A model generated the notes under the pieces. The model ran no database searches. It was not told the origin of the DNA and worked only from the letters and a program-made list of their open reading frames with translations. A stretch of 64,000 nt of DNA from Flavobacteriales bacterium. Its GTDB lineage: Bacteria; Bacteroidota; Bacteroidia; Flavobacteriales_D; Parvicellaceae. Positions within the stretch are counted from its first letter, which is position 1, and every line of letters starts with the position of its first letter. Where the stretch lies: positions 1-64,000 of the forward strand of contig JAOASC010000048.1 of the NCBI GenBank assembly GCA_025210295.1, written 5' to 3'. The position numbers were made by a program, and so were the translations under genes. This document shows positions 1-64,000 of the stretch, piece after piece.

Positions 1-360
1 GGATGTGACTCTCCTGCTTTGATTCCTAATGCTTCTTGGTAAGCGGCCTTTGCTTCTTCTAGTTTATCACTACCAAATAACCCATCTGCTTTTGCGATTA
101 AATCGTTGTATTGTTTCTCCTTTTCTGCTGCTGCCGCTTGGTCTGCTAACTTTTTATCGATTTCGGCGATTCGACTGGTTGGATGTGATTCACCAGCTTT
201 GATTCCTAATGCTTCTTGGTAAGCAGACTTTGCTTCTTCTAATTTATCACTACCAAATAGGCCATCAGCTTTAGCGATTAAATCGTTGTATTGCTTTTCT
301 TTCTCTGCTGCTGCATCCGCTTCTGCCTTAAGTTTTTTAGCCTTTGCTAACTGATCTTTA
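1..360. repeat. 180-bp tandem coding repeat
   Basis: Bases 1-120 and 181-300 align with only scattered substitutions, a period of exactly 180 bp (60 codons). The third part of each unit (121-180 and 301-360) has diverged. More degenerate copies with a period near 171 bp continue to about position 700. The repeat lies inside the coding frame of the minus-strand protein and probably continues past the window edge. Confidence 0.85.
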
Positions 361-1361
361 GGTAGTTGTTCACTCGGTTTTAATTGAGATGCTTCTGTAT
401 ATTTAGCAATAGCATCATCAAAAGACTTGGCCATTAAAGCTTTTTCACCATCTGCCATTAATTGATTATACTTTTGTTCTGCTTCTAACTGTTTCTGGAT
501 GATTCCATCAATCTCTTTTATTTTATCTTTTGGAGCTTGTTCACTCGGCTTTAAATCTGAAGCTTCTTGGTATTGTGTCTTTGCAAAAGCATAATCTTTT
601 TCTGCTAAAGACTTTGCTGCTGCTGCCATTTTCTCATTGTAAATTTTGTCCCTAGCTTGCGCTTCTTTTTGCTTTTCTAAAAAATGTTTTGCTTGTGAAA
701 TCTTTTCTTTAACCCCAGCATCGTCTTTTATTGCTAGTGCTTTTTCATAATTGGCTATTGCCTGATCATAATTTTTGGCTGTAACACCTGCATCCCCGTC
801 TCTAACAAACTTTTCAAACTGTTCTTTCTGCTCTTTTTCTTTATTGGCAATCTCTTCCAAAAACCTCGCAATTTCCTTTCCTCTCTTCCCAATATACTTC
901 CGATCGTAATCTAAGCCTCCTGTTGCTGGATCAATGCTTACTTTGGCTACAGGAGAACTTGAAATAATACTATAATCAACATTTTGTTGCGCTTTCAACA
1001 TCGTAATATCAGCAGGAAAAACAGACAAATCTTCTACATCTTCTGCATAATACCCCGTTTTAGCATCTATACTAATTGATTTTGTAATATAACCTGCTTT
1101 AGTATAAGTTACTGTATAGACAAACCCATAATCCAGTTCTAAATCCTGAAACTTACCATTTGAAGATGTGGTTGCTGTTTTAAAAACAGAACCTCCCTTC
1201 TTTACGGTCACTTGAACTCCTGCTACTTTTTTGGAAGAAGCATCAACAGCACGCCCTTCCATTATAAAAATAGGATCATCTTGTGCTATAGCGTAATTGA
1301 AACTGTTTTCAAATAGAAAAAACATTCCAATTAAAATTAATATTTTATATATTTTATTCAC
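1..1361 (-). CDS. Secreted repeat protein with Cna-like domain and tandem ~60-aa helical repeats (3' end outside window)
   Basis: Open frame on the minus strand of about 453 codons that runs off the left edge. I chose the GTG at 1361 because it gives a good signal peptide ending near AIAQ; an ATG at 1325 would cut the signal in half. After the signal comes a region of about 90 residues resembling a carboxypeptidase-regulatory/Cna-B-like beta domain (motifs VAGVQVTVKKGG and KAGYITKSI). From about residue 145 onward there are charged, Ala/Lys/Glu-rich helical repeats of 57-60 residues that look TPR-like (YDQAIANYEKALAIK, then AKSAYQEALGIKAGE). The last two units are nearly identical in DNA (1-120 against 181-300). 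Function is unknown; a periplasmic or surface scaffold is plausible. The true C-terminus is not visible. Confidence 0.8.
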   Translation of the reverse strand, partial: MNKIYKILILIGMFFLFENSFNYAIAQDDPIFIMEGRAVDASSKKVAGVQVTVKKGGSVFKTATTSSNGKFQDLELDYGFVYTVTYTKAGYITKSISIDAKTGYYAEDVEDLSVFPADITMLKAQQNVDYSIISSSPVAKVSIDPATGGLDYDRKYIGKRGKEIARFLEEIANKEKEQKEQFEKFVRDGDAGVTAKNYDQAIANYEKALAIKDDAGVKEKISQAKHFLEKQKEAQARDKIYNEKMAAAAKSLAEKDYAFAKTQYQEASDLKPSEQAPKDKIKEIDGIIQKQLEAEQKYNQLMADGEKALMAKSFDDAIAKYTEASQLKPSEQLPKDQLAKAKKLKAEADAAAEKEKQYNDLIAKADGLFGSDKLEEAKSAYQEALGIKAGESHPTSRIAEIDKKLADQAAAAEKEKQYNDLIAKADGLFGSDKLEEAKAAYQEALGIKAGESH

Positions 1362-1595
1362 TGTTAACAAACAATTTAACCTACAAATATCGATAATTAA
1401 TACGAGTTATAAAAATACCTCCTATTAATCATCAAATTATAGTCATTTTTCACCCATTCTAATTCTTTTACACTTCTGAATTAAAAAGGTTCAATCCTTA
1501 CAAAAAAGTATCCTTTATACTTCAAAAAGAGAAAAAGGTTTTCGTTTTTATTACAACTTTTATTCCATCCAATAAAAAACAAAAAAGATAATCAA

Positions 1596-1603
1596 TACAT
1601 TTG
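1596..1603 (+). promoter_or_regulatory. Bacteroidetes-type -7 element for lysS
   Basis: TACATTTG matches the TAnnTTTG consensus and lies 37 bp upstream of the lysS ATG, giving a leader of roughly 30 nt. No clear -33 TTTG was seen. Confidence 0.45.
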
Positions 1604-1640
1604 TATTTAATTTTTGAGATAACATTATAGAAATAAACCA

Positions 1641-3356
1641 ATGAATTTACAACTTTCTGAACAAGAATTAGTACGTAGAGAAAAGCTAGACAAACTAAGA
1701 GCTTTAGACATTAATCCGTACCCAGCTGACCTATTTCCTGTAAACCATTTATCGAAAGAGATAAAGGAAAACTATGAAGAGGATAAACAGGTGATTATAG
1801 CGGGAAGATTGATGGCTATTAACGTTCAAGGAAAAGCTTCTTTTGCTCAACTACAAGATTCTGCGGGAAGGATTCAAATTTACATCAACCGTGATGTGAT
1901 ATGCGAAGGTGAAGACAAAACGCTTTATAACACCGTATTCAAAAAACTACTTGACTTAGGTGATTTTATTGGAGTTGAGGGTGAATTATTTAAAACGAAA
2001 GTAGGAGAAATTAGCGTCCGTGTAAAAAAGTTTACACTGCTCAGCAAATCTCTTAAGCCTCTTCCTCTTCCTAAGACTGACAAGGAAGGAAATGTTTATG
2101 ACGGTTTCACTGACCCGGAATTAAGATATAGACAACGTTATGCTGATTTAACTGTAAACCCTCATGTTAAAGATGTATTTGTAAAGAGAACTAAACTTTT
2201 TACTGCTATGAGAACATTCTTTAACGACGCTGGATATTTTGAGGTTGAAACTCCAATTCTACAGCCTATACCAGGAGGAGCTGCTGCTCGTCCATTTATT
2301 ACACACCACAATTCATTAGACATTCCTCTTTATATGAGAATTGCCAATGAGCTTTACTTAAAACGCTTAATTGTTGGTGGATTTGATGGTGTTTATGAGT
2401 TTTCTAAAAACTTTAGAAATGAGGGAATGGACAGAACCCATAACCCTGAGTTTACTGCGATGGAAATCTATGTCTCTTATAAAGATTACAACTGGATGAT
2501 GGATTTCACAGAGCGTTTATTGGAACACTGTGCCATTGCAGTAAATGGAACTAGCAAAGCTACTTTTGGAGAACATGAAATTGATTTCAAAGCTCCATAC
2601 AAGCGCGTTACTATGCGACAAGCTATTATCGACTTTACTGGCTTTGACATCAAAGGTAAAACAGAAGAAGAACTTCGTGCAGCTGCTCAATCAATGGATA
2701 TTGAAGTTGATGAAACGATGGGAGTTGGAAAATTAATTGATGAGATTTTTGGTGAAAAATGTGAAGGAAATTATATCCAACCTACGTTTATTACAGATTA
2801 CCCTAAAGAAATGAGTCCTTTGTGTAAAGAACATAGAGATGATCCTTCATTAACTGAGCGTTTTGAGTTAATGGTTTGCGGTAAAGAAATTGCCAACGCC
2901 TATTCTGAGTTAAATGATCCTATTGATCAAAGGGAACGATTTGAGGAGCAATTAAAACTCTCCGAAAAAGGAGATGATGAAGCAAGTCAGTTTATCGACA
3001 ACGACTTTTTGAGAGCTCTTGAATACGGTATGCCTCCAACTTCTGGACTTGGTATTGGAATGGATAGATTAATTATGTTCTTAACGAATAACCCATCTAT
3101 TCAAGAAGTTTTATTCTTCCCACAGATGCGACCAGAGGTATTTGAGACTAAAAAAACATTGGAATTAAAAGAAAACGAAAAAGTGATTTACGACATCATT
3201 GCCAATCGTAAATCGATGGAGCTTAGTGAACTAAAAGACGCTTCAGAACTATCCAACAAGCAATGGGACAAAGGTATTAAAGCCCTTGGAAAGCTTGGAG
3301 TAACTAAAGTGACTAAAACAGATGATTCCTTAATTGTTGACTACATTGAGGAATAG
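1641..3356 (+). CDS. lysS: Lysyl-tRNA synthetase, class II
   Basis: Charges tRNA-Lys with lysine in the cytoplasm. The 571-residue protein has the N-terminal OB-fold anticodon-binding domain (about residues 55-150) and a class II catalytic core with GGAAARPFITHHN, the motif 2 region FRNEGMDRTHNPEFT and motif 3 GLGIGMDRLIMFLTN. Typical bacterial LysRS is about 500 residues; here a charged tail of about 70 residues follows the core (from about 500), predicted helical and winged-helix-like, as is often seen in Bacteroidetes LysRS. It is a single-gene unit between its own TAnnTTTG promoter and a strong hairpin terminator. Identification is firm; the role of the tail is unknown. Confidence 0.97.
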   Translation: MNLQLSEQELVRREKLDKLRALDINPYPADLFPVNHLSKEIKENYEEDKQVIIAGRLMAINVQGKASFAQLQDSAGRIQIYINRDVICEGEDKTLYNTVFKKLLDLGDFIGVEGELFKTKVGEISVRVKKFTLLSKSLKPLPLPKTDKEGNVYDGFTDPELRYRQRYADLTVNPHVKDVFVKRTKLFTAMRTFFNDAGYFEVETPILQPIPGGAAARPFITHHNSLDIPLYMRIANELYLKRLIVGGFDGVYEFSKNFRNEGMDRTHNPEFTAMEIYVSYKDYNWMMDFTERLLEHCAIAVNGTSKATFGEHEIDFKAPYKRVTMRQAIIDFTGFDIKGKTEEELRAAAQSMDIEVDETMGVGKLIDEIFGEKCEGNYIQPTFITDYPKEMSPLCKEHRDDPSLTERFELMVCGKEIANAYSELNDPIDQRERFEEQLKLSEKGDDEASQFIDNDFLRALEYGMPPTSGLGIGMDRLIMFLTNNPSIQEVLFFPQMRPEVFETKKTLELKENEKVIYDIIANRKSMELSELKDASELSNKQWDKGIKALGKLGVTKVTKTDDSLIVDYIEE

Positions 3357-3376
3357 TTCTAATCAATAATTAGTAT

Positions 3377-3409
3377 AAAAAAGCACCTTTTTTAAAGGTG
3401 CTTTTTTTT
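3377..3409. terminator. Bidirectional intrinsic terminator between lysS and the LytTR gene
   Basis: Perfect stem of 14 bp with core AAAAGCACC/GGTGCTTTT, a 3-nt loop and T-tracts on both strands. It lies 20 bp after the lysS stop and 10 bp after the end of the convergent regulator gene. Confidence 0.85.
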
Positions 3410-3419
3410 ATGCTTATAC

Positions 3420-4187
3420 TTAAGCGTTATCGCCTAACTTTTCAATAAACGAAAACCTTTCGATCAAAAAATCTCTTTTTTCTTTAGACAAGCTTATCTC
3501 ATGACCATCTTCCATACGAACCATTCCCCCTAAAGCTCTTGATATATGGGCTATTTTGTTAAAATTTATAATATAAGATCTATTGATTCTAACGAAACAT
3601 TCGTCTTTTAAAACCTCTTCTATGAGATTCAGCCTTTTTGATAAATAAAGATCGTCCTTTCCTTTCAAATATATTCGAGTATAAGAACCATCAGCCTTAG
3701 CATATAGAATTTCATCCTTTCTAATAAAGTTATATCCTTGAGACACTGGAATGACCAATTTAGAGCTATCTAAACTCCTTTCTTCATGTAAACTTTTAAT
3801 CGTTTTTATTTGATCTGGAGTAAGCGCTGAACGATTTCTTTTGACAACTTTATTTACAGCTTGAACAAGTCTATCTGCAATGATTGGCTTTAACAAATAA
3901 TCTATTGCTGAAACTTCAAAGGCCTTGAGCGCATATTCATTATAAGCTGTTGAAAAGATAACAGAAAACGAGGGATTAGGAATAAACTTAAACAAGTCAA
4001 ATCCTGTATACTCTGGCATTTCTATATCTAAAAAAACCAGTTCTGGATTGAATTCATGAATCACTTTCACCGCTTTTGGAACGGATTCTGCTTCAAGAAT
4101 TTCATTTTTACCAGAAATAAAATTTTCGAGCAACAACCTCAATGTTTCTCTTGCTCCGGCCTCATCATCAACGATCAATATTTTCAT
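3420..4187 (-). CDS. LytTR-family response regulator
   Basis: DNA-binding response regulator of 255 residues. The N-terminal receiver domain (1-120) has the acidic pair D7/D8, phosphoacceptor D54 in VFLDIEMP, T80 and K100 in YLLKP. The C-terminal LytTR domain (about 150-250) has VRINRSYIINFNKI, typical of the family. LytTR proteins bind promoter DNA as dimers through beta-strand contacts. Its ATG overlaps the stop of the kinase gene by 4 bp (ATGA), so the two are translationally coupled and form a cognate pair. The target is not shown by the sequence; the divergent gene at 7265 is one candidate by position. Confidence 0.93.
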   Translation of the reverse strand: MKILIVDDEAGARETLRLLLENFISGKNEILEAESVPKAVKVIHEFNPELVFLDIEMPEYTGFDLFKFIPNPSFSVIFSTAYNEYALKAFEVSAIDYLLKPIIADRLVQAVNKVVKRNRSALTPDQIKTIKSLHEERSLDSSKLVIPVSQGYNFIRKDEILYAKADGSYTRIYLKGKDDLYLSKRLNLIEEVLKDECFVRINRSYIINFNKIAHISRALGGMVRMEDGHEISLSKEKRDFLIERFSFIEKLGDNA

Positions 4188-6985
4188 TTCTCTATAGGTA
4201 TTTCAATAATCACTTTAGTTCCTTCATCCAAATCCACAATTTGAACACGCCCTCTGTTTATAAGAGAAAAACGGTTATAATTTGCACTATTTGCAAAGGA
4301 TTTATGTACTTTTTCTGGTTCTTTATAAACTCCTGTTTTATAACTTCTCCCAACTCCGTTATCTAAAATTGTTATACACAATAAGTCTCGTTCTTCTACT
4401 AAATTAATAATGAGACTTCCTTTTCTATTGTTCAAATGATTAAGTCCATGAATAATGGCATTCTCAACATAAGGCTGAATTATTAGTGGTGGAATCTGAA
4501 CCTGAAAAATAGAACCAGAAATATGATCAACATTTATTTGATAATCAAACTCACGGATACGTCTTCTCTGTTCAAGTTGTATATACTTTTCACAGATTGC
4601 TAATTCTTCTCGAATGGTTATTGATTCTCTTTTGGAGATATCCAAAGTATTTCTAATAAATTCTGCAAACTCACCAATGGCATTACTCGCTTGAATTCTA
4701 TCTTCTCTCAAAATCATAGATTGAATACTTGTCAATACATTAAAGATGAAATGCGGCTTCATTTGCGCATTAATTTTAGCCATACGTGCATGCACAATTT
4801 CATTTTCCATTTGTTGCCTGTTTCGGATAGACTTTATACGCTTTAAAAAATAGAATATAACAAGTAGCAGCGCAAAAAAGGACATTCCCAAATAAAACCA
4901 CAAGGTTTCATACCAATATGGGCGAATTTCAAAAAAAATCTTTTTATAAACTGGACTACCAACAGGCCTATCGATCCTAATTTTAACCCAATACTTTCCG
5001 GAAGACAAACCATTCAACTGCAATTGACTTCGACTTTCTGCCGCCATCCAATCACCTGCGTTAATTTGGTATAAAAAATAGGTTCCTGGACTCAATAATT
5101 CATCAAAATGATTGAATCGAACAACAATAGAATGCTCTCCTGAAGTGATAGAATAACTGTCATGTTCTGGCATTAACACTCCATCCACCAACAACTCAAG
5201 AGGGAGACTGACTGTTTCAAATATCCGCTGTAATGAAGCAATGGGGATTCTATGAACTCCATTTCTATAGACTACGAATAAATAGTTCTTACTCGCCCTG
5301 AAGTCAATCAGCTCTTCATGCTTAAACCTAGAAAAAGCTGTATAAGAATAATGACCTTTATTTGAAAAATAGTGTATGATTCCACTTTCATAGAGAAAAA
5401 ACCCAAAATTGCTTACTGCTAGACGTTGACACCCCACATTACAATTGACTTTGAATAAATTATCAAATTGATTATTAGCAACGGAATAGGTCCAGACTTC
5501 TCCTGATCGAGATAATAAAAACGGTTGGTTTTCATATACTTGAAGATCCGAAAAGTCCTTGTCCTGAATTTCCTCTGGAATTGTGACATTTCCACGAGCA
5601 ACCAGCTTTCCATTTTGCAACCCTAGGAACTGATCAAAGTCAGCTGAAATCCAAAGAGGGGAAAGATTCTCTTTTAATCTTGTTGAAGCTCCTACAGTAT
5701 AGGTATTCTGCTTAAGAAAGGAATTCATAGAATCGTAAGCCACTAAAGAACTTGTTGTTAAATCAACTCCATGCCAAGAAGAAAAAAGCACAAGGTCATT
5801 CACTTTTATAATACGGTCAGCTTTTGGTGATATAGGCTTTACTTTAGCTAACTTTTCGTCAACAAAAAGTGCATTAGCATTAAGATGGGATACATAAAAC
5901 TGATCCTCTTCAACGTATAGGGCATTAATTTTTGAATCCACCTTTAATAAAGGTTTCCCAGTTAATTGACTCAAGTTATAAATATCTCCAGACTCTGTCC
6001 CAACATAACTCTCTTTACCTTGTTTATCGATGGTAAAAGCAGAGACGATTGATGGTGAAGCATAATATTTTATCTGTACATCAGGTATCACTTTAATACC
6101 ATCTCCCAACGTCGCCACCCATATTTTTCCTTGTTCATCAACCAATATATCCGAAATCGACTGTTCAGGAAAAAGAACCTCAACCTCTTCTTTGTCTTTA
6201 GGGTTAAATATAAGTGCACCAGCATTGCTAGACAACCAGATTCTATCCTCATCTAATACTTTTAAATAATGCATATTGGAAGCTTCAGGAAGGTACTGTT
6301 TAAATTTAATTAGATGCCCCCTTTCTGAATAAACACTTCCATTAACAGCCATGTAATGACCAGAAACAGTTGGAGAAACAAGAAAGGGATCTCGGGCATG
6401 TGCTTGATATTTTTTCCCCATAATTTTACTTGCAGCATTAAAATAAACCGAATCATCTGTAATTTTATTAACCCCTAAAAACAATGTATCTCCAACTATA
6501 TGCCCTTCCAACCTCGTACCTTTCTCTTCCCATAAGCTATCCTTTTTTAAACTAGAAACCACATAGCGACGTGTTGCATGATTCGAACTGACATAGATAT
6601 AATCATGAAAAAAATTGTATGACTGAACAGGATGCGAAAAATCCTCTCTAAGATCCAAATACAATTCAAGCCCATCGTTGGTCACTCTATAAATCTGGTT
6701 CCCGAAATTTAAAGTATATAATCCACCATCTGGTCCTACTTGGAATTGTGTATAACTGTTTTTGACAGATTCTTTATCTCTGTACACCGTTGTTTTTCCT
6801 TGGTCGATTTTTACAATTCCATTTTCTGTTGCTGCATAAATATAATGATCAAATTCACATAAATTATAAACAGTATTGCTTCCTATTTGCTCATCTTTGT
6901 AGGTATAGTGTGATGGATACTGACAATACACCATTCCTCCATAGAATGAAAAGATCAAAAGCAAAATATATGTTCGTAATATCAT
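4184..6985 (-). CDS. LytS/YehU-type sensor histidine kinase with extracytoplasmic beta-propeller sensor
   Basis: Membrane kinase of 933 residues. A signal peptide (residues 1-21, ending near VYCQ) precedes about 600 residues of weak propeller-type repeats with elements such as DEQGKIWVATLGDGIKV, as in two-component-propeller sensors, then a Y_Y_Y-like beta sandwich. One membrane segment lies at about 695-714, followed by a His_kinase domain with H745 in QMKPHFIFN and an ATPase with the N box YVENAIIHG and a G box DNGVGR. It probably senses an envelope or extracellular ligand and phosphorylates the LytTR protein encoded just downstream. The ligand is unknown. Confidence 0.92.
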   Translation of the reverse strand: MILRTYILLLIFSFYGGMVYCQYPSHYTYKDEQIGSNTVYNLCEFDHYIYAATENGIVKIDQGKTTVYRDKESVKNSYTQFQVGPDGGLYTLNFGNQIYRVTNDGLELYLDLREDFSHPVQSYNFFHDYIYVSSNHATRRYVVSSLKKDSLWEEKGTRLEGHIVGDTLFLGVNKITDDSVYFNAASKIMGKKYQAHARDPFLVSPTVSGHYMAVNGSVYSERGHLIKFKQYLPEASNMHYLKVLDEDRIWLSSNAGALIFNPKDKEEVEVLFPEQSISDILVDEQGKIWVATLGDGIKVIPDVQIKYYASPSIVSAFTIDKQGKESYVGTESGDIYNLSQLTGKPLLKVDSKINALYVEEDQFYVSHLNANALFVDEKLAKVKPISPKADRIIKVNDLVLFSSWHGVDLTTSSLVAYDSMNSFLKQNTYTVGASTRLKENLSPLWISADFDQFLGLQNGKLVARGNVTIPEEIQDKDFSDLQVYENQPFLLSRSGEVWTYSVANNQFDNLFKVNCNVGCQRLAVSNFGFFLYESGIIHYFSNKGHYSYTAFSRFKHEELIDFRASKNYLFVVYRNGVHRIPIASLQRIFETVSLPLELLVDGVLMPEHDSYSITSGEHSIVVRFNHFDELLSPGTYFLYQINAGDWMAAESRSQLQLNGLSSGKYWVKIRIDRPVGSPVYKKIFFEIRPYWYETLWFYLGMSFFALLLVIFYFLKRIKSIRNRQQMENEIVHARMAKINAQMKPHFIFNVLTSIQSMILREDRIQASNAIGEFAEFIRNTLDISKRESITIREELAICEKYIQLEQRRRIREFDYQINVDHISGSIFQVQIPPLIIQPYVENAIIHGLNHLNNRKGSLIINLVEERDLLCITILDNGVGRSYKTGVYKEPEKVHKSFANSANYNRFSLINRGRVQIVDLDEGTKVIIEIPIEK

Positions 6986-7005
6986 CAGTATAATTAAGAC
7001 ATCAT

Positions 7006-7029
7006 TTTAGCTATGTTAGCATAGCTAAA
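7006..7029 (-). promoter_or_regulatory. Perfect 10-bp inverted repeat in the leader of the LytS-type kinase gene
   Basis: TTTAGCTATG and CATAGCTAAA are exact reverse complements separated by 4 nt. The element ends 20 bp before the kinase start codon and lies downstream of a -7-like element at 7069-7076. It could be an operator or an mRNA hairpin that limits translation. No T-tract follows in the direction of transcription, so it is not a normal terminator. Confidence 0.5.
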
Positions 7030-7068
7030 TGTGGTTGCATACATTTACAATCTCGATGTAAACATGTG

Positions 7069-7076
7069 CAAATATA
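7069..7076 (-). promoter_or_regulatory. -7 element for the LytS/LytTR operon
   Basis: On the minus strand this reads TATATTTG, matching TAnnTTTG. It would give a leader of about 80 nt that contains the inverted repeat at 7006-7029. Confidence 0.4.
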
Positions 7077-7264
7077 TTATTATTCAATTAGTTTCTCTCG
7101 TCTAACCGGTTGATCAGCCCCCCAAATGAAAGCATTCATGAACTAAAAATTTACTTTGGTAAATTCTTACCTACCCTCCATGAAATATATTATCCACAAC
7201 ATTTTAGCAGGCCTATTTTTGCTAGACAAAACATGTATATATAAATTTTTCGACAACTTATTTT

Positions 7265-9325
7265 ATGAAAAAACACAACGCTTACTTTTTAAAAACTACA
7301 TTATTAATACTTCTTAGTACTGGAGTATTTGTAACCAATGCTCAAATCTTTGAATGGGCCACATCTTTTGGACAGAACTCAAATGATGGTAGTAAATCTG
7401 TTGCAGTTGATGCAGCTGGAAATGTTTATACTACGGGATTCTTTCAAGGAACGGTTGATTTTGACCCTGGTCCTGGAACCTATAACCTTTCTTCCTTTTT
7501 AGGTAATGATATTTTTATTCAAAAACTAGATGCTAACGGCAACTTTATTTGGGCAAAAACATTCGGAGGAAGTGGAGAAGATTATGGCACATCCATAACA
7601 ACTGATGCTTCCGGAAATGTCTATACCACAGGGATTTTCTATAACACCGTAGATTTCGACCCTGGGGCTGGGATATTCGATCTTGACGCCGTTGGAAGTG
7701 ACGATATTTTCGTTCAAAAACTAGATGCCAATGGTAATTTTCTGTGGGCAGTAGCATTCGGTGGCACCTCAATAGATGCAGGCCAGTCAATCACGTTAGA
7801 TGCCGCAGGAAACATATACACTACAGGATCTTTTAGAAGTACAGTAGATTTCGATCCTGGAACAGGAACAGATTATATCACTTCAAATGGAAACGAAGAT
7901 GTTTTTGTACAAAAATTAGATGCCAACGGTAACTTCCTTTGGGCAAAAGCATTTGGTGGTACCGGACCAGAATCTGCTCAATCAATCGCTGTAGATGCTA
8001 CCGGAAACGCATACACTACTGGACGTTTTGTTGGCACTGTAGATTTTGACCCTGGAGCTGCGAATTATGAAATTACCACTTCAAACAATAGAGATATATT
8101 TGTTCATAAACTAGATTCTTCTGGAAACTTCTTGTGGGCGAAAACATTTGGAAGCGCACCTATTAATGATGTTGGAGAGTCTGTAGTCGTTGATGCTTCT
8201 GGAAATATATATGCTACTGGGAACTTTCAAGGAACAGTTGATTTTGACTCAGGCTCAGGAACATTCAATCTTACTTCTAATGGAAGTAGAGATGCTTTTG
8301 TTCTGAAATTGGATCCGTCTGGAAATTTCCTATGGGCCAAAACTTTAGGTGGAAGCTCCAATGACTATGGGCACTCCTTAGCGGTTGATGTTTCTGGAAA
8401 CATCTATACGTTCGGCCTCTTTGAAGGAACGTCAGATTTTGATCCAGGAACAGGAACATACAACCTTACCAGTACCGGGTTTACTGATATTTTCGTCCAA
8501 AAGATGAATCCATCTGGAAACTTTCAATGGGCAGTATCTTTAGGAGGAAATCTTTATGATATAGCACAGTCTATTGATGTAGACCTTTCGGGAAATATGT
8601 ATATAACTGGCTATTTTGAAGGAACACCGGATTTTGATCCAGGAACGGGAACCTTTAACCTTTCTTCCAATGGAGGTCGAGACGTATTTGTACAGAAAAT
8701 GAGTCAATGTTCAAGTATGGGAATAGATACGCAAGTTGCATGCGGAACATACACATGGATTGATGGGAACACCTACACTTCATCTAACAACACTGCAACA
8801 GATACATTAATCAATGCAGCAGGGTGTGATTCAGTTGTCACATTGAATTTAACCATCAATACTGTTTCTGACATTACTACAACTACAAGTGGATTAACTA
8901 TAACAGCAAACAATGCGAATGCAACTTATCAATGGATAGATTGTTCTGACAATTCAGAAATTATTGGCGAAACAGGGCAATCTTTTACGAGTTCTGTTAA
9001 TGGCAATTATGCAGTAATTATAACTGAGGGAAACTGTTCTGACACTTCTGACTGTGTTTCCATTTACACTAATGGTATTGATCATCTAGCTAAAACTTCA
9101 CTTTCGGTATTCCCCAACCCTTCTTCTGGTGTCTATGAGGTTAATGGAACTGCAAATGAAAACGCAACTGTTTATATCTACGATATGAATGGAAAGTTAG
9201 TTCAATCGTTTGAAACAGTACTGAAAACATTCACAGTGGATTTGACAACTATGGAAAATGGCATTTACCAACTGGTATATACCAGCAACTCCTCCATTTC
9301 TAGAATGCAACTTTTGAAAAGATAA
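7265..9325 (+). CDS. SBBP beta-propeller repeat protein with T9SS sorting domain
   Basis: Exported protein of 686 residues. It has a signal peptide ending near VTNAQ (about 26) and then seven repeats of about 65 residues between about 31 and 485, each built as WAKTFGG, SIAVDASGNVYTTG, GTVDFDPG and DIFVQKLDANGNF. Seven units fit a closed seven-bladed propeller. Next comes a Cys-containing module (CGTYTWIDGNTY, GCDSVVTLNL) common in Bacteroidetes secreted proteins, then a type A sorting domain (SVFPNPSSG, NGIYQLVY, MQLLKR) that directs export and anchoring through type IX secretion. Monocistronic, closed by a hairpin terminator. Binding partner unknown. Confidence 0.92.
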   Translation: MKKHNAYFLKTTLLILLSTGVFVTNAQIFEWATSFGQNSNDGSKSVAVDAAGNVYTTGFFQGTVDFDPGPGTYNLSSFLGNDIFIQKLDANGNFIWAKTFGGSGEDYGTSITTDASGNVYTTGIFYNTVDFDPGAGIFDLDAVGSDDIFVQKLDANGNFLWAVAFGGTSIDAGQSITLDAAGNIYTTGSFRSTVDFDPGTGTDYITSNGNEDVFVQKLDANGNFLWAKAFGGTGPESAQSIAVDATGNAYTTGRFVGTVDFDPGAANYEITTSNNRDIFVHKLDSSGNFLWAKTFGSAPINDVGESVVVDASGNIYATGNFQGTVDFDSGSGTFNLTSNGSRDAFVLKLDPSGNFLWAKTLGGSSNDYGHSLAVDVSGNIYTFGLFEGTSDFDPGTGTYNLTSTGFTDIFVQKMNPSGNFQWAVSLGGNLYDIAQSIDVDLSGNMYITGYFEGTPDFDPGTGTFNLSSNGGRDVFVQKMSQCSSMGIDTQVACGTYTWIDGNTYTSSNNTATDTLINAAGCDSVVTLNLTINTVSDITTTTSGLTITANNANATYQWIDCSDNSEIIGETGQSFTSSVNGNYAVIITEGNCSDTSDCVSIYTNGIDHLAKTSLSVFPNPSSGVYEVNGTANENATVYIYDMNGKLVQSFETVLKTFTVDLTTMENGIYQLVYTSNSSISRMQLLKR

Positions 9326-9342
9326 AACACCCCCTCCCCTAT

Positions 9343-9375
9343 AAAAAGCACGATATCAATCGTGCTTTTTTTATA
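9343..9375. terminator. Intrinsic terminator between the SBBP gene and the EPS locus
   Basis: 12-bp perfect stem (AAAAAGCACGAT/ATCGTGCTTTTT) with a 4-nt loop and T-tracts on both strands. It separates the plus-strand SBBP gene from the convergent minus-strand EPS locus. Confidence 0.85.
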
Positions 9376-9416
9376 AGTTATTGGTTTTTATTTCTGTATA
9401 AGTCGTACTACTCTCC

Positions 9417-10484
9417 CTATTCATAGATACGCTTTTTCTTTCGTGCAATGAAATACAAGAGTGTATCTATGAATAAATTTAATCCAAATATAAAAACACA
9501 AATCACCAACAGTGTTTTTTCGTTATTATTATACAACAACGGTATAATTAACACGCAGATTAATGTTACAAAGTGGATCAAAAATGATGAACGCACATGG
9601 GATTTTGTAATCTTAAGTAATTTATGATGAATATGATTATTGTCTGCATCAAATGGTTTTCTCCCATCGTATAGACGCACTACTACCACTCTTAATAAAT
9701 CCAATACTGGCACTAACAACATCCCTAAAACAAGATTGATATTGAGCACTTGATGCGCTGATTCTAGCCCAAATACTTTTAAACTAAAAATTGCCATTGC
9801 ACCTCCTAACACTAGAGAGCCTGAGTCTCCCATAAAAATATCTGCTTTCTTTTTAAAGTTATGTAATAAGAAACCAACAATTGCACTGGCTAAAACAAAA
9901 CTCATCGTAGCATATTCGTACTCTCCATTATAGCTAAACAAAACTCCAAAAACGGCTGCATTTAACGCCACAACACCTCCAGCCAATCCATTAATCCCAT
10001 CTATAAGGTTAAATGCATTGATTATTCCAACGGTAAACAATACTGTTATTATAAAGCTAAAGACTTCAGGAAGTTCAGTTAGACCAAAGATTCCATGTAC
10101 GTTATCTATTTTAAAGTCAAAATAATATAATGTAATTCCTATACCTATCTGAAGCACTAAACGTAACATTGCACTCAAATCTAGCATATCGTCTATTGTA
10201 CCTATAACCAGTAGAATAAATAATAAAATAAAAATTAGAAATAACTCTGGTTCTCCTCTTAGAAAGTAAGCTGGGAGACCTCCTAGAAAAATACCTATAC
10301 CTCCCATGGTAGGAGTTGGAGCTTCATGAATCTTCCTTTCGTTAGGTTTGTCCATGAAACGGTATATTTTTAGCAACCTGATTACACCCAAAATAGATAA
10401 ATAACTCACCACCGCTCCTATTATCGACAGGATAAACATATCAATATAATGAGCTTCAAAAATATTTGACATTAAAAAGCTCAT
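9417..10484 (-). CDS. Undecaprenyl-phosphate sugar-1-phosphate transferase (MraY/WecA family)
   Basis: Polytopic membrane enzyme of 355 residues that should start EPS repeat-unit synthesis by moving a sugar-1-phosphate (often GlcNAc-1-P) from UDP-sugar to undecaprenyl phosphate on the inner face of the cytoplasmic membrane. Family motifs are clear: NERKIHEAPTPTMGG near the N-terminus, the catalytic FNLIDGINGLAGG, MGDSGSLVLGG, and the HIHH motif near residue 287 that marks the WecA/TagO branch rather than MraY. About ten hydrophobic segments are visible. It is the last gene of a two-gene unit, 2 bp after the glycosyltransferase gene at 10487. Confidence 0.92.
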   Translation of the reverse strand: MSFLMSNIFEAHYIDMFILSIIGAVVSYLSILGVIRLLKIYRFMDKPNERKIHEAPTPTMGGIGIFLGGLPAYFLRGEPELFLIFILLFILLVIGTIDDMLDLSAMLRLVLQIGIGITLYYFDFKIDNVHGIFGLTELPEVFSFIITVLFTVGIINAFNLIDGINGLAGGVVALNAAVFGVLFSYNGEYEYATMSFVLASAIVGFLLHNFKKKADIFMGDSGSLVLGGAMAIFSLKVFGLESAHQVLNINLVLGMLLVPVLDLLRVVVVRLYDGRKPFDADNNHIHHKLLKITKSHVRSSFLIHFVTLICVLIIPLLYNNNEKTLLVICVFIFGLNLFIDTLLYFIARKKKRIYE

Positions 10485-10486
10485 GA

Positions 10487-11683
10487 CTATTTATAATAAG
10501 GTTTCGTATTCTTTAAGTGTGACAACCCTTGGTTTCTCAGTTCATTGCTATCAACATGTGATATTTTAGCCTGAATGTGTTGCTTTTTATACTTAAAGTC
10601 AAAGGAATAAATTAAATTTTTATATTTTTTGGCTATACTTTTCCAAGAGTACCTGCGTGTCGCTATTTCGGACATCACCGCTCTCTGTTTATTCAATTCA
10701 GCTAAAGAGGTATTTTCCATTAATTGTTGTAAATCTTCAGCTTTTTTAAAGTAAAGGCACTTATCTTCTGTTGTTGCACGATTATAAGACACATCAAAAG
10801 CTACAATTGGCAAAGCCAATGACATTGCCTCTACTAAAGAAGGGTTGGTTCCTCCAGCACTGTGTCCATGCACATAAACGGCACAATTTCCTCGTAATAA
10901 ATCTAACGTTCTTTGTTCATATATAGGATCTAACAAGATGATATTCTCAAACTGACTGTATTTCTCCTTTAGCTCTATACCATATTCGCTATTCTTCCAA
11001 TTCCCAATCACAACGAGTGTTTGTTTTAACTTTGAAAAGGCTTCTAACACAACATGAATATTGTTTTCTGGTTCTATTCTAGCAACCTTAAAAGCGTAAT
11101 TTTTGATTAGAAAAGGATATTTTACCCGATCTTTATAAGTAATATCTACTTTTTCGGTATGATCTCCACCATATTCAATCAAATTACTTAATGTTTTATA
11201 ATTAATCGAAGTGTATCTTTTTATTGATAAATTATCCGTAATATCTCCATGCGAAAACTTTACTGCTATACGTTCTGAGAATTTTAAAAACAGCTTCGCA
11301 AATTTTCCCCACTTATTTCTCCTCCATTCTAACCCATCTATATTGATGATAATTTTTTTACGTGTAAAAATTCTTAGAAAAGGAATCAGCAAACCTCCTG
11401 AGACTCCTAAAATTAATAAAGTATCTGCCACAAACAAGGCATGAAGCATAGACACCATATCGTAGATAATACTTTGAACTCCATTGGCTTCGAACGGCAA
11501 ATACACCAAATCTGCACCATGCAGACTGTCTATTCGTTCTTCTTTGGTATAACTCTTTTTACTGCAATACACAGTAAACTCAAATTCATCTTGAAGCTCT
11601 TTTGTTAAAAAATGTGCTAAGGTCTCAAAACCTCCATATTTTGAAGGGATACCTACTGTTCCGATTATTGCTACTCTTTTCAT
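10487..11683 (-). CDS. GT4 glycosyltransferase with DUF1972-type N-terminus
   Basis: 398 residues with a GT-B fold. The N-terminus, IIGTVGIPSKYGGFETLAHF, matches the DUF1972 type found in rhamnosyltransferases of polysaccharide loci. The C-terminal half has HGHSAGGTNPSLVEAMSL, the E-x7-E-like nucleotide-sugar site of GT4 enzymes. It should add a sugar to the lipid-linked EPS unit in the cytoplasm. It is the first gene of the 11683 to 9417 unit and has the upstream TTCCC-N5-GGGAA element, a TTGGC box and a CCCC leader. Donor sugar not predictable. Confidence 0.88.
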   Translation of the reverse strand: MKRVAIIGTVGIPSKYGGFETLAHFLTKELQDEFEFTVYCSKKSYTKEERIDSLHGADLVYLPFEANGVQSIIYDMVSMLHALFVADTLLILGVSGGLLIPFLRIFTRKKIIINIDGLEWRRNKWGKFAKLFLKFSERIAVKFSHGDITDNLSIKRYTSINYKTLSNLIEYGGDHTEKVDITYKDRVKYPFLIKNYAFKVARIEPENNIHVVLEAFSKLKQTLVVIGNWKNSEYGIELKEKYSQFENIILLDPIYEQRTLDLLRGNCAVYVHGHSAGGTNPSLVEAMSLALPIVAFDVSYNRATTEDKCLYFKKAEDLQQLMENTSLAELNKQRAVMSEIATRRYSWKSIAKKYKNLIYSFDFKYKKQHIQAKISHVDSNELRNQGLSHLKNTKPYYK

Positions 11684-11714
11684 GATGGGGCGTTTTTTTC
11701 TACACTAATCCTAC

Positions 11715-11732
11715 TACCTAAATCACGCCAAA
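11715..11732 (-). promoter_or_regulatory. Candidate sigma54 -24/-12 promoter, unit starting at 11683
   Basis: The minus strand reads TTTGGCGTGATTTAGGT. The -24 part TTGGC matches the sigma54 consensus; ten bases after GG the -12 position has GT rather than GC. The GG lies 45 bp before the ATG. It closely resembles the element at 24592-24608 (shared TTGGC, TGATTT). The imperfect -12 box lowers confidence. Confidence 0.4.
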
Positions 11733-11805
11733 CTCCTCAATCCACTCTAAAACAACCACTTATAAAACGCCCCACCAATCCAAGAATCCCAAAACAAAAC
11801 TATTT

Positions 11806-11820
11806 TTCCCTTTTTGGGAA
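11806..11820. promoter_or_regulatory. EPS-locus operator/enhancer candidate, copy 1
   Basis: TTCCC-TTTTT-GGGAA, perfect 5-bp arms. The centre is 130 bp upstream of the start at 11683 and about 84 bp upstream of the TTGGC box. It lies 6 bp beyond the stop codon of the preceding glycosyltransferase gene. A-rich, not T-rich, sequence follows on the transcribed strand, so it is unlikely to be a terminator. Confidence 0.6.
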
Positions 11821-11826
11821 GCTGAC

Positions 11827-12954
11827 TCATAATATACCTACCAAAAAAGCATTCCAATTTTTATTAAAAACTTCACTTGTGAACTTCTGATAAAATCTAT
11901 TTTTTGCTTTTTCCCCTAGGTCTACAACCTCTTGTGGTGACTTAATTAACTTTCTTAAACTCGCAACAAAACCAGAGACATCGTGCGGTTTGATTAACAT
12001 CCCTGTTTTATCTAAAGCCTCTTTTGCTCCACCATGAGAAGTTGCGATTACTGCCTTACCTACAGACATTGCCTCTAACACTGTTGTTGGAAAAGGGTCT
12101 TTCATTATAGATGGCACCAAACAAACATCAGCTTTCATCATCTCTTGGCTGATATCATCAACAAAGGGGACAAAAGAACAATAGCCTAGCACCCCTTCTT
12201 TTTCCAACTCTCTTTTTAATTCTTCTAGTTTGTTCTCTTGCCCCTTAACAGGACTCCCAACAATAGTAAAGTGCGTTTTCTCTAATTCTAAATCACTCAA
12301 TTTTGCAATAGTTTCAGCTAAAAACCATTGCCCTTTTTCGGGTTTTATACGTCCAAATAAATAAAAATTTAAAACGTCACTCTCTTCTGTTCGTTCTTTT
12401 AATTCTAATGGTTTAATCCCATTGTACAACACTTCTGCCTTTGCTCCTATACTGGCATCATATCTTTTTAAACCATTTAACACAGCATTAGACACACAGA
12501 CAACTCTATCGGCATACTTTCGAGAAAGTTTTGCAGTGACCTTTCCAATTAACTTAGGGGAATCGATGATCTCGTGCACATGTACAAATCGTTTAATTTT
12601 CAACCATTTTAACTGTGGTAAAATCAAAGAACATGAAAGGGTATTCACATAAGCTAAATCGAATTGATGTTTTTTATGTTCTCGCTTTAGGAAACGATAA
12701 AACTTCAACCAATAATACCCAAACTTAAACACACCAGTTGGGGTAAAAATTGCCCGATAAATCACTGGCATCTTTAAATTCACTACCACCTCAACATTGG
12801 TCACATTTTGATAGATATAATCGACCAATGGCCCTTGAGAAAAAAGATAAACGACTTTTTTTACATGATCTGGCGTTGCTTGTAAAGCTGCCACCATTAT
12901 TCTATCTGCTCCATACAATTCGGAGCTTGGATGAAATATTGCAAGAGTTTTCAT
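11827..12954 (-). CDS. GT4-family glycosyltransferase
   Basis: 375 residues, GT-B fold. The N-terminal Rossmann domain begins LAIFHPSSELYGADRIMVAAL. The C-terminal donor-binding domain has FGRIKPEKGQWFLAE and later VPSIMKDPFPTTVLEAMSVGKAVIATSHGG, the GT4 signature with E-x7-E. It acts at the cytoplasmic face on the growing lipid-linked oligosaccharide. It is the third gene of the unit that starts at 16911 and begins 3 bp after its upstream neighbour ends. Donor and acceptor sugars cannot be read from the sequence. Confidence 0.88.
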   Translation of the reverse strand: MKTLAIFHPSSELYGADRIMVAALQATPDHVKKVVYLFSQGPLVDYIYQNVTNVEVVVNLKMPVIYRAIFTPTGVFKFGYYWLKFYRFLKREHKKHQFDLAYVNTLSCSLILPQLKWLKIKRFVHVHEIIDSPKLIGKVTAKLSRKYADRVVCVSNAVLNGLKRYDASIGAKAEVLYNGIKPLELKERTEESDVLNFYLFGRIKPEKGQWFLAETIAKLSDLELEKTHFTIVGSPVKGQENKLEELKRELEKEGVLGYCSFVPFVDDISQEMMKADVCLVPSIMKDPFPTTVLEAMSVGKAVIATSHGGAKEALDKTGMLIKPHDVSGFVASLRKLIKSPQEVVDLGEKAKNRFYQKFTSEVFNKNWNAFLVGIL

Positions 12955-12957
12955 AAT

Positions 12958-14226
12958 CTAGTGTGCTATAGGGTTAGTGATGGGTGCAACCATTTCGTTC
13001 GGCAAACACTCATTGTATATTGTTGTAATCGCTTTTATTTTTTTACTCCAGGTAAAACTTTCTTTAAATGTAAAACTTGAGTTTATGCTCAATCTTAAAC
13101 GTTGGCCTGGGCTATCAAAAAGCATTTTGATAGCCTCTGAAAATTCGTCCACTGCTTTTTGATAAGTAGAATAAGGAATTTTTATTCCTGCTTCTTTTTG
13201 CAATTCACCTGGCCCCACATTATCGAATGTTAAAACTGGCAAACCATAACTCATAGCCTCAGGAACAACCATACCTGCTCCTTCATGCGACGGAAATAGG
13301 AAGAGGTCACTTTGAGAATAAATTTCATGCATTTCTGACTTATCCACCCAAGCTACAAACTCTACATATTTCTCTACACCTAAATCTTCTGCCATATTTT
13401 TTAAAAAGTCTGTAAACTGACCTTTTCCCAATAACTTTAAACGCACCTCATCTTTTTGATCTTCAGGGAGTGTTCCTACGAATTTGGCAAAAGCTTTTAT
13501 TGCGATATCAAATCCTTTCATCTCCACAAATCGACCTACAGACAATATTGTAAATTTCCCTTTTTGCTTTTCATTAGGCTTTACAGGCTCAGAGGCTACT
13601 GCTGGAATAATTTCAACTTTATCAGCATGAGCCCTCATCACTTTCTGCACAGAACTATTGATCCCTATAATTTTAGCAGACTTGTAAACACTCAAACGAT
13701 AGAAAGGATCTAAGTTTCGCATCATCCATTTGACACTGTAGTACAAACGATCTTTTAAGAATGCTTTACGACCATATATTGGCAACAGGAATTCCTTGGG
13801 AACTTTTGGATGGTGACCTATTGGCCCCCATATCGTTGGTTTACCAAACACCCATAAAAAAGTTGGATGGCTATCGCTATGAAAGTTTAAATTATGAGCC
13901 AAATCAAATTTTAACTTATGCTTAGCAATAAAGAAAGTAATAAAGAACTGCCATAAATAGAAATATAACACATACCCTCTCTCTCCTATTTTCTTTTTCC
14001 AAAACATCGCCCAATTAGGCAAATCAAAATAATAAAAAGCCATATTATTATGAATTGGATCGGGAAACTCTTGGAGATACCGTTCTACATGCTCTCGATT
14101 GTTTTTTCTTGTAATGACAATTGTCTTAAAGTCTTTGGATACTCCTTTTGCAATATTCCACCCTGTTCCATCTTCAGATCCTTTGTAGGGGTTTATTGCA
14201 TACGCTGTGATTAATACTGTTTTCAT
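12958..14226 (-). CDS. GT4-family glycosyltransferase
   Basis: 422 residues. The N-terminus VLITAYAINPYKGSEDGTGW is a pattern seen in GT4 enzymes of EPS loci (glycine loop for the acceptor domain). The donor domain has LSVGRFVEMKGFDIAIKAF and FPSHEGAGMVVPEAMSYGLP with the conserved Glu pair. Second gene of the three-gene unit starting at 16911; only 12 bp separate it from the multidomain gene before it. Predicted cytoplasmic or membrane-peripheral. Confidence 0.88.
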   Translation of the reverse strand: MKTVLITAYAINPYKGSEDGTGWNIAKGVSKDFKTIVITRKNNREHVERYLQEFPDPIHNNMAFYYFDLPNWAMFWKKKIGERGYVLYFYLWQFFITFFIAKHKLKFDLAHNLNFHSDSHPTFLWVFGKPTIWGPIGHHPKVPKEFLLPIYGRKAFLKDRLYYSVKWMMRNLDPFYRLSVYKSAKIIGINSSVQKVMRAHADKVEIIPAVASEPVKPNEKQKGKFTILSVGRFVEMKGFDIAIKAFAKFVGTLPEDQKDEVRLKLLGKGQFTDFLKNMAEDLGVEKYVEFVAWVDKSEMHEIYSQSDLFLFPSHEGAGMVVPEAMSYGLPVLTFDNVGPGELQKEAGIKIPYSTYQKAVDEFSEAIKMLFDSPGQRLRLSINSSFTFKESFTWSKKIKAITTIYNECLPNEMVAPITNPIAH

Positions 14227-14238
14227 AAGGCAACATTT

Positions 14239-16911
14239 TTAAGAAACTTTTCTAAAAGTTGACTCAACAGCATTCATGGTATCCTTGAAATCATGATTCT
14301 GAATCGCCACATACATCCCTTTAGTTTGCCGTTTATTAAACCCATCAAACAACTCCTGATAACGCGATGTTAACACATCAATATCCTGTGCTTTTAACTC
14401 TTGCTTTCTTTTGAGAATAACTTCTGAATCTGCATACAAGAAGAAATTTAAATCGGGCTTCCATACTAATGCATACAAACTTTTAACAAACTTACGGTTC
14501 AAGACTATATTTGAACGTTTAGCGTCATTGATAAAGTCGAAATAATAACGATCATACAAGACGACCTTTCCTCTTAAAACATACTTAAAATAAATATAGA
14601 ACTGTCCTATTATATAGTCTGTAAAATAATACCCAAACCTCAATAAAGAGGAGATGATATTTTTATTTTTCCCTTGTCTAGGAAGCTTTATTCCCGCCTC
14701 TTTTTCGGCTTTTTCTTTTCCATGTTTAACCGCACTCAATATTGGTAACAAACCTGGTCTATGCCTCACTAGCACGACATCTTTCCTATACTTTTCTTCT
14801 ATTAGCTTTTTGAAATTACTAATCACCGTTGTTTTGCCTGCTCCATCAACACCACTAAATGTAATAATCATCCCCTTATTCAGCTTCAAATCTCTAATGG
14901 TATCCAACAAGTAGTTATAATTATTTTTGAGTCTATTCCACCCTCTATTTTCATCTCTATCAATTAATTCCTGCATCAATTGCTGTCTAAATTCAGAAGA
15001 ATAGTTGAATAAGCTTTTAAATGTCTTGGCCTTTAATCCATACTTATTGTTTAAATAATGTAAAATGGTATCTTGCTCTGGATGTGTAATTTTTTGATTA
15101 TAAAAATCTTGATACTTCTGAGGAGTATCTGCTCCGTTTAAAGTGTAAAACAAAAAGCTATATTCAAAATCGTTTTTTAAGCTTGGCTTATACACATTCC
15201 CTCCAGTTCTTCTTCTATTTTTGAACATTAGTGAGGACGCAAACATATCTAATGTTTTACGTTTAAACTGATGTATTAGATCAATACTCAAGAATGTTCC
15301 ATCTCTGAAAAACAATTGAATAATCGTCATAAAAGATTTCTCTTTTACGATTGACTTTATCACCAATGGATGTTTAACTGAGAAGCTTTTGATATTATTT
15401 ACATCTCCCTTTAAGACGGCGATATCTAAATCGGATGATTCTGAGATTTTAGTCCATTCTTCCTCTACCATTTTTAACATGGCGTAAGGTGTTTTTTCCA
15501 AACGATTTCCTAATTCTAATATAAATTCTTCTCTACAATTAATTGACTGCTTCATTTCTTTATTTCTATTAAGGTACAACAATGCTTCTTCCCACATTCT
15601 AAACTGCCATTGGTTTTGCAGGCTATGTGTTCCTTGTTTTAAATAAAGCGCCTCGTAATAACTTACAACTCCTAACAAATAGAGTTTTAGAGCGACATCA
15701 GTATCTATATTTAGCTTATTTATTTGCTTTTGTAGTGTGGGGTTAGACAAGCTTTTTTCTATTTTATTTAAAATAACGCTTAAGGCTATTTTTTCGACTA
15801 ATATTCCTGTTTGAAAATGAAAATGAAATAGATCGAATAATGGCGAGAAGTTTTTCCTAGCTAGCTCCCAATCATAAACATATAATTCACTTTCATTTAC
15901 AAACATATTCCAAGGTGTAAAGTCTCCATGAGCCATACTGGTTACGATTTCGTCTTCTGGATTTAACTGCTCCATCACTCCTTTTAGTAACCGAACCATT
16001 CTTTCATGCCTTGGCGTTTTTGCGTGCGCCTCTATAAAGGCTACATTATTTTTACCATTCTGATATACGCTACATGCTTCTATAGACTTTGACTCAGCAG
16101 TCTTAACCAACAACTCATTTAAGGCTTCAAAATGCGGCTTCAATAAATCATTTGAACGTGTTTTATTCTTTAATTCCTCATTTGTTGTCACACACTCGTT
16201 AAGGTTACTTACAGAAAACACCTGAGGTATTTTAAACGTCTTAAACTTCCCTTTGATTTGTTGAAGCACTTCTGTTTCCTTAGCTATCAACTTCTGACTA
16301 GTTTTTGCTATAGGAATTTTAATAAAATGTGTCGACTGCCCTTTAGTACTTAATTCGATTAATGCTGTTCGGTTTAGTCCAGCTGTTCCTGTAAAAATTG
16401 AATACGTTTTATGGGCTAACAACGCATAGTCTTTGTTGGGTTTTAACTCTTTTTTATGTAAAATGGTAAATTTAGATTTTGCTACCAAGCTTCCCATTCC
16501 TAAAAAAAACGCCGTACGAATCGATTGGCTCATTAACTTAGCCTTTAACGTTGAGGCATTGTAAAAATTCAAGAATGATGCACTTTTATTTTCTTTGGGG
16601 TATACCCAACGCATTGATCCATCATTATTAGCAATGTACGAAAATGTAGTTTTCTTAAAATTTGGATTGGTATTTTGGTTTTCAAAATCAAATATATAAT
16701 CGAACTCTGTTAAGTCCATATTTTTATATCCTACTATTTCTCCTGCCAAATTGACTAAAACTAGTGGCGCTTTTTCATTCGTCTTTTTTAGATCAAAAGC
16801 AATATCACTTTCTAATTTAAGGTATGGATCAAAAACAAATAGTTGGTATTCTTCTCCTATGAGTGTTTTGAGAAGAATATCTAAATCTGATAATCTTAGA
16901 TTTTCTTTCAT
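14239..16911 (-). CDS. Three-module protein: APH-like kinase, nucleotidyltransferase-like, thymidylate-kinase-like
   Basis: Unusual 890-residue protein inside the EPS locus. Residues 1-230 match nothing I recognise. Around 300-450 is an aminoglycoside/choline-kinase-like (APH) domain with catalytic HGDFTPWNM (328-336) and YDWELAR (346-352). At 475-560 a segment has SSDLDIAVL (492-500), resembling the D-x-D metal motif of nucleotidyltransferase folds. The C-terminal 210 residues form a thymidylate-kinase-like P-loop domain: Walker A GVDGAGKTT (687-695) and DRYYFD (787-792). The module order suggests an enzyme that phosphorylates or nucleotidylates a sugar or small alcohol used to decorate the polysaccharide, but this is inference. 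It heads a unit with the shared operator, TTGGC box and C-rich leader. Confidence 0.7.
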   Translation of the reverse strand: MKENLRLSDLDILLKTLIGEEYQLFVFDPYLKLESDIAFDLKKTNEKAPLVLVNLAGEIVGYKNMDLTEFDYIFDFENQNTNPNFKKTTFSYIANNDGSMRWVYPKENKSASFLNFYNASTLKAKLMSQSIRTAFFLGMGSLVAKSKFTILHKKELKPNKDYALLAHKTYSIFTGTAGLNRTALIELSTKGQSTHFIKIPIAKTSQKLIAKETEVLQQIKGKFKTFKIPQVFSVSNLNECVTTNEELKNKTRSNDLLKPHFEALNELLVKTAESKSIEACSVYQNGKNNVAFIEAHAKTPRHERMVRLLKGVMEQLNPEDEIVTSMAHGDFTPWNMFVNESELYVYDWELARKNFSPLFDLFHFHFQTGILVEKIALSVILNKIEKSLSNPTLQKQINKLNIDTDVALKLYLLGVVSYYEALYLKQGTHSLQNQWQFRMWEEALLYLNRNKEMKQSINCREEFILELGNRLEKTPYAMLKMVEEEWTKISESSDLDIAVLKGDVNNIKSFSVKHPLVIKSIVKEKSFMTIIQLFFRDGTFLSIDLIHQFKRKTLDMFASSLMFKNRRRTGGNVYKPSLKNDFEYSFLFYTLNGADTPQKYQDFYNQKITHPEQDTILHYLNNKYGLKAKTFKSLFNYSSEFRQQLMQELIDRDENRGWNRLKNNYNYLLDTIRDLKLNKGMIITFSGVDGAGKTTVISNFKKLIEEKYRKDVVLVRHRPGLLPILSAVKHGKEKAEKEAGIKLPRQGKNKNIISSLLRFGYYFTDYIIGQFYIYFKYVLRGKVVLYDRYYFDFINDAKRSNIVLNRKFVKSLYALVWKPDLNFFLYADSEVILKRKQELKAQDIDVLTSRYQELFDGFNKRQTKGMYVAIQNHDFKDTMNAVESTFRKVS

Positions 16912-16942
16912 ATTTTTGGGGGTTGGGGTTCATATTTATACT

Positions 16943-16959
16943 ATTCATTATAGTGCCAA
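16943..16959 (-). promoter_or_regulatory. Candidate sigma54 -24 element, unit starting at 16911
   Basis: The minus strand reads TTTGGCACTATAATGAAT. TTGGCAC is a full match to the sigma54 -24 box, but the expected GC ten bases after GG is AA. The GG is 45 bp before the ATG, the same distance as for the 11683 unit. Confidence 0.35.
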
Positions 16960-17035
16960 AGTCGATTTACAAAACGTAAAGCACTGACCTACAAATAAAT
17001 AAACAGAAGAGTCAAATCATCCTATTACCATAACT

Positions 17036-17050
17036 TTCCCATAATGGGAC
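17036..17050. promoter_or_regulatory. EPS-locus operator/enhancer candidate, copy 2
   Basis: TTCCC-ATAAT-GGGAC; the inner 13 bases TCCCATAATGGGA form a perfect palindrome around one base. The centre is 132 bp before the start at 16911 and 86 bp before the TTGGCAC box. It lies 2 bp past the stop codon of the preceding polymerase gene. Confidence 0.6.
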
Positions 17051-17052
17051 GG

Positions 17053-18360
17053 TTATTCCGAATTCTGCACTCGGCTTACCAACTTATGGGTTGATTTTTT
17101 AAAAATAGCATACCTTACTTTTTCTTGAAAAGTCCAATTTGTTCTTATTTCAATCACAAATAACATGATCAAAAATTGGTAAAAAAGGATTCCATAATTG
17201 GTCTCACCAAAAATTCCAAACTCGGTAATAGAGTTGATAAAAGCAGGAATAAACATTGCAATAAAAAAATCACCATAAGGAGAGTCTTTTTCTTTAAAAT
17301 AATTTCTTACGGTCGTAACTAATTGCCAGAATGCAATAAAAAAACCTACAAAGCCTAAATTCATTAAAACTTGCATAAAGGTATTGTGCGTCATCTTTGC
17401 TGGATAGGTATTTAACCCTTGAAAATAGTCTGTATAATTGATTCGCATAAACCCATAACCAAAATAAGGTTCTCTTACAATTCCTTCATTTAACAATGCT
17501 TTCCAGAATGGGAGTCGTCCAGTCATACTCATCACCTCTTCAACTCCTCCTCCTTCTTTAAAAATCACAAATTTTAAAATAAAAGGAAATGCTATCCCCA
17601 TTGAAGAAAACATTGCTATTTTAAGTTTTGCATTATCTGATTTTAAGATTAATATTCCAATAATCAAAAAGAAACCTATAGCTGTTGATCTTGATGAAGT
17701 CATCCCTAAAACGGCTAAAGCTATAAGAATACTAATTACTGTAATTACTTTATGCTTGGTTTTCTGAAAATGAATGTACCCCATAGCTGCGGCAATACTC
17801 GACAACATCCCGAGTTCATTGGGATTCATTAGGTAACCTCCTAATCGGTACTCTTCCCCTCCACGCATTCCTCTCCAAAATAAATCTGGAAAAGCCATAG
17901 AACCAATAAAAAAGATAATCATAATTGGGAATGCTCCCCAGACAAACATTTGCACCATGTTAACCGGTCTTTCTGGAAAATAAAAATTCACCATTGCTAC
18001 AACTCGCATATACACGATAACGAAAGTTAAACTTTCGACAACCATTATCCATTGCAACACGGAGTATGTTGGATCTGTAGACCAAGAAAAAGATGCAAAC
18101 CCTAATATTAAATAAGCTCCATACAACAAAGGCGACACCACATTTTTATAACGAAAAGTTGGAATACAACCTATTTTGGACAGCTTAAATTGCAAATAAA
18201 AAATGGCTCCAGTCATCCCAACTCGAGTAATAATTTTGAAGACCTGATTGATTCCTCTATCCTCTACAATAGAAAAATAGCCCGCAATTTTCAGACACAG
18301 AATAGTGATTAGCAAACCACTAATATTCCTCACAAAATATGGAAGCTTTTCATTCTGCAT
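17053..18360 (-). CDS. O-antigen ligase/polymerase (Wzy-like) membrane protein
   Basis: 435 residues with about eleven hydrophobic segments and a larger extracytoplasmic loop containing PYFGYGFMRINYTDYFQG and MTHNTFMQVLMNLG, the H-N pattern typical of the Wzy_C/WaaL superfamily. In a Wzx/Wzy pathway it would join lipid-linked repeat units into polymer on the periplasmic side. It is the only such gene in the locus, so a polymerase role is more likely than a ligase role. Last gene of the long unit from 24557; its start overlaps the upstream glycosyltransferase gene by 11 bp. Confidence 0.85.
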   Translation of the reverse strand: MQNEKLPYFVRNISGLLITILCLKIAGYFSIVEDRGINQVFKIITRVGMTGAIFYLQFKLSKIGCIPTFRYKNVVSPLLYGAYLILGFASFSWSTDPTYSVLQWIMVVESLTFVIVYMRVVAMVNFYFPERPVNMVQMFVWGAFPIMIIFFIGSMAFPDLFWRGMRGGEEYRLGGYLMNPNELGMLSSIAAAMGYIHFQKTKHKVITVISILIALAVLGMTSSRSTAIGFFLIIGILILKSDNAKLKIAMFSSMGIAFPFILKFVIFKEGGGVEEVMSMTGRLPFWKALLNEGIVREPYFGYGFMRINYTDYFQGLNTYPAKMTHNTFMQVLMNLGFVGFFIAFWQLVTTVRNYFKEKDSPYGDFFIAMFIPAFINSITEFGIFGETNYGILFYQFLIMLFVIEIRTNWTFQEKVRYAIFKKSTHKLVSRVQNSE

Positions 18361-19459
18361 AAACTTTCAACAACTTTTGGGCAATGACATTCCAATCGTA
18401 TTCTTTTTTTATCATCTCTATTGCTGCTTTTCTTTTTCTAAGGTGGCTTCCATCTTTTTTCCATTCATAGGCTTTTTGAAAAGCTTTTGCCAAAATTCCG
18501 GGGGTGTTTTCCTCCAATACAATACCTGCATTATATACCCCAACTTGACTAACATTTGTGGTTTTACTAACAATACTCGGTACCCCCAGCGCTGCACACT
18601 CTAATACAACACCTGGCAACCCCTCATTACGTGAAGTCAGCACCAAATAATCTAATTTTTGGAATAGATCTATTTTTTGTTCTCCATATTGAGCTCCCAA
18701 AAACTTCACTTTAGACATTAAATTTAATTCCTTGATTAAATCTACAAGCGTCTCCTTATCTTCTCCATCACCAATCATCCACATCACTCCTTTTCCGTTA
18801 TATTTTTTTAAATATTCTGAAAAACCTTTTAGGAGTATATCCAATCCTTTCGTATGCAAATCCAACCTACCACAAAAACCAAAGACGGGATCTTTTTTAG
18901 TCTCATCTACCCAATTTATTTTGCTTTCATTGACCTGTTCTCCATTAGGGATTAAACAATAACGATCGACTTTCACCATATTATTGGTTCCTGAAATTTC
19001 ACTTTCTCCTACAAAATGAATTGCTTTGGCATTTTTAATAATCTTTCTTTCATAGAGTGAAAAATAGATTTTTTTCTTCACCCAACTTCTTTTCATTGCT
19101 ATAGTATTAAAGCTCCCATGAGGCGTATATATATATTGATAACCTAACTTACTCATCAGTTGCGAAATGGTAAAAAACTGTGGAATAAACCCTCCATGAA
19201 TATGAAAAACAGCGGTTTTACTTTCGTTTTTTAATGCTTGCTCAAAACCTTCTGGCATTGCGAACTTCTCTAAATCTTTAAACAAAACAGTACTGTAAAT
19301 TCGTTCTGGATAGTTGTGCACAGGGTTTTTGGTTATACCCCACACTTCTACTTCACACCCTAACTGGGTTTGTGAAATAGCCAAACTATTCACCACCTTG
19401 TTAACTCCATTCATTTTATTTGGATTCGCTTTTCCTAAAGTGACATGTATAACTTTCAT
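18350..19459 (-). CDS. GT4-family glycosyltransferase
   Basis: 369 residues, GT-B fold. The N-terminus, VIHVTLGKANPNKMNGVNKVV, holds the acceptor-side glycine loop. FHIHGGF and YTPHGSFN follow, and the donor half has FGFCGRLDLHTKGLDILLKGF and LTSRNEGLPGVVLECAALGVP with the GT4 Glu pair. It should elongate the EPS unit in the cytoplasm. It sits between the flippase (2 bp gap) and the polymerase gene (11 bp overlap) in one operon. Confidence 0.88.
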   Translation of the reverse strand: MKVIHVTLGKANPNKMNGVNKVVNSLAISQTQLGCEVEVWGITKNPVHNYPERIYSTVLFKDLEKFAMPEGFEQALKNESKTAVFHIHGGFIPQFFTISQLMSKLGYQYIYTPHGSFNTIAMKRSWVKKKIYFSLYERKIIKNAKAIHFVGESEISGTNNMVKVDRYCLIPNGEQVNESKINWVDETKKDPVFGFCGRLDLHTKGLDILLKGFSEYLKKYNGKGVMWMIGDGEDKETLVDLIKELNLMSKVKFLGAQYGEQKIDLFQKLDYLVLTSRNEGLPGVVLECAALGVPSIVSKTTNVSQVGVYNAGIVLEENTPGILAKAFQKAYEWKKDGSHLRKRKAAIEMIKKEYDWNVIAQKLLKVYAE

Positions 19460-19461
19460 AT

Positions 19462-20712
19462 TTATTTTGTTTTAAGTTTGGCTGCTAATCGAATTAGCAT
19501 GTAAAAAAGTGAAACAACTTGCACGAGTAAAAGTCCTACCAAAACTCCATTCAACTGATAATTAGCGACAAAGAAACCTGCTGTTAAAAAACTAAACAAA
19601 CCTGTAATAATGTAGTTTTCTAGTACAATTCGATTTTCTTCAAAAGTTCTAATTACAAACCTTAGAATTGTTCCTAAAAAGATAAAGATGTAGATGACTG
19701 CAAAGCCGATAATGATATAATCGTAAATAAGGTATTCTGCTCCATATACCAACTCAATAATTGGACCTCTAAACACAGCTATCAACACTAGGATCAACAC
19801 TGTCATTAGGCCTGTTTTAATGGTCATTTGCTTAAAGAAATTTAAGGTTGGTTCTTTTCCATTTTTTGTTAAAATCTTTGAAGCTTGTATAGGGATTAAA
19901 TTCTCCAATGCTAAAAACAAAATATGCAATACTCCCATCAAATTTTGAGCGATTCTGATTACTCCAATTGCTAAAGGACCTAAGACTCCTGTTGCAAAAA
20001 CAATGAAATAGTTTCCTGAAAACCATTGCAATATTGAAGTAAAGAATAAATGTTTTGAAAACCCCCAAAACGCTTTAAACAACTGTACAGTTTGATGACT
20101 AAAGCGTTCCTTTTCTGCTAAGAAATATTGGACTATTGAAACCACGATCATTAATCCAAACAACCCCATAAAAAAGCTATGAATAGTGAGCAAATCAAAA
20201 ACATACAATACTACCACTAAAACAGGCTGAAATCCATAAGCTATAATATCAGAGACCAAGACGATAAAGCCGTTATTTTCAACAAAATTCTTTCTTCTAA
20301 AAAAATCTTGCATTAGAAATGCTCCCACGACTAATGGTAAACTATAAAACACACCTGCTCTGTACCAAGTATTATTGAAATAAAAAACAATTAAAACAAC
20401 GACCAATGCTACCAACATTGACAACACAGTAAATAATAATTGTAAATTAAATGCTTGACTTAAAAAAACAGATTTTTCTTCAGATTTTGCATGCAAAGTA
20501 TACATTGGTGCAACAATGACTGCTTGTTGAACACTGCTAAAGAACAGCACTAACATCCAAGCTGTAGCAAACACACCAAACTCTTCTAGCCCCATGAAGC
20601 GCGTTAATAAAATGGCTATTAAAAAGTTAACTCCACTTACTAAAGCTTGATCACACAAAACATACAACTGGTGCTTTTTTGAATGTACGATATGTTTTAT
20701 TTTATTTAGCAT
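19462..20712 (-). CDS. Wzx-type polysaccharide flippase
   Basis: 416 residues with about twelve membrane helices and few charged loops, in the MATE/MOP flippase superfamily (LLTRFMGLEEFGVFATAWMLVLFF near the N-terminus is typical of Wzx/RfbX). It should move undecaprenyl-linked repeat units across the inner membrane. Its start overlaps the end of the tyrosine kinase gene by 11 bp, so the genes are coupled. Not to be confused with the second flippase at 36757, which lies outside this locus. Confidence 0.85.
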   Translation of the reverse strand: MLNKIKHIVHSKKHQLYVLCDQALVSGVNFLIAILLTRFMGLEEFGVFATAWMLVLFFSSVQQAVIVAPMYTLHAKSEEKSVFLSQAFNLQLLFTVLSMLVALVVVLIVFYFNNTWYRAGVFYSLPLVVGAFLMQDFFRRKNFVENNGFIVLVSDIIAYGFQPVLVVVLYVFDLLTIHSFFMGLFGLMIVVSIVQYFLAEKERFSHQTVQLFKAFWGFSKHLFFTSILQWFSGNYFIVFATGVLGPLAIGVIRIAQNLMGVLHILFLALENLIPIQASKILTKNGKEPTLNFFKQMTIKTGLMTVLILVLIAVFRGPIIELVYGAEYLIYDYIIIGFAVIYIFIFLGTILRFVIRTFEENRIVLENYIITGLFSFLTAGFFVANYQLNGVLVGLLLVQVVSLFYMLIRLAAKLKTK

Positions 20713-22945
20713 TGTAATAATGTTTTAAACGGTAATACAAATGCTTTAAGCTTAGATTATAATTAGAGAAATATCCCGTATAATTTATACTTGAACTAAT
20801 ATCGTTTAGTAAGAATTGAATATTATCTACTCCATATTCTTCTTTCAAAATATCTGGAAAAGTTGCATACTTAAAATAAGTATAGTTTGCTCGAACAACA
20901 AACAAAGAAACACTTGATGCTTTCATAAGTTCTATAGCTGATATAGACTCCTTAATAGAACCTCCATCTATTACGACAAAATCGTATTTCTCTTTTAAAA
21001 TGGCTATTTTCGCCAAAACATGCTCTACATTATTTAAAAAAGAATTGTCTTTATTTAACGTTGAATACAGCGCTATACCTTCTGCTAACTCTATAGATTC
21101 ATCTACTGCATTTAAGTAGTTAAACTTTTTTACTCCTGTTTGCAATGATGGGCGTTCCATATCTAAATCAACAAGTGCAACGCGGTATCCCATTTCAACT
21201 AAAGCAGCGCCTAGATTTCTGGTGATAAATGATTTTCCTTCTCCTTCAACTGCCGAAACAATTGTTAAAACATTATGATCTTTCTTATTGATAAATCCTT
21301 TAAGCAGCAGCCCTTTTGCAATAGTGATAAACTCACTACTGACCATATTTTCTTTTCTACGACGTACCAAAGCAACAATAGGTGTTAGCGAAGTTTTTTC
21401 TATATCTACTTTATCTATAATTTTCTTGACAATAGCCGCTCTAAAATAGACGATAATAATTCCAATGATTAAACCTAACAACCCAAAGACGAATGTAATT
21501 AAAGTCTTATTAGGTTTCACAGCTTTTTTCTCGACTACAGCTTTTTGAATCACTCGATGAAATGCTGTTTTTACTGATGCTGCAATGGAAGCTTCTATTA
21601 ATTTTTCTGATAAGAAGTTATAGCTACTTTCTTGTAACCTAAACTCTCTTTCTAAGATTTTTAAATCCTTTTCTCTTTGGGGAAAATGCTTGAATTGAAC
21701 TTCTGCTATTTTAAGTGCCTCTTCAGCTTCAATAATTTTAGTTGCTATCTCCTTTTTGTTTGATTTAATGGCTTCTTTAATGTAATTTTTAATTTCCTCT
21801 ATTTTCTCATCATGTGCAACGACTTTTTCATGGTCTTCGGTATAAAGTGCCAAAAGGTCTTTTCTTTCTCCAATCAGAATTTGCATTTTTTTGACCAACT
21901 CTGTCATTAATAGATCTCCAAAACCAAAACTTACAGATGTTTCATCAAAGAAATTTCCCTCAGCTATATAGGCCTCTAATTGATCTACACTCTGTTTATT
22001 AATTGACAGGTTAATTAATTGTATTTTCAGCTTCGAGATTTCTCTCAATCCCGTTTCTGTTTCTTGCAAAGTATTGACTACATCATTTTGTTCTTTGAAG
22101 CGCTTCAAATCCAATTCGGCTCGCTCTAGTTTTTGACGCACTTCTGCTAACTGACTTTTAATGAAGTTCACTGAGGTATTGGCCGCCGAAGCTTTACTTG
22201 CAATATAATCGTCGACATAAACTTGGCATAATCTATTGGTAAACTTTGCTGCTCTAACAGCCGACTCATCGGTATATACAACCCTCAACACAAAAATCTC
22301 CTTACTAACAGCCTTTACATCCAATCGGCTTTTGACATCTTTAATTAAACTTTCTCTATCAAAAAACTTCACCTTATAGGCTCCATCTCTTACAATATTT
22401 TTATCGGCCAACTCTCTTTTAAAAACAGTAATCGTTCCGCCTTCAAACTCAAAGCTTTTTCCTAAAAATGACTCGTAAGCAATTGCATTTTCTTCCTTTC
22501 CTACCTTTAATGTTACAGAGTCATCTTTTATAATAAGACCATACTCTTTTTTATACAGCTCTGGATTTTCAAAATGATACGTTACTGTTATTGGAGAGTT
22601 ATCGTACAACAAAGTCTTCTTAATACTTCCAGCTCGATAAATTGCTATATCAAAATCTAAACTATCAATAGCCATTCCCACCAATAAAGGTGAGTTTAGA
22701 ATTTCTGCTTCTGTTTCGATATACTTTTCAGAGCTAAACACATCAAAATCCTCAAACATTGCTGTACTAGAGAATCCATATTTACTATCATCTAATTTGA
22801 CCTTAGCAATACTTTGATAGGTTGTATTGGTATACAAGATAATTTTTGCAGCAAACAACAATGCTAACAATAGGCAAAGGATTATAATGGGAATTCCTCT
22901 AAGAACAACTCCTAATTGCTTTTTCATATTTTGAAAACCACTCAT
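20702..22945 (-). CDS. Wzc-type polysaccharide co-polymerase with bacterial tyrosine kinase domain
   Basis: 747 residues. Membrane helices lie at about 15-38 and 482-500 and flank a periplasmic Wzz domain with long coiled coils (about 255-450). The cytoplasmic kinase domain has Walker A VEGEGKS (566-572), Walker A' ALVDLDMERPS (590-600) and Walker B YDFVVIDG (654-661). The last 26 residues contain seven tyrosines (722, 725, 729, 737, 738, 743, 744), the autophosphorylated Tyr cluster of BY-kinases. With the Wza-like lipoprotein it controls EPS chain length and export. One base separates it from that gene. All key motifs look intact. Confidence 0.93.
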   Translation of the reverse strand: MSGFQNMKKQLGVVLRGIPIIILCLLLALLFAAKIILYTNTTYQSIAKVKLDDSKYGFSSTAMFEDFDVFSSEKYIETEAEILNSPLLVGMAIDSLDFDIAIYRAGSIKKTLLYDNSPITVTYHFENPELYKKEYGLIIKDDSVTLKVGKEENAIAYESFLGKSFEFEGGTITVFKRELADKNIVRDGAYKVKFFDRESLIKDVKSRLDVKAVSKEIFVLRVVYTDESAVRAAKFTNRLCQVYVDDYIASKASAANTSVNFIKSQLAEVRQKLERAELDLKRFKEQNDVVNTLQETETGLREISKLKIQLINLSINKQSVDQLEAYIAEGNFFDETSVSFGFGDLLMTELVKKMQILIGERKDLLALYTEDHEKVVAHDEKIEEIKNYIKEAIKSNKKEIATKIIEAEEALKIAEVQFKHFPQREKDLKILEREFRLQESSYNFLSEKLIEASIAASVKTAFHRVIQKAVVEKKAVKPNKTLITFVFGLLGLIIGIIIVYFRAAIVKKIIDKVDIEKTSLTPIVALVRRRKENMVSSEFITIAKGLLLKGFINKKDHNVLTIVSAVEGEGKSFITRNLGAALVEMGYRVALVDLDMERPSLQTGVKKFNYLNAVDESIELAEGIALYSTLNKDNSFLNNVEHVLAKIAILKEKYDFVVIDGGSIKESISAIELMKASSVSLFVVRANYTYFKYATFPDILKEEYGVDNIQFLLNDISSSINYTGYFSNYNLSLKHLYYRLKHYYNAK

Positions 22946-22946
22946 C

Positions 22947-23675
22947 TTAATTACTTAATACTGAATATAGGATTGCTAAAGAAGAAACTAAACTTGCAAA
23001 TGGAATAATTGTAGGTGCTTTTTTGTCGATTCGTTGCTCATTTTTGGACAACACATTTAGCACATCTCCTGAATGTAACACGACATTATATTCTAGGGCA
23101 TTTTTAGCAGTAAAATCCAAAATATAGGTTTTCCCTTCTCGAATCAATTGAACCTTAGATTTATTCGCATAGAATGTTAGCCCTTGTGCCTCTCCAATAA
23201 CTTCAGCTACACGCGTTCGTTCTTTCTCTAAAACATATACACCAGGCTGATTGACCTCTCCCAAAACAGTTACCTTTTTATTCATAATTTTGATGACTAT
23301 TATGGGATCTTTTAAGGTCTTTCCAAACTCTGTCTTTAATTCTTCTGCTGCCTCTTTACATGTTAAACCACCAATCTTAAAGATTCCTAACTTTGGCAAT
23401 GCCACGGTACTATCTTCTTGAACCAGCAACCATTTACCAAAAGCTTCATTAGAATTATAGATACTAAACGTTGAGCCAACGCTCACATCATTGTGATTCC
23501 AAATACTTAAACTAACCTTATCATCTGGTTTAATGATATGTTCATATGATGTATCATCTAAAGACACGTCGAGCACATCATACTTCGGTGTTTTTTCGAA
23601 AATATTTATCGTTTTACACTGTGAGAATAATAGGGCGAAAAATGCTAATACGATATGTAAATTCCAAGTTTTCAT
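22947..23675 (-). CDS. Wza-like polysaccharide export lipoprotein
   Basis: 242 residues. The lipoprotein signal ends in LLFSQC with acylated C20. A Poly_export domain (about 45-130) starts IIKPDDKVSLSIWNHND, then an SLBB domain has VTVLGEVNQPGVYVL, and a hydrophobic C-terminal segment (about 223-241) replaces the long helical barrel of E. coli Wza, as in many Bacteroidetes homologues. Outer-membrane part of the export channel, partner of the Wzc-like kinase. One base separates it from the receiver gene upstream. Confidence 0.92.
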   Translation of the reverse strand: MKTWNLHIVLAFFALLFSQCKTINIFEKTPKYDVLDVSLDDTSYEHIIKPDDKVSLSIWNHNDVSVGSTFSIYNSNEAFGKWLLVQEDSTVALPKLGIFKIGGLTCKEAAEELKTEFGKTLKDPIIVIKIMNKKVTVLGEVNQPGVYVLEKERTRVAEVIGEAQGLTFYANKSKVQLIREGKTYILDFTAKNALEYNVVLHSGDVLNVLSKNEQRIDKKAPTIIPFASLVSSLAILYSVLSN

Positions 23676-23676
23676 T

Positions 23677-24165
23677 TTAAGACAAATACTTTATTTGCAA
23701 ATAGATATAGGCCATAGCCAGCAATACAAAACTGACAATAAATGTTTTTTTGGCTTTCTTGAGGTCTTCATTTTCCTGAAGAATTATATTATACTTATTG
23801 ATTTGTGCTATTATCCCAGGAATTCTTCCTAAAGAATGATTATTTTTCTCTACATAATCATAAGCTCCATATTTCAAGGAATCTACTGCTACAGAAATAT
23901 TTTCTTGTCCAGATAGAAATACAATTTGAATATTCGGGTTAACACTTTTAATCTCTTTCAGAACTTCTAAACCGTTCATTTTTCCTAAATCATAATCTAA
24001 AATTATAATGGACGGATTTCGAAATAGGTTGTCAACGCAATCTTCACCAGAATGATAAAGCTCTACATTCGTATAGCCTTTTTCTTCCAACCTACTATTT
24101 ATTAGCTCAGAATAGAAGACATTGTCTTCTACAATAAAAATTTTAGGGTTATCTTTTTCTGCCAT
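23677..24165 (-). CDS. Single-domain response regulator with C-terminal membrane anchor
   Basis: 162 residues. Residues 1-125 form a canonical receiver: acidic pair E13/D14, phosphoacceptor D57 in IIILDYDLG, S85 in IVFLSGQ and K107. A short charged, helical linker (125-140) is followed by one hydrophobic segment (about 141-157), after which the protein ends. There is no DNA-binding or enzymatic output domain. A receiver tethered to the membrane by its own C-terminus is unusual. Its place directly before the export and tyrosine kinase genes suggests it docks on the EPS machine and changes its activity when phosphorylated (inference). The hybrid kinase and HPt encoded just upstream are the obvious phosphodonors. 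Confidence 0.85.
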   Translation of the reverse strand: MAEKDNPKIFIVEDNVFYSELINSRLEEKGYTNVELYHSGEDCVDNLFRNPSIIILDYDLGKMNGLEVLKEIKSVNPNIQIVFLSGQENISVAVDSLKYGAYDYVEKNNHSLGRIPGIIAQINKYNIILQENEDLKKAKKTFIVSFVLLAMAYIYLQIKYLS

Positions 24166-24170
24166 AATAG

Positions 24171-24557
24171 TTATGCTGTTAAGTCATTAAAATAATTCGA
24201 GTTTAACACATGGTTAATATCCCAAAAAGCCTCTTTACAGATTACTGTTTTGTGTACATCCAACATTGGATAGTTATTGTTAATAGCATCCGAATAATCT
24301 GGAGAGAAATGAAAAACAGCAGTGCCTTTCATTTGCATTTTCACAGTTCGGAGTAAATCTACTATTGGCTCTTCATTATCTTCCTTATGAAAGTAAGAGT
24401 CTATAATAACAACACTAGGGTTTAATTCTCTAAAGTTAATGTTAGTGTAACCAGATGCTTGGATTAACCAAACATTCGTTTCTGATAATTCAATATGGTT
24501 TCTCCAGAATGAGAGCCCAAAATTGTTGAAGCTGATAATTAATACATTTTGTTTCAT
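24171..24557 (-). CDS. Divergent receiver-like small protein, first gene of main EPS operon
   Basis: 128 residues with alternating beta/alpha pattern like a CheY fold: VLIISF (strand 1), SVVIIDSYF with D53 (strand 3), TAVFHFSP with S85 (strand 4), and VICKEA with K108 (strand 5). The acidic pair after strand 1 is missing (SFNN), so Mg-dependent phosphorylation looks impaired and it may be a pseudo-receiver. No other domain is present. It starts the seven-gene unit 24557 to 17053, 5 bp before the membrane-anchored receiver, and is preceded by the best sigma54-like promoter of the locus. Function unknown. Confidence 0.6.
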   Translation of the reverse strand: MKQNVLIISFNNFGLSFWRNHIELSETNVWLIQASGYTNINFRELNPSVVIIDSYFHKEDNEEPIVDLLRTVKMQMKGTAVFHFSPDYSDAINNNYPMLDVHKTVICKEAFWDINHVLNSNYFNDLTA

Positions 24558-24591
24558 GGGGGGTAGTTATTTTTAATTATACATTTTTTGC

Positions 24592-24608
24592 CGCTGAAAT
24601 CAAGCCAA
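24592..24608 (-). promoter_or_regulatory. Candidate sigma54 -24/-12 promoter, main EPS operon
   Basis: The minus strand reads TTGGCTTGATTTCAGC: TTGGC at -24 and, exactly ten bases after GG, the -12 GC. This is the most complete of the three candidates. The GG is 48 bp before the ATG at 24557, giving a predicted leader of about 24 nt that contains the CCCCCC run. Confidence 0.5.
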
Positions 24609-24680
24609 CAATCCAACCTGCTAATTAGCAACTCTTTAAGCTATTAAAAGCCAAACAGATTTTCCTATTTTGATTCAGTT

Positions 24681-24695
24681 TTCCCAAATTGGGAA
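24681..24695. promoter_or_regulatory. EPS-locus operator/enhancer candidate, copy 3
   Basis: TTCCCAAATTGGGAA, a perfect palindrome of two 7-bp arms around one base. The centre is 131 bp before the start at 24557 and about 82 bp before the TTGGC box, a normal place for an NtrC-type enhancer site. It touches the stop codon of the HPt gene. Confidence 0.65.
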
Positions 24696-25016
24696 TCAAG
24701 ACAATTGATTGACTAGAGACTTTAAATCTCCAATAAAACTTGTCACGTTTTCAATAGCATCATCATTAGTAAAATCTTGTTTCTCAATGGTTCTTACTTG
24801 ATTTCTCATTTGAACTACAGCCATATAATCCAATGAGGGTTTTATGCTATGTGCTATTTCGCTAATTCTAACAAAGTTTTCTTCTTCTAGGTTTTGTTCT
24901 ATTTTTTTTATGTTAAGGGTCGTCTCTTCAATAAAAATAGATTTCATTTTATTGAGAAGCCCTACATCTCCATTGGCGAGCTCCTCTAGTAAGGTTAAGT
25001 CAATTAAATTTTCCAT
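24696..25016 (-). CDS. Histidine phosphotransfer (HPt) protein
   Basis: 106 residues, all helical. The HPt signature is IAHSIKPS with the phosphorylatable H56. It should shuttle phosphate between the receiver of the hybrid kinase encoded 7 bp upstream and a downstream receiver, most likely the NtrC-type regulator and possibly the membrane-anchored receiver. It ends the four-gene signalling unit 28986 to 24696. Confidence 0.88.
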   Translation of the reverse strand: MENLIDLTLLEELANGDVGLLNKMKSIFIEETTLNIKKIEQNLEEENFVRISEIAHSIKPSLDYMAVVQMRNQVRTIEKQDFTNDDAIENVTSFIGDLKSLVNQLS

Positions 25017-25023
25017 TTTTTCT

Positions 25024-27084
25024 TTATTTAATCCATTTCAAAATTTTCTCATTTAAAACATCTTTTTCAAAAGGTTTTGATACATAGTCATTCATGCCCA
25101 TACTCAAATACTTTTCTTTATCTCCTTTTATTGCGTTAGCTGTAAGAGCTATAATTGGGATCTTAAGTTTCATTTCTTCTCTAATTATTTTGGTCGCTTC
25201 TTCTCCATTCATATTCGGCATTCTAACATCCATCAATACAATATCAAAGTTGGCTTCGTTTAATTTTTCTATTGCGATTTCTCCATCATCTGCGCATACC
25301 ACTTCACATTCCCAACCTTTTAGGATTGTTTGAGCTAAGAACTGGTTCACCTTATTATCTTCGACCAATAACACTCTAACTCCTTTGGGTAATTTTTCTA
25401 CGGAAGCATTATTAACCATTGCTTGAAATTGGAGGATCTCTAAGTCCAACTCAAATGAGAACTCAGTGCCCTCTCCTACTTTACTCTTCACTTTAAGGTC
25501 TCCTCCCATCAATTTAATTAACTGATAACTAATGGACAATCCTAATCCAGTACCTCCAAACAAACGTGCTGTTGAAGTCTCTGCTTGAGCAAAGGAATCA
25601 AATATGGTATTTTGATGTTTCTGAGAGATACCAATTCCTGTATCTTTCACAGAAAAATGAATTTTATAGTTCTTTTTATCTTTTTCTAACAGTTCAACTT
25701 TTAATACAACCTCTCCTTCTTCGGTAAACTTAAATGCATTTCCTAACAAGTTAATCAACACCTGATTTAAACGCGTTGGGTCTCCCAATACTTCTTTTCT
25801 AATTTTCTTATCTAAATCACGTACAAAGTGAAGTTTCTTATCTTTCGCCAACGGTAAAAAAACTTCTACTGTTTTGTCTACTGTTTGCATTACATCAAAC
25901 GGAATGCTTTCTATTTGTAACTTTCCAGCCTCTATTTTTGAGAAATCTAAAATATCGTTGATAATTGTCAATAAATTTTTTGCTGATGTATTAATGGTAC
26001 TCACATACTTATATTGCTGATTGGTAAGTACTGTCTCCGTTAAAAGATTTCCCAACCCAAGTATTGCATTCATCGGCGTTCGGATTTCATGGCTCATATT
26101 TGCCAGGAACATTTCTTTACTCTTAACAGAGGCTTCAGCTACTTCTTTTGCAATTTTTAGCTCCGACTCCATTGCTTTGCGCTGAGAAATATTTAAGTAA
26201 ATACCTATTGATCCTAAATAAACTCCTTTGACATCATAGAAGGGTGCATTAGATACAATCACCCATAAATAGTTCCCATTTTTATGCCGAATTCTAACTT
26301 CACAAACACTTGCAAATTTTCTTGCTCCATCTTCATTTGCCTCTGTTTTATCGTCGTCATGTAAAAACACTTCTCGGGCATTTAAACCTATTAAGTCTTG
26401 CTCTTCATACCCACATAATTCACAAAATTTTGGGTAAGCTCTAGTAATTGCTCCATTGACATCTATTTCCAACAGTCCCAATTCCAAGTTTTCTATTATT
26501 CCTCTATACTTTTCTTCACTATTTTTAAGTACTTGAGTTAAATTTCTTCTTTCCGTTACATCTCTTGCTACAACAATAAACTCATTTCTTTCTTTATACG
26601 CATTAAAAACAAAGTTTGCTGTTTGATTGATCCAGATTCTATCCCCCGACTTCGTCACAATGGGAAATTCCATATCTTTTGCCGGAAGGTCTAGTTCTAC
26701 CTGATTTAAATAATAGGCTGTCACCTCTTTTTCAAAAGACGGATCGATGATATCATTAATCCTTAATCGCATAAATTCCGCTTCTGTATACCCTGTAACT
26801 TCAACAGTTTTAGGATTCACATATAGAAATCGACCACGAATATCAGTTTTGTATATAATATCGTTTACTGCTTCTACCAACTCTTGATATTCGTGTTCAG
26901 CAAATTCCAGCTGTTTAATTCTTCTATCAACTTCAGATTGTAGCTCATCATTCAAAGCATTTAACTTTTGATTTGCTTCAAACAACTCTAGACTTTTTTG
27001 CTCTAAAATATTTTCAGCTTCTTTTCGTGCTAAACGCTCTCGTTTAATTCTTCTTTGTAATATGTCTAACTCGGGATCTAACAT
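25024..27084 (-). CDS. Hybrid sensor histidine kinase, PAS-PAS-HisKA-HATPase-REC
   Basis: Soluble kinase of 686 residues without membrane segments. It has an N-terminal coiled coil (1-65, RRIKRERLARKEAENILEQK), PAS 1 (about 65-180), PAS 2 (about 190-302, with a PAC motif), HisKA with H332 in MSHEIRTPMN, an ATPase with N, G1 and G2 boxes (NLLGNAFKF, DTGIGI, GTGLGLSI), and a receiver with D619 in VLMDVRMP and K670. It lies 1 bp from the H-NOX gene, the standard genomic sign of an H-NOX-regulated kinase, so NO-bound H-NOX probably controls its autophosphorylation. Phosphate would then pass D619 to HPt H56. Confidence 0.93.
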   Translation of the reverse strand: MLDPELDILQRRIKRERLARKEAENILEQKSLELFEANQKLNALNDELQSEVDRRIKQLEFAEHEYQELVEAVNDIIYKTDIRGRFLYVNPKTVEVTGYTEAEFMRLRINDIIDPSFEKEVTAYYLNQVELDLPAKDMEFPIVTKSGDRIWINQTANFVFNAYKERNEFIVVARDVTERRNLTQVLKNSEEKYRGIIENLELGLLEIDVNGAITRAYPKFCELCGYEEQDLIGLNAREVFLHDDDKTEANEDGARKFASVCEVRIRHKNGNYLWVIVSNAPFYDVKGVYLGSIGIYLNISQRKAMESELKIAKEVAEASVKSKEMFLANMSHEIRTPMNAILGLGNLLTETVLTNQQYKYVSTINTSAKNLLTIINDILDFSKIEAGKLQIESIPFDVMQTVDKTVEVFLPLAKDKKLHFVRDLDKKIRKEVLGDPTRLNQVLINLLGNAFKFTEEGEVVLKVELLEKDKKNYKIHFSVKDTGIGISQKHQNTIFDSFAQAETSTARLFGGTGLGLSISYQLIKLMGGDLKVKSKVGEGTEFSFELDLEILQFQAMVNNASVEKLPKGVRVLLVEDNKVNQFLAQTILKGWECEVVCADDGEIAIEKLNEANFDIVLMDVRMPNMNGEEATKIIREEMKLKIPIIALTANAIKGDKEKYLSMGMNDYVSKPFEKDVLNEKILKWIK

Positions 27085-27085
27085 A

Positions 27086-27631
27086 CTACTCTATGATTTT
27101 GATGTCTATCCTAACCTCATTACCTGATAGGTCACCTAACACTGTTTTTGTTAAATCTATTTTGGTCTTAAAATGATTGGAAGCAGCTGTAATTAACCCC
27201 ATCCCAAAATCAACCATCTTACGTTGAGAATAATAAATCATCACTAAATGCTTTTCATTCTCTCTAAAACTTTCGAAGCGAGGCAACTCAGCATCTGGAT
27301 ATAATTTTACGACTTCCTTATGAATATGACGGTCAATATTTTCGAGAAAATCGAACATTGATTTTACATGTTCAAAAAACATGGGGTAGGAGCGCACAAA
27401 AACAGCAAACAAATAAACGCCGTAAGCATTCAATAAGTCAGGAACAGAAACTTTTGTTTCTTCACTTAACGACACGATTAAAGCGACTAATTCTGCATGT
27501 TTATATGTCCCAACACTTGTATATACACCATCAGTAACATCTTGTGATTTTTCAAGAATGGCATCTACGGTTTCGTAGCCAAACTTTTCTTCAACCATTT
27601 CTAAAAACTCTGTAAATACTATTCCTTTCAT
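27086..27631 (-). CDS. H-NOX heme nitric-oxide sensor
   Basis: 181 residues, the full length of a stand-alone bacterial H-NOX. The start [18 protein letters not shown] is typical. The proximal heme ligand is H104, placed by its distance of 29 residues to Y133 of the heme-propionate motif Y-x-S-x-R (YYSQR, 133-137), the same spacing as H102 to Y131 in the Thermoanaerobacter protein. The position of that protein's oxygen-binding Y140 is F142 here, so the distal pocket lacks the H-bonding tyrosine and should favour NO over O2. Its start overlaps the NtrC-type gene by 4 bp (ATGA). It probably regulates the adjacent hybrid kinase by direct contact. Confidence 0.93.
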   Translation of the reverse strand: MKGIVFTEFLEMVEEKFGYETVDAILEKSQDVTDGVYTSVGTYKHAELVALIVSLSEETKVSVPDLLNAYGVYLFAVFVRSYPMFFEHVKSMFDFLENIDRHIHKEVVKLYPDAELPRFESFRENEKHLVMIYYSQRKMVDFGMGLITAASNHFKTKIDLTKTVLGDLSGNEVRIDIKIIE

Positions 27632-28986
27632 ATTGCTCTTGATTTTTCGGTTTCTTCTTGTAACATTCTATAGATTGTTGACTTTCCAACATCTAGCTTT
27701 TTAGCTGCTTGTAATATCTTACCATTACACTTTTCTATATAATGCTTTACAATCTTAATGTTGTATTCTCTCAATGTCATTTCTCGATTCATCAACTCTC
27801 CAAATCCTTCATGTTCTTCGAAATTTAGATCGTCTACATCAATAAATTCATCAGACAGTACTACCGCCAATTCCATTACCGACTTCAACTCCCTCACATT
27901 TCCTGGGAAAGCATACCTTAGCAGCTTCTGTTTTGCTTCTGCTGTAAAAATTTTCTTGGGAATACCATTCTCTTGGCAAAACTCTGAAATAAAAAAATGA
28001 GCGAGGAATAAAACATCTCCTTGGCGATTTCTCAACGCTGGAATTTGGATGGGTAATCCCATTATTCTAAAATACAAATCCTGTCTAAAGTTCCCTGCTG
28101 CTACTTCTTTTTTTAAGTCTCTATGGGTTGCTGTTATAATTCTACAATTCACCTTTATAACTTTATTGCCACCAACTCTCACAATTTCCTTTTCTTGAAG
28201 CACTCTTAGCAATTTACTTTGCATATTTAAGTCCATCTCTCCTATTTCATCGAGAAACAATGTTCCGCCCGAAGCTTCTTCAAACTTTCCTATTCGTCTT
28301 TCAGAAGCTCCAGTAAAAGCGCCTTTTTCATGACCAAACAGCTCACTTTCTATCAAATCTGCGGGTATTGCAGCAACATTAATGGCTACAAATGGCTTCT
28401 TGGCTCTTGAAGAATTAAAATGAATTGCTTTAGCCACCAACTCTTTTCCAGTCCCTGTTTCTCCTGTAATAGAAACATTTATATTGGTCTCCAATGATTT
28501 ATTAATCAGGTTGTGTACTTTCGTAATTTCTTTACTATTTCCTTTTATTAGATTCTTTATTTCGTTGGTTTTCCCTACAACTGTTCTTAATTTTTTTACT
28601 TCTTTTTTTAAACCTACGTTTTCTCGAATATTAATTATCGTTTTCCAGATTCGTTCACGAACCTCTTCGTTTTTTACTAAATAATCGTAAGCTCCTTGCC
28701 TTAATAAGTCTATGGCTGTGCTAATGTCATCTTGTCCTGATACAATAATGACTTCAATATCGGAATCGATCCCTTTTATACGCTTTAAGACCTCGTCCCC
28801 TTCCATATCAGGTAACGAAAAGTCTACGGTAACCACTGACGGTTGAATTTCAGCAATATTATTTAACAATGACTTACCTGTATTGAAGACAAAAACTTCA
28901 TAATCGGGATTCATGCTTAACGAATGTTTTAGCATTTCAGCATACCAACGATCATCCTCGGCAATAGCAATCTTAAATTTTTCCAT
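27628..28986 (-). CDS. NtrC-family sigma54-dependent response regulator
   Basis: 452 residues. A receiver domain (1-120, D11/D12, D55 in [11 protein letters not shown]105) is followed by an AAA+ domain (about 145-375) with Walker A GETGTGK (175-181), the sigma54-contacting GAFTGA loop (222-227) and Walker [12 protein letters not shown] Fis-type helix-turn-helix ends the protein ([16 protein letters not shown]). All functional parts are intact, so it should open sigma54 promoters when phosphorylated. First gene of the unit 28986 to 24696. The palindromes before each EPS unit are its most likely binding sites. Confidence 0.94.
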
Positions 28987-29089
28987 TTTGGGATTGGGGT
29001 TTTGGGGTTAGTGAAGTAAATATATATAATTTATATACTAATTCCTCTTTTTTTATGACAAAAAACCAATTTAAATCAACAAACACACT

Positions 29090-29104
29090 TTCCCAATACG
29101 AGAC
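29090..29104. promoter_or_regulatory. Degenerate EPS-locus operator, copy 4, before the signalling operon
   Basis: TTCCC-AATAC-GAGAC: the left arm is perfect and the right arm keeps 3 of 5 bases. The centre is 111 bp before the activator start at 28986 and about 40 bp from the -7 element of the divergent peptidase gene. No TTGGC box follows at the expected distance, so it may serve weak autoregulation, or be chance. Confidence 0.35.
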
Positions 29105-29136
29105 AGTTTTTTAAGTACTTTAAAATATTATATGTT

Positions 29137-29144
29137 TATCTTCG
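29137..29144 (+). promoter_or_regulatory. -7-like element for the M3 peptidase gene
   Basis: TATCTTCG, one change from TAnnTTTG, 26 bp before the ATG. The same octamer precedes the M1 peptidase gene at 50558. Confidence 0.4.
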
Positions 29145-29169
29145 TGGCTGAATTAAATTTTAAAGCAAA

Positions 29170-31197
29170 ATGAATAATCCTTTTCTACAACCATACACTG
29201 CCCCTCTAGAGGCAATACCTTTTGATAAAATTGAACTAGTACATTTTAAAACAGCGTTTGAAGAAGGTATAAAAGAGGGCAAAAAAGAAATCGAAAAAAT
29301 CAAACAATGCCCTCCTTCATTTTCCAATACCATTGAAGCTTTAGAGCAAGCAGGTCAATTACTGAATAAAGTTTCTAGTGTTTTTTTCAACTTAAATAGC
29401 GCTAACACTTCTGATGAAATGCAACAATTGGCACAGGAAGTCTCTCCTATGCTCACGGCATACTCTAGTGAAATCTCGTTGGATGAAGCTTTGTTTAATG
29501 CTGTAAAGATGGTTTTCGAAAACACGAATAAACAAGAGCTGACTCAAGAACAAGCTTATCTATTAGAAAAAACCTACAAAGGCTTTGTTAGAAATGGTGC
29601 TAACCTCAAGCCTGAAGAAAAAGAAGAATTAAAAGAAATCAATACTAAGCTGGCTCAACTAACATTAACATTTTCTGAAAATGTGATGAAAGATGCTATG
29701 GAGTTTGAATTACACCTCACCAACGAAGATGATTTAAAAGGTTTACCAGATGGGATAAAAGAAGCTGCAGCTTTGTTAAGCAAATCAAAAGGAAAAACTG
29801 ATGGATGGTTATTTACTTTAGACTACCCATCTTATATTCCATTTATGAAATATGCAGAAAATCGTACATTAAGGAAGCAATTAAACGAAGCTTTTGGAGC
29901 TCGAGGGTTTAACAAGAACAACTACAATAACGAAAATACTATTGCTGAAATTGTTGCTTTACGTTTAAAGAAAGCTCAATTATTAGGTTATCACACCTAC
30001 GCTGACTTTGTTTTAGAAGAACGTATGGCTAAATCACCAACTAAAGTATACCAACTATGGGACGAACTACTTGAAGTAGCTTTACCAAAAGCAACAGAAG
30101 AGCTTAACGAAATAAAAAGCTATGCTCAAAAACTGGGATTTAATGAACAGTTAGAAGCATGGGACTTTTCTTATTATGCTGAACAATTAAAAAATGAGAA
30201 ATTTGCAATTAATGACGAAATACTAAAACCATACTTCAAATTGGAGAATGTTTTAGAAGGTGCTTTTAAAGTTGCCAATAAACTCTTTGACATTACCTTT
30301 CATCAACGTGAAGACATTCCTTTATACCATGAAGACGTTGTTACTTACGAAGTAAAAGACAACAATAATAACTTCATCGCATTGTTTTACGCTGATTTCT
30401 TTCCAAGGGAAGGAAAAAGAAGTGGGGCTTGGATGACTTCATTTAGAGGACAAAACAAATACAACAACAGCAATCAAAGACCTTTTGTTTCAATTGTATG
30501 TAATTTTACTAAACCTACAGAAACTAAGCCTTCGCTATTAACGTTTAATGAAGTAACGACATTATTTCATGAGTTTGGGCATGCTTTACATGGCATGCTT
30601 GCCGATGGATATTACGAAAGTTTATCTGGGACTTCTGTTTTTTGGGATTTTGTAGAGCTGCCTTCTCAGCTTATGGAAAACTGGTGTTATGAAGAAGAAA
30701 GCCTTAATCTTTTTGCTAAACATTATCAAACAAATGAAGCTATCCCTATGGAATTTGTCCAAAAAATAAAGGATAGCGCTCAATACTTAAGTGCTTACCA
30801 AACTGTTAGACAAACCAGTTTAGGTCAATTAGACATGGCATGGCACAACCTCAATAAAGCGCCAGAAATTTCGGTTAGTGAGTTTGAAAAAAATGCGGGA
30901 GAAAAGACGCAATTATTCCCTTATAATGAGAAAACGAATACTTCTGCGGCTTTTTCTCATATTTTCGCAGGAGGATATGCAGCTGGTTATTACAGTTATA
31001 AATGGGCTGAAGTACTTGAGGCTGATGCTTTCGACTTCTTTCTTGAAAAGGGTATCTTTAACAAAGCTGTTGCTACTTCATACAAAGACAATATCTTAAG
31101 TAAAGGTGGAAGTAAACACCCTATGGAATTATACAAACAATTTAGAGGAGCTGTTCCCTCAACGAAAGCTTTATTAAAAAAAGCTGGGTTAATTTAA
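29170..31197 (+). CDS. M3-family zinc oligopeptidase (oligopeptidase A / Dcp type)
   Basis: 675 residues, the usual length for the M3A family. The metalloprotease site is HEFGH with H467 and H471 as zinc ligands and E468 catalytic; the third ligand is the Glu in VELPSQLMENW further along. The C-terminal GYAAGYYSYKWAEVLEADAF is the conserved substrate-clamp region of thimet-like peptidases. No signal peptide, so it should degrade short peptides in the cytoplasm. Monocistronic between its own promoter and a hairpin terminator. Whether it is closer to PrlC or Dcp cannot be decided by eye. Confidence 0.93.
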   Translation: MNNPFLQPYTAPLEAIPFDKIELVHFKTAFEEGIKEGKKEIEKIKQCPPSFSNTIEALEQAGQLLNKVSSVFFNLNSANTSDEMQQLAQEVSPMLTAYSSEISLDEALFNAVKMVFENTNKQELTQEQAYLLEKTYKGFVRNGANLKPEEKEELKEINTKLAQLTLTFSENVMKDAMEFELHLTNEDDLKGLPDGIKEAAALLSKSKGKTDGWLFTLDYPSYIPFMKYAENRTLRKQLNEAFGARGFNKNNYNNENTIAEIVALRLKKAQLLGYHTYADFVLEERMAKSPTKVYQLWDELLEVALPKATEELNEIKSYAQKLGFNEQLEAWDFSYYAEQLKNEKFAINDEILKPYFKLENVLEGAFKVANKLFDITFHQREDIPLYHEDVVTYEVKDNNNNFIALFYADFFPREGKRSGAWMTSFRGQNKYNNSNQRPFVSIVCNFTKPTETKPSLLTFNEVTTLFHEFGHALHGMLADGYYESLSGTSVFWDFVELPSQLMENWCYEEESLNLFAKHYQTNEAIPMEFVQKIKDSAQYLSAYQTVRQTSLGQLDMAWHNLNKAPEISVSEFEKNAGEKTQLFPYNEKTNTSAAFSHIFAGGYAAGYYSYKWAEVLEADAFDFFLEKGIFNKAVATSYKDNILSKGGSKHPMELYKQFRGAVPSTKALLKKAGLI

Positions 31198-31200
31198 CTA

Positions 31201-31238
31201 AAAAGGGCTGGTTCTATATAGAGCCAGCCCTTTTCTTC
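31201..31238. terminator. Bidirectional intrinsic terminator after the M3 peptidase gene
   Basis: 15-bp stem with one G-T pair (core AAAAGGGCTGG/CCAGCCCTTTT), loop ATAT, between convergent genes. Confidence 0.85.
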
Positions 31239-31253
31239 TGATTTATAACTTGG

Positions 31254-32696
31254 TTATTTAACAGTTACTTTTTGGATAAATGTTTTACCATCAACTATAG
31301 CATGTACAATGTAAACCCCAGCATCTACACCAGACATTGAAACACTTTGTTCAGGACTTTTTATTTTTCCTGAAACCACTATCTTTCCTGATAAATCATA
31401 TATCATAAAAGTTGCGTTATCTAACCAACGATTTTCCGTTAGAATCGTAAATTGCTCTTCACATGGATTTGGAAAAAGAACCAAATTACCTTTCTCTTCA
31501 TTCACTATTGAAGCGTACTCATAAGTAGGCTCATACAGTTCATTTACATACACTCTTATTTGTCTGGATGATGTTGTATCAAAACCTGAATAAATCAAAT
31601 CTAAATCATTATCCTTATCATAGTCTTCCCATGCAGTTGAACTTATACTTAACCCCATAATTGTATCTGAGATCACTTGATCTAGTGTATATACTCCATT
31701 ATCATTTCTATAGAATAAAGATTTTGAAGTACTCGATGCATCTTGACCAGTAATAAAGACTTCATAATCTCCATCTAAATCAGTGTCTACAAAATCGGCT
31801 GTTCCAAAATACAATCCCTCAAATGGCATAGTTGTTAGTTTAGTAAAAATACCATTACCGTCATTTTCATATAAAAATGTCTCAGCTGAAAAACTTGAAT
31901 TAAATCCTGTAATCAACACGTCTTCATCTCCATCATTATCATAATCTGCTACACTTGAACCTGTAAAGTAAGCTCCCCCAAAACCAGCATTGGCATTTTC
32001 AGTAAAAACTCCAGTCCCATCATTTAAATAATATTTAGCATTTGGTGCATAACTTAAATCAAATCCTGTTAACAACACGTCTAAATCTCCATCCTGATCT
32101 CCATCAAGAATGGTAATATCTCCAAAATAGTTCTCCATCAGAGTATTTGCCTTTAAAACAAAACCACCTTGGGCATTTTGAAGATACACTCTTGCTGAAT
32201 AAGTACTACTTGTATCTACTCCTGTGATGATCACATCAGCTAAATTATCATTGTTAAAATCTGCACTTCTAATTCTACCATTGGTCGTTCCGATCATATC
32301 TGTTAATGTCTTTGAATAACTACCATCTGTATTATTCGTGTACAAATTAACCACATTCTCTGTTCCATTATAACCTGTCATGATGATATCCATATATCCA
32401 TCACCATTAAAATCTGCTTTATCTAGAGAAGATAAAGAAACGCCTTCCAACTGATTAACACTATCTACTGACAAATCTCCCTCAGTATTGTTTACCAATG
32501 ATGCATAATGATCATAGTTATCTGATGCACCTGAGACAACGGCTTCTTTTATACTATCATTTTGACTATCTATCCATAAAACCTCTCCATAAATTGTCCC
32601 TTCTCCATTTAAGATTTCTATCTCTCTAAAGCTTTGTCCATATAGCTGAAAAGACGCCAGCCCCAAAGCCAATTTTAATACTATTCTCTTGTCCAT
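31254..32696 (-). CDS. FG-GAP/VCBS-repeat secreted protein with T9SS sorting domain
   Basis: 480 residues. A signal peptide ends near LYGQ (about 21). Repeats of about 60 residues carry calcium-binding-like loops of the FG-GAP type (DFNGDGYMDIIMTG, DFNNDNLADVIITG, DGDQDGDLDVLLTG, DYDNDGDEDVLITG, DTDLDGDYEVFITG, DYDKDNDLDLIYSG), making an integrin-alpha-like propeller. The C-terminus is a type A sorting domain (VLFPNPCEEQF, GVYIVHAI, FIQKVTVK). Exported by type IX secretion; ligand unknown. The start is supported by a TAGCTTTG element 17 bp upstream. Confidence 0.92.
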   Translation of the reverse strand: MDKRIVLKLALGLASFQLYGQSFREIEILNGEGTIYGEVLWIDSQNDSIKEAVVSGASDNYDHYASLVNNTEGDLSVDSVNQLEGVSLSSLDKADFNGDGYMDIIMTGYNGTENVVNLYTNNTDGSYSKTLTDMIGTTNGRIRSADFNNDNLADVIITGVDTSSTYSARVYLQNAQGGFVLKANTLMENYFGDITILDGDQDGDLDVLLTGFDLSYAPNAKYYLNDGTGVFTENANAGFGGAYFTGSSVADYDNDGDEDVLITGFNSSFSAETFLYENDGNGIFTKLTTMPFEGLYFGTADFVDTDLDGDYEVFITGQDASSTSKSLFYRNDNGVYTLDQVISDTIMGLSISSTAWEDYDKDNDLDLIYSGFDTTSSRQIRVYVNELYEPTYEYASIVNEEKGNLVLFPNPCEEQFTILTENRWLDNATFMIYDLSGKIVVSGKIKSPEQSVSMSGVDAGVYIVHAIVDGKTFIQKVTVK

Positions 32697-32712
32697 ATTA
32701 TTATTTTTTCTG

Positions 32713-32720
32713 CAAAGCTA
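32713..32720 (-). promoter_or_regulatory. -7 element for the FG-GAP gene
   Basis: The minus strand reads TAGCTTTG, an exact TAnnTTTG, with a predicted leader of about 12 nt. Confidence 0.5.
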
Positions 32721-32894
32721 TCTGCTATTTAGATTCATTAAAAATAATATGACATGACTTTAGTCATTCTTTGATAGCATAGAATAACTTTACTAAATCA
32801 GCTAAAAAAAAGAATATTACAACTAAAAAAAATAGAGTTTTGTACTTAAAAAAAAAATGAAAAAATTGATTTTTTTAAGTTTGACAAAAAAATG

Positions 32895-32920
32895 AAAAAA
32901 GGCCACACACAGCCTTTCCC
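32895..32920 (-). terminator. Intrinsic terminator of the 36201-33011 operon
   Basis: On the minus strand, AAAGGC and GCCTTT pair around an 8-nt loop and are followed by a run of T. The stem is short (6 bp), about 90 bp after the last stop codon. Confidence 0.55.
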
Positions 32921-33010
32921 TTTCCTATAAGGACAGAAGAACTATTTAAAGAGAGCATGGAGTTTACTTGATGAAATGTAAACAATGTTTTTTATTTTAA
33001 ACTTACTTCG

Positions 33011-33472
33011 TTATTCTTTTGAAGCTTCAACTCCTTTTTTGAACTCTTTTACTAACGCAACTTCACCAGTATCTTTAAAGTATGTAACCTTTCCATGCAA
33101 TTGGTTTTGTTTCCATTGCTCAACACGCTGTAGCTTCCCTTCTTCATTCCAATACTTCCATTCTCCACACTGCTGTCCTCTACAGAAACAACCTTTTAGC
33201 TTTAATTGTCCATTAGGGTAGCTTTCGATATAATAGCCATTTAAGAGTTTTCCTTGATATCCTCCTACAGTCTGTATTACTTTGTTGGACTTATACCAAA
33301 AATAGGTTTCATTTAACTTAACTTTATATTCTTTCCCTGAATCATCCAGCTGAACAGTTGCCAATACTCCATTAATATCTAATGTTACCTCTACAACTTT
33401 CTTTTGTCCCCAAGCAGAATGGTAACAGCTCAAAACAACAAATAATATTATAAGCTTTATTATCCTCATCAA
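33011..33472 (-). CDS. Secreted MORN-repeat-like protein
   Basis: 153 residues with a signal peptide (cleavage near SAWGQ, about 23). The C-terminal half has MORN-like units: NGYYIESYPNGQLKLKGCF, CGEWKYWNEEGKLQRVEQW, LHGKVTYFKDTGEVALVKEF. Two cysteines (CFCRGQQC region) may form a disulfide. It starts immediately after the TPR lipoprotein stop, so they are co-transcribed. Probably a periplasmic or outer-membrane accessory protein; function unknown. Confidence 0.8.
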   Translation of the reverse strand: MMRIIKLIILFVVLSCYHSAWGQKKVVEVTLDINGVLATVQLDDSGKEYKVKLNETYFWYKSNKVIQTVGGYQGKLLNGYYIESYPNGQLKLKGCFCRGQQCGEWKYWNEEGKLQRVEQWKQNQLHGKVTYFKDTGEVALVKEFKKGVEASKE

Positions 33473-35194
33473 TTACTTTTCTATGTAAGACTCTGTTTTT
33501 ATTTTTTCTTCTAAATATTGCGATCCTTCACCTTTTTCCTGTGCCTTATTCCAATATTCTATTGCCGTAGCTTTTTTACCTAAAAAGAAGTTAACATCTC
33601 CATAATGCTCTAATATCACAGCAGAATTACTACCTCCATACTGTAAGGCTTCATCTAATTGCTCTTCGGCCTCAGCATACTTTTTTTGTTTAAACAGCAC
33701 CCAAGCATATGTATCTAAAAAATTAGCATTTTGAGGCACCAAGCGATTCGCTTTTTGAGCCATTTTCTCTGCTTTTTCCAATTGCTCTCCTCTTTCTGAA
33801 AGGTAATAGCTGTAGTTATTTAGCAACGTAGGATTACTAGGGTTTATTTCCAATGCTTTATCATAGTGCTCATCTGAATACTGATGTTCCTTTTTAGCGT
33901 GGTAAGCATCACCTATCTTTTGATAAAATTCTGCTAACATTTTTTGATTATCAATAATCAACTCCTTTCCCACACTTAGTCGATCGATAGCTAAATCGTA
34001 TTCTTGCTTTTGAAGATTAGCTAACCCACTAAAAAAATAATAAAGAGGTTGAGTAGGGTACAACTCTAAGGCTTTTTCACTATCAACTATTAAGGAATCA
34101 TACCATTGTAAATCTGCTTCAAGAAACACTATTTGCTCCCATATTAGATGTTGGTCAGGATTAATTTTTACTGATTTTTTATACGCTTCTAATGCTTTTT
34201 CTAGTTCCTCTTTTTGAATATAAATTTCAGCCACTGCAGTAAAACTCCTCGCGTCCATTGGGTGAGCAACAGTTAAGATATCTGCTAAGATTTTTCCTTG
34301 TTCCTTTTTTTCTTTATGCTCTGTTTTTAAGTAACCTAATAAGATCTGGATTTTAGTTTCAATAGATGCATCAGGGTTTTCAAATGCTTTTTTTAATTGT
34401 TCAAAAGCCTCCTCATGCTGTCCTTTTTCTTTATAATACCCGTACAAAGCAAAACGAATGTTTTCATTATTAGGCTCTATTTCTAGTACTTTATTATAAA
34501 GCTTTAGTGCTTTCTCTGCATCCCCTTTTTCTTCATAAAGCTCAGCTAACAAGCCATAATAAGCAGCATTAGCAGGGTTTTCTTCCACTAATTTTTCTAT
34601 TTCCAGAATTGCATTATCTATTTGTCCCAATTCAAGGTAAAGGCTCTGTTTATACTTTGCTAGCTCTTCTGAATTCCCAATTTCCTCTTGAATTTTGTCG
34701 TACACCTTTAGCGCTTCTTCCTTTTGTTCTAATATCAAGTAGTTTTCAGCGAGCGTAAACAAGTACTCATGTCTATTAGGGTGTTTATTGACCAACTCTT
34801 TGTATAGCTCTAATGATTTTTGATACAAACCATACTTTTGGTATAATACTGCCAAATTGGTTTTATACCAATCATTTTCAGCATTTAACTCCACAGCTTT
34901 TTGTGCACTCTCGATACACATTTGCCCTTCTTTCTTATAATCGTATATTCCTGAAAGTTCAAAATAGGTAGCAGCGCTCTTAGGCTTTAACTTTAAGCCC
35001 TCCAAAAACAATTTCTCAGCCAACTCATAGTTCCCGATTATTTTTTGAGTTGTTGCTTCAATAAAGTTGGTAGCAAATTGATTTTCTTTCTTTTGACTCA
35101 ATTTACTTTCTGTCTTTCCACCCAAGCTTTTTTTCGAACTACAGCTCGAAAAAAAACTTAACAAAAGGGCGATATAGACGATATATTTTAACAA
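33473..35194 (-). CDS. TPR-repeat lipoprotein
   Basis: 573 residues. The lipoprotein signal ends in LLSFFSSC (acylated Cys about residue 18). At least eleven TPR units of 34 residues follow, for example AEKLFLEGLKLKPKSAATYFELSG, EKALKLYNKVLEIEPNNENIRFALYG and SDEHYDKALEINPSNPTLLNNYSYYL. It should be anchored on the periplasmic side of an envelope membrane as a protein scaffold. It lies in an operon with the sugar nucleotidyltransferase (2 bp gap) and the MORN protein. Confidence 0.88.
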   Translation of the reverse strand: MLKYIVYIALLLSFFSSCSSKKSLGGKTESKLSQKKENQFATNFIEATTQKIIGNYELAEKLFLEGLKLKPKSAATYFELSGIYDYKKEGQMCIESAQKAVELNAENDWYKTNLAVLYQKYGLYQKSLELYKELVNKHPNRHEYLFTLAENYLILEQKEEALKVYDKIQEEIGNSEELAKYKQSLYLELGQIDNAILEIEKLVEENPANAAYYGLLAELYEEKGDAEKALKLYNKVLEIEPNNENIRFALYGYYKEKGQHEEAFEQLKKAFENPDASIETKIQILLGYLKTEHKEKKEQGKILADILTVAHPMDARSFTAVAEIYIQKEELEKALEAYKKSVKINPDQHLIWEQIVFLEADLQWYDSLIVDSEKALELYPTQPLYYFFSGLANLQKQEYDLAIDRLSVGKELIIDNQKMLAEFYQKIGDAYHAKKEHQYSDEHYDKALEINPSNPTLLNNYSYYLSERGEQLEKAEKMAQKANRLVPQNANFLDTYAWVLFKQKKYAEAEEQLDEALQYGGSNSAVILEHYGDVNFFLGKKATAIEYWNKAQEKGEGSQYLEEKIKTESYIEK

Positions 35195-35196
35195 AA

Positions 35197-36201
35197 CTAC
35201 TCTTTAACTTCGGTAAAGTCACCAATACTCAACTCTTTACTTCGGCCTGAATACTGCACCTTATTACCAATCATACTATCTGCAATATTCGCATTATTAA
35301 TCGAAGAGTCGTTTTGTATAATAGCGTTCTTAACTATACTGCTTTTAACAACAGAATTGGCACCAACAGATACATGAGGACCAATAATACTATTCTCTAT
35401 TACAGCATTATCACCTATGAAGCATGGCTCAATAATAATTGAATCTTGAATCGTAGCGATTGGCGAAACATTATCCTTTTCTATTTCAAACTCTAAAACT
35501 CTTTGGTTTGAATATACTGTCGCTTTATAATTCCCACAGTCTAACCATTCTTTTACCTCTCCAGTTTTAAACTGCACCCCTTTCTGCTTCATATTCTCCA
35601 AAGCATTGGTTAATTGATACTCTCCTTTTTCTTTGATATCGTTATCAATTAAATATTGCAACTCATTGGCTAAGTTTTCACCATCCTTAAAATAGTAAAT
35701 CCCAATGATTGCTAAATCAGAAACAAAAGTTTCAGGTTTTTCGACAAAATCGGTTATGATGTTATCATCATTTAACTTTACAACTCCAAAAGCACTTGGA
35801 TCTTCTATTTGATTTACCCAAATAATTCCATCTGCTTCGTTATCTAATTTAAAATCAGCTTGAAAAAGCGTATCAGCAAAACCAACAACTACATTTCCTT
35901 TTAAAGATTCTTTAGCACATAAAATAGCATGTGCCGTCCCTAACGCTTCTTCTTGATGATAGATTGTACCTTTAGCACCTAAATCTTCTGCTACTTTAAT
36001 CAGATTATCCTCAACTTCTTTCCCGAAATCACCAATAATAAAGGCAATTTCATCTACTTTTTCTGCACAAACTTTTGTAATGTCTTCCACTAACCGTTGT
36101 ACAATTGGTTTTCCTGCTACAGGAACTAGTGGTTTAGGTATTGTTAAGGTATGAGGTCTCAACCTAGAACCTCTCCCTGCCATTGGTACTATAATTTTCA
36201 T
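35197..36201 (-). CDS. Sugar-phosphate nucleotidyltransferase
   Basis: 334 residues. The nucleotidyltransferase domain (1-230) begins with the signature VPMAGRGSRLRPHTLTIPKP, which binds the NTP, and includes VVVGFADTLF and WLDCGNYKATVYSN. A left-handed beta-helix tail (about 245-320) shows hexapeptide repeats (IIEPCFIGDNAVIENSIIGP). It should form a UDP- or dTDP-sugar from sugar-1-phosphate; glucose-1-P thymidylyl- or uridylyltransferase is most likely, but the substrate is uncertain. First gene of a three-gene minus-strand unit; it could supply precursors for polysaccharide synthesis. Confidence 0.85.
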   Translation of the reverse strand: MKIIVPMAGRGSRLRPHTLTIPKPLVPVAGKPIVQRLVEDITKVCAEKVDEIAFIIGDFGKEVEDNLIKVAEDLGAKGTIYHQEEALGTAHAILCAKESLKGNVVVGFADTLFQADFKLDNEADGIIWVNQIEDPSAFGVVKLNDDNIITDFVEKPETFVSDLAIIGIYYFKDGENLANELQYLIDNDIKEKGEYQLTNALENMKQKGVQFKTGEVKEWLDCGNYKATVYSNQRVLEFEIEKDNVSPIATIQDSIIIEPCFIGDNAVIENSIIGPHVSVGANSVVKSSIVKNAIIQNDSSINNANIADSMIGNKVQYSGRSKELSIGDFTEVKE

Positions 36202-36325
36202 ATTAAATTCTTGTAATCTTTTTATTTATATTCAAGTTCTTAATTGAACTATATAATTGGGTAGTTCGGCTACAAATAAACGAATAATTATTAACTTTTA
36301 TTATTTGACTCTTAGATATTGTATA

Positions 36326-36760
36326 TTATTTAACACCAGTACTGCCAAATCCTCCAGCCCCTCGATCTGTTTCAGACAATTGCTCAACAACTTCCCATTC
36401 CGCCATTTCATACCTTGCAAAGACTAACTGGGCAATACGCTCTCCATCTTCTACAACAAACTCTTCATTAGATAAGTTGACCAACAACACGCCTATTTCC
36501 CCTCTATAATCAGCATCAATTGTTCCTGGCGAATTCAAAACTGTTATTCCTTTTTTGTATGCTAATCCACTTCGAGGCCTTACTTGTGCTTCTGCACCTT
36601 CGGGCAATGCAATAAATAGGCCTGTTTTAACTAGTGTTCGAGCTAAAGGCTTCAAAACGATTGGTTCATCGATATTTGCTCTTAAATCTACACCTGCCGA
36701 AAGTGCTGTAGCATATGCTGGTGTATCATGTTTTGATTTATTGATAATCTCTACTTTCAT
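36326..36760 (-). CDS. dut: Deoxyuridine 5'-triphosphate nucleotidohydrolase
   Basis: 144 residues, full-length trimeric dUTPase. It cleaves dUTP to dUMP and pyrophosphate, keeping uracil out of DNA and feeding dTMP synthesis. All five motifs are present, including AGVDLRANI (1), [12 protein letters not shown] (2), [14 protein letters not shown] (3) and the C-terminal P-loop-like [10 protein letters not shown] (5). Its ATG overlaps the stop of the flippase gene by 4 bp. Confidence 0.96.
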
Positions 36761-38295
36761 GTTAATCTTTTTATAATTTTTGAGGGTAAAATTCGTTTCA
36801 GTGTCTTTTGCTCAAAGAAAGCTACAATCCCTATAAAAACTAGAATTAATAATGTATGATATCCTAATACTCCCCAACTGAAATCCCCAGTTAAATCTTG
36901 TCGATAACGTACAAAAAATAACAAAAGAGCTACAGACACATACAGCCCTATTTTTCTTAAATTATATGGAATTGGATAATACTTTTGACCTAAGAAATAG
37001 GATATAACCATCATGCTTCCATAACATATTAATGTTGCCCAAGCAGATGCCATATAGCCATACAAGGGAATAAAAGCTAAATTGATGGTAATGGTTATTA
37101 AGGCTCCAATAACAGAAATCATTGCCCCATAAATGGTTTTGTTTGATAATTTATACCATATCGATTGATTAAAATAAATCCCTAATGCTACATTCGCTAA
37201 TAATAAAATAGGAACAATTGTTAATCCCTGCCAATAAATTTCTTTGGGTGTAAAATATCTAAATATTTGCAGGTTTAAGGCAACTCCCAAAAACATTAGA
37301 CACACCACAACAACAAAGAAATTCATAATCAATGCATAAGTTCTCTTTGCATTTTTTTCTTTCGCTTCTTTGAAGAAAAAAGGCTCGGCAGCATATCGAT
37401 AAGCTTGAATAGCCATAGAAATAACCATTGTTATTTTATAATTTGCTCCATAAATCCCCAGTTGTGTTTGTGCTAAGTTCAGTGCTTTTTCAGGTAGCAT
37501 ACCAAGCTTTACATTTTGGTTGAACAGCATTTCTTTCAACATGGCTCTATCCAATGTTTCATTGATAATCCCTGCTAAACCGACAAAAAGCAAAGGATAA
37601 GTATACCTTAACATCTTTAGTATTAACGCTTTATTCAACTGCAATTTCACTTTCATTTGTGGAATCAAAAGAGAGAACTTCACCACACTTGCAATTAGGT
37701 TAGAAATAAACACATACCCCACCCCTATTTCAGGATTATATAACAAATCAATCAACCAATTGGAATTTTCATTATAGTTTAATCTACAATACACCAAGAA
37801 AAATAAGTTCATTGAAATAAAGACCCCTATGTTTACCAAATTAACTAATGCAAACTTCTTTGCTTTATTTTCCTGCCTTAATCGAGCTAAAGGGATACTT
37901 CCTAAGGCATCTAATCCCACTATCGTAGCAAACCAAATTATATATTCAGGGTTTTCTGGAAACATTAAACTGTTGGCAATGTCCTGAGAAAAAACAAATG
38001 TTGAAAAAAGAAAAATTATTGTTGTTGAGATCAATAACGACAAAACATTTCCATATACTTTTTTTGCACTATATTCCTCATTATTAGAAAACCTAAAATA
38101 AGTCGTTTCCATTCCATACGTTAACATCACAACTAAAAATGCAACATAAGCATACATTTCTGTGATCACTCCAAACTCAGCTGCTGTATATGCCGAAGTA
38201 AATAAAGGCGTTAAAAAGTAATTTAGGGTTCTACCTATGATACTACTAGCACCATAAGTTAATGTTTGTCCCATTAATTTTTTTAACTTACTCAT
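36757..38295 (-). CDS. Polysaccharide flippase (MOP superfamily), second copy
   Basis: 512 residues with about fourteen membrane segments. The N-terminus, [20 protein letters not shown] followed by [14 protein letters not shown], is characteristic of the Wzx-like oligosaccharide flippases found next to dut in many Bacteroidetes. It is clearly longer than, and different from, the flippase of the EPS locus. Likely substrate: an undecaprenyl-linked glycan for another surface polymer. Co-transcribed with dut. Confidence 0.87.
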
Positions 38296-38438
38296 CTGTT
38301 TTACTTCCGAAACTCAATAAGCTCGAAAGGTAAGAAATATAAATAACACTAAAAACAGAACAAAGCCATAGATATGATAGCAATTAACTATTTTTATAAA
38401 ATTATTGACTTTCATATTCACTCAAATAATAAAATCCT

Positions 38439-38446
38439 TACTTTTG
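38439..38446 (+). promoter_or_regulatory. -7 element for the gene at 38464
   Basis: TACTTTTG, exact TAnnTTTG, 17 bp before the ATG at 38464. It supports that start over an in-frame ATG at 38374. Confidence 0.5.
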
Positions 38447-38463
38447 GTGGAAATTTTAGCATT

Positions 38464-38865
38464 ATGACTACATTAAAATATGTTTTATTTTTCGTTACTT
38501 TTTTTATCGGAAGTTACTCTTTTGCCCAAATAGACATTGAACCTTATGCTGGTAAAAGGTACGGTTCACTTTATAAAAAAATCAAAAACGATTCCTCTTT
38601 TGTTAGTTGTAGGTTATTAACTGCTACCCCCAATAAAGTTACTGGAGTTGAGTTATATTTCAAAAACAACGTCAACTATGTGGTAAGCTTTAAAAAAGGA
38701 AGGCTAAATGATGGATATGATTGTGATTCTTACCCAATTAGAGGAGCAAAGATTTATGTAATTCATAAATTTAAAGGCAAAGAATACCAAGAAGGTTATT
38801 GCAGATGTAAGGCTGACGAAAAAGGCAGAATTATAAAACCTACTATTCAATCTGAAACCCCTTGA
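38464..38865 (+). CDS. Small secreted protein of unknown function
   Basis: 133 residues from the ATG at 38464. This start gives a clean signal peptide (MTTLKYVLFFVTFFIGSYSF, then AQ), whereas the upstream ATG at 38374 would add 30 residues before it and lies upstream of a good -7 element. The mature part is basic, with CRLLTATPNKVTGVELYFKN and three or four cysteines (YDCDSYP, YCRCKAD). I do not recognise a family. Its stop overlaps the TTG start of the next gene. Confidence 0.75.
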   Translation: MTTLKYVLFFVTFFIGSYSFAQIDIEPYAGKRYGSLYKKIKNDSSFVSCRLLTATPNKVTGVELYFKNNVNYVVSFKKGRLNDGYDCDSYPIRGAKIYVIHKFKGKEYQEGYCRCKADEKGRIIKPTIQSETP

Positions 38866-39233
38866 CCCCCACTAGAAAAAACACCAAGACTACTGGTAAC
38901 AAAGGAGAACAAATTGCTGTAAATTATTTAGAGCAGCAAGGTTATGTTATTCGATGTAGAAACTACCGATATGGTAAGGCTGAAATTGACATTATCGCTC
39001 AAACAGAAAATCGCATTGTTTTTTTGGAAGTCAAAACACGTAGTCAATACCAAGAAGAATCTTTGAGAGACTTATTAAGTATTGCTCAACAAAAAAGGAT
39101 TATAGAAGCTGCCCACCACTATATCATAGCCCACGATATTGATGAAGAAGCACGTTTTGATCTAATCATAATACCGCTTAACAATAGCGACAAAATAACA
39201 CACATTAAGACTGCTTTTTACCCTTCTTTATAA
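38862..39233 (+). CDS. yraN: UPF0102 / YraN-family protein
   Basis: 123 residues. It fits the YraN family: GNKGEQIAVNYLEQQGYVI, then the PD-(D/E)xK-like nuclease core AEIDIIAQ and IVFLEVKTRS. Family members are linked to DNA processing but poorly characterised. The start is a TTG overlapping the previous TGA (TTGA); there is no suitable ATG, so translational coupling is likely. Confidence 0.88.
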   Translation: MTPTRKNTKTTGNKGEQIAVNYLEQQGYVIRCRNYRYGKAEIDIIAQTENRIVFLEVKTRSQYQEESLRDLLSIAQQKRIIEAAHHYIIAHDIDEEARFDLIIIPLNNSDKITHIKTAFYPSL

Positions 39234-39255
39234 GTTATTAGCCAGTAGATTTTAT

Positions 39256-39263
39256 TAGTTTTG
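39256..39263 (+). promoter_or_regulatory. -7 element for mfd
   Basis: TAGTTTTG, exact TAnnTTTG, 25 bp before the TTG start of mfd. Confidence 0.45.
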
Positions 39264-39287
39264 TAACCGCTCATAAATCTTAATGCT

Positions 39288-42200
39288 TTGAACTTAGAAA
39301 AATTAAAATCGATTTACAAAGAGTCTCCCCATTCGACTCAAATTGCGAACACCTTAAAACAAGGAGACACTCGAATTCATTTAAAAGGATTAGCTGGTTC
39401 TATTGATGCATTAATTGCAGCCAGCGTTTGTCATAACTTAAATGGTAATTATTTATATGTATTACGAGACAAAGAAGAAGCAGCATATTTTTATAACAAT
39501 TTAGAGCACATTCTAAAGGATGAAAAAGGGGTTTCCTTACTTTTTTATCCTGCATCCTACAGAAGACCTTATCAAATAGAAGCTATTGATAATGCAAATA
39601 TTATCCAAAGGACTGAAGTTCTAAATACGGTAAGAAAAAGACGAAAAAACATCCTATTAGTGACCTATCCCGAAGCTATTATTGAGAACGTTGTTACTAA
39701 AAAAGAGTTTGAGAAAAACACCCTAGAGCTTGAAGTTGGCATTGAATACGAGGTTGATTTTATTAATGAGCTTTTAATTGAACATGACTTTGAGAAAGTG
39801 GATTACGTATTCGAACCAGGTCAGTTTGCTATACGTGGAGACATTGTCGACATCTATTCTTTTTCTAATGACCAGCCTTATCGTTTAGAATTTTTTGGTG
39901 ATGAATTAGAATCTATTCGAATCTTTAACCCAGAAGATCAACTCTCGGTTAAAACACTAAAAAAAGTCGCTATAGTTCCCAATGTCAATAAAAAAATGTT
40001 GGAAGAAAGCAGGACTTCTTTTTTAAGCTATATTCCTAACGATACTAAAATATGGATTAAAGACTTTGAATACGCCAAAGACAAAATACTCAAAGGCTTT
40101 GACAAAGCAAACTATACCTACAATCAGCTAGATAGCACTGTAAAGAGGTTATCTCCTCTACAACTTTATTTGGCTCCCGCTGATTTCGAAAAGCAATTAC
40201 TACAACACAGCATTATTGAGTTTGGAGAGCGTTTTCATTTCGACGCTCAACTCACCCTCAACTATGCTATCACACCTCAGCCTCCTTTCAACAAGAACTT
40301 CGACTTACTAATTGAAAGTCTAAACCGCAACACTTCCAACAATTTTATCAACCTCATTGTTTCAGACAACACGACACAACTGGAACGTCTTCACCGAATT
40401 TTCGCAGATATAGGACAAGAAGTTAGCTACAGTTCTATACCAATTGCACTACATGAAGGTTTTATTGATAAAGATTTAAAAATAGCTTGTTATACCGATC
40501 ATCAAATTTTTGAACGTTATCATCGTTTTAAACTAAAAGAAGGCTACAAAAAATCCAAACAAGCATTCACCTTAAAAGAGATTTACAATTTGCAAAAAGG
40601 CGATTTTGTTGTCCATATTGACCATGGTGTTGGGGAGTTTTCTGGGCTAGAAAAGGTAGACACTAACGGAAAAATGCAAGAAGCAATTCGTTTGGTATAT
40701 AAAGGTGGGGATATTCTATATGTCAGCATCCATTCTTTACATCGAATTTCAAAATTCACAGGAAAAGATGGGAAACAACCTACATTAAACAAACTAGGCT
40801 CTCCTGCTTGGGCTGCAGCCAAGAAAAAGACCAAGTCGAAAATAAAAGAAATGGCATACGATTTAATTCAATTGTATGCTAAGAGAAAAGCAAGTAAAGG
40901 GTTTGCCTATACACCTGATTCGTATCTACAGAATGAGTTAGAAGCTTCATTTATATACGAGGATACACCTGACCAATTAGCAACAACAATAGCTGTTAAA
41001 GCGGATATGGAATCTGAAGCTCCAATGGATCGTTTAGTTTGTGGAGATGTTGGATTTGGCAAAACAGAAATAGCCATCAGAGCAGCTTTTAAAGCTGTTA
41101 CCGACAATAAACAAGTGGCTCTTCTAGTCCCTACAACAGTGCTTGCTTATCAACATTACAAAACATTTTCTGAACGATTAAAAAACTTCCCTTGTACTGT
41201 TGACTATGTGAATCGTTTTAAATCTAATGCTAAAAATAAAGAAACACTTAAAAAGTTATCAGAAGGTAAGGTAGATATTATCATTGGTACGCACCGATTG
41301 GCAGGAAAAGATGTTCAATTTAAAGATTTAGGTTTACTGATTATTGATGAAGAGCAAAAGTTTGGAGTATCAGTAAAAGACAAATTAAAAACATTAAAAA
41401 ACAATGTTGATACATTGACATTAACGGCAACACCTATCCCTAGAACGCTTCAGTTCAGTATGATGAACGCCCGTGATTTATCGGTTATTAATACTCCTCC
41501 ACCCAATCGTTTTCCTATAGATACCATAGTACAATCATTTAGTGAAGCTACAGTTAGAGATGCTATCAACTATGAAACTCAACGAGGTGGGCAAGTTTAT
41601 TTCATTAACAATAGAGTCCAAAATATTAAAGAAGTAGCCGGAATGATTCAGCGTTTATGTCCTGATGTAAGAGTAGCTATTGGACATGGCCAAATGGATG
41701 GCAAACAACTCGAAGCCATTATAATGGATTTTATGGCGGGAATGTATGACGTTTTGGTTGCTACATCTATTGTTGAGTCGGGAATTGATGTTCCTAACGC
41801 GAATACCATCATCATCAATAACGCCAATCATTTTGGATTAAGTGACTTGCACCAACTACGTGGTCGCGTTGGGCGCTCCAACAAAAAAGCCTTTGCTTAT
41901 TTATTCACTCCTCCTCCACAACATTTAACTGATGATGCCAGAAAACGATTAGCTGCAATTGAACAGTTTTCTGATTTAGGGAGTGGGATTAACATTGCTA
42001 TGCGCGACTTAGACATCCGTGGAGCAGGAGATTTGTTAGGAGCCAATCAAAGTGGTTTTATAGGGGATATTGGTTTTGATACTTTCCAAAAAATCTTAGA
42101 TGAGGCCATAAAAGAATTAAAAGAAAAAGAATTCAAAGATGTTTTTGAAGAGGAGTTAGCTAACCAAGAGTTTGTTACTGACTGTCAGCTCGAAACAGAT

Positions 42201-42632
42201 CTACAGCTTGTTATTCCAGATGATTATGTAAATGAAATTACAGAAAGGTTAAGCTTATATCGAGAATTAGACGATTCTGAAAACGAAGAGCGCTTGAACC
42301 TTTTTGCTTCTAACTTAAAAGACCGCTTTGGAGACATTCCAAAAGAAACTGAAGAATTAATGAATGCTGTAAGGTTAAGATGGTTGGCTAAAGATGTTGG
42401 CTTCACAAAACTGATCATTAAAAACAACATTATGTTAGGTTCATTTATTGCGGATCAACAATCTCCTTATTTCCAATCAGAAAAGTTTACATTAGTACTC
42501 AACTACATTCAGAAAAATACTAAAAACTGTACAATTGCTGAAAAGAACGGAAAGTTAAGAATGCGCTTCAACAACATTAGGAGTATTGAAGAAGCAAAAG
42601 ATACTCTCAGCCATCTTTTAAATGGCCAATAA
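39288..42632 (+). CDS. mfd: Transcription-repair coupling factor
   Basis: 1114 residues. It removes RNA polymerase stalled at DNA lesions and recruits UvrA. It has the N-terminal UvrB-like domain (PASYRRPYQIEAIDNANI), the RNAP-interaction (CarD-like) domain near 440 (LQKGDFVVHIDHGVGEFSGL), then translocase motifs: Walker A CGDVGFGKTE, DEEQKFG, TATPIPRTLQ, VGRSNKKAFAYL, and a TRCF C-terminal domain. The start is TTG (39288); an ATG five bases earlier is out of frame and stops at once. The N-terminal residues fit the family, so the TTG start is probably right. Confidence 0.96.
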   Translation: MNLEKLKSIYKESPHSTQIANTLKQGDTRIHLKGLAGSIDALIAASVCHNLNGNYLYVLRDKEEAAYFYNNLEHILKDEKGVSLLFYPASYRRPYQIEAIDNANIIQRTEVLNTVRKRRKNILLVTYPEAIIENVVTKKEFEKNTLELEVGIEYEVDFINELLIEHDFEKVDYVFEPGQFAIRGDIVDIYSFSNDQPYRLEFFGDELESIRIFNPEDQLSVKTLKKVAIVPNVNKKMLEESRTSFLSYIPNDTKIWIKDFEYAKDKILKGFDKANYTYNQLDSTVKRLSPLQLYLAPADFEKQLLQHSIIEFGERFHFDAQLTLNYAITPQPPFNKNFDLLIESLNRNTSNNFINLIVSDNTTQLERLHRIFADIGQEVSYSSIPIALHEGFIDKDLKIACYTDHQIFERYHRFKLKEGYKKSKQAFTLKEIYNLQKGDFVVHIDHGVGEFSGLEKVDTNGKMQEAIRLVYKGGDILYVSIHSLHRISKFTGKDGKQPTLNKLGSPAWAAAKKKTKSKIKEMAYDLIQLYAKRKASKGFAYTPDSYLQNELEASFIYEDTPDQLATTIAVKADMESEAPMDRLVCGDVGFGKTEIAIRAAFKAVTDNKQVALLVPTTVLAYQHYKTFSERLKNFPCTVDYVNRFKSNAKNKETLKKLSEGKVDIIIGTHRLAGKDVQFKDLGLLIIDEEQKFGVSVKDKLKTLKNNVDTLTLTATPIPRTLQFSMMNARDLSVINTPPPNRFPIDTIVQSFSEATVRDAINYETQRGGQVYFINNRVQNIKEVAGMIQRLCPDVRVAIGHGQMDGKQLEAIIMDFMAGMYDVLVATSIVESGIDVPNANTIIINNANHFGLSDLHQLRGRVGRSNKKAFAYLFTPPPQHLTDDARKRLAAIEQFSDLGSGINIAMRDLDIRGAGDLLGANQSGFIGDIGFDTFQKILDEAIKELKEKEFKDVFEEELANQEFVTDCQLETDLQLVIPDDYVNEITERLSLYRELDDSENEERLNLFASNLKDRFGDIPKETEELMNAVRLRWLAKDVGFTKLIIKNNIMLGSFIADQQSPYFQSEKFTLVLNYIQKNTKNCTIAEKNGKLRMRFNNIRSIEEAKDTLSHLLNGQ

Positions 42633-42681
42633 GTCACATTTAAAAAAAGATAAAAAAAGATCAATAGTTTAAAAAAATGTT

Positions 42682-42689
42682 TACATTTG
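42682..42689 (+). promoter_or_regulatory. -7 element for rho
   Basis: TACATTTG, exact TAnnTTTG. It implies a leader of about 100 nt before rho, long for this window, which could allow Rho autoregulation as known in E. coli. Confidence 0.45.
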
Positions 42690-42793
42690 TGCTACATACA
42701 GTGAAAAGGAATTTAAGTTCTATCATCAATTCCAAACGATAATATTCACTACATACGCACAAAACATTTTCAAAATAACATTTACAGTATTAT

Positions 42794-44536
42794 ATGTACG
42801 ATATAGCTCAACTAAGAAGCAAAAAAGTTGTTGAATTACGCGAAATCGCCGCTGAGTTAAAATTAACAAGGGTAGATAAGCTTAAAAAAGAAGAATTAGT
42901 TTATAAGATTCTAGATGAACAAGCTGTAGTATCTGCATCGGAAATTTCAAAGCCTAAGCCTAAAAGGCCTAGAACCAATCGTAAAGAAAAATTGGCTAGT
43001 TCTGAAAACAAACCAACAAAAGCGGTTGCTACTGAAAAAGAATCAAAAACAACTGAAACTACTGATAGAGATTCTAAAAACAAGGAAACGAAGAAGCCTG
43101 TTAAACAAACAAACTCGACGAACAAAAACGAGACAAAAAAGCCTGTTAAACAAGCCAACACTTCCAACAAAAACGAAGTTAAAGAAACTCAAAAAAAAGA
43201 AGCAGAAGACACCTCTAACAAACAGAAAAAACAGCATCCCCCAAAAAAGACTGACAACAGTAAGGCTAACGCCAACAACCCTAACCACCCTAGTTATAAA
43301 GGGAACAAACCTCAGAACAACAATTCTCAAAGAAACGCTAATCAAAATCAGCGTAACAACCCTAATCAAAAGCAAATTAGAAAACCGCAAACGACAGCAG
43401 AGGAATTGGGGTATAACTTTGATAACTTAATTGCCAGCGAGGGGGTTTTAGAAGTCATGCAAGATGGCTACGGTTTCTTACGTTCTTCTGACTATCATTA
43501 TTTACCATCTCCAGATGATGTTTATGTTTCACATTCACAAATCAAGCTATTTGGTTTAAAAACTGGAGATACGATTAAAGGAAGCATTCGTCCTCCTAAA
43601 ATTGGAGAACGTTATTTCCCATTAATTAAATTCTTAAAGATTAATGGTCGCGAACCTAACGAAATTAAAGACCGTGTACCATTTAAATACTTAACACCAC
43701 TTTTCCCTACAGAAAAACTAAAGTTAACAGGACACAGTAAAGAAACACTTTCTACTCGTGTTATGGACTTATTTGCACCTATAGGAAAAGGGCAAAGAGG
43801 AATGATCGTAGCTCAACCTAAAACAGGGAAAACTGTTTTATTAAAAGATGTAGCTAATGCTATTGCTAGTAACCACCCTGAGGTTTACTTAATGGTTCTT
43901 TTAATTGATGAACGTCCTGAAGAGGTTACCGATATGCAACGTAGTGTAAATGCTGAGGTTATCGCCTCTACATTTGACGAACCAGCAGAAAGACATGTAA
44001 AAGTTGCGAATATTGTATTAGAAAAAGCAAAGAGATTAGTAGAAAGTGGACACGATGTTTGTATTTTATTAGACTCTATCACTCGTTTAGCACGAGCTTA
44101 CAATACCGTAATGCCAGCTTCTGGAAAAGTCTTAACTGGTGGAGTTGACGCAAATGCTTTACACAAACCAAAACGATTCTTTGGTGCTGCTCGTAAAATT
44201 GAAAATGGAGGTTCTCTAACCATTTTAGCTACTGCGTTAACTGAAACTGGTTCTAAAATGGATGAAGTTATTTTCGAAGAGTTTAAAGGTACTGGTAATA
44301 TGGAGTTACAATTGGATCGTAAGATTGCCAATAGAAGAATATTCCCAGCCATAGATATTCTAACATCTGGAACAAGAAGAGAAGACTTATTATTAAGCAA
44401 AGAATCTCTACAACGTGTTTGGCTATTAAGAAAATATATGGCAGACATGAAATCTGTTGAAGCGATGGAATTCTTAAAAGACCGTATGCAAGCGAGTAGA
44501 ACTAATGAAGAGTTCTTAGCTTCTATGAATGGATAA
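42794..44536 (+). CDS. rho: Transcription termination factor Rho with long disordered insertion
   Basis: 580 residues; E. coli Rho has 419. Residues 1-45 form the Rho N-terminal helical domain ([18 protein letters not shown]). About 45-200 is a low-complexity Lys/Asn/Thr/Gln-rich insertion with a short repeat ([16 protein letters not shown]). Then comes the cold-shock-like RNA-binding domain ([22 protein letters not shown]) and the hexameric ATPase with P-loop [24 protein letters not shown] and the Q-loop region. Such insertions are typical of Bacteroidetes Rho and may help bind RNA or drive condensation. Confidence 0.96.
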
Positions 44537-44557
44537 AAAAGAAAATACAATTAATAA

Positions 44558-44595
44558 AAAAAGCCCCAAAATAAAATTTTATTTTGGGGCTTTTT
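44558..44595 (+). terminator. Intrinsic terminator after rho
   Basis: Perfect 38-bp palindrome (19-bp arms, core AAAAAGCCCC/GGGGCTTTTT). The AAAATTTT centre forms the loop, and a T-tract follows. Confidence 0.85.
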
Positions 44596-44611
44596 AATGT
44601 AGCTTTAGACG

Positions 44612-44806
44612 ATGAAAAAAGCTGTAAAACAAACCTTTCTTTTTCTAATTTTCTTTTCAATTCTAAATCTAATAGCTTATTTTTTTATGAGTTTATTTTT
44701 GGATAAAAAATTAGTATTTCAAATTTTAAAATGGGGATGTTTAGCTCAACTGTTTTTGTTTACTTCTAACCTTATTATTGAATTCATCAGTGATAAGACA
44801 AAATAG
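44612..44806 (+). CDS. Small two-TM membrane protein
   Basis: 64 residues with two hydrophobic segments (about 8-29 and 36-56) and charged ends (MKKAVKQ, ISDKTK). A TAGCTTTA element lies 6-13 bp upstream, so it may be expressed from a very short leader. No family recognised. It converges with the thioredoxin-like gene, 3 bp apart. Confidence 0.6.
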   Translation: MKKAVKQTFLFLIFFSILNLIAYFFMSLFLDKKLVFQILKWGCLAQLFLFTSNLIIEFISDKTK

Positions 44807-44809
44807 AGA

Positions 44810-45394
44810 CTAACTAAACAATTCTACTAACTCTTCTTGTAACGTGTGTGTTTTATCTTTTACATACCATTTTTGTAATTCCACACTAAACTCTTCATAG
44901 GACAATTGTGGATTAGTTTTATGCTCCATTACCATATTTTGAGCTGGAGCTGGTCTAGGCCCCCATCTTTTAACTTCATTAAAATCCTCATCAAACAACA
45001 CAAAAATGGGAATTGCTTTGGCTCCATTTGTTAAATAATTCTCCATCACTTCAGGGTATTCATCCCTAATCATCACTTTTAATGTTATGCCACCTACCTC
45101 ATCAGCTAGCAATTTCATAATTGGAATAATGTTTCCTGCATCTCCACACCAAGCTTCTGATATTAGCAACCAATTTTTAGTAGGGTGTGTTTTTACTTTA
45201 TCCACCAACTCCTCAGTTAACCGATAAGTCTTCAACCCTCTCTTTGTTCTTGTTAAAGACAATTTGGTATAGTTCAACATTGCTTCAGACTGGTTTGTAC
45301 CTGTAGTCTTCCCGTCTTCAAATAACTCCTGAATATGCTGATAATAAACATCAAAATCAGGTAATTCGTTGTAAAATTCTTTTGTCACTTTCAT
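44810..45394 (-). CDS. Thioredoxin-fold protein with single-cysteine motif
   Basis: 194 residues, no signal peptide. The thioredoxin fold lies around 60-170: WLLISEAWCGDAGNIIP and the cis-Pro segment GAKAIPIFVLFD. The normal CxxC is CGDA, so the resolving cysteine is missing, as in the Thioredoxin_9-type family. It may work as a monothiol reductase, use a small thiol, or be a binding protein. Single-gene unit facing the small ORF at 45540. Confidence 0.82.
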   Translation of the reverse strand: MKVTKEFYNELPDFDVYYQHIQELFEDGKTTGTNQSEAMLNYTKLSLTRTKRGLKTYRLTEELVDKVKTHPTKNWLLISEAWCGDAGNIIPIMKLLADEVGGITLKVMIRDEYPEVMENYLTNGAKAIPIFVLFDEDFNEVKRWGPRPAPAQNMVMEHKTNPQLSYEEFSVELQKWYVKDKTHTLQEELVELFS

Positions 45395-45512
45395 CTCTTG
45401 ATTTATTCTATTTGACTTGATTCATTTTATATATCTGTCTTAAAAAAAACAAATTCCTTATAGGATAACTAAATTTTTAATTTATCTCTTATAAGCAGAA
45501 CACTTTTTTTAT

Positions 45513-45520
45513 TACTTTTG
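45513..45520 (+). promoter_or_regulatory. -7 element for the 32-aa membrane peptide and GH3 gene
   Basis: TACTTTTG, exact TAnnTTTG, 19 bp before the ATG at 45540. Confidence 0.5.
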
Positions 45521-45539
45521 TGTAAAATAAGAATAAGAA

Positions 45540-45638
45540 ATGGCAGATAAAAATTTTCACGGAAGCACAGAAGGAATTGGATACATCTATGTTGGATTAG
45601 CATTAGTTACTATTTTCACTATTGTTTTTTTCGGATAA
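45540..45638 (+). CDS. Small 32-residue single-pass membrane peptide
   Basis: Short frame with an ATG, 32 codons and TAA. The N-terminus (MADKNFHGSTEGIG) is polar and the rest (YIYVGLALVTIFTIVFFG) is one hydrophobic helix ending right at the stop. An exact TAnnTTTG box with a leader of about 15 nt precedes it, the typical arrangement for expressed genes here, and the GH3-like gene follows after 21 bp, so both may share a transcript. I do not recognise a family; a small subunit of a membrane complex is one possibility. Confidence 0.6.
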   Translation: MADKNFHGSTEGIGYIYVGLALVTIFTIVFFG

Positions 45639-45659
45639 TTTGATAAACGCTTCAAGACA

Positions 45660-47186
45660 ATGAATAAGCGAATTGGAAAACCTTTCAATTCTATTTTTTC
45701 GTGGATCATAAAAAAAAGAATCCATCAAATTGACTTATTCAAAAAACACCCTATAGAAGTTCAAAACGAACTCATAGAATCACTTATAACGCGTGCAAAG
45801 AATACTGAATTCGGGAAGAAGCATCATTTTTCATCCATAGAGAATTACCTCGATTTCACTAAAAACATTCCTATTCAGGACTACAGTTCCTTAAAACCTT
45901 ACATTGACAGAAATATAAAAGGCGAGCAAAATTTACTTTGGCCAGAAGAAGTTAAATGGTTTGCAAAATCATCAGGAACAACGACAGGGAAAAGTAAGTT
46001 TATTCCTGTGACCAAAGAGGTGATAGAAGATTGTCATTATAAAGGAGGTAAAGATCTATTGGGGATGTACTACAACCATCATCCCAATACACAACTTTTT
46101 AATGGGAAGCACCTTATTTTAGGAGGGAGTTCTCAAATTAACTATTTTAACCATCAATCCTATTTTGGGGATTTATCTGCGATTATTGTCAATAACTTAC
46201 CTTGGTGGTGTGAATGGCGAAGAACCCCAAAAAAAGAAATTACATTGATGGAAAACTGGAATGAAAAACTTCCTAAAATGGTTGAATCTACCGTCAATGA
46301 AGATGTAATGATCTTAGCAGGAGTTCCTTCATGGACCCTCGTTTTTCTAAAACAAGTTTTGGAACATACTCAAAAAGACAACATCATGGAGGTGTGGCCC
46401 AACCTAGAGTTATATATGCATGGAGGTGTTAACTTTGAACCTTACCGTTCTCAATTTGAAGCCATTATAAAAAACAAGAACATGAACTATGTTCAAACCT
46501 ATAATGCTAGCGAGGGCTTTTTTGCCATCCAAGATCAAGTCAAAGCCACTGATATGCTATTGATGTTGGACTATGGCATCTATTACGAATTTTTGCCACT
46601 AGAAGAACTTCATAAAGAGCACCCCAAAACGCTAGAATTAAAAGATGTTGAAACAGGCATCAATTATGCTTTGATTATCACGACTAGTGCTGGATTATGG
46701 CGTTATATGATTGGAGACACTATCCAATTTACCCATTTAAAACCGCACCGAATTATCGTAACTGGGCGAACAAGTCAATTTATCAATACGTTTGGAGAAG
46801 AGGTTATGGTAGACAACACAGACAATGCCATTCGCATTGCTTGTGAACGCACCAACTCCTCAGTCAAAGATTATACACTGGCGCCCGTTTTTATGAAAGA
46901 AGATGAAACTGGCGGACATGAGTGGATTATTGAGTTTTATAAACAACCGAAAAACATTGACTTTTTTGTTGACGTTTTAGACAATGCTTTAAAAAGTTTG
47001 AATAGTGATTATGAAGCCAAAAGATCGAATGACCTTACTATTAGAAAACCGATCATTCATATTGCAAAAACTGGCATATTTCATGATTGGTTAACTAGTA
47101 AAGATAAATTGGGGGGACAACATAAAATACCTCGTTTGTCGAACAACAGAATACTAATTGAAGAACTCTTGGCGTTAATGAAATAA
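45660..47186 (+). CDS. GH3-family acyl-adenylating protein
   Basis: 508 residues, similar to the GH3 (auxin-responsive) group of the ANL superfamily. ATP-binding motif 1 is WFAKSSGTTTGKSKFIP, motif 2 is VQTYNASEGFFAIQ, and motif 3 lies near YALIITTSAGLWRYMIGDTI. Plant relatives join amino acids to acyl acids; bacterial members are largely uncharacterised. Predicted cytoplasmic; substrate unknown. Confidence 0.88.
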   Translation: MNKRIGKPFNSIFSWIIKKRIHQIDLFKKHPIEVQNELIESLITRAKNTEFGKKHHFSSIENYLDFTKNIPIQDYSSLKPYIDRNIKGEQNLLWPEEVKWFAKSSGTTTGKSKFIPVTKEVIEDCHYKGGKDLLGMYYNHHPNTQLFNGKHLILGGSSQINYFNHQSYFGDLSAIIVNNLPWWCEWRRTPKKEITLMENWNEKLPKMVESTVNEDVMILAGVPSWTLVFLKQVLEHTQKDNIMEVWPNLELYMHGGVNFEPYRSQFEAIIKNKNMNYVQTYNASEGFFAIQDQVKATDMLLMLDYGIYYEFLPLEELHKEHPKTLELKDVETGINYALIITTSAGLWRYMIGDTIQFTHLKPHRIIVTGRTSQFINTFGEEVMVDNTDNAIRIACERTNSSVKDYTLAPVFMKEDETGGHEWIIEFYKQPKNIDFFVDVLDNALKSLNSDYEAKRSNDLTIRKPIIHIAKTGIFHDWLTSKDKLGGQHKIPRLSNNRILIEELLALMK

Positions 47187-47201
47187 GACTAATCTTTATC
47201 T

Positions 47202-48005
47202 ATGAAATTTTCTACTCTCATAATACTATCGTTTATCTGCTTATTCATAAAAGCCCAGCCCCAACCTATCCTTAGCTTTAAAATTGATCCCCCCAGCGAC
47301 ATCTGTATTGACCACCTTGACAAAATTTATATCTTTAATAAAGAAACAATAGATCAGTACAACGCTAAAGGAAAAAAAATAGCAACATATAGTAACAATC
47401 AACTAGGAGCTATCAATAAAATAGATGTCAGTAATCCACTCAAAGTTTTAGTCCTACATAAAGACCAAAACACATTAGAAATTTTAGACAATACTTTATC
47501 AACTGAACGTAACACAACACTAGACCTAACTAATGCTAATCTATATAACACCAGTGTTTTTGCCTACAGTTCTATTGACAATGGCGTTTGGTTTTATGAC
47601 CAAGAATTGTTTCAAATCATCAAAGTTGACCTTACCATGAACCGAATCTATGAATCTGGTAACTTACTACAAATTTTGGGGCTAGATACGCTTGATGTTG
47701 TTGATTTAATTGAGCATAAAAACAAGCTATACCTCATTACCCCAACATCAATTTTAATTTTCGACAACTTTGGTGCTTACTATTCAACCGTTCATTTACA
47801 GGATAACCAACAAGTATTGAGCATAGAAGAAAACACTATTTTTTATCAAACCCCCAACTACATCAAAGCTTATAATCTATTAACGTTTGAAACGCAAGAA
47901 ACACCATTTCAAGCACCTAAGAATTCAAAAACAACGTTAAAAAACAATAAGATTTATAGCATTACTGATGGTATTTTTTCTGTTTTTGAATTAGATTCAG
48001 AATAG
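47202..48005 (+). CDS. Secreted beta-propeller-like protein of unknown function
   Basis: 267 residues with a signal peptide (cleavage near IKAQ, about 18). The rest is beta-rich with WD/NHL-like short repeats (DICIDHLDKIYIFNKETIDQYNAKGKK, YLITPTSILIFDNFGAYY in pieces). It follows the GH3 gene after 15 bp and precedes yidD by 26 bp, so it is probably in the same transcript. No domain is certain. Confidence 0.7.
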   Translation: MKFSTLIILSFICLFIKAQPQPILSFKIDPPSDICIDHLDKIYIFNKETIDQYNAKGKKIATYSNNQLGAINKIDVSNPLKVLVLHKDQNTLEILDNTLSTERNTTLDLTNANLYNTSVFAYSSIDNGVWFYDQELFQIIKVDLTMNRIYESGNLLQILGLDTLDVVDLIEHKNKLYLITPTSILIFDNFGAYYSTVHLQDNQQVLSIEENTIFYQTPNYIKAYNLLTFETQETPFQAPKNSKTTLKNNKIYSITDGIFSVFELDSE

Positions 48006-48031
48006 AATATCTTATCTTGTAAGAATTAATT

Positions 48032-48289
48032 ATGAAAACCATTTTAAGCTATATCGTTTTATTTCCTGTTAAACTTTATCAATGGATTATTTCTCCCTTA
48101 TTTCCTGCTACCTGTAGACACACCCCTACTTGTTCTGTTTATACTGTTGAAGCAGTAAAGGAATGGGGACCACTAAAGGGCATTTGGCTAGGAATGAAAC
48201 GGTTAGCAAAATGTCATCCATGGGGAACATCTGGGTATGACCCAGTCCCTCGAAAATGCAATCACGAACACTGTAATCACGCGCACTAA
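48032..48289 (+). CDS. yidD: YidD membrane protein insertion efficiency factor
   Basis: 85 residues. Clear family signature: [41 protein letters not shown] and [14 protein letters not shown] small amphipathic membrane-associated protein that assists YidC/Sec insertion. The usual neighbours (rnpA, yidC) are absent. The His/Cys-rich end ([10 protein letters not shown]) could bind metal. Confidence 0.95.
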
Positions 48290-48302
48290 AACACACAATA
48301 CT

Positions 48303-49310
48303 ATGCTTAAAATTGACATGCACACGCACATCATGCCTAAAAATCTTCCACGTTGGGCCGACAAATTTGGTTATGACGGTTTTATCCATTTGGATCATCA
48401 TAGGGAGGGTTATGCTAACATGATGCAAGGAGAAAAGTTCTTTAGAGAAATCAATGAGAACTGTTGGGACGGAGCGGTTAGAATTAAGGAATATCAGCAG
48501 CATGAAACGCAAGTTCAAGTTGTATGTACGATTCCTGTATTATTCGCTTATTTTGCCAAGCCTAAAGACGGATTAGAAGTCGCTCAGTTTCTAAATGACG
48601 ACATCGCTAATTTAGTAGCAAAATATCCTAAAAACTATGTTGGTCTGGGGACTATTCCGATGCAAGACCCTGAACTTGCTGTGCAGGAGCTACATCGAAT
48701 AAAAGAAATCGGTTTAGTAGGTATACAAATTGGTTCTAACGTTGACAATAAAAACTTGAATGAACCTGAGTTTTACCCTATTTGGGAAGCTTGTGAAAAA
48801 TTAGGGTTAGCCATATTTGTTCATCCATGGAATATGATGGGAAAAAAGCACATGGAAAAATACTGGTTGCCATGGTTGGTTGGAATGCCTGCTGAAACAG
48901 CACGAGCTATTTCATCGATGATTTTTGGTGGAATATTCGAAAAATTCCCTAAACTAAGAGTCAACTTTGGACATGCAGGCGGCTCTTTCTTGGCTACAAT
49001 TGGTAGAATAGAACATGGGTTTAATTGCCGTCCGGACTTAGTCGCTGTAGACAATCCAATTAATCCCAAAGATTATTTAGGAAAATTTTGGGTCGATTGT
49101 ATCACGCATGACCCAAGGATGTTAAAATATGTATTAGAAGTTCAAGGCTCTAATCGAGTTACTTTGGGAAGCGATTATCCATTTCCACTAGGGGATTTAG
49201 AAATTGGAAAGTTTGTTACAGAAGCTGGTTTAGAAAAACCTGTAGTTGATGACATTTTTTGTAACAGCACACTTGAATGGTTAAACCTTGACAAAAAGCT
49301 ATTCCTGTAA
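48303..49310 (+). CDS. 2-amino-3-carboxymuconate-6-semialdehyde decarboxylase
   Basis: 335 residues from the ATG at 48303, which follows the yidD stop by 13 bp; an upstream ATG at 48237 would overlap yidD and add 22 residues with no family match. Amidohydrolase-fold decarboxylase (EC 4.1.1.45) of tryptophan/kynurenine degradation: metal motif DMHTHIMP (H7, H9), FVHPWNMM, YWLPWLVGMPAETARAISSM, FGHAGGSF and GSDYPFPLG with the metal-binding Asp. Similarity to animal ACMSD is visible along the full length. No other kynurenine gene is in the window. Confidence 0.93.
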   Translation: MLKIDMHTHIMPKNLPRWADKFGYDGFIHLDHHREGYANMMQGEKFFREINENCWDGAVRIKEYQQHETQVQVVCTIPVLFAYFAKPKDGLEVAQFLNDDIANLVAKYPKNYVGLGTIPMQDPELAVQELHRIKEIGLVGIQIGSNVDNKNLNEPEFYPIWEACEKLGLAIFVHPWNMMGKKHMEKYWLPWLVGMPAETARAISSMIFGGIFEKFPKLRVNFGHAGGSFLATIGRIEHGFNCRPDLVAVDNPINPKDYLGKFWVDCITHDPRMLKYVLEVQGSNRVTLGSDYPFPLGDLEIGKFVTEAGLEKPVVDDIFCNSTLEWLNLDKKLFL

Positions 49311-50557
49311 TGAATATTTTTGTTTTTTTATTGCTCTTCTTCATCGTTGGAGGTTTAATAGAACTCTATGTTTTTCAGGCGATAAAACAGTTGACCAAAA
49401 ACAAGACATTACAAAAGCTTTGGTTGGCGATTCCTATTTTAATTTTCGTTAATCTAGCCTATGGATTTATTACAACCCCTAGAACTGAGGGACAAACAAT
49501 ACAATTACAATGGGCTTTGGGGCTTGTTTTAATCAATGTAGTCCCTAAGTTATTTATTCTCATCCTTCTGTTGATTGAAGACCTCAACAGGGGGAGTCAA
49601 CGAATTTTCAAACTTTTTAAGGGTACACCATCTACTCCAATAAAAGGGAGAAGAAAATTTATTTCACAATTAGCTTTGGGAATAGCAGCTATTCCATTTT
49701 CTAGTTTTCTATATGGAATTATTAAAGGAAGGTATAATTTCAAAGTCATTAAATACCAATTGTTTTTCGATGATTTACCTAAAGCTTTTGACGGCTTTAC
49801 CATTACTCAAATTTCTGATATACATTCTGGAAGCTTTACCAACAAAGAAAAAGTTCAATATGGAGTTGACTTAATTAATGAGCAAAAATCTGATTTGTTG
49901 TTATTTACTGGGGACATTGTAAATAATAAAGCAACTGAAATGGACCAATGGATTTCTATTTTTAAGCAATTAAACGCTCCCTATGGTAAATATTCGGTAT
50001 TGGGTAATCATGATTATGGTGAATATAACGAATGGAAAACACCAGAAGATAAAGCAGCTAATTTTCAAGCGATAAAAGACATTCATCCCAAAATTGGGTT
50101 TGAACTGTTATTAAATGAAAGTAGAACAATTGAAAAAGAGGGACAAAAAATAGCTTTAATTGGAGTTGAAAACTGGGGAAAACAATTCAAAAAAGCAGGA
50201 GACTTAAAATTGGCTAGTCAACATGTTCATCAAGACGACTTTAAAATATTAATGAGTCACGACCCTAGTCATTGGGAATTGGAAGTGAAAAAAGATGACT
50301 TTAATTACCAATTGACATTAAGTGGCCATACCCATGGGCTACAATTTGGCATAGAAATACCTGGATTCATCAAATGGAGTCCCTCTAAATATGTCTATAA
50401 ACAATGGGCTGGATTGTATCAAGAATTGGGTAGATATATTAATGTGAACAGAGGCTTTGGCTATCATGCTTTCCCTGGAAGAGTTGGGATATGGCCAGAA
50501 ATCACAGTCATTGAATTGAAGCAATCCAACAACTCATCAAGTTCCAACAGAAAATAG
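49310..50557 (+). CDS. Membrane-anchored metallophosphoesterase
   Basis: 415 residues. The N-terminal third has about four membrane segments (1-22, 33-55, 66-88, 115-135). The catalytic domain has the calcineurin-like metal motifs QISDIHSG, FTGDIVNN, GNHDYG, MSHDPSHW and SGHTHGLQFG, like the YkuE/YaeI group. Its start shares one base with the ACMSD stop (TAATG), so the genes are coupled. The active site probably faces the periplasm. Substrate unknown. Confidence 0.88.
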   Translation: MNIFVFLLLFFIVGGLIELYVFQAIKQLTKNKTLQKLWLAIPILIFVNLAYGFITTPRTEGQTIQLQWALGLVLINVVPKLFILILLLIEDLNRGSQRIFKLFKGTPSTPIKGRRKFISQLALGIAAIPFSSFLYGIIKGRYNFKVIKYQLFFDDLPKAFDGFTITQISDIHSGSFTNKEKVQYGVDLINEQKSDLLLFTGDIVNNKATEMDQWISIFKQLNAPYGKYSVLGNHDYGEYNEWKTPEDKAANFQAIKDIHPKIGFELLLNESRTIEKEGQKIALIGVENWGKQFKKAGDLKLASQHVHQDDFKILMSHDPSHWELEVKKDDFNYQLTLSGHTHGLQFGIEIPGFIKWSPSKYVYKQWAGLYQELGRYINVNRGFGYHAFPGRVGIWPEITVIELKQSNNSSSSNRK

Positions 50558-50565
50558 TATCTTCG
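50558..50565 (+). promoter_or_regulatory. -7-like element for the M1 peptidase gene
   Basis: TATCTTCG, one change from TAnnTTTG, starting immediately after the preceding stop codon and 34 bp before the ATG. Confidence 0.4.
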
Positions 50566-50598
50566 CAACTCAGATTCCGACACAAAATAAATTACAAC

Positions 50599-52470
50599 AT
50601 GAAACAATTCGTCACATTATTAATCATTTTAGCTTTTATTCAAACATCATGCTCTGCACAGCGCGGTTACTGGCAACAACATGCGAAATACAAGATGGAT
50701 ATCGATATGGATGCTAAAAAGCATCAGTTTAAAGGAGAACAAGAGTTAGTCTATACCAATAACTCTCCCGATACATTACACCATGTTTTTTATCATTTGT
50801 ATTACAATGCTTTTCAACCCGGATCGATGATGGATGTTCGTTCAAGAACTATTATTGATCCTGACCCAAGAGTGGGGGATCGTATTGTACATTTAAAACC
50901 TGATGAAATTGGTTTTCATAAAATTAATAGCTTAACTCAAAACGGAAAAGCTTTAAAATATAATGTCGTTGGTACTATTTTAGAGGTTCAACTCGCAACT
51001 CCTATTTTACCTGGGAAAAAGTCAACCTTTAAAATGAGTTTCGACAGTCAGGTTCCTGTACAAATTAGAAGAACGGGAAGAAACAATCAAGAGGGTGTGG
51101 ATTATTCAATGACACAATGGTATCCTAAAATGTGTGAATATGACAAAGATGGTTGGCATGCTAACCCTTATATTGGAAGAGAATTCCATGGGATTTGGGG
51201 TGATTTTGATGTTAAAATCACGATTGATAAAGACTACTTATTAGGCGGAACGGGATATGTTCAAAACCCACAAGAAGTGGGGAAAGGATACGAGGATAAA
51301 AACAAAAAAATAAAAATACAAAAAGGAAACCCTAATAAACTAACATGGCATTTCTACGCTCCACAAGTTCACGATTTTGCTTGGGCTGCTGATCCAGAAT
51401 TTACTCACGACACAACTGCGTTGGACAATGGTACTATCTTACACTTTATCTATATGAAAGATACCTTGCAAGAACGTTGGTCCAAACTAAAGCCTGAAGC
51501 CAAAAAAAGTTTTGAGTTTGTTAATAAAAACTTTGGCGAATATCCTTACAAACAGTATTCAGTAATTCAAGGAGGTGATGGAGGAATGGAATATCCAATG
51601 TGTACCTTAATTACTGCTCATAGTAGCTTTAAAGGACTGGTAAGTGTTACTGTTCATGAATCCATTCACAGTTGGTTTCAAGGGTTAATGGCGACTAATG
51701 AAAGTAAATATGCTTGGATGGACGAAGGGTTTACCACTTTTGCTCAGTATAAAACGATGGATTACCTCAATAATGGAGGTGCTTTGAACCCTATCGCTAG
51801 ACAATATGGAGGATATAAACGTGTTGTTGAAGCCAACAGACAGGAACCTTTAACTACGCATGCTGATTTTTATAAAAGCAATGCCGTTTATGGGAACAAT
51901 GCTTATTCAAAAGGGGCGATCTTATTAATGCAATTAAGCTATATTGTTGGTGATGCTGCTGTAATGCGTGGGATGAAACGTTATTTTGATGAATGGCATT
52001 TTAAACACCCTACTCCACAAGACTTTAAGCGCATCATAGAAAAAGAATCAAATATGGAATTGGATTGGTACTTTGAACAATTTGTTGGAACAACCAATAC
52101 CATTGATTACAGTATTAAGTCGGTTACTAAAAAAGATGGAAAAACAAACATTACACTTGCTAGAAAAGGAGACATGCCAATGCCAATAGATTTAGTTGTA
52201 AAACTAAAAGATGGTTCTTTAAAATGGTACTATATTCCTATGCGAATTATGAGAAACAATAAGGGGGAAGACCTTTATGAAATCCCTAGAGTTAATAAGG
52301 CTGCTTGGCCTTGGGTTTATCCAGAATATGAACTAATTATTGACGAAGCTATTGAAAACATTGAAGCTATTGAAATAGACCCATCAACAAGAATGGCTGA
52401 CATTAACCGCGAAAACAATTACTATCCTAAAGAACAAAAGGATGAAAGCATTAAATTTGATGGAAAATGA
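50599..52470 (+). CDS. M1-family zinc metallopeptidase, exported
   Basis: 623 residues with a signal peptide; SCSAQ around residue 20 may be a lipobox. The M1 fold has an N-terminal beta domain, the GGMEYPM exopeptidase-like motif, zinc site HESIH (H353, E354, H357) and E376 in WMDEGFTTF, 19 residues after the second His as the family requires. It should trim peptides in the periplasm or at the surface. The next gene's start overlaps its stop by 4 bp. Confidence 0.93.
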   Translation: MKQFVTLLIILAFIQTSCSAQRGYWQQHAKYKMDIDMDAKKHQFKGEQELVYTNNSPDTLHHVFYHLYYNAFQPGSMMDVRSRTIIDPDPRVGDRIVHLKPDEIGFHKINSLTQNGKALKYNVVGTILEVQLATPILPGKKSTFKMSFDSQVPVQIRRTGRNNQEGVDYSMTQWYPKMCEYDKDGWHANPYIGREFHGIWGDFDVKITIDKDYLLGGTGYVQNPQEVGKGYEDKNKKIKIQKGNPNKLTWHFYAPQVHDFAWAADPEFTHDTTALDNGTILHFIYMKDTLQERWSKLKPEAKKSFEFVNKNFGEYPYKQYSVIQGGDGGMEYPMCTLITAHSSFKGLVSVTVHESIHSWFQGLMATNESKYAWMDEGFTTFAQYKTMDYLNNGGALNPIARQYGGYKRVVEANRQEPLTTHADFYKSNAVYGNNAYSKGAILLMQLSYIVGDAAVMRGMKRYFDEWHFKHPTPQDFKRIIEKESNMELDWYFEQFVGTTNTIDYSIKSVTKKDGKTNITLARKGDMPMPIDLVVKLKDGSLKWYYIPMRIMRNNKGEDLYEIPRVNKAAWPWVYPEYELIIDEAIENIEAIEIDPSTRMADINRENNYYPKEQKDESIKFDGK

Positions 52471-53063
52471 TTAAAAAGTATCTTCCACTACTCTTTATTT
52501 TCTTCTTTTTTTGGACAAGCTGTAAGACCGAAACTGTTGAATCTGCTCGTAACCTTTCATTAGAAAAAGACTTTGAATGGGCCACTGTTGAACATCGCTA
52601 TAAAATAAAAGTTCCCAACTACTTAAAGTCTACTACAATTCTAAATGATGAAGCTTCTTTACAGTATATGCACATGTATAAGGAAGAATATTTAATCATA
52701 ATTGATGAATCTAAACAAGAATTTATTGATGCCTTTAGAGCATTAGAAGCCTACGATGAAGAGCAGAATACACTAAAGAATTTTCATGAGGTTCAGACAA
52801 CGCACCTAACTACAGCCATGCATTTGCGCCCCACCTCTACACCTCAATTTATTCAATTGAGAAATACAGCTGCTTACTTTGCTGAATTTGACGCCAATAT
52901 TGAGGGGACTCAAGAAACTGCCAGTTACTTTATTTATCATGTAGCAAGTACTGAAAGGCTATACACAATCATGTTGTGGACGTTAAAAAAGAACCGTGAT
53001 ATTTACAGAGAAAAAGTAAAAAAAATGTTATCGACTTTCAACAGTTTAGAAGTAGAGAATTAA
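52467..53063 (+). CDS. Putative lipoprotein, unknown function
   Basis: 198 residues. The signal ends FFFFWTSC (lipobox Cys about 18), pointing to a lipid-anchored envelope protein. The mature part is a mixed alpha/beta domain (DFEWATVEHRYKIKVPNYL, SYFIYHVASTERLYTIMLW), reminiscent of PsbP/DUF-type small domains, but no family is certain. Translationally coupled to the M1 peptidase gene by an ATGA overlap. Confidence 0.78.
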   Translation: MIKKYLPLLFIFFFFWTSCKTETVESARNLSLEKDFEWATVEHRYKIKVPNYLKSTTILNDEASLQYMHMYKEEYLIIIDESKQEFIDAFRALEAYDEEQNTLKNFHEVQTTHLTTAMHLRPTSTPQFIQLRNTAAYFAEFDANIEGTQETASYFIYHVASTERLYTIMLWTLKKNRDIYREKVKKMLSTFNSLEVEN

Positions 53064-53194
53064 ACGTTAAAAGATTGTTAAGCTTTTATTTTCCGCCTAT
53101 ATTTTCACCTTTTGGAATAAAACTTGCAAAAACAACTGTAATTGAATTATTTAGAACATTCAATAATAATTATTAAGATAGTTTTTTTATATTA

Positions 53195-53208
53195 GACAAA
53201 ATTTTGTC
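53195..53208. promoter_or_regulatory. 14-bp perfect palindrome before the gene at 53226
   Basis: GACAAAATTTTGTC, 17 bp upstream of the ATG. It could be an operator; the AT-rich centre makes chance occurrence fairly likely. Confidence 0.3.
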
Positions 53209-53225
53209 GCCACAAAACAAACATT

Positions 53226-53867
53226 ATGAAATTAAACATTAAGAAACTTGCTTTTACGGTATTAACAGCAGGAATTATATCATTCGGAGCGCAGGCTCAA
53301 TTTGAAGGAGTAATCGATTTTGAAAAAAATGTTGGAAGTGTTAGTGTTAACTACAGATACTTCGTCAAAGGAGACCATATTAGAATCGAAGAAGTTGCTG
53401 ATGATGGAGCTGTTGAGGGTATACAATTAATTGATTTAACTAAAAAAACAATGTATGCTATCAGCCCTGAGCAAAAGTTATACATGGAAGCTCCAAATAG
53501 ACGTCCTGCAGGAGAATTTAACGTTGAAGTTGAAAGAACAGGAAAAACTAAAGAAATTTTAGGTAAAAAATGTAAAGAAATTGTTGTTACAAGTACAGCA
53601 AAAGATCGAAAAATTATCTATTGGGTTACTAAAGGAGATTATGACTTTTTCATTCCAATGCTTGTTGCATTAAACAGAAAAGAAAATCAATCATTGTTTT
53701 TCCAAAAAATTGAAAACATTGACGGATTCTTCCCAATGTTGAGTCAAGAATATATTCTTTCTACTAACCGTTTAGTTTCAGAATTAAAAACAAAAGAAGT
53801 AAAAGCAAAAGCAAATGAAGCTAGTATTTTTGAAATCCCTAGCGATTATAAAAAGTTTGAAAGATAA
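53226..53867 (+). CDS. Secreted DUF4412-like protein
   Basis: 213 residues with a signal peptide ending near FGAQAQ (about 24). The mature domain resembles DUF4412/LolA-like beta proteins: FEGVIDFEKNVGSVSVNYRYFVKGD, IQLIDLTKKTMYAISP and ILGKKCKEIVVTS. It may bind a lipid or hydrophobic ligand in the periplasm, but this is by fold only. Monocistronic with a strong terminator. Confidence 0.8.
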   Translation: MKLNIKKLAFTVLTAGIISFGAQAQFEGVIDFEKNVGSVSVNYRYFVKGDHIRIEEVADDGAVEGIQLIDLTKKTMYAISPEQKLYMEAPNRRPAGEFNVEVERTGKTKEILGKKCKEIVVTSTAKDRKIIYWVTKGDYDFFIPMLVALNRKENQSLFFQKIENIDGFFPMLSQEYILSTNRLVSELKTKEVKAKANEASIFEIPSDYKKFER

Positions 53868-53890
53868 TTAACAATTCATATTGCATATCT

Positions 53891-53924
53891 AAAAAGCCGA
53901 AAGAAATTCTTTCGGCTTTTTTTT
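53891..53924 (+). terminator. Intrinsic terminator after the DUF4412-like gene
   Basis: Stem AAAAAGCCGAAAG/CTTTCGGCTTTTT with a short AT loop and an extended T-run. Confidence 0.85.
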
Positions 53925-53954
53925 GTTTATTTTTATCTAGTTATAATCTATCTA

Positions 53955-56291
53955 ATGCAAAAACTTATCACATTACTATCAACGCTACTAATTAGTCTTT
54001 TTTTATGGGGACAGGAAGATAGCTGTGTTATTTGTTTTTCTCATACTGGTGGATTCCACCCCAATAGTTTTGAACTAACTATTTCTTCTCAAGATAGCGT
54101 CAGTTATTATTATACACTTGATGGCCGTACCCCCAATAGTTCTTCAAAAAAATATACACAACCGATATTCATTGACTCAACAAGATCACTCTCTGTTGTA
54201 GCTTATAAAAAGGGGAAAAGAATTGCTCAAAAGACTACCACTTTTTTTACAGACAGAACTTTCGACATGGGCGTAATTGCTATTACCGCAAATCCAGACG
54301 ATTTCTTTAGTTATGAAAGAGGAATTTATGTTAAAGGGTGTTGTGCCAATGAAGATCCTCCCTATAATGGCGCCAACTTTTGGAAAGGTTGGGAAAGAAA
54401 AGTCAACGTAGAACTGTATGAATCTGATGGAACACTCGCTTTTAATCAAAAAGCTGGGGCAAAAATATTTGGAGGTTTTAGTAAAAGCCTTCCTATGAAA
54501 TCAATTTCTCTCACGTCACGAAAGAAATATGAAAAAAAATACTTTAAATACCAACTATTCCCTGATAAGGAAATTACAAAATTTAAGTCCTTTGTACTAA
54601 GAAACTCTGGTGGCGACTTTAACAAAACGCACTTTAGAGATGCTCTTATCACCAACCTTGTAGCCCCTTTAGACATAGAAATTCAAGCTTATCGACCTGT
54701 TGTCGTTTATATTAATGGGACCTACTGGGGGATTCACAACTTAAGAGAAAAAATTACAGAACATTTTTTAAAATTTAATGGGAATGCCAATCCAGACAGT
54801 GTTGATTTAATGAAACATCGCAATGATTTACAACATGGAAATAGAAAACAATACAAAGCCTTGTTAAAATACCTTTCTAGACATGATTTAAGCGATACCC
54901 TAGCTGTAAGAACCTTGTCTCAACTAATGGACATTGACAACTTTATGGATTACAACATTACTCAAATATATGCTGATAATCGAGATGCTGGAGGAAATAT
55001 TCGTTACTGGAAACCCCAAGACAACAATTCTCAATGGCGTTGGATCTTATTTGACACTGATATGAGTTTTGGTATTAGCGATTGGAAAGGTTATAAAACA
55101 AATACCCTTTCCAAAATGACAGCTAAGAATACTGAAGCATGGCCCAACCCTGCATGGAGTACTTTTATTATTCGAAAACTACTCGAAAACGACAGTCTAA
55201 AAAACAACTATATCAACCGTTTCTCTGATAGACTAAATACTATTTTCACTTCAGAAAATGTATTATTTAAAATTGATTCTATCAAAGCATTACTCAACGA
55301 TGAAATGCCTAACCATGTCAAAAAATGGAGAAGTAACAACATGAAAAGATGGGAAAGAAATGTAAACATACTCAGAGATTTTGCCAATTATAGGCCAACT
55401 TATGTTCGTAAACACCTCATGGAAAAATTTGAATTAACCGACACCATAGCTGTTACCATAAAACATCCACATCCAGAAAAAGGAAAAGTCTTCCTTAACT
55501 CTCTTACTATTTCTGATAATTTTAATGGTTATTATTTTAAAGAAATACCTATTCGACTCATTGCTCAACCTGCTTTTGGTTATGATTTTGTAGAATGGAC
55601 TGGAATTAACCAAACGGCTTCAGCATACGACTATCAGCTTTCTGAAGCCATAACAATAACTCCTAAATTCCAACAAAAGAAAGCTAGTTCATGGCGACAA
55701 AAAGTTGTACTTAATGAACTATGTCTTAAATCAGACCCAAGCAACCTTACTAAAGATTGGGTTGAACTTTATAACCATTCGGACACCACCATTAACATCT
55801 CAAACTGGAAGTTAATAATTGAAGACAGTCATTTATACTTTGACGACAACACTTTTTTAGCACCAAAATCTTATCTAATTGTCGCTAGAAACCCAAGCAA
55901 AATAAACGCAAAATCTCCCGTTTATAAGGACTCCTTACCTCAAGGAATCCCCTCTCAAAATGGGTTTATTGCATTGTTAGATCATAACTTAGCGGTAGTT
56001 GACTCTTTTCAATACGATCTTAACAAAAACTTTAAAGTTGACAGTATTAAAACACCAATTATTCTAGAAAAAGTTAACCCTAATCAAATCAGCAATATTG
56101 CCAATTGGAATATCAACACCCTCCCTACGCTAGGCGAAAGAAATAGGGCTTTCAAAACACCAAAAGCTCCAAACATTAACATTATTGATCGGTATTGGAA
56201 ACAAATAATTGTTGGTTCTTTAGCTCTTGTTTTGATTCTCATTCTTCTAATTATAATTTTGAGAAAAAGACACTTTAGTAAAATTGGATGA
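53955..56291 (+). CDS. CotH-kinase-like surface protein with lamin-tail domain and C-terminal membrane anchor
   Basis: 778 residues. It has a signal peptide (about 1-19), a chitobiase/hexosaminidase-C-like beta domain (about 30-95, YYYTLDGRTPNSSSKKYTQP), and a CotH domain (about 135-480) with FVLRNSGGDFNKTHFRDALI, YWGIHNLREKI and the catalytic-like WILFDTDMSFGI. A beta region (GYDFVEWTG) and a lamin-tail domain near 595-700 (VVLNELCLKSD, DWVELYNHSDTTINISNWKL) follow. It ends in a membrane helix (about 747-770) and a basic tail (RKRHF), not a T9SS domain. CotH proteins phosphorylate proteins in spore coats; the target here is unknown. Confidence 0.85.
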   Translation: MQKLITLLSTLLISLFLWGQEDSCVICFSHTGGFHPNSFELTISSQDSVSYYYTLDGRTPNSSSKKYTQPIFIDSTRSLSVVAYKKGKRIAQKTTTFFTDRTFDMGVIAITANPDDFFSYERGIYVKGCCANEDPPYNGANFWKGWERKVNVELYESDGTLAFNQKAGAKIFGGFSKSLPMKSISLTSRKKYEKKYFKYQLFPDKEITKFKSFVLRNSGGDFNKTHFRDALITNLVAPLDIEIQAYRPVVVYINGTYWGIHNLREKITEHFLKFNGNANPDSVDLMKHRNDLQHGNRKQYKALLKYLSRHDLSDTLAVRTLSQLMDIDNFMDYNITQIYADNRDAGGNIRYWKPQDNNSQWRWILFDTDMSFGISDWKGYKTNTLSKMTAKNTEAWPNPAWSTFIIRKLLENDSLKNNYINRFSDRLNTIFTSENVLFKIDSIKALLNDEMPNHVKKWRSNNMKRWERNVNILRDFANYRPTYVRKHLMEKFELTDTIAVTIKHPHPEKGKVFLNSLTISDNFNGYYFKEIPIRLIAQPAFGYDFVEWTGINQTASAYDYQLSEAITITPKFQQKKASSWRQKVVLNELCLKSDPSNLTKDWVELYNHSDTTINISNWKLIIEDSHLYFDDNTFLAPKSYLIVARNPSKINAKSPVYKDSLPQGIPSQNGFIALLDHNLAVVDSFQYDLNKNFKVDSIKTPIILEKVNPNQISNIANWNINTLPTLGERNRAFKTPKAPNINIIDRYWKQIIVGSLALVLILILLIIILRKRHFSKIG

Positions 56292-56614
56292 TTATGATTC
56301 CAACATATAGAGGTATTCAGTTCTCTGGCGATTGGGTTTCAAAAGTCATTCAACAACTCAACAAAGATTTGCTATTAACAGGCTTTGAACAACAGTTTGA
56401 TTGTAATAGTTCTGCTGAGCAATTCGTAACAGCGTGTATTCGTTACTTTGAAACCTTATTAATTCAAAATGAACCCCAGCTTTTTAACTTATTATATCGA
56501 ATAGATGTTCCTCAAGAAAAAATACACAATACCCAAGGCACTCCTCATATCAGCATTACCAAAGAAATCTTAAATCGTGAATTTCAAAAAGTCGTATTAA
56601 AAAGTCAATTTTAA
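56288..56614 (+). CDS. Conserved-looking small cytoplasmic protein
   Basis: 108 residues, start overlapping the CotH stop (ATGA); a second ATG two codons later is possible. No signal or membrane segment. Notable segments: SGDWVSKVIQQLNKDLLLTG, ACIRYFETLLIQNEP and ILNREFQKVVLKSQF. Predicted mainly helical. No family I can name. Lies between the CotH gene and the LytS-type kinase (14 bp gap), in one operon. Confidence 0.7.
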   Translation: MIMIPTYRGIQFSGDWVSKVIQQLNKDLLLTGFEQQFDCNSSAEQFVTACIRYFETLLIQNEPQLFNLLYRIDVPQEKIHNTQGTPHISITKEILNREFQKVVLKSQF

Positions 56615-56628
56615 TTTATCAATTTAGA

Positions 56629-58764
56629 ATGTTGAAAAAACATATTATAACGGTAGCTTTACTACTTATCGGTTTTTTGTTTTGGTCTCAAGAAAATGAA
56701 CTGAACCTTAGTAACTTTAAATCTCAAGACCTCCCTGAACAGGAAAAGTTAATCATTCAAAAACAATTAGAATTATACCAAGAAACAAAATCTGAGCTTA
56801 CCCAATTAAAATTGATTGCCAACTTACTCGACAGCTTACAAAGTAGGCCTGCTATCGACTTTTATGCCGATTTCTTAGTAAAAAAATCAGATCAATTATT
56901 GACCAAACTACCTACAGAAGCAACTCCAATAAACAATTACAAATTAATAGGATGGAGCTATATTGGGGAAAGCTATTTCTATAAAAATCAAATTGATTCG
57001 GCATTATTTATTATGAAAGAATGCGTCTCGTTATCTAAAACAAATAACAACCTAGAAACCCTAGCTTCCAATTTAAATAACCTCTCCTACATCTATCAAA
57101 TTTTAGGGAACGATTCATTGGCCTTTGAATATATTCAAGCTTCAATCCCTGTGAAAAAACAAATTCCCAATAATGCCAAAAGTTTATCTACATCTTACAA
57201 CAACCTTGGAAACATACATGAAAAGAGAGGGGAATATTCTCCAGCTTTTAAAAACTATTTCATTAGCTTAAAAATTAGAGACAGTCTTAAAGATTATAGA
57301 GGCATGGGAAATGTTCTAAACAACATTGCAAACCTCTACCAAAACACGGGAAATTCAACCAACGCCCTTCATTACTTTAGTCAATCAACACAAGCTAGAG
57401 TCAAGGCTAAAGACTCTCTAGGTTTATGTAATAATTATAACAATATTGGTTCTATTTATCACCAACAAAAAAAATACGACAGTGCAATAAGCTATTACTT
57501 AAAAGCCCTTCAAGTGATTGAATGGCACAATAAAAACCGGCTTTCTCACCCCACTCCTGGACAAGATCTTTATGCCATTACCTTGACTAATTTAGCCGAT
57601 TTATATGCCCAACAAGGGGACAGTAAAAAAGCAATAGAACTTCATTTAAAAGCAATAGAACTAAAAGAAACGTATCAATATATCCCAAGCGAGAACTTGG
57701 GCTTTTCATATTATCATCTGGGACAACTTTACTTCAACAATAACGATTTTAATAAAGCGGAACAATATGCTCAAAAAGGGATGTTATTATTAAACAAGCT
57801 TAACTCTCCCAAACTCTCCAATATGATAACCTACTTAATGTCTCAGATTTATATTAATAAAGGGGATTATAAAAAAGGTTATGAAATGTTACACCTTTCT
57901 ACACAAATGAAAGACAGCATGGTAAATGCCAACTTAATATCTGAAGCGGCCAATAGAAGTGCCCGATTTAAATACGAGCAAAAACAACTCATCGACAGCC
58001 TCAAAGCAATAGAAAAGGAGCGACTAAACGTAGAAAAATTTAAAACACAAGCAGCAAAAAACAGCAGTCAAAAAATTCTTTACATTAGTCTTGCTACCTT
58101 TATTATACTGGTCATCTTAATCTACTCAATTATTCAACGAAATAAGAGTGCTCAAAAGATTTTAAAACTTAAACACCAAACACTGCAACTTCAAATTAAC
58201 CCACATTTTTTCTTTAATGCTTTAAACGCTATCAGTAACTATATAGGGTCTAACCAACCTTTTATTGCTAAACAATATTTAGCTAAATTTTCCAAAGTAA
58301 TGCGTTCTTCACTTGAAAATGTACAGCAAGAATTAATTTCCTTAGAAGAGGAGCTCATTTTTACCAAAAACTATATGGAGATTGAAAAACTTCAGCATAG
58401 AAACTTCGAGTACAGCATAACGATAGCTGATCAAATTGAAACGGAAACGGTAATGCTCCCTCCTACTATTTTCCAACCATTTATTGAAAATGCCATTCTT
58501 CATGGCTTTATTGAAAAGACAGAAGAGCATAAAGGTTTGATTAGCATCAATATAAAGGCTAAAAACAATCAAATTCTCTTTGAAATAATAGATAATGGAG
58601 TTGGACTTTCTATGCCTAAAAAAGAGCGTGACCATCAATCTCTAGCCATTTCTATAACGACCAATAGGCTACAATTATTTACTAAAAATAGTGCTGCACT
58701 AAAAATAACTAATCACCCTCAGCATTCTGGGGTCCTTGTTTCTTTTGCTATTCCTCAACAATAG
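56629..58764 (+). CDS. TPR sensor histidine kinase, LytS/YehU type, orphan
   Basis: 711 residues. A signal peptide (1-20) is followed by about seven extracytoplasmic TPR units (about 140-440: YNNLGNIHEKRGEYSPAFKNY, YNNIGSIYHQQKKYDSAISY), a coiled coil, one membrane helix (about 484-502), and a His_kinase domain with H526 in INPHFFFNALNAI and an ATPase (FIENAILHG, DNGVGLSM). No response regulator gene is adjacent, so the partner must be elsewhere or be the LytTR protein at 3420. Confidence 0.9.
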   Translation: MLKKHIITVALLLIGFLFWSQENELNLSNFKSQDLPEQEKLIIQKQLELYQETKSELTQLKLIANLLDSLQSRPAIDFYADFLVKKSDQLLTKLPTEATPINNYKLIGWSYIGESYFYKNQIDSALFIMKECVSLSKTNNNLETLASNLNNLSYIYQILGNDSLAFEYIQASIPVKKQIPNNAKSLSTSYNNLGNIHEKRGEYSPAFKNYFISLKIRDSLKDYRGMGNVLNNIANLYQNTGNSTNALHYFSQSTQARVKAKDSLGLCNNYNNIGSIYHQQKKYDSAISYYLKALQVIEWHNKNRLSHPTPGQDLYAITLTNLADLYAQQGDSKKAIELHLKAIELKETYQYIPSENLGFSYYHLGQLYFNNNDFNKAEQYAQKGMLLLNKLNSPKLSNMITYLMSQIYINKGDYKKGYEMLHLSTQMKDSMVNANLISEAANRSARFKYEQKQLIDSLKAIEKERLNVEKFKTQAAKNSSQKILYISLATFIILVILIYSIIQRNKSAQKILKLKHQTLQLQINPHFFFNALNAISNYIGSNQPFIAKQYLAKFSKVMRSSLENVQQELISLEEELIFTKNYMEIEKLQHRNFEYSITIADQIETETVMLPPTIFQPFIENAILHGFIEKTEEHKGLISINIKAKNNQILFEIIDNGVGLSMPKKERDHQSLAISITTNRLQLFTKNSAALKITNHPQHSGVLVSFAIPQQ

Positions 58765-58868
58765 ATAAGCTACGATTGTTCCTAACCATTTTTTCTTCCT
58801 ATCATACCAACTTGTAACTCAAACACGCCGTCTTGTAAGTGTTAGCTTATTATTCTCTATACATCCTA

Positions 58869-58876
58869 TAGATTTG
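58869..58876 (+). promoter_or_regulatory. -7 element for the 58902-59603 unit
   Basis: TAGATTTG, exact TAnnTTTG, 26 bp before the ATG. Confidence 0.45.
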
Positions 58877-58901
58877 CCCTCGAATAAAAAAACAATTAAT
58901 T

Positions 58902-59243
58902 ATGAAAAGAGCAATTTTAAGCTTAGTTACATTGGGTAGCGTTTTATTTTTTGCTTCATGTGGAGGAGCTGAAAAAATAGAGGTTGATACCAACATGAAA
59001 GCTTTTATGTCTAAAATAGAAGCATCAAAAAGTATGATGGATGCTATGGAAGAATTTGGAGCAAATCCCAACTTAGAAACAGATGTAGATTTATATGAAT
59101 TAAAGGAGCCTACAGTAAAGTCTGTTTCAGAAAAAGACGGATTAAAATGCTACCTAATGAATGTTAAACATGGACTTATCGACAGCGACTGTGAGGTATG
59201 TTGGGAAAAAGACAAAGTCAAATCAGTAACCGTAACTTATTAA
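58902..59243 (+). CDS. Small lipoprotein, unknown function
   Basis: 113 residues. The signal ends in LFFASC (Cys about 20) followed by GGAEK. The mature part is acidic and helical, then has a beta stretch (KCYLMNVKHGLIDSDCEVCWEKD) with three cysteines. No family recognised. It precedes the next membrane protein gene by 18 bp in the same transcript. Confidence 0.75.
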   Translation: MKRAILSLVTLGSVLFFASCGGAEKIEVDTNMKAFMSKIEASKSMMDAMEEFGANPNLETDVDLYELKEPTVKSVSEKDGLKCYLMNVKHGLIDSDCEVCWEKDKVKSVTVTY

Positions 59244-59261
59244 TATTTTAAATTATATACA

Positions 59262-59603
59262 ATGTCAACAGAAAACAAAAAAACATGGAAACTCCTAGGA
59301 ATATTATCAATCATTTTTGGTGTAATGGGAGTAATACTAAGCTTAGTTGGAACAATTGGTCTTTACACTTCTATTTTAGGGCTTCTATTAGGAGTTGGAT
59401 CTATTGTTATGGCCACTAAGCAAAACGGGAAGATGATAGCTGCCATTATCGGTATTGTATTATCGCTACTGGGCTCTTATTGGGGATACAGCGCAATGAA
59501 AGCTTGGGAAAAAGTTGGAGAAGAACTCAACAAATCTATAGAAGATGGAACTTTTGACAATGCACTTCAAGAAGCATTAGAAGAAAACAACGATAATCAC
59601 TAA
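59262..59603 (+). CDS. Small DUF4190-like membrane protein
   Basis: 113 residues with three hydrophobic segments (about 11-31, 33-51, 57-76) rich in Gly, like DUF4190 proteins (LGILSIIFGVMGVILSLVGT, AIIGIVLSLLG). The C-terminal acidic tail (EELNKSIEDGTFDNALQEAL) would be cytoplasmic or periplasmic. Function unknown. Confidence 0.72.
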   Translation: MSTENKKTWKLLGILSIIFGVMGVILSLVGTIGLYTSILGLLLGVGSIVMATKQNGKMIAAIIGIVLSLLGSYWGYSAMKAWEKVGEELNKSIEDGTFDNALQEALEENNDNH

Positions 59604-59605
59604 AA

Positions 59606-59640
59606 CAAAAAGGAGGGACTACCCCTCCTTTTTTCTTTTT
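59606..59640 (+). terminator. Intrinsic terminator after the DUF4190-like gene
   Basis: Stem AAAGGAGGG/CCCTCCTTT with a 5-nt loop and a T-rich tail. It sits between convergent genes and may work in both directions. Confidence 0.8.
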
Positions 59641-59647
59641 TTGTTTG

Positions 59648-60715
59648 TTAGCGCTCAAAAGCCCCCCACTTATCATTCACTACAGACTCAGCATCCATTA
59701 AGCTCAAGACCTCATCTGCTATGTTATCACTCAATTCTAGATGAGTGGTAAAACCGACACATGACGCATTAATCTCTCCCAAGACATACTTGTCTTCTCC
59801 AGTCTTTTTATCGGTATCTAAGATAAAATCTGCAGTCCAAATTAATGGTAAATCATAATTCCCTAACCTTTGGCGTAAAACAGCTATACTCTTTTTAATA
59901 ATATCTCCTAATTCTGGCCATTGTTCTGGTTTATCATAACGATATTTTGCACCAGAGAATAATGTTGCAGAGAAAGCATCTGGTGTTTCTGCTGGTTTTT
60001 TATGTACAATATTTACAATCTTATCTCGTAACATTAACACTCTAATTTCCCCCTCTGTTATTCTTTCAAGGAATGGCATATCTAACAACATTCCATTTTC
60101 CCCATCTAAATATTGAATACAAAACTCTAAAAACTCTTGTAATGTTTTTTCCTCAGTATGATTATCCTTTGCTTCTGTTAGTTTTACCTTAGCATCTAAT
60201 GCTACCTTTGATTTGTATTTCTCTGGCTCCATTACCTCAACTCTCCAAATACCTTCTCCAGCAGACCCTCTATTTTGTTTCAATACTCGAACACCTTTAC
60301 TCAGTGTTTTAGGAAAATTTTCTTTCAATGCATCAAAATCGTAATAAGTATAAACATCACTCGGAACCAAAGCAGTACCTTTTAACTTTTCAACGGCATT
60401 TTTTGCTCCATAGGCAGTCATTGCATCTGGATGAGGCAGCCCCTCTACTCCATTCCTAACTAATTCTCTTAACATCTGAAAATATCCTACTTCACTTGGT
60501 AAATTACCTGGATTTACACGGCTAATATATGCACTAGCCTTTTTAATAGTGTGACGATAAATTTCACCTCTGTTTTCATCGGTGTAAAAAATAATTTCAG
60601 CTGTCCATCCACGCGCTTGTAAAGAGTCGATAATTGGCTTTGAATCTCTTCTAAATCCATACTCCCCTTTGTCCGTTCCTCCTCTAGCTTCGAAAATTAC
60701 TACGTGTTTTTTCAT
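59648..60715 (-). CDS. Cj0069-family ATP-grasp-like protein
   Basis: 355 residues from the ATG at 60715 (KKHVVIFEARGGTDKGEYGF), where similarity begins; a further upstream ATG at 60835 would add 40 unrelated residues and run into the lpd promoter region. It resembles the Cj0069 family: AYISRVNPGNLP, VLKQNRGSAGEGIWRV (ATP-grasp glycine/lysine region), EGEIRVLMLRD and LIWTADFILD followed by GEINASCVGF (metal-binding E/N). An ATP-dependent ligase is likely; substrate unknown. Confidence 0.85.
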   Translation of the reverse strand: MKKHVVIFEARGGTDKGEYGFRRDSKPIIDSLQARGWTAEIIFYTDENRGEIYRHTIKKASAYISRVNPGNLPSEVGYFQMLRELVRNGVEGLPHPDAMTAYGAKNAVEKLKGTALVPSDVYTYYDFDALKENFPKTLSKGVRVLKQNRGSAGEGIWRVEVMEPEKYKSKVALDAKVKLTEAKDNHTEEKTLQEFLEFCIQYLDGENGMLLDMPFLERITEGEIRVLMLRDKIVNIVHKKPAETPDAFSATLFSGAKYRYDKPEQWPELGDIIKKSIAVLRQRLGNYDLPLIWTADFILDTDKKTGEDKYVLGEINASCVGFTTHLELSDNIADEVLSLMDAESVVNDKWGAFER

Positions 60716-60848
60716 TTTTGATTTTTTTATGTGTTTTAGATTAATAATTCTATATAAATTTCGGCATAAAACACCCTCAAAATCATGACCTAAATCAGAA
60801 AAAAAAATGATTATAACGAACCATAAAATTTTCATTTCTATTCGAGAT

Positions 60849-60856
60849 TAAATTTG
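60849..60856 (+). promoter_or_regulatory. -7 element for lpdA
   Basis: TAAATTTG, exact TAnnTTTG, with a leader of about 60 nt. Confidence 0.45.
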
Positions 60857-60923
60857 TAACTTTACCGTTCAAAATATTACAATCAATCAGTAAGTAATTA
60901 CTGTAAAATAAAACACAATTATA

Positions 60924-62324
60924 ATGAGTAAATACGACGTTACAATTATAGGTTCTGGTCCAGGAGGATATGTTGCAGCTATTAAATGTGCACAATTAGG
61001 GTTAAAAACAGCGATCATTGAAAAATATTCAACGTTAGGTGGTACCTGTTTAAATGTAGGGTGTATCCCTTCTAAAGCTTTGCTAGATTCTTCTCACCAC
61101 TATCACGATGCACAACACTCATTTAGTAAACATGGAATTACAACTGGAGATTTATCGTTTGACTTAGCAACCATGATTGAACGTAAACGTGCCGTTGTTT
61201 CTCAAACTTGTGATGGGGTAAAATACCTTATGGACAAAAATAAAATTGATGTTTATGAGGGGGTTGGATCATTTGTCGATAAAAACAACATTAAAGTAAC
61301 AGGTAAAGATGGTGAACAAACCATCCAAACGGACAAAACGATTATCGCAACAGGTTCTAAACCTAATTACTTCCCAGGAATGGAACCTGACAAAAAACGT
61401 ATTATCACTTCTACTGAAGCTTTAGAAATGAAAGAAGTACCTAAACACTTAATCGTAATTGGTGGAGGTGTTATTGGGTTAGAGTTAGGAAGTGTTTACG
61501 CTAGACTAGGGGCTAAAGTTACTGTTGTAGAATTTGCTGATACCATTATTCCTACGATGGATAAGACAATGTCAAAAGAATTACAAAAAGTATTGAAAAA
61601 AGAAGGATTTAAATTCAACTTTAATCATGCTGTACAAAATGTAACCAATGAAGGAGATGCTGTAAAGGTTGTCGCTAAAAATAAAAAAGGAGAAGATGTT
61701 ACTTTTGAGGGAGACTATTGTTTAGTTGCTGTTGGAAGAAAGCCATATACCGAGGGATTAGGATTAGAAAACATAGGCGTTAAGGTTACTGACCGAGGAA
61801 TGATTGAAACCAATGATCATTTGCAGACCAATGTTGATGGAGTTTATGCCATAGGAGATGTTGTAAAAGGAGCAATGTTAGCACACAAAGCCGAAGAAGA
61901 AGGTGTTTTTGTAGCTGAACTATTAGCGGGACAAAAACCACATATCAATTACGATTTAATTCCTGGTGTCGTTTATACTTGGCCTGAAGTGGCTGCTGTA
62001 GGAAAAACAGAAGAGCAAATTAAAGCTTCTGGTAAAGCTTATAAAGTAGGGCAATTTCCAATTAAAGCGTTGGGAAGAGCTAGAGCAAGTATGGACATAA
62101 TGGGGGTTGTTAAGGTAATTGCTGATGAAGAAACAGATGAAGTTTTAGGAGTACATATGATTGCTCCTCGTGCAGCTGACTTAATTATGGAAGCTGTTGT
62201 TGCAATGGAATACAGAGCATCTGCCGAAGATATTGCTCGTATTTGTCACCCACACCCTACTTATAGTGAAGCTGTAAAAGAAGCTGCTTTAGGAGCTTGG
62301 ATGGGAAAACCATTACATATTTAA
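60924..62324 (+). CDS. lpdA: Dihydrolipoyl dehydrogenase (E3)
   Basis: 466 residues, full length. FAD-dependent disulfide oxidoreductase of the 2-oxo-acid dehydrogenase complexes. It has the FAD motif GSGPGGYVAAI, redox-active disulfide GGTCLNVGCIPSKALL, NAD motif VIGGGVIGLELGSVYARLG, second FAD motif VDGVYAIGDV and the active-site base in ICHPHPTYSE. Monocistronic between its promoter and terminator. Confidence 0.96.
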   Translation: MSKYDVTIIGSGPGGYVAAIKCAQLGLKTAIIEKYSTLGGTCLNVGCIPSKALLDSSHHYHDAQHSFSKHGITTGDLSFDLATMIERKRAVVSQTCDGVKYLMDKNKIDVYEGVGSFVDKNNIKVTGKDGEQTIQTDKTIIATGSKPNYFPGMEPDKKRIITSTEALEMKEVPKHLIVIGGGVIGLELGSVYARLGAKVTVVEFADTIIPTMDKTMSKELQKVLKKEGFKFNFNHAVQNVTNEGDAVKVVAKNKKGEDVTFEGDYCLVAVGRKPYTEGLGLENIGVKVTDRGMIETNDHLQTNVDGVYAIGDVVKGAMLAHKAEEEGVFVAELLAGQKPHINYDLIPGVVYTWPEVAAVGKTEEQIKASGKAYKVGQFPIKALGRARASMDIMGVVKVIADEETDEVLGVHMIAPRAADLIMEAVVAMEYRASAEDIARICHPHPTYSEAVKEAALGAWMGKPLHI

Positions 62325-62351
62325 TTAGAGCATATCACAACTAATATTTTT

Positions 62352-62386
62352 AAAGGCACAATCCGAATTTAGGTTGTGCCTTTTTA
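62352..62386 (+). terminator. Intrinsic terminator after lpdA
   Basis: 10-bp stem AAAGGCACAA/TTGTGCCTTT with a 12-nt loop and T-tract, 27 bp after the stop. Confidence 0.85.
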
Positions 62387-62398
62387 GTATATAACATT

Positions 62399-62905
62399 AT
62401 GACCAAAAAAGATTTTTTTATCATTATTATTCGGTTGTTTGGGCTTTATACCCTGATCGGTATTTTGTTTAATATAATCCCTATGAATTTTGCCTTTTTA
62501 TGGGAAATTCAACAACCATTTATTATACTCTCTGCTACCTTGTCTATCTTAATACCAATTGGATTATTTCTTTTACTAATTTTTAAAGCAGACAACATCG
62601 TCCAACTCTTAAAATTGGATAAAGGTTTTGATACAAAAACAATTAACCTAGGAAACTTGGATGCTAAAACCATTTTAAAAATCTCCATTTTGATTCTAGG
62701 TGGACTTCTATTAATTGATAACCTGCCTCTTTTTCTAAAAAGTATTTTATCGGCTCTAGAAATTAGAACACATGGCGGAAATCCACCTAAACATTTCAAT
62801 TTTAATTGGTTAGTCACTTTCCTTAAAACAGTAATTGGCTATCTATTTATTACCTACTATGACCATATTGCTCGTCAACTTCTAAAAACTAAGAATATTG
62901 ATTAG
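62399..62905 (+). CDS. Membrane protein of unknown function
   Basis: 168 residues with four hydrophobic segments (about 7-27, 38-62, 92-112, 136-154). The start is 13 bp after the lpdA terminator, so a promoter must overlap it or the terminator leaks. Basic loops suggest both ends lie in the cytoplasm. No family recognised. Confidence 0.7.
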   Translation: MTKKDFFIIIIRLFGLYTLIGILFNIIPMNFAFLWEIQQPFIILSATLSILIPIGLFLLLIFKADNIVQLLKLDKGFDTKTINLGNLDAKTILKISILILGGLLLIDNLPLFLKSILSALEIRTHGGNPPKHFNFNWLVTFLKTVIGYLFITYYDHIARQLLKTKNID

Positions 62906-62906
62906 T

Positions 62907-62914
62907 TATTTTTG
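62907..62914 (+). promoter_or_regulatory. -7 element for lgt
   Basis: TATTTTTG, exact TAnnTTTG, beginning just after the preceding stop codon, with a leader of about 50 nt. Confidence 0.4.
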
Positions 62915-62969
62915 AACAACAATAATAATTTAATCCCCATGACAAACACAACGTTTAAAACCTAAATCA

Positions 62970-63872
62970 ATGTATCCAACCCTCTATCACCTAGTCTACG
63001 ATATTTTCGGAATTGAAATTCATTTCTTCAATCATTTCAACATGTTTGGTTTATTGGTTGCTTTTGCTTTCTTGGGAGCCAATTATTTTTTTACCAAAGA
63101 AGTTCTTCGTAAAGAAAAGGAGGGGTTGATCCCAAACGAAGAAGGAAAAACAACTCCCAAAGAGCATGTGAGCATGCTGACCTTAATTGCTATCATTTTT
63201 GGTTTTATCGGAGCTAAGTTGTTTGCATGGCTCGAAGATCCTGTACCATTGGATGTATTCTTTTCCGACCCCTTTAGCGGATTAACCATATACGGAGGTT
63301 TAATTACTGCTTTTCTTGCTGCTGTAATTTATTTAAGAAAGTATAAAATGCCCTTATTGCATTTTATGGACGCTGTAGCTCCAGGACTCATGCTTTCTTA
63401 TGGAATTGGACGCCTTGGTTGTCATATTAGTGGAGATGGTGATTGGGGAATTGTCAACAACTCCCCAACACCATCTTGGTTTCCTGAATGGTTATGGAAA
63501 TACAACTATCCCAACAACGTACTTAATGAGGGGATAGCTATTCCCAATTGTATCTATAACGATTATTGCTTTCAACTCGCCGAACCTGTTTATCCTACTC
63601 CTCTATATGAAGCTTTTGCTGCCCTTATCTTATTTTTGATTTTATGGAACTTAAGAACTAAAATCAAAATAGCAGGTCAACTCTTCTTTGTTTATTTAAC
63701 ACTCAATGGTCTAGAACGTTTTTTTATTGAAAAAATCAGAGTTAATGCCGTGTATAATCTAGCTGGTTTTTCCATTACTCAAGCAGAAATCATTGCTGTT
63801 CTCTTTATGCTTATTGGAATTACAGGGTACTTTTGGTTAAAAAAACACCACTCCACATCCAGCAGCAGTTAA
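62970..63872 (+). CDS. lgt: Prolipoprotein diacylglyceryl transferase
   Basis: 300 residues with about seven membrane segments. It transfers diacylglyceryl from phosphatidylglycerol to the lipobox Cys of prolipoproteins. The Lgt signature SYGIGRLGCHISGDGDWG is present, with the catalytic Arg. The conserved H103 of E. coli (HGG) is Tyr here (TIYGGLI), a change that seems common in Bacteroidetes. A longer loop between 155 and 205 holds an Asn/Cys-rich insertion. Substrates in this window include at least five lipoproteins. Confidence 0.93.
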   Translation: MYPTLYHLVYDIFGIEIHFFNHFNMFGLLVAFAFLGANYFFTKEVLRKEKEGLIPNEEGKTTPKEHVSMLTLIAIIFGFIGAKLFAWLEDPVPLDVFFSDPFSGLTIYGGLITAFLAAVIYLRKYKMPLLHFMDAVAPGLMLSYGIGRLGCHISGDGDWGIVNNSPTPSWFPEWLWKYNYPNNVLNEGIAIPNCIYNDYCFQLAEPVYPTPLYEAFAALILFLILWNLRTKIKIAGQLFFVYLTLNGLERFFIEKIRVNAVYNLAGFSITQAEIIAVLFMLIGITGYFWLKKHHSTSSSS

Positions 63873-63978
63873 ATAAAATCGAACATATACCAGTTTTAAA
63901 CTGTTCTTAAAACCAAAAAAACTACTATTTTTAGAGTTTAACTTACTAAAAGCATTACTTTTAAGAAAAATTATAATT

Positions 63979-64000
63979 ATGAAATTAGCCAAATTAATAT
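63979..64000 (+). CDS. Possible start of another gene, cut by the window end
   Basis: An ATG followed by six sense codons (MKLAKLI) and a partial codon up to the edge. It looks like the beginning of a signal peptide, but seven codons are not enough to be sure. Confidence 0.3.

Follow-up and report, generated by a model that had tools for sequence, protein, structure and literature searches.

The three exopolysaccharide (EPS) units encoded on the minus strand of the analysed DNA, a 64,000-nucleotide stretch of a Flavobacteriales genome (the window), are very probably driven by sigma54 promoters and by the activator encoded in the same cluster (estimated probability about 0.9). The reading draws on predicted sequence features: the intact RpoN box of the genome's sigma54, the GAFTGA activator at the head of the cluster, the -24/-12 columns that are conserved across the phylum and at the unit gaps only, and a helically phased operator. 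A preliminary description of this DNA had proposed that the EPS units use sigma54, and this evidence supports it.

Regulatory genes and EPS units

The minus-strand cluster is ordered activator, H-NOX, hybrid kinase, Hpt and then the three EPS units:

27628-28986, minus strand: sigma54 enhancer-binding protein with receiver, AAA+ domain with GAFTGA and Fis-like HTH (Pfam PF00158, 3.2e-71; PF00072)
27086-27631, minus strand: H-NOX heme-NO-binding protein (PF07700, 2.9e-42; YxSxR motif, as YYSQR)
25024-27084, minus strand: hybrid histidine kinase (PAS domains, HisKA, HATPase, REC)
24696-25016, minus strand: Hpt phosphotransfer protein (PF01627, 2e-7)
24171-24557, minus strand: first gene of unit 3, small fast-evolving protein with a predicted receiver-like alpha/beta fold, without Pfam match
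23677-24165, minus strand: receiver protein with a C-terminal hydrophobic stretch (PF00072, 1.6e-21)
17053-23675, minus strand: remainder of EPS unit 3 (Poly_export/SLBB, Wzz-GNVR chain-length/kinase protein, flippase, glycosyltransferase, Wzy)
11827-16911, minus strand: EPS unit 2 (890-aa kinase-like protein and two glycosyltransferases)
9417-11683, minus strand: EPS unit 1 (DUF1972 glycosyltransferase and WecA-like phosphosugar transferase)

The activator contains the receiver, Sigma54_activat and lid domains identified by Pfam, as well as the GAFTGA motif. Pfam named no HTH; the C-terminal one was recognised by reading the sequence. The genome encodes RpoN (PF04552, 7.4e-55) with an intact RpoN box (ARRTVAKYRE) and only three strong sigma54 activators. 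Since all 176 good genomes of the order Flavobacteriales encode RpoN, its co-occurrence with the activator is uninformative and was dropped as evidence.

The model of the receiver-like protein (24171-24557) has a pLDDT of 75, and its Foldseek matches to receivers are weak (best E 0.007). This protein shares 14-29% identity with its orthologues, and its position is kept in many relatives; BLASTP of its 128 residues against the neighbouring receiver was unconvincing. The 890-aa protein (14239-16911) carries a thymidylate-kinase-like domain at its C-terminus and its relative in L125 also has an APH match, in the N-terminal half, so that the protein looks like a fused double kinase.

Promoter boxes and operators in the window

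The predicted promoters and the palindromes upstream of them, which are candidate activator sites, are as follows:

24592-24608, minus strand: predicted sigma54 -24/-12 promoter of unit 3, TTGGCTTGATTTCAGCG, full GG-N10-GC, predicted +1 near 24581
16943-16959, minus strand: predicted sigma54 -24/-12 promoter of unit 2, TTGGCACTATAATGAAT, strong -24, AA at -12, predicted +1 near 16932
11715-11731, minus strand: predicted sigma54 -24/-12 promoter of unit 1, TTGGCGTGATTTAGGTA, GG-N10-GT, predicted +1 near 11704
24681-24695, minus strand: candidate activator site (UAS) of unit 3, TTCCCAATTTGGGAA, 73 bp before TGGC
17036-17050, minus strand: candidate activator site of unit 2, GTCCCATTATGGGAA, 77 bp before TGGC
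11806-11820, minus strand: candidate activator site of unit 1, TTCCCAAAAAGGGAA, 75 bp before TGGC
29090-29104, minus strand: weak, half-degenerate operator upstream of the activator gene, GTCTCGTATTGGGAA, score 9/13 only

The intergenic gaps that separate the EPS units span about 140 bp. The minus-strand TTGGC boxes have their first T at 11731, 16959 and 24608 (units 1, 2 and 3). As initially described, the GG lies 45, 45 and 48 bp before the ATGs of units 1-3 (11683, 16911 and 24557), the boxes are 82-86 bp from the palindrome centres, and the dinucleotides after GG-N10 are GT, AA and GC; all these values were confirmed. The accompanying remark that none of the three gaps shows a clear TAnnTTTG element holds for units 2 and 3. 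It fails for unit 1, whose gap contains a single exact copy (TAGTTTTG, about 11795-11802) located about 110 bp before the ATG and adjoining the palindrome. This copy may be a minor upstream promoter or a chance match.

TTGGC alone occurs at chance level (122 copies in the window versus 113 +/- 10 expected), and TGGC is also present before a few unrelated genes. The combination of palindrome and box, on the other hand, has three matches in the window versus none in 100 shuffles. In the 4.2 Mb genome, TCCC-N5-GGGA followed by TTGGC after 60-90 bp is found three times, always at the start of an EPS unit, whereas the reversed pattern gives one match. The pattern TCCCA-N4-GGGA with TGGC gives 3 versus 0 matches. 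The three other perfect copies of TTCCC-N5-GGGAA in the genome are placed inside genes or at a gene end; consequently, no further regulon member was found there.

Operator distance and the recognition helix of the activator

The distance between operator and box had been described as fixed; in relatives it changes in steps of about 10 bp, so that a helically phased distance fits better. The palindrome-to-box distances across relatives group around 43, 54, 65, 74, 85 and 95 bp, and few values fall in between. Taking one value per gene and genus, the best period is about 10.1-10.3 bp with R = 0.62 over 89 values, a figure that none of 5000 draws from a smoothed null attained (p ~2e-4). Different helical turns are used at orthologous gaps, and therefore the phasing does not merely reflect one inherited distance.

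The fifth base of the operator tends to vary with one residue of the activator recognition helix (R with C, K or N with A). The window lineage and its Crocinitomix relatives combine TTCCC-N5-GGGAA with the helix GKSTIYR, most other relatives combine TTCCA-N5-TGGAA with GKST(I/V)YN or GKSTIYK, and two relatives with GKTTIYK have mostly TTCCG half-sites. The recognition residue changes three times on the tree and the independent pairs are concordant. L196 returns to R and TTCCC within a K clade, and L190 combines N with TTCCA near the R rows, in a tree placement that is not firmly supported. L149 is an exception to the linkage, having R with mostly A. The suggestion that residue and operator changed together is graded as suggestive and not as proof, because the test comprises only 2-3 independent pairs (sign test p 0.5 at best).

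Near-perfect palindromes (score of at least 11/13) also precede the activator gene itself in the loci of 18 relatives, and in 0 of 12 GQ-type loci, which points to autoregulation of the activator. In the window, autoregulation through the weak operator at 29090-29104 is possible. A group of activator relatives has the helix GQTT(V/I)YR (L075, L076, L078, L083-L085, L097, L099, L103, L105 and L109). These are mostly located beside a kinase, without EPS genes, and have no good palindrome upstream.

It is very unlikely that the promoters are of the sigma54 type while a different regulator binds the palindrome and one of the other two activators of the genome drives them. The genome does offer three strong sigma54 activators and binding by the clustered one is a prediction, but in many relatives this activator is found within the same cluster, changes in its recognition helix tend to accompany those of the operator, and its own gene is preceded by similar palindromes in the 18 relatives mentioned above.

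Conservation across Flavobacteriales and Bacteroidota

Full-length relatives of the activator occur at about 62 places in 249 genomes of the order, with a clear score gap to paralogues. Two such relatives are plasmid-borne, in Aureispira anguillae (NZ_AP026868.1, 53% identity) and Hymenobacter swuensis (NZ_CP007144.1, 52%). The order of regulatory and EPS genes seen in the window recurs in G067, G182, G184, G106 and G150 and, in rearranged form, in G069; at the orthologous gaps, nearly all contain the palindrome and a TGGCAC-like box. The same cluster is also carried by the cultured relatives Crocinitomix catalasitica (L151) and Brumimicrobium (L186, L210). In G006, from the same genus as the window, the kinase gene is preceded by a degraded operator and a TTGGT box. 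In L139, L141, L146, L154 and L157-L160 the activator is placed at the downstream end of the EPS cluster and not upstream. A loose search of 150 relatives for TCCC-N5-GGGA-N60-90-TTGGC led to the G067 cluster and was otherwise discarded, its matches in richer-GC genomes being mostly background.

The phylum-wide set was obtained by a scan with a Wzy alignment, which yielded 80 loci in Bacteroidota. Most of them contain the same EPS cluster and many have the activator, kinase, Hpt and receiver alongside. Footprinting was carried out on roughly 85 related loci that represent five classes of Bacteroidota. With dereplication at 60% identity as the sole correction for shared ancestry in all counts over related loci, the pair of palindrome and -24 element marks 154 of the 205 orthologous unit starts, and does so in five classes. 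The corresponding counts are 6 among 536 internal genes and 31 among the 205 starts when read on the reverse complement. The 51 starts (of 205) that lack the pair at the thresholds used may reflect misplaced gene starts, operators of another form or a true lack of the pair.

In the 150 bp upstream of the first genes of the three units, TGGCA[CT] occurs in 27, 36 and 31 cases versus 3.6, 5.2 and 5.0 in shuffled sequence; before internal genes it is at or below expectation. Boxes chosen by TGGCA alone reveal additional conserved columns, T at -15 (67/78) and G at -13 (45/78), which have the spacing of the sigma54 -12 element; nothing TATA-like stands out. The -12 element is loose: C at -12 is present in just 19 of 78 boxes across relatives, and unit 2 of the window has AA.

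In a highly improbable alternative, an ordinary Bacteroidota sigmaA promoter (TTTG / TAnnTTTG) would use the TTTG of TTTGGC as its -33 element, and a repressor would bind at the palindrome. TTTGGC is indeed read in two of the three boxes of the window, and AT-rich stretches are placed downstream of the boxes, with TATAAT in units 2 and 3. However, the base before TGGC is often not T in relatives, GGCA being the part that is kept. The Bacteroidota sigmaA element TAnnTTTG, expected at -7, is absent near the predicted starts of the three window units and is not enriched in 129 gaps (3, 1 and 4 copies versus 3.1, 2.5 and 2.2 expected). In addition, the cluster is headed by a sigma54 activator, and phased positions 42-98 bp upstream suit an activator better than a repressor. 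A chance co-occurrence within one AT-rich window, which the background frequency of TTGGC alone would allow, can practically be dismissed given the empty shuffles, the genome-wide uniqueness of the palindrome/box pairs and the conservation looked for and found at orthologous gaps of distant relatives.

Proposed mechanism and sensor input

According to the sigma54 reading, the sigma54-RNA polymerase would transcribe the three EPS units in vivo from the -24/-12 promoters, and only when the activator (27628-28986) occupies the TTCCC-N5-GGGAA palindrome upstream of each unit. Bound on the correct face of the helix, the activator would then remodel the closed complex through the GAFTGA loop of its AAA+ domain. 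The phosphorelay encoded beside it would feed its receiver, presumably in the order hybrid kinase, Hpt and receiver. The H-NOX protein, likely a gas sensor input in the window, would modulate this phosphorelay, such that a gas signal, probably NO, would set the EPS production.

An NO input to the EPS switch of the window is moderately probable. H-NOX is present in the window and in many Flavobacteriales clusters and was not detected in others; NO is therefore not a universal input. One kinase, of the Brumimicrobium type, has PAS and GAF domains in addition, and HNOBA is found in the kinase of G116. By analogy with HnoX and HahK of Vibrio fischeri, our guess is that NO would lower EPS.

It is somewhat probable that these clusters form a dedicated sigma54 EPS regulon throughout the phylum whose sensor can be exchanged, the window lineage using H-NOX and others PAS/GAF kinases, whose -12 element is relaxed to T-N-G in place of TTGC, and whose activator residue and operators changed together more than once.

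Relation to known systems

The syp system of Vibrio fischeri comprises four EPS operons. Every one of them has a sigma54 promoter and is bound by the same activator, SypG, at its own sites (PMC10804989). The kinase HahK is under negative control of the H-NOX protein HnoX (PMC12369376). The SypG site TTCTCANNNTGMDWN (quoted in PMC10162802) resembles TTCC(C/A)-N5-(G/T)GGAA and matches TTCTCAAAATGAGAA of the relatives G116 and L142. Both systems have multiple EPS units, each with a sigma54 promoter and an activator site, which are predicted in the present case. For the syp chain HnoX - HahK/RscS - SypF(Hpt) - SypG, the adjacent H-NOX, hybrid kinase and Hpt genes of the window are candidate counterparts. 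On the other hand, the window belongs to another phylum, has different EPS genes in a different order, three units versus four, a separate Hpt protein and a receiver-like first gene. The regulon may be said to work like syp, a known biofilm switch, in its logic, and membership is not claimed.

In Flavobacterium psychrophilum, of the same order, sigma54 -24/-12 promoters (motif SM4) were mapped and one was confirmed by promoter mutagenesis (PMC9723704), and therefore this promoter class works in Flavobacteriales. The SM4 targets are chaperones, gliding and exported proteins, with no EPS target among those described in the excerpts of that paper (PMC9723704). A general proposal holds that sigma54 controls EPS and envelope genes, the bacterial exterior (PMC3162934); its text has no mention of Bacteroid-, Cytophaga, Flavobacter- or Gramella. 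PrsR (TIGR02915), the PEP-CTERM/exosortase regulator, is another sigma54 response regulator with a connection to EPS genes. Against this model the activator reaches a score of 371.9, below the cut-off of 502.6, and was not assigned to it; the genes scanned showed no exosortase.

The open-licence literature searched yielded no account of this EPS regulon; in it, EPS control in Bacteroidota appears to be little described. The combination of operator, helical distance and -24/-12 box provides a testable rule that predicts regulated EPS units across five classes and links these units to a single activator and partly also to a gas sensor. A natural series of matched activator and operator changes is also on offer. 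Finally, the H-NOX, phosphorelay, sigma54 and EPS logic of Vibrio fischeri is suggested to operate in another phylum.
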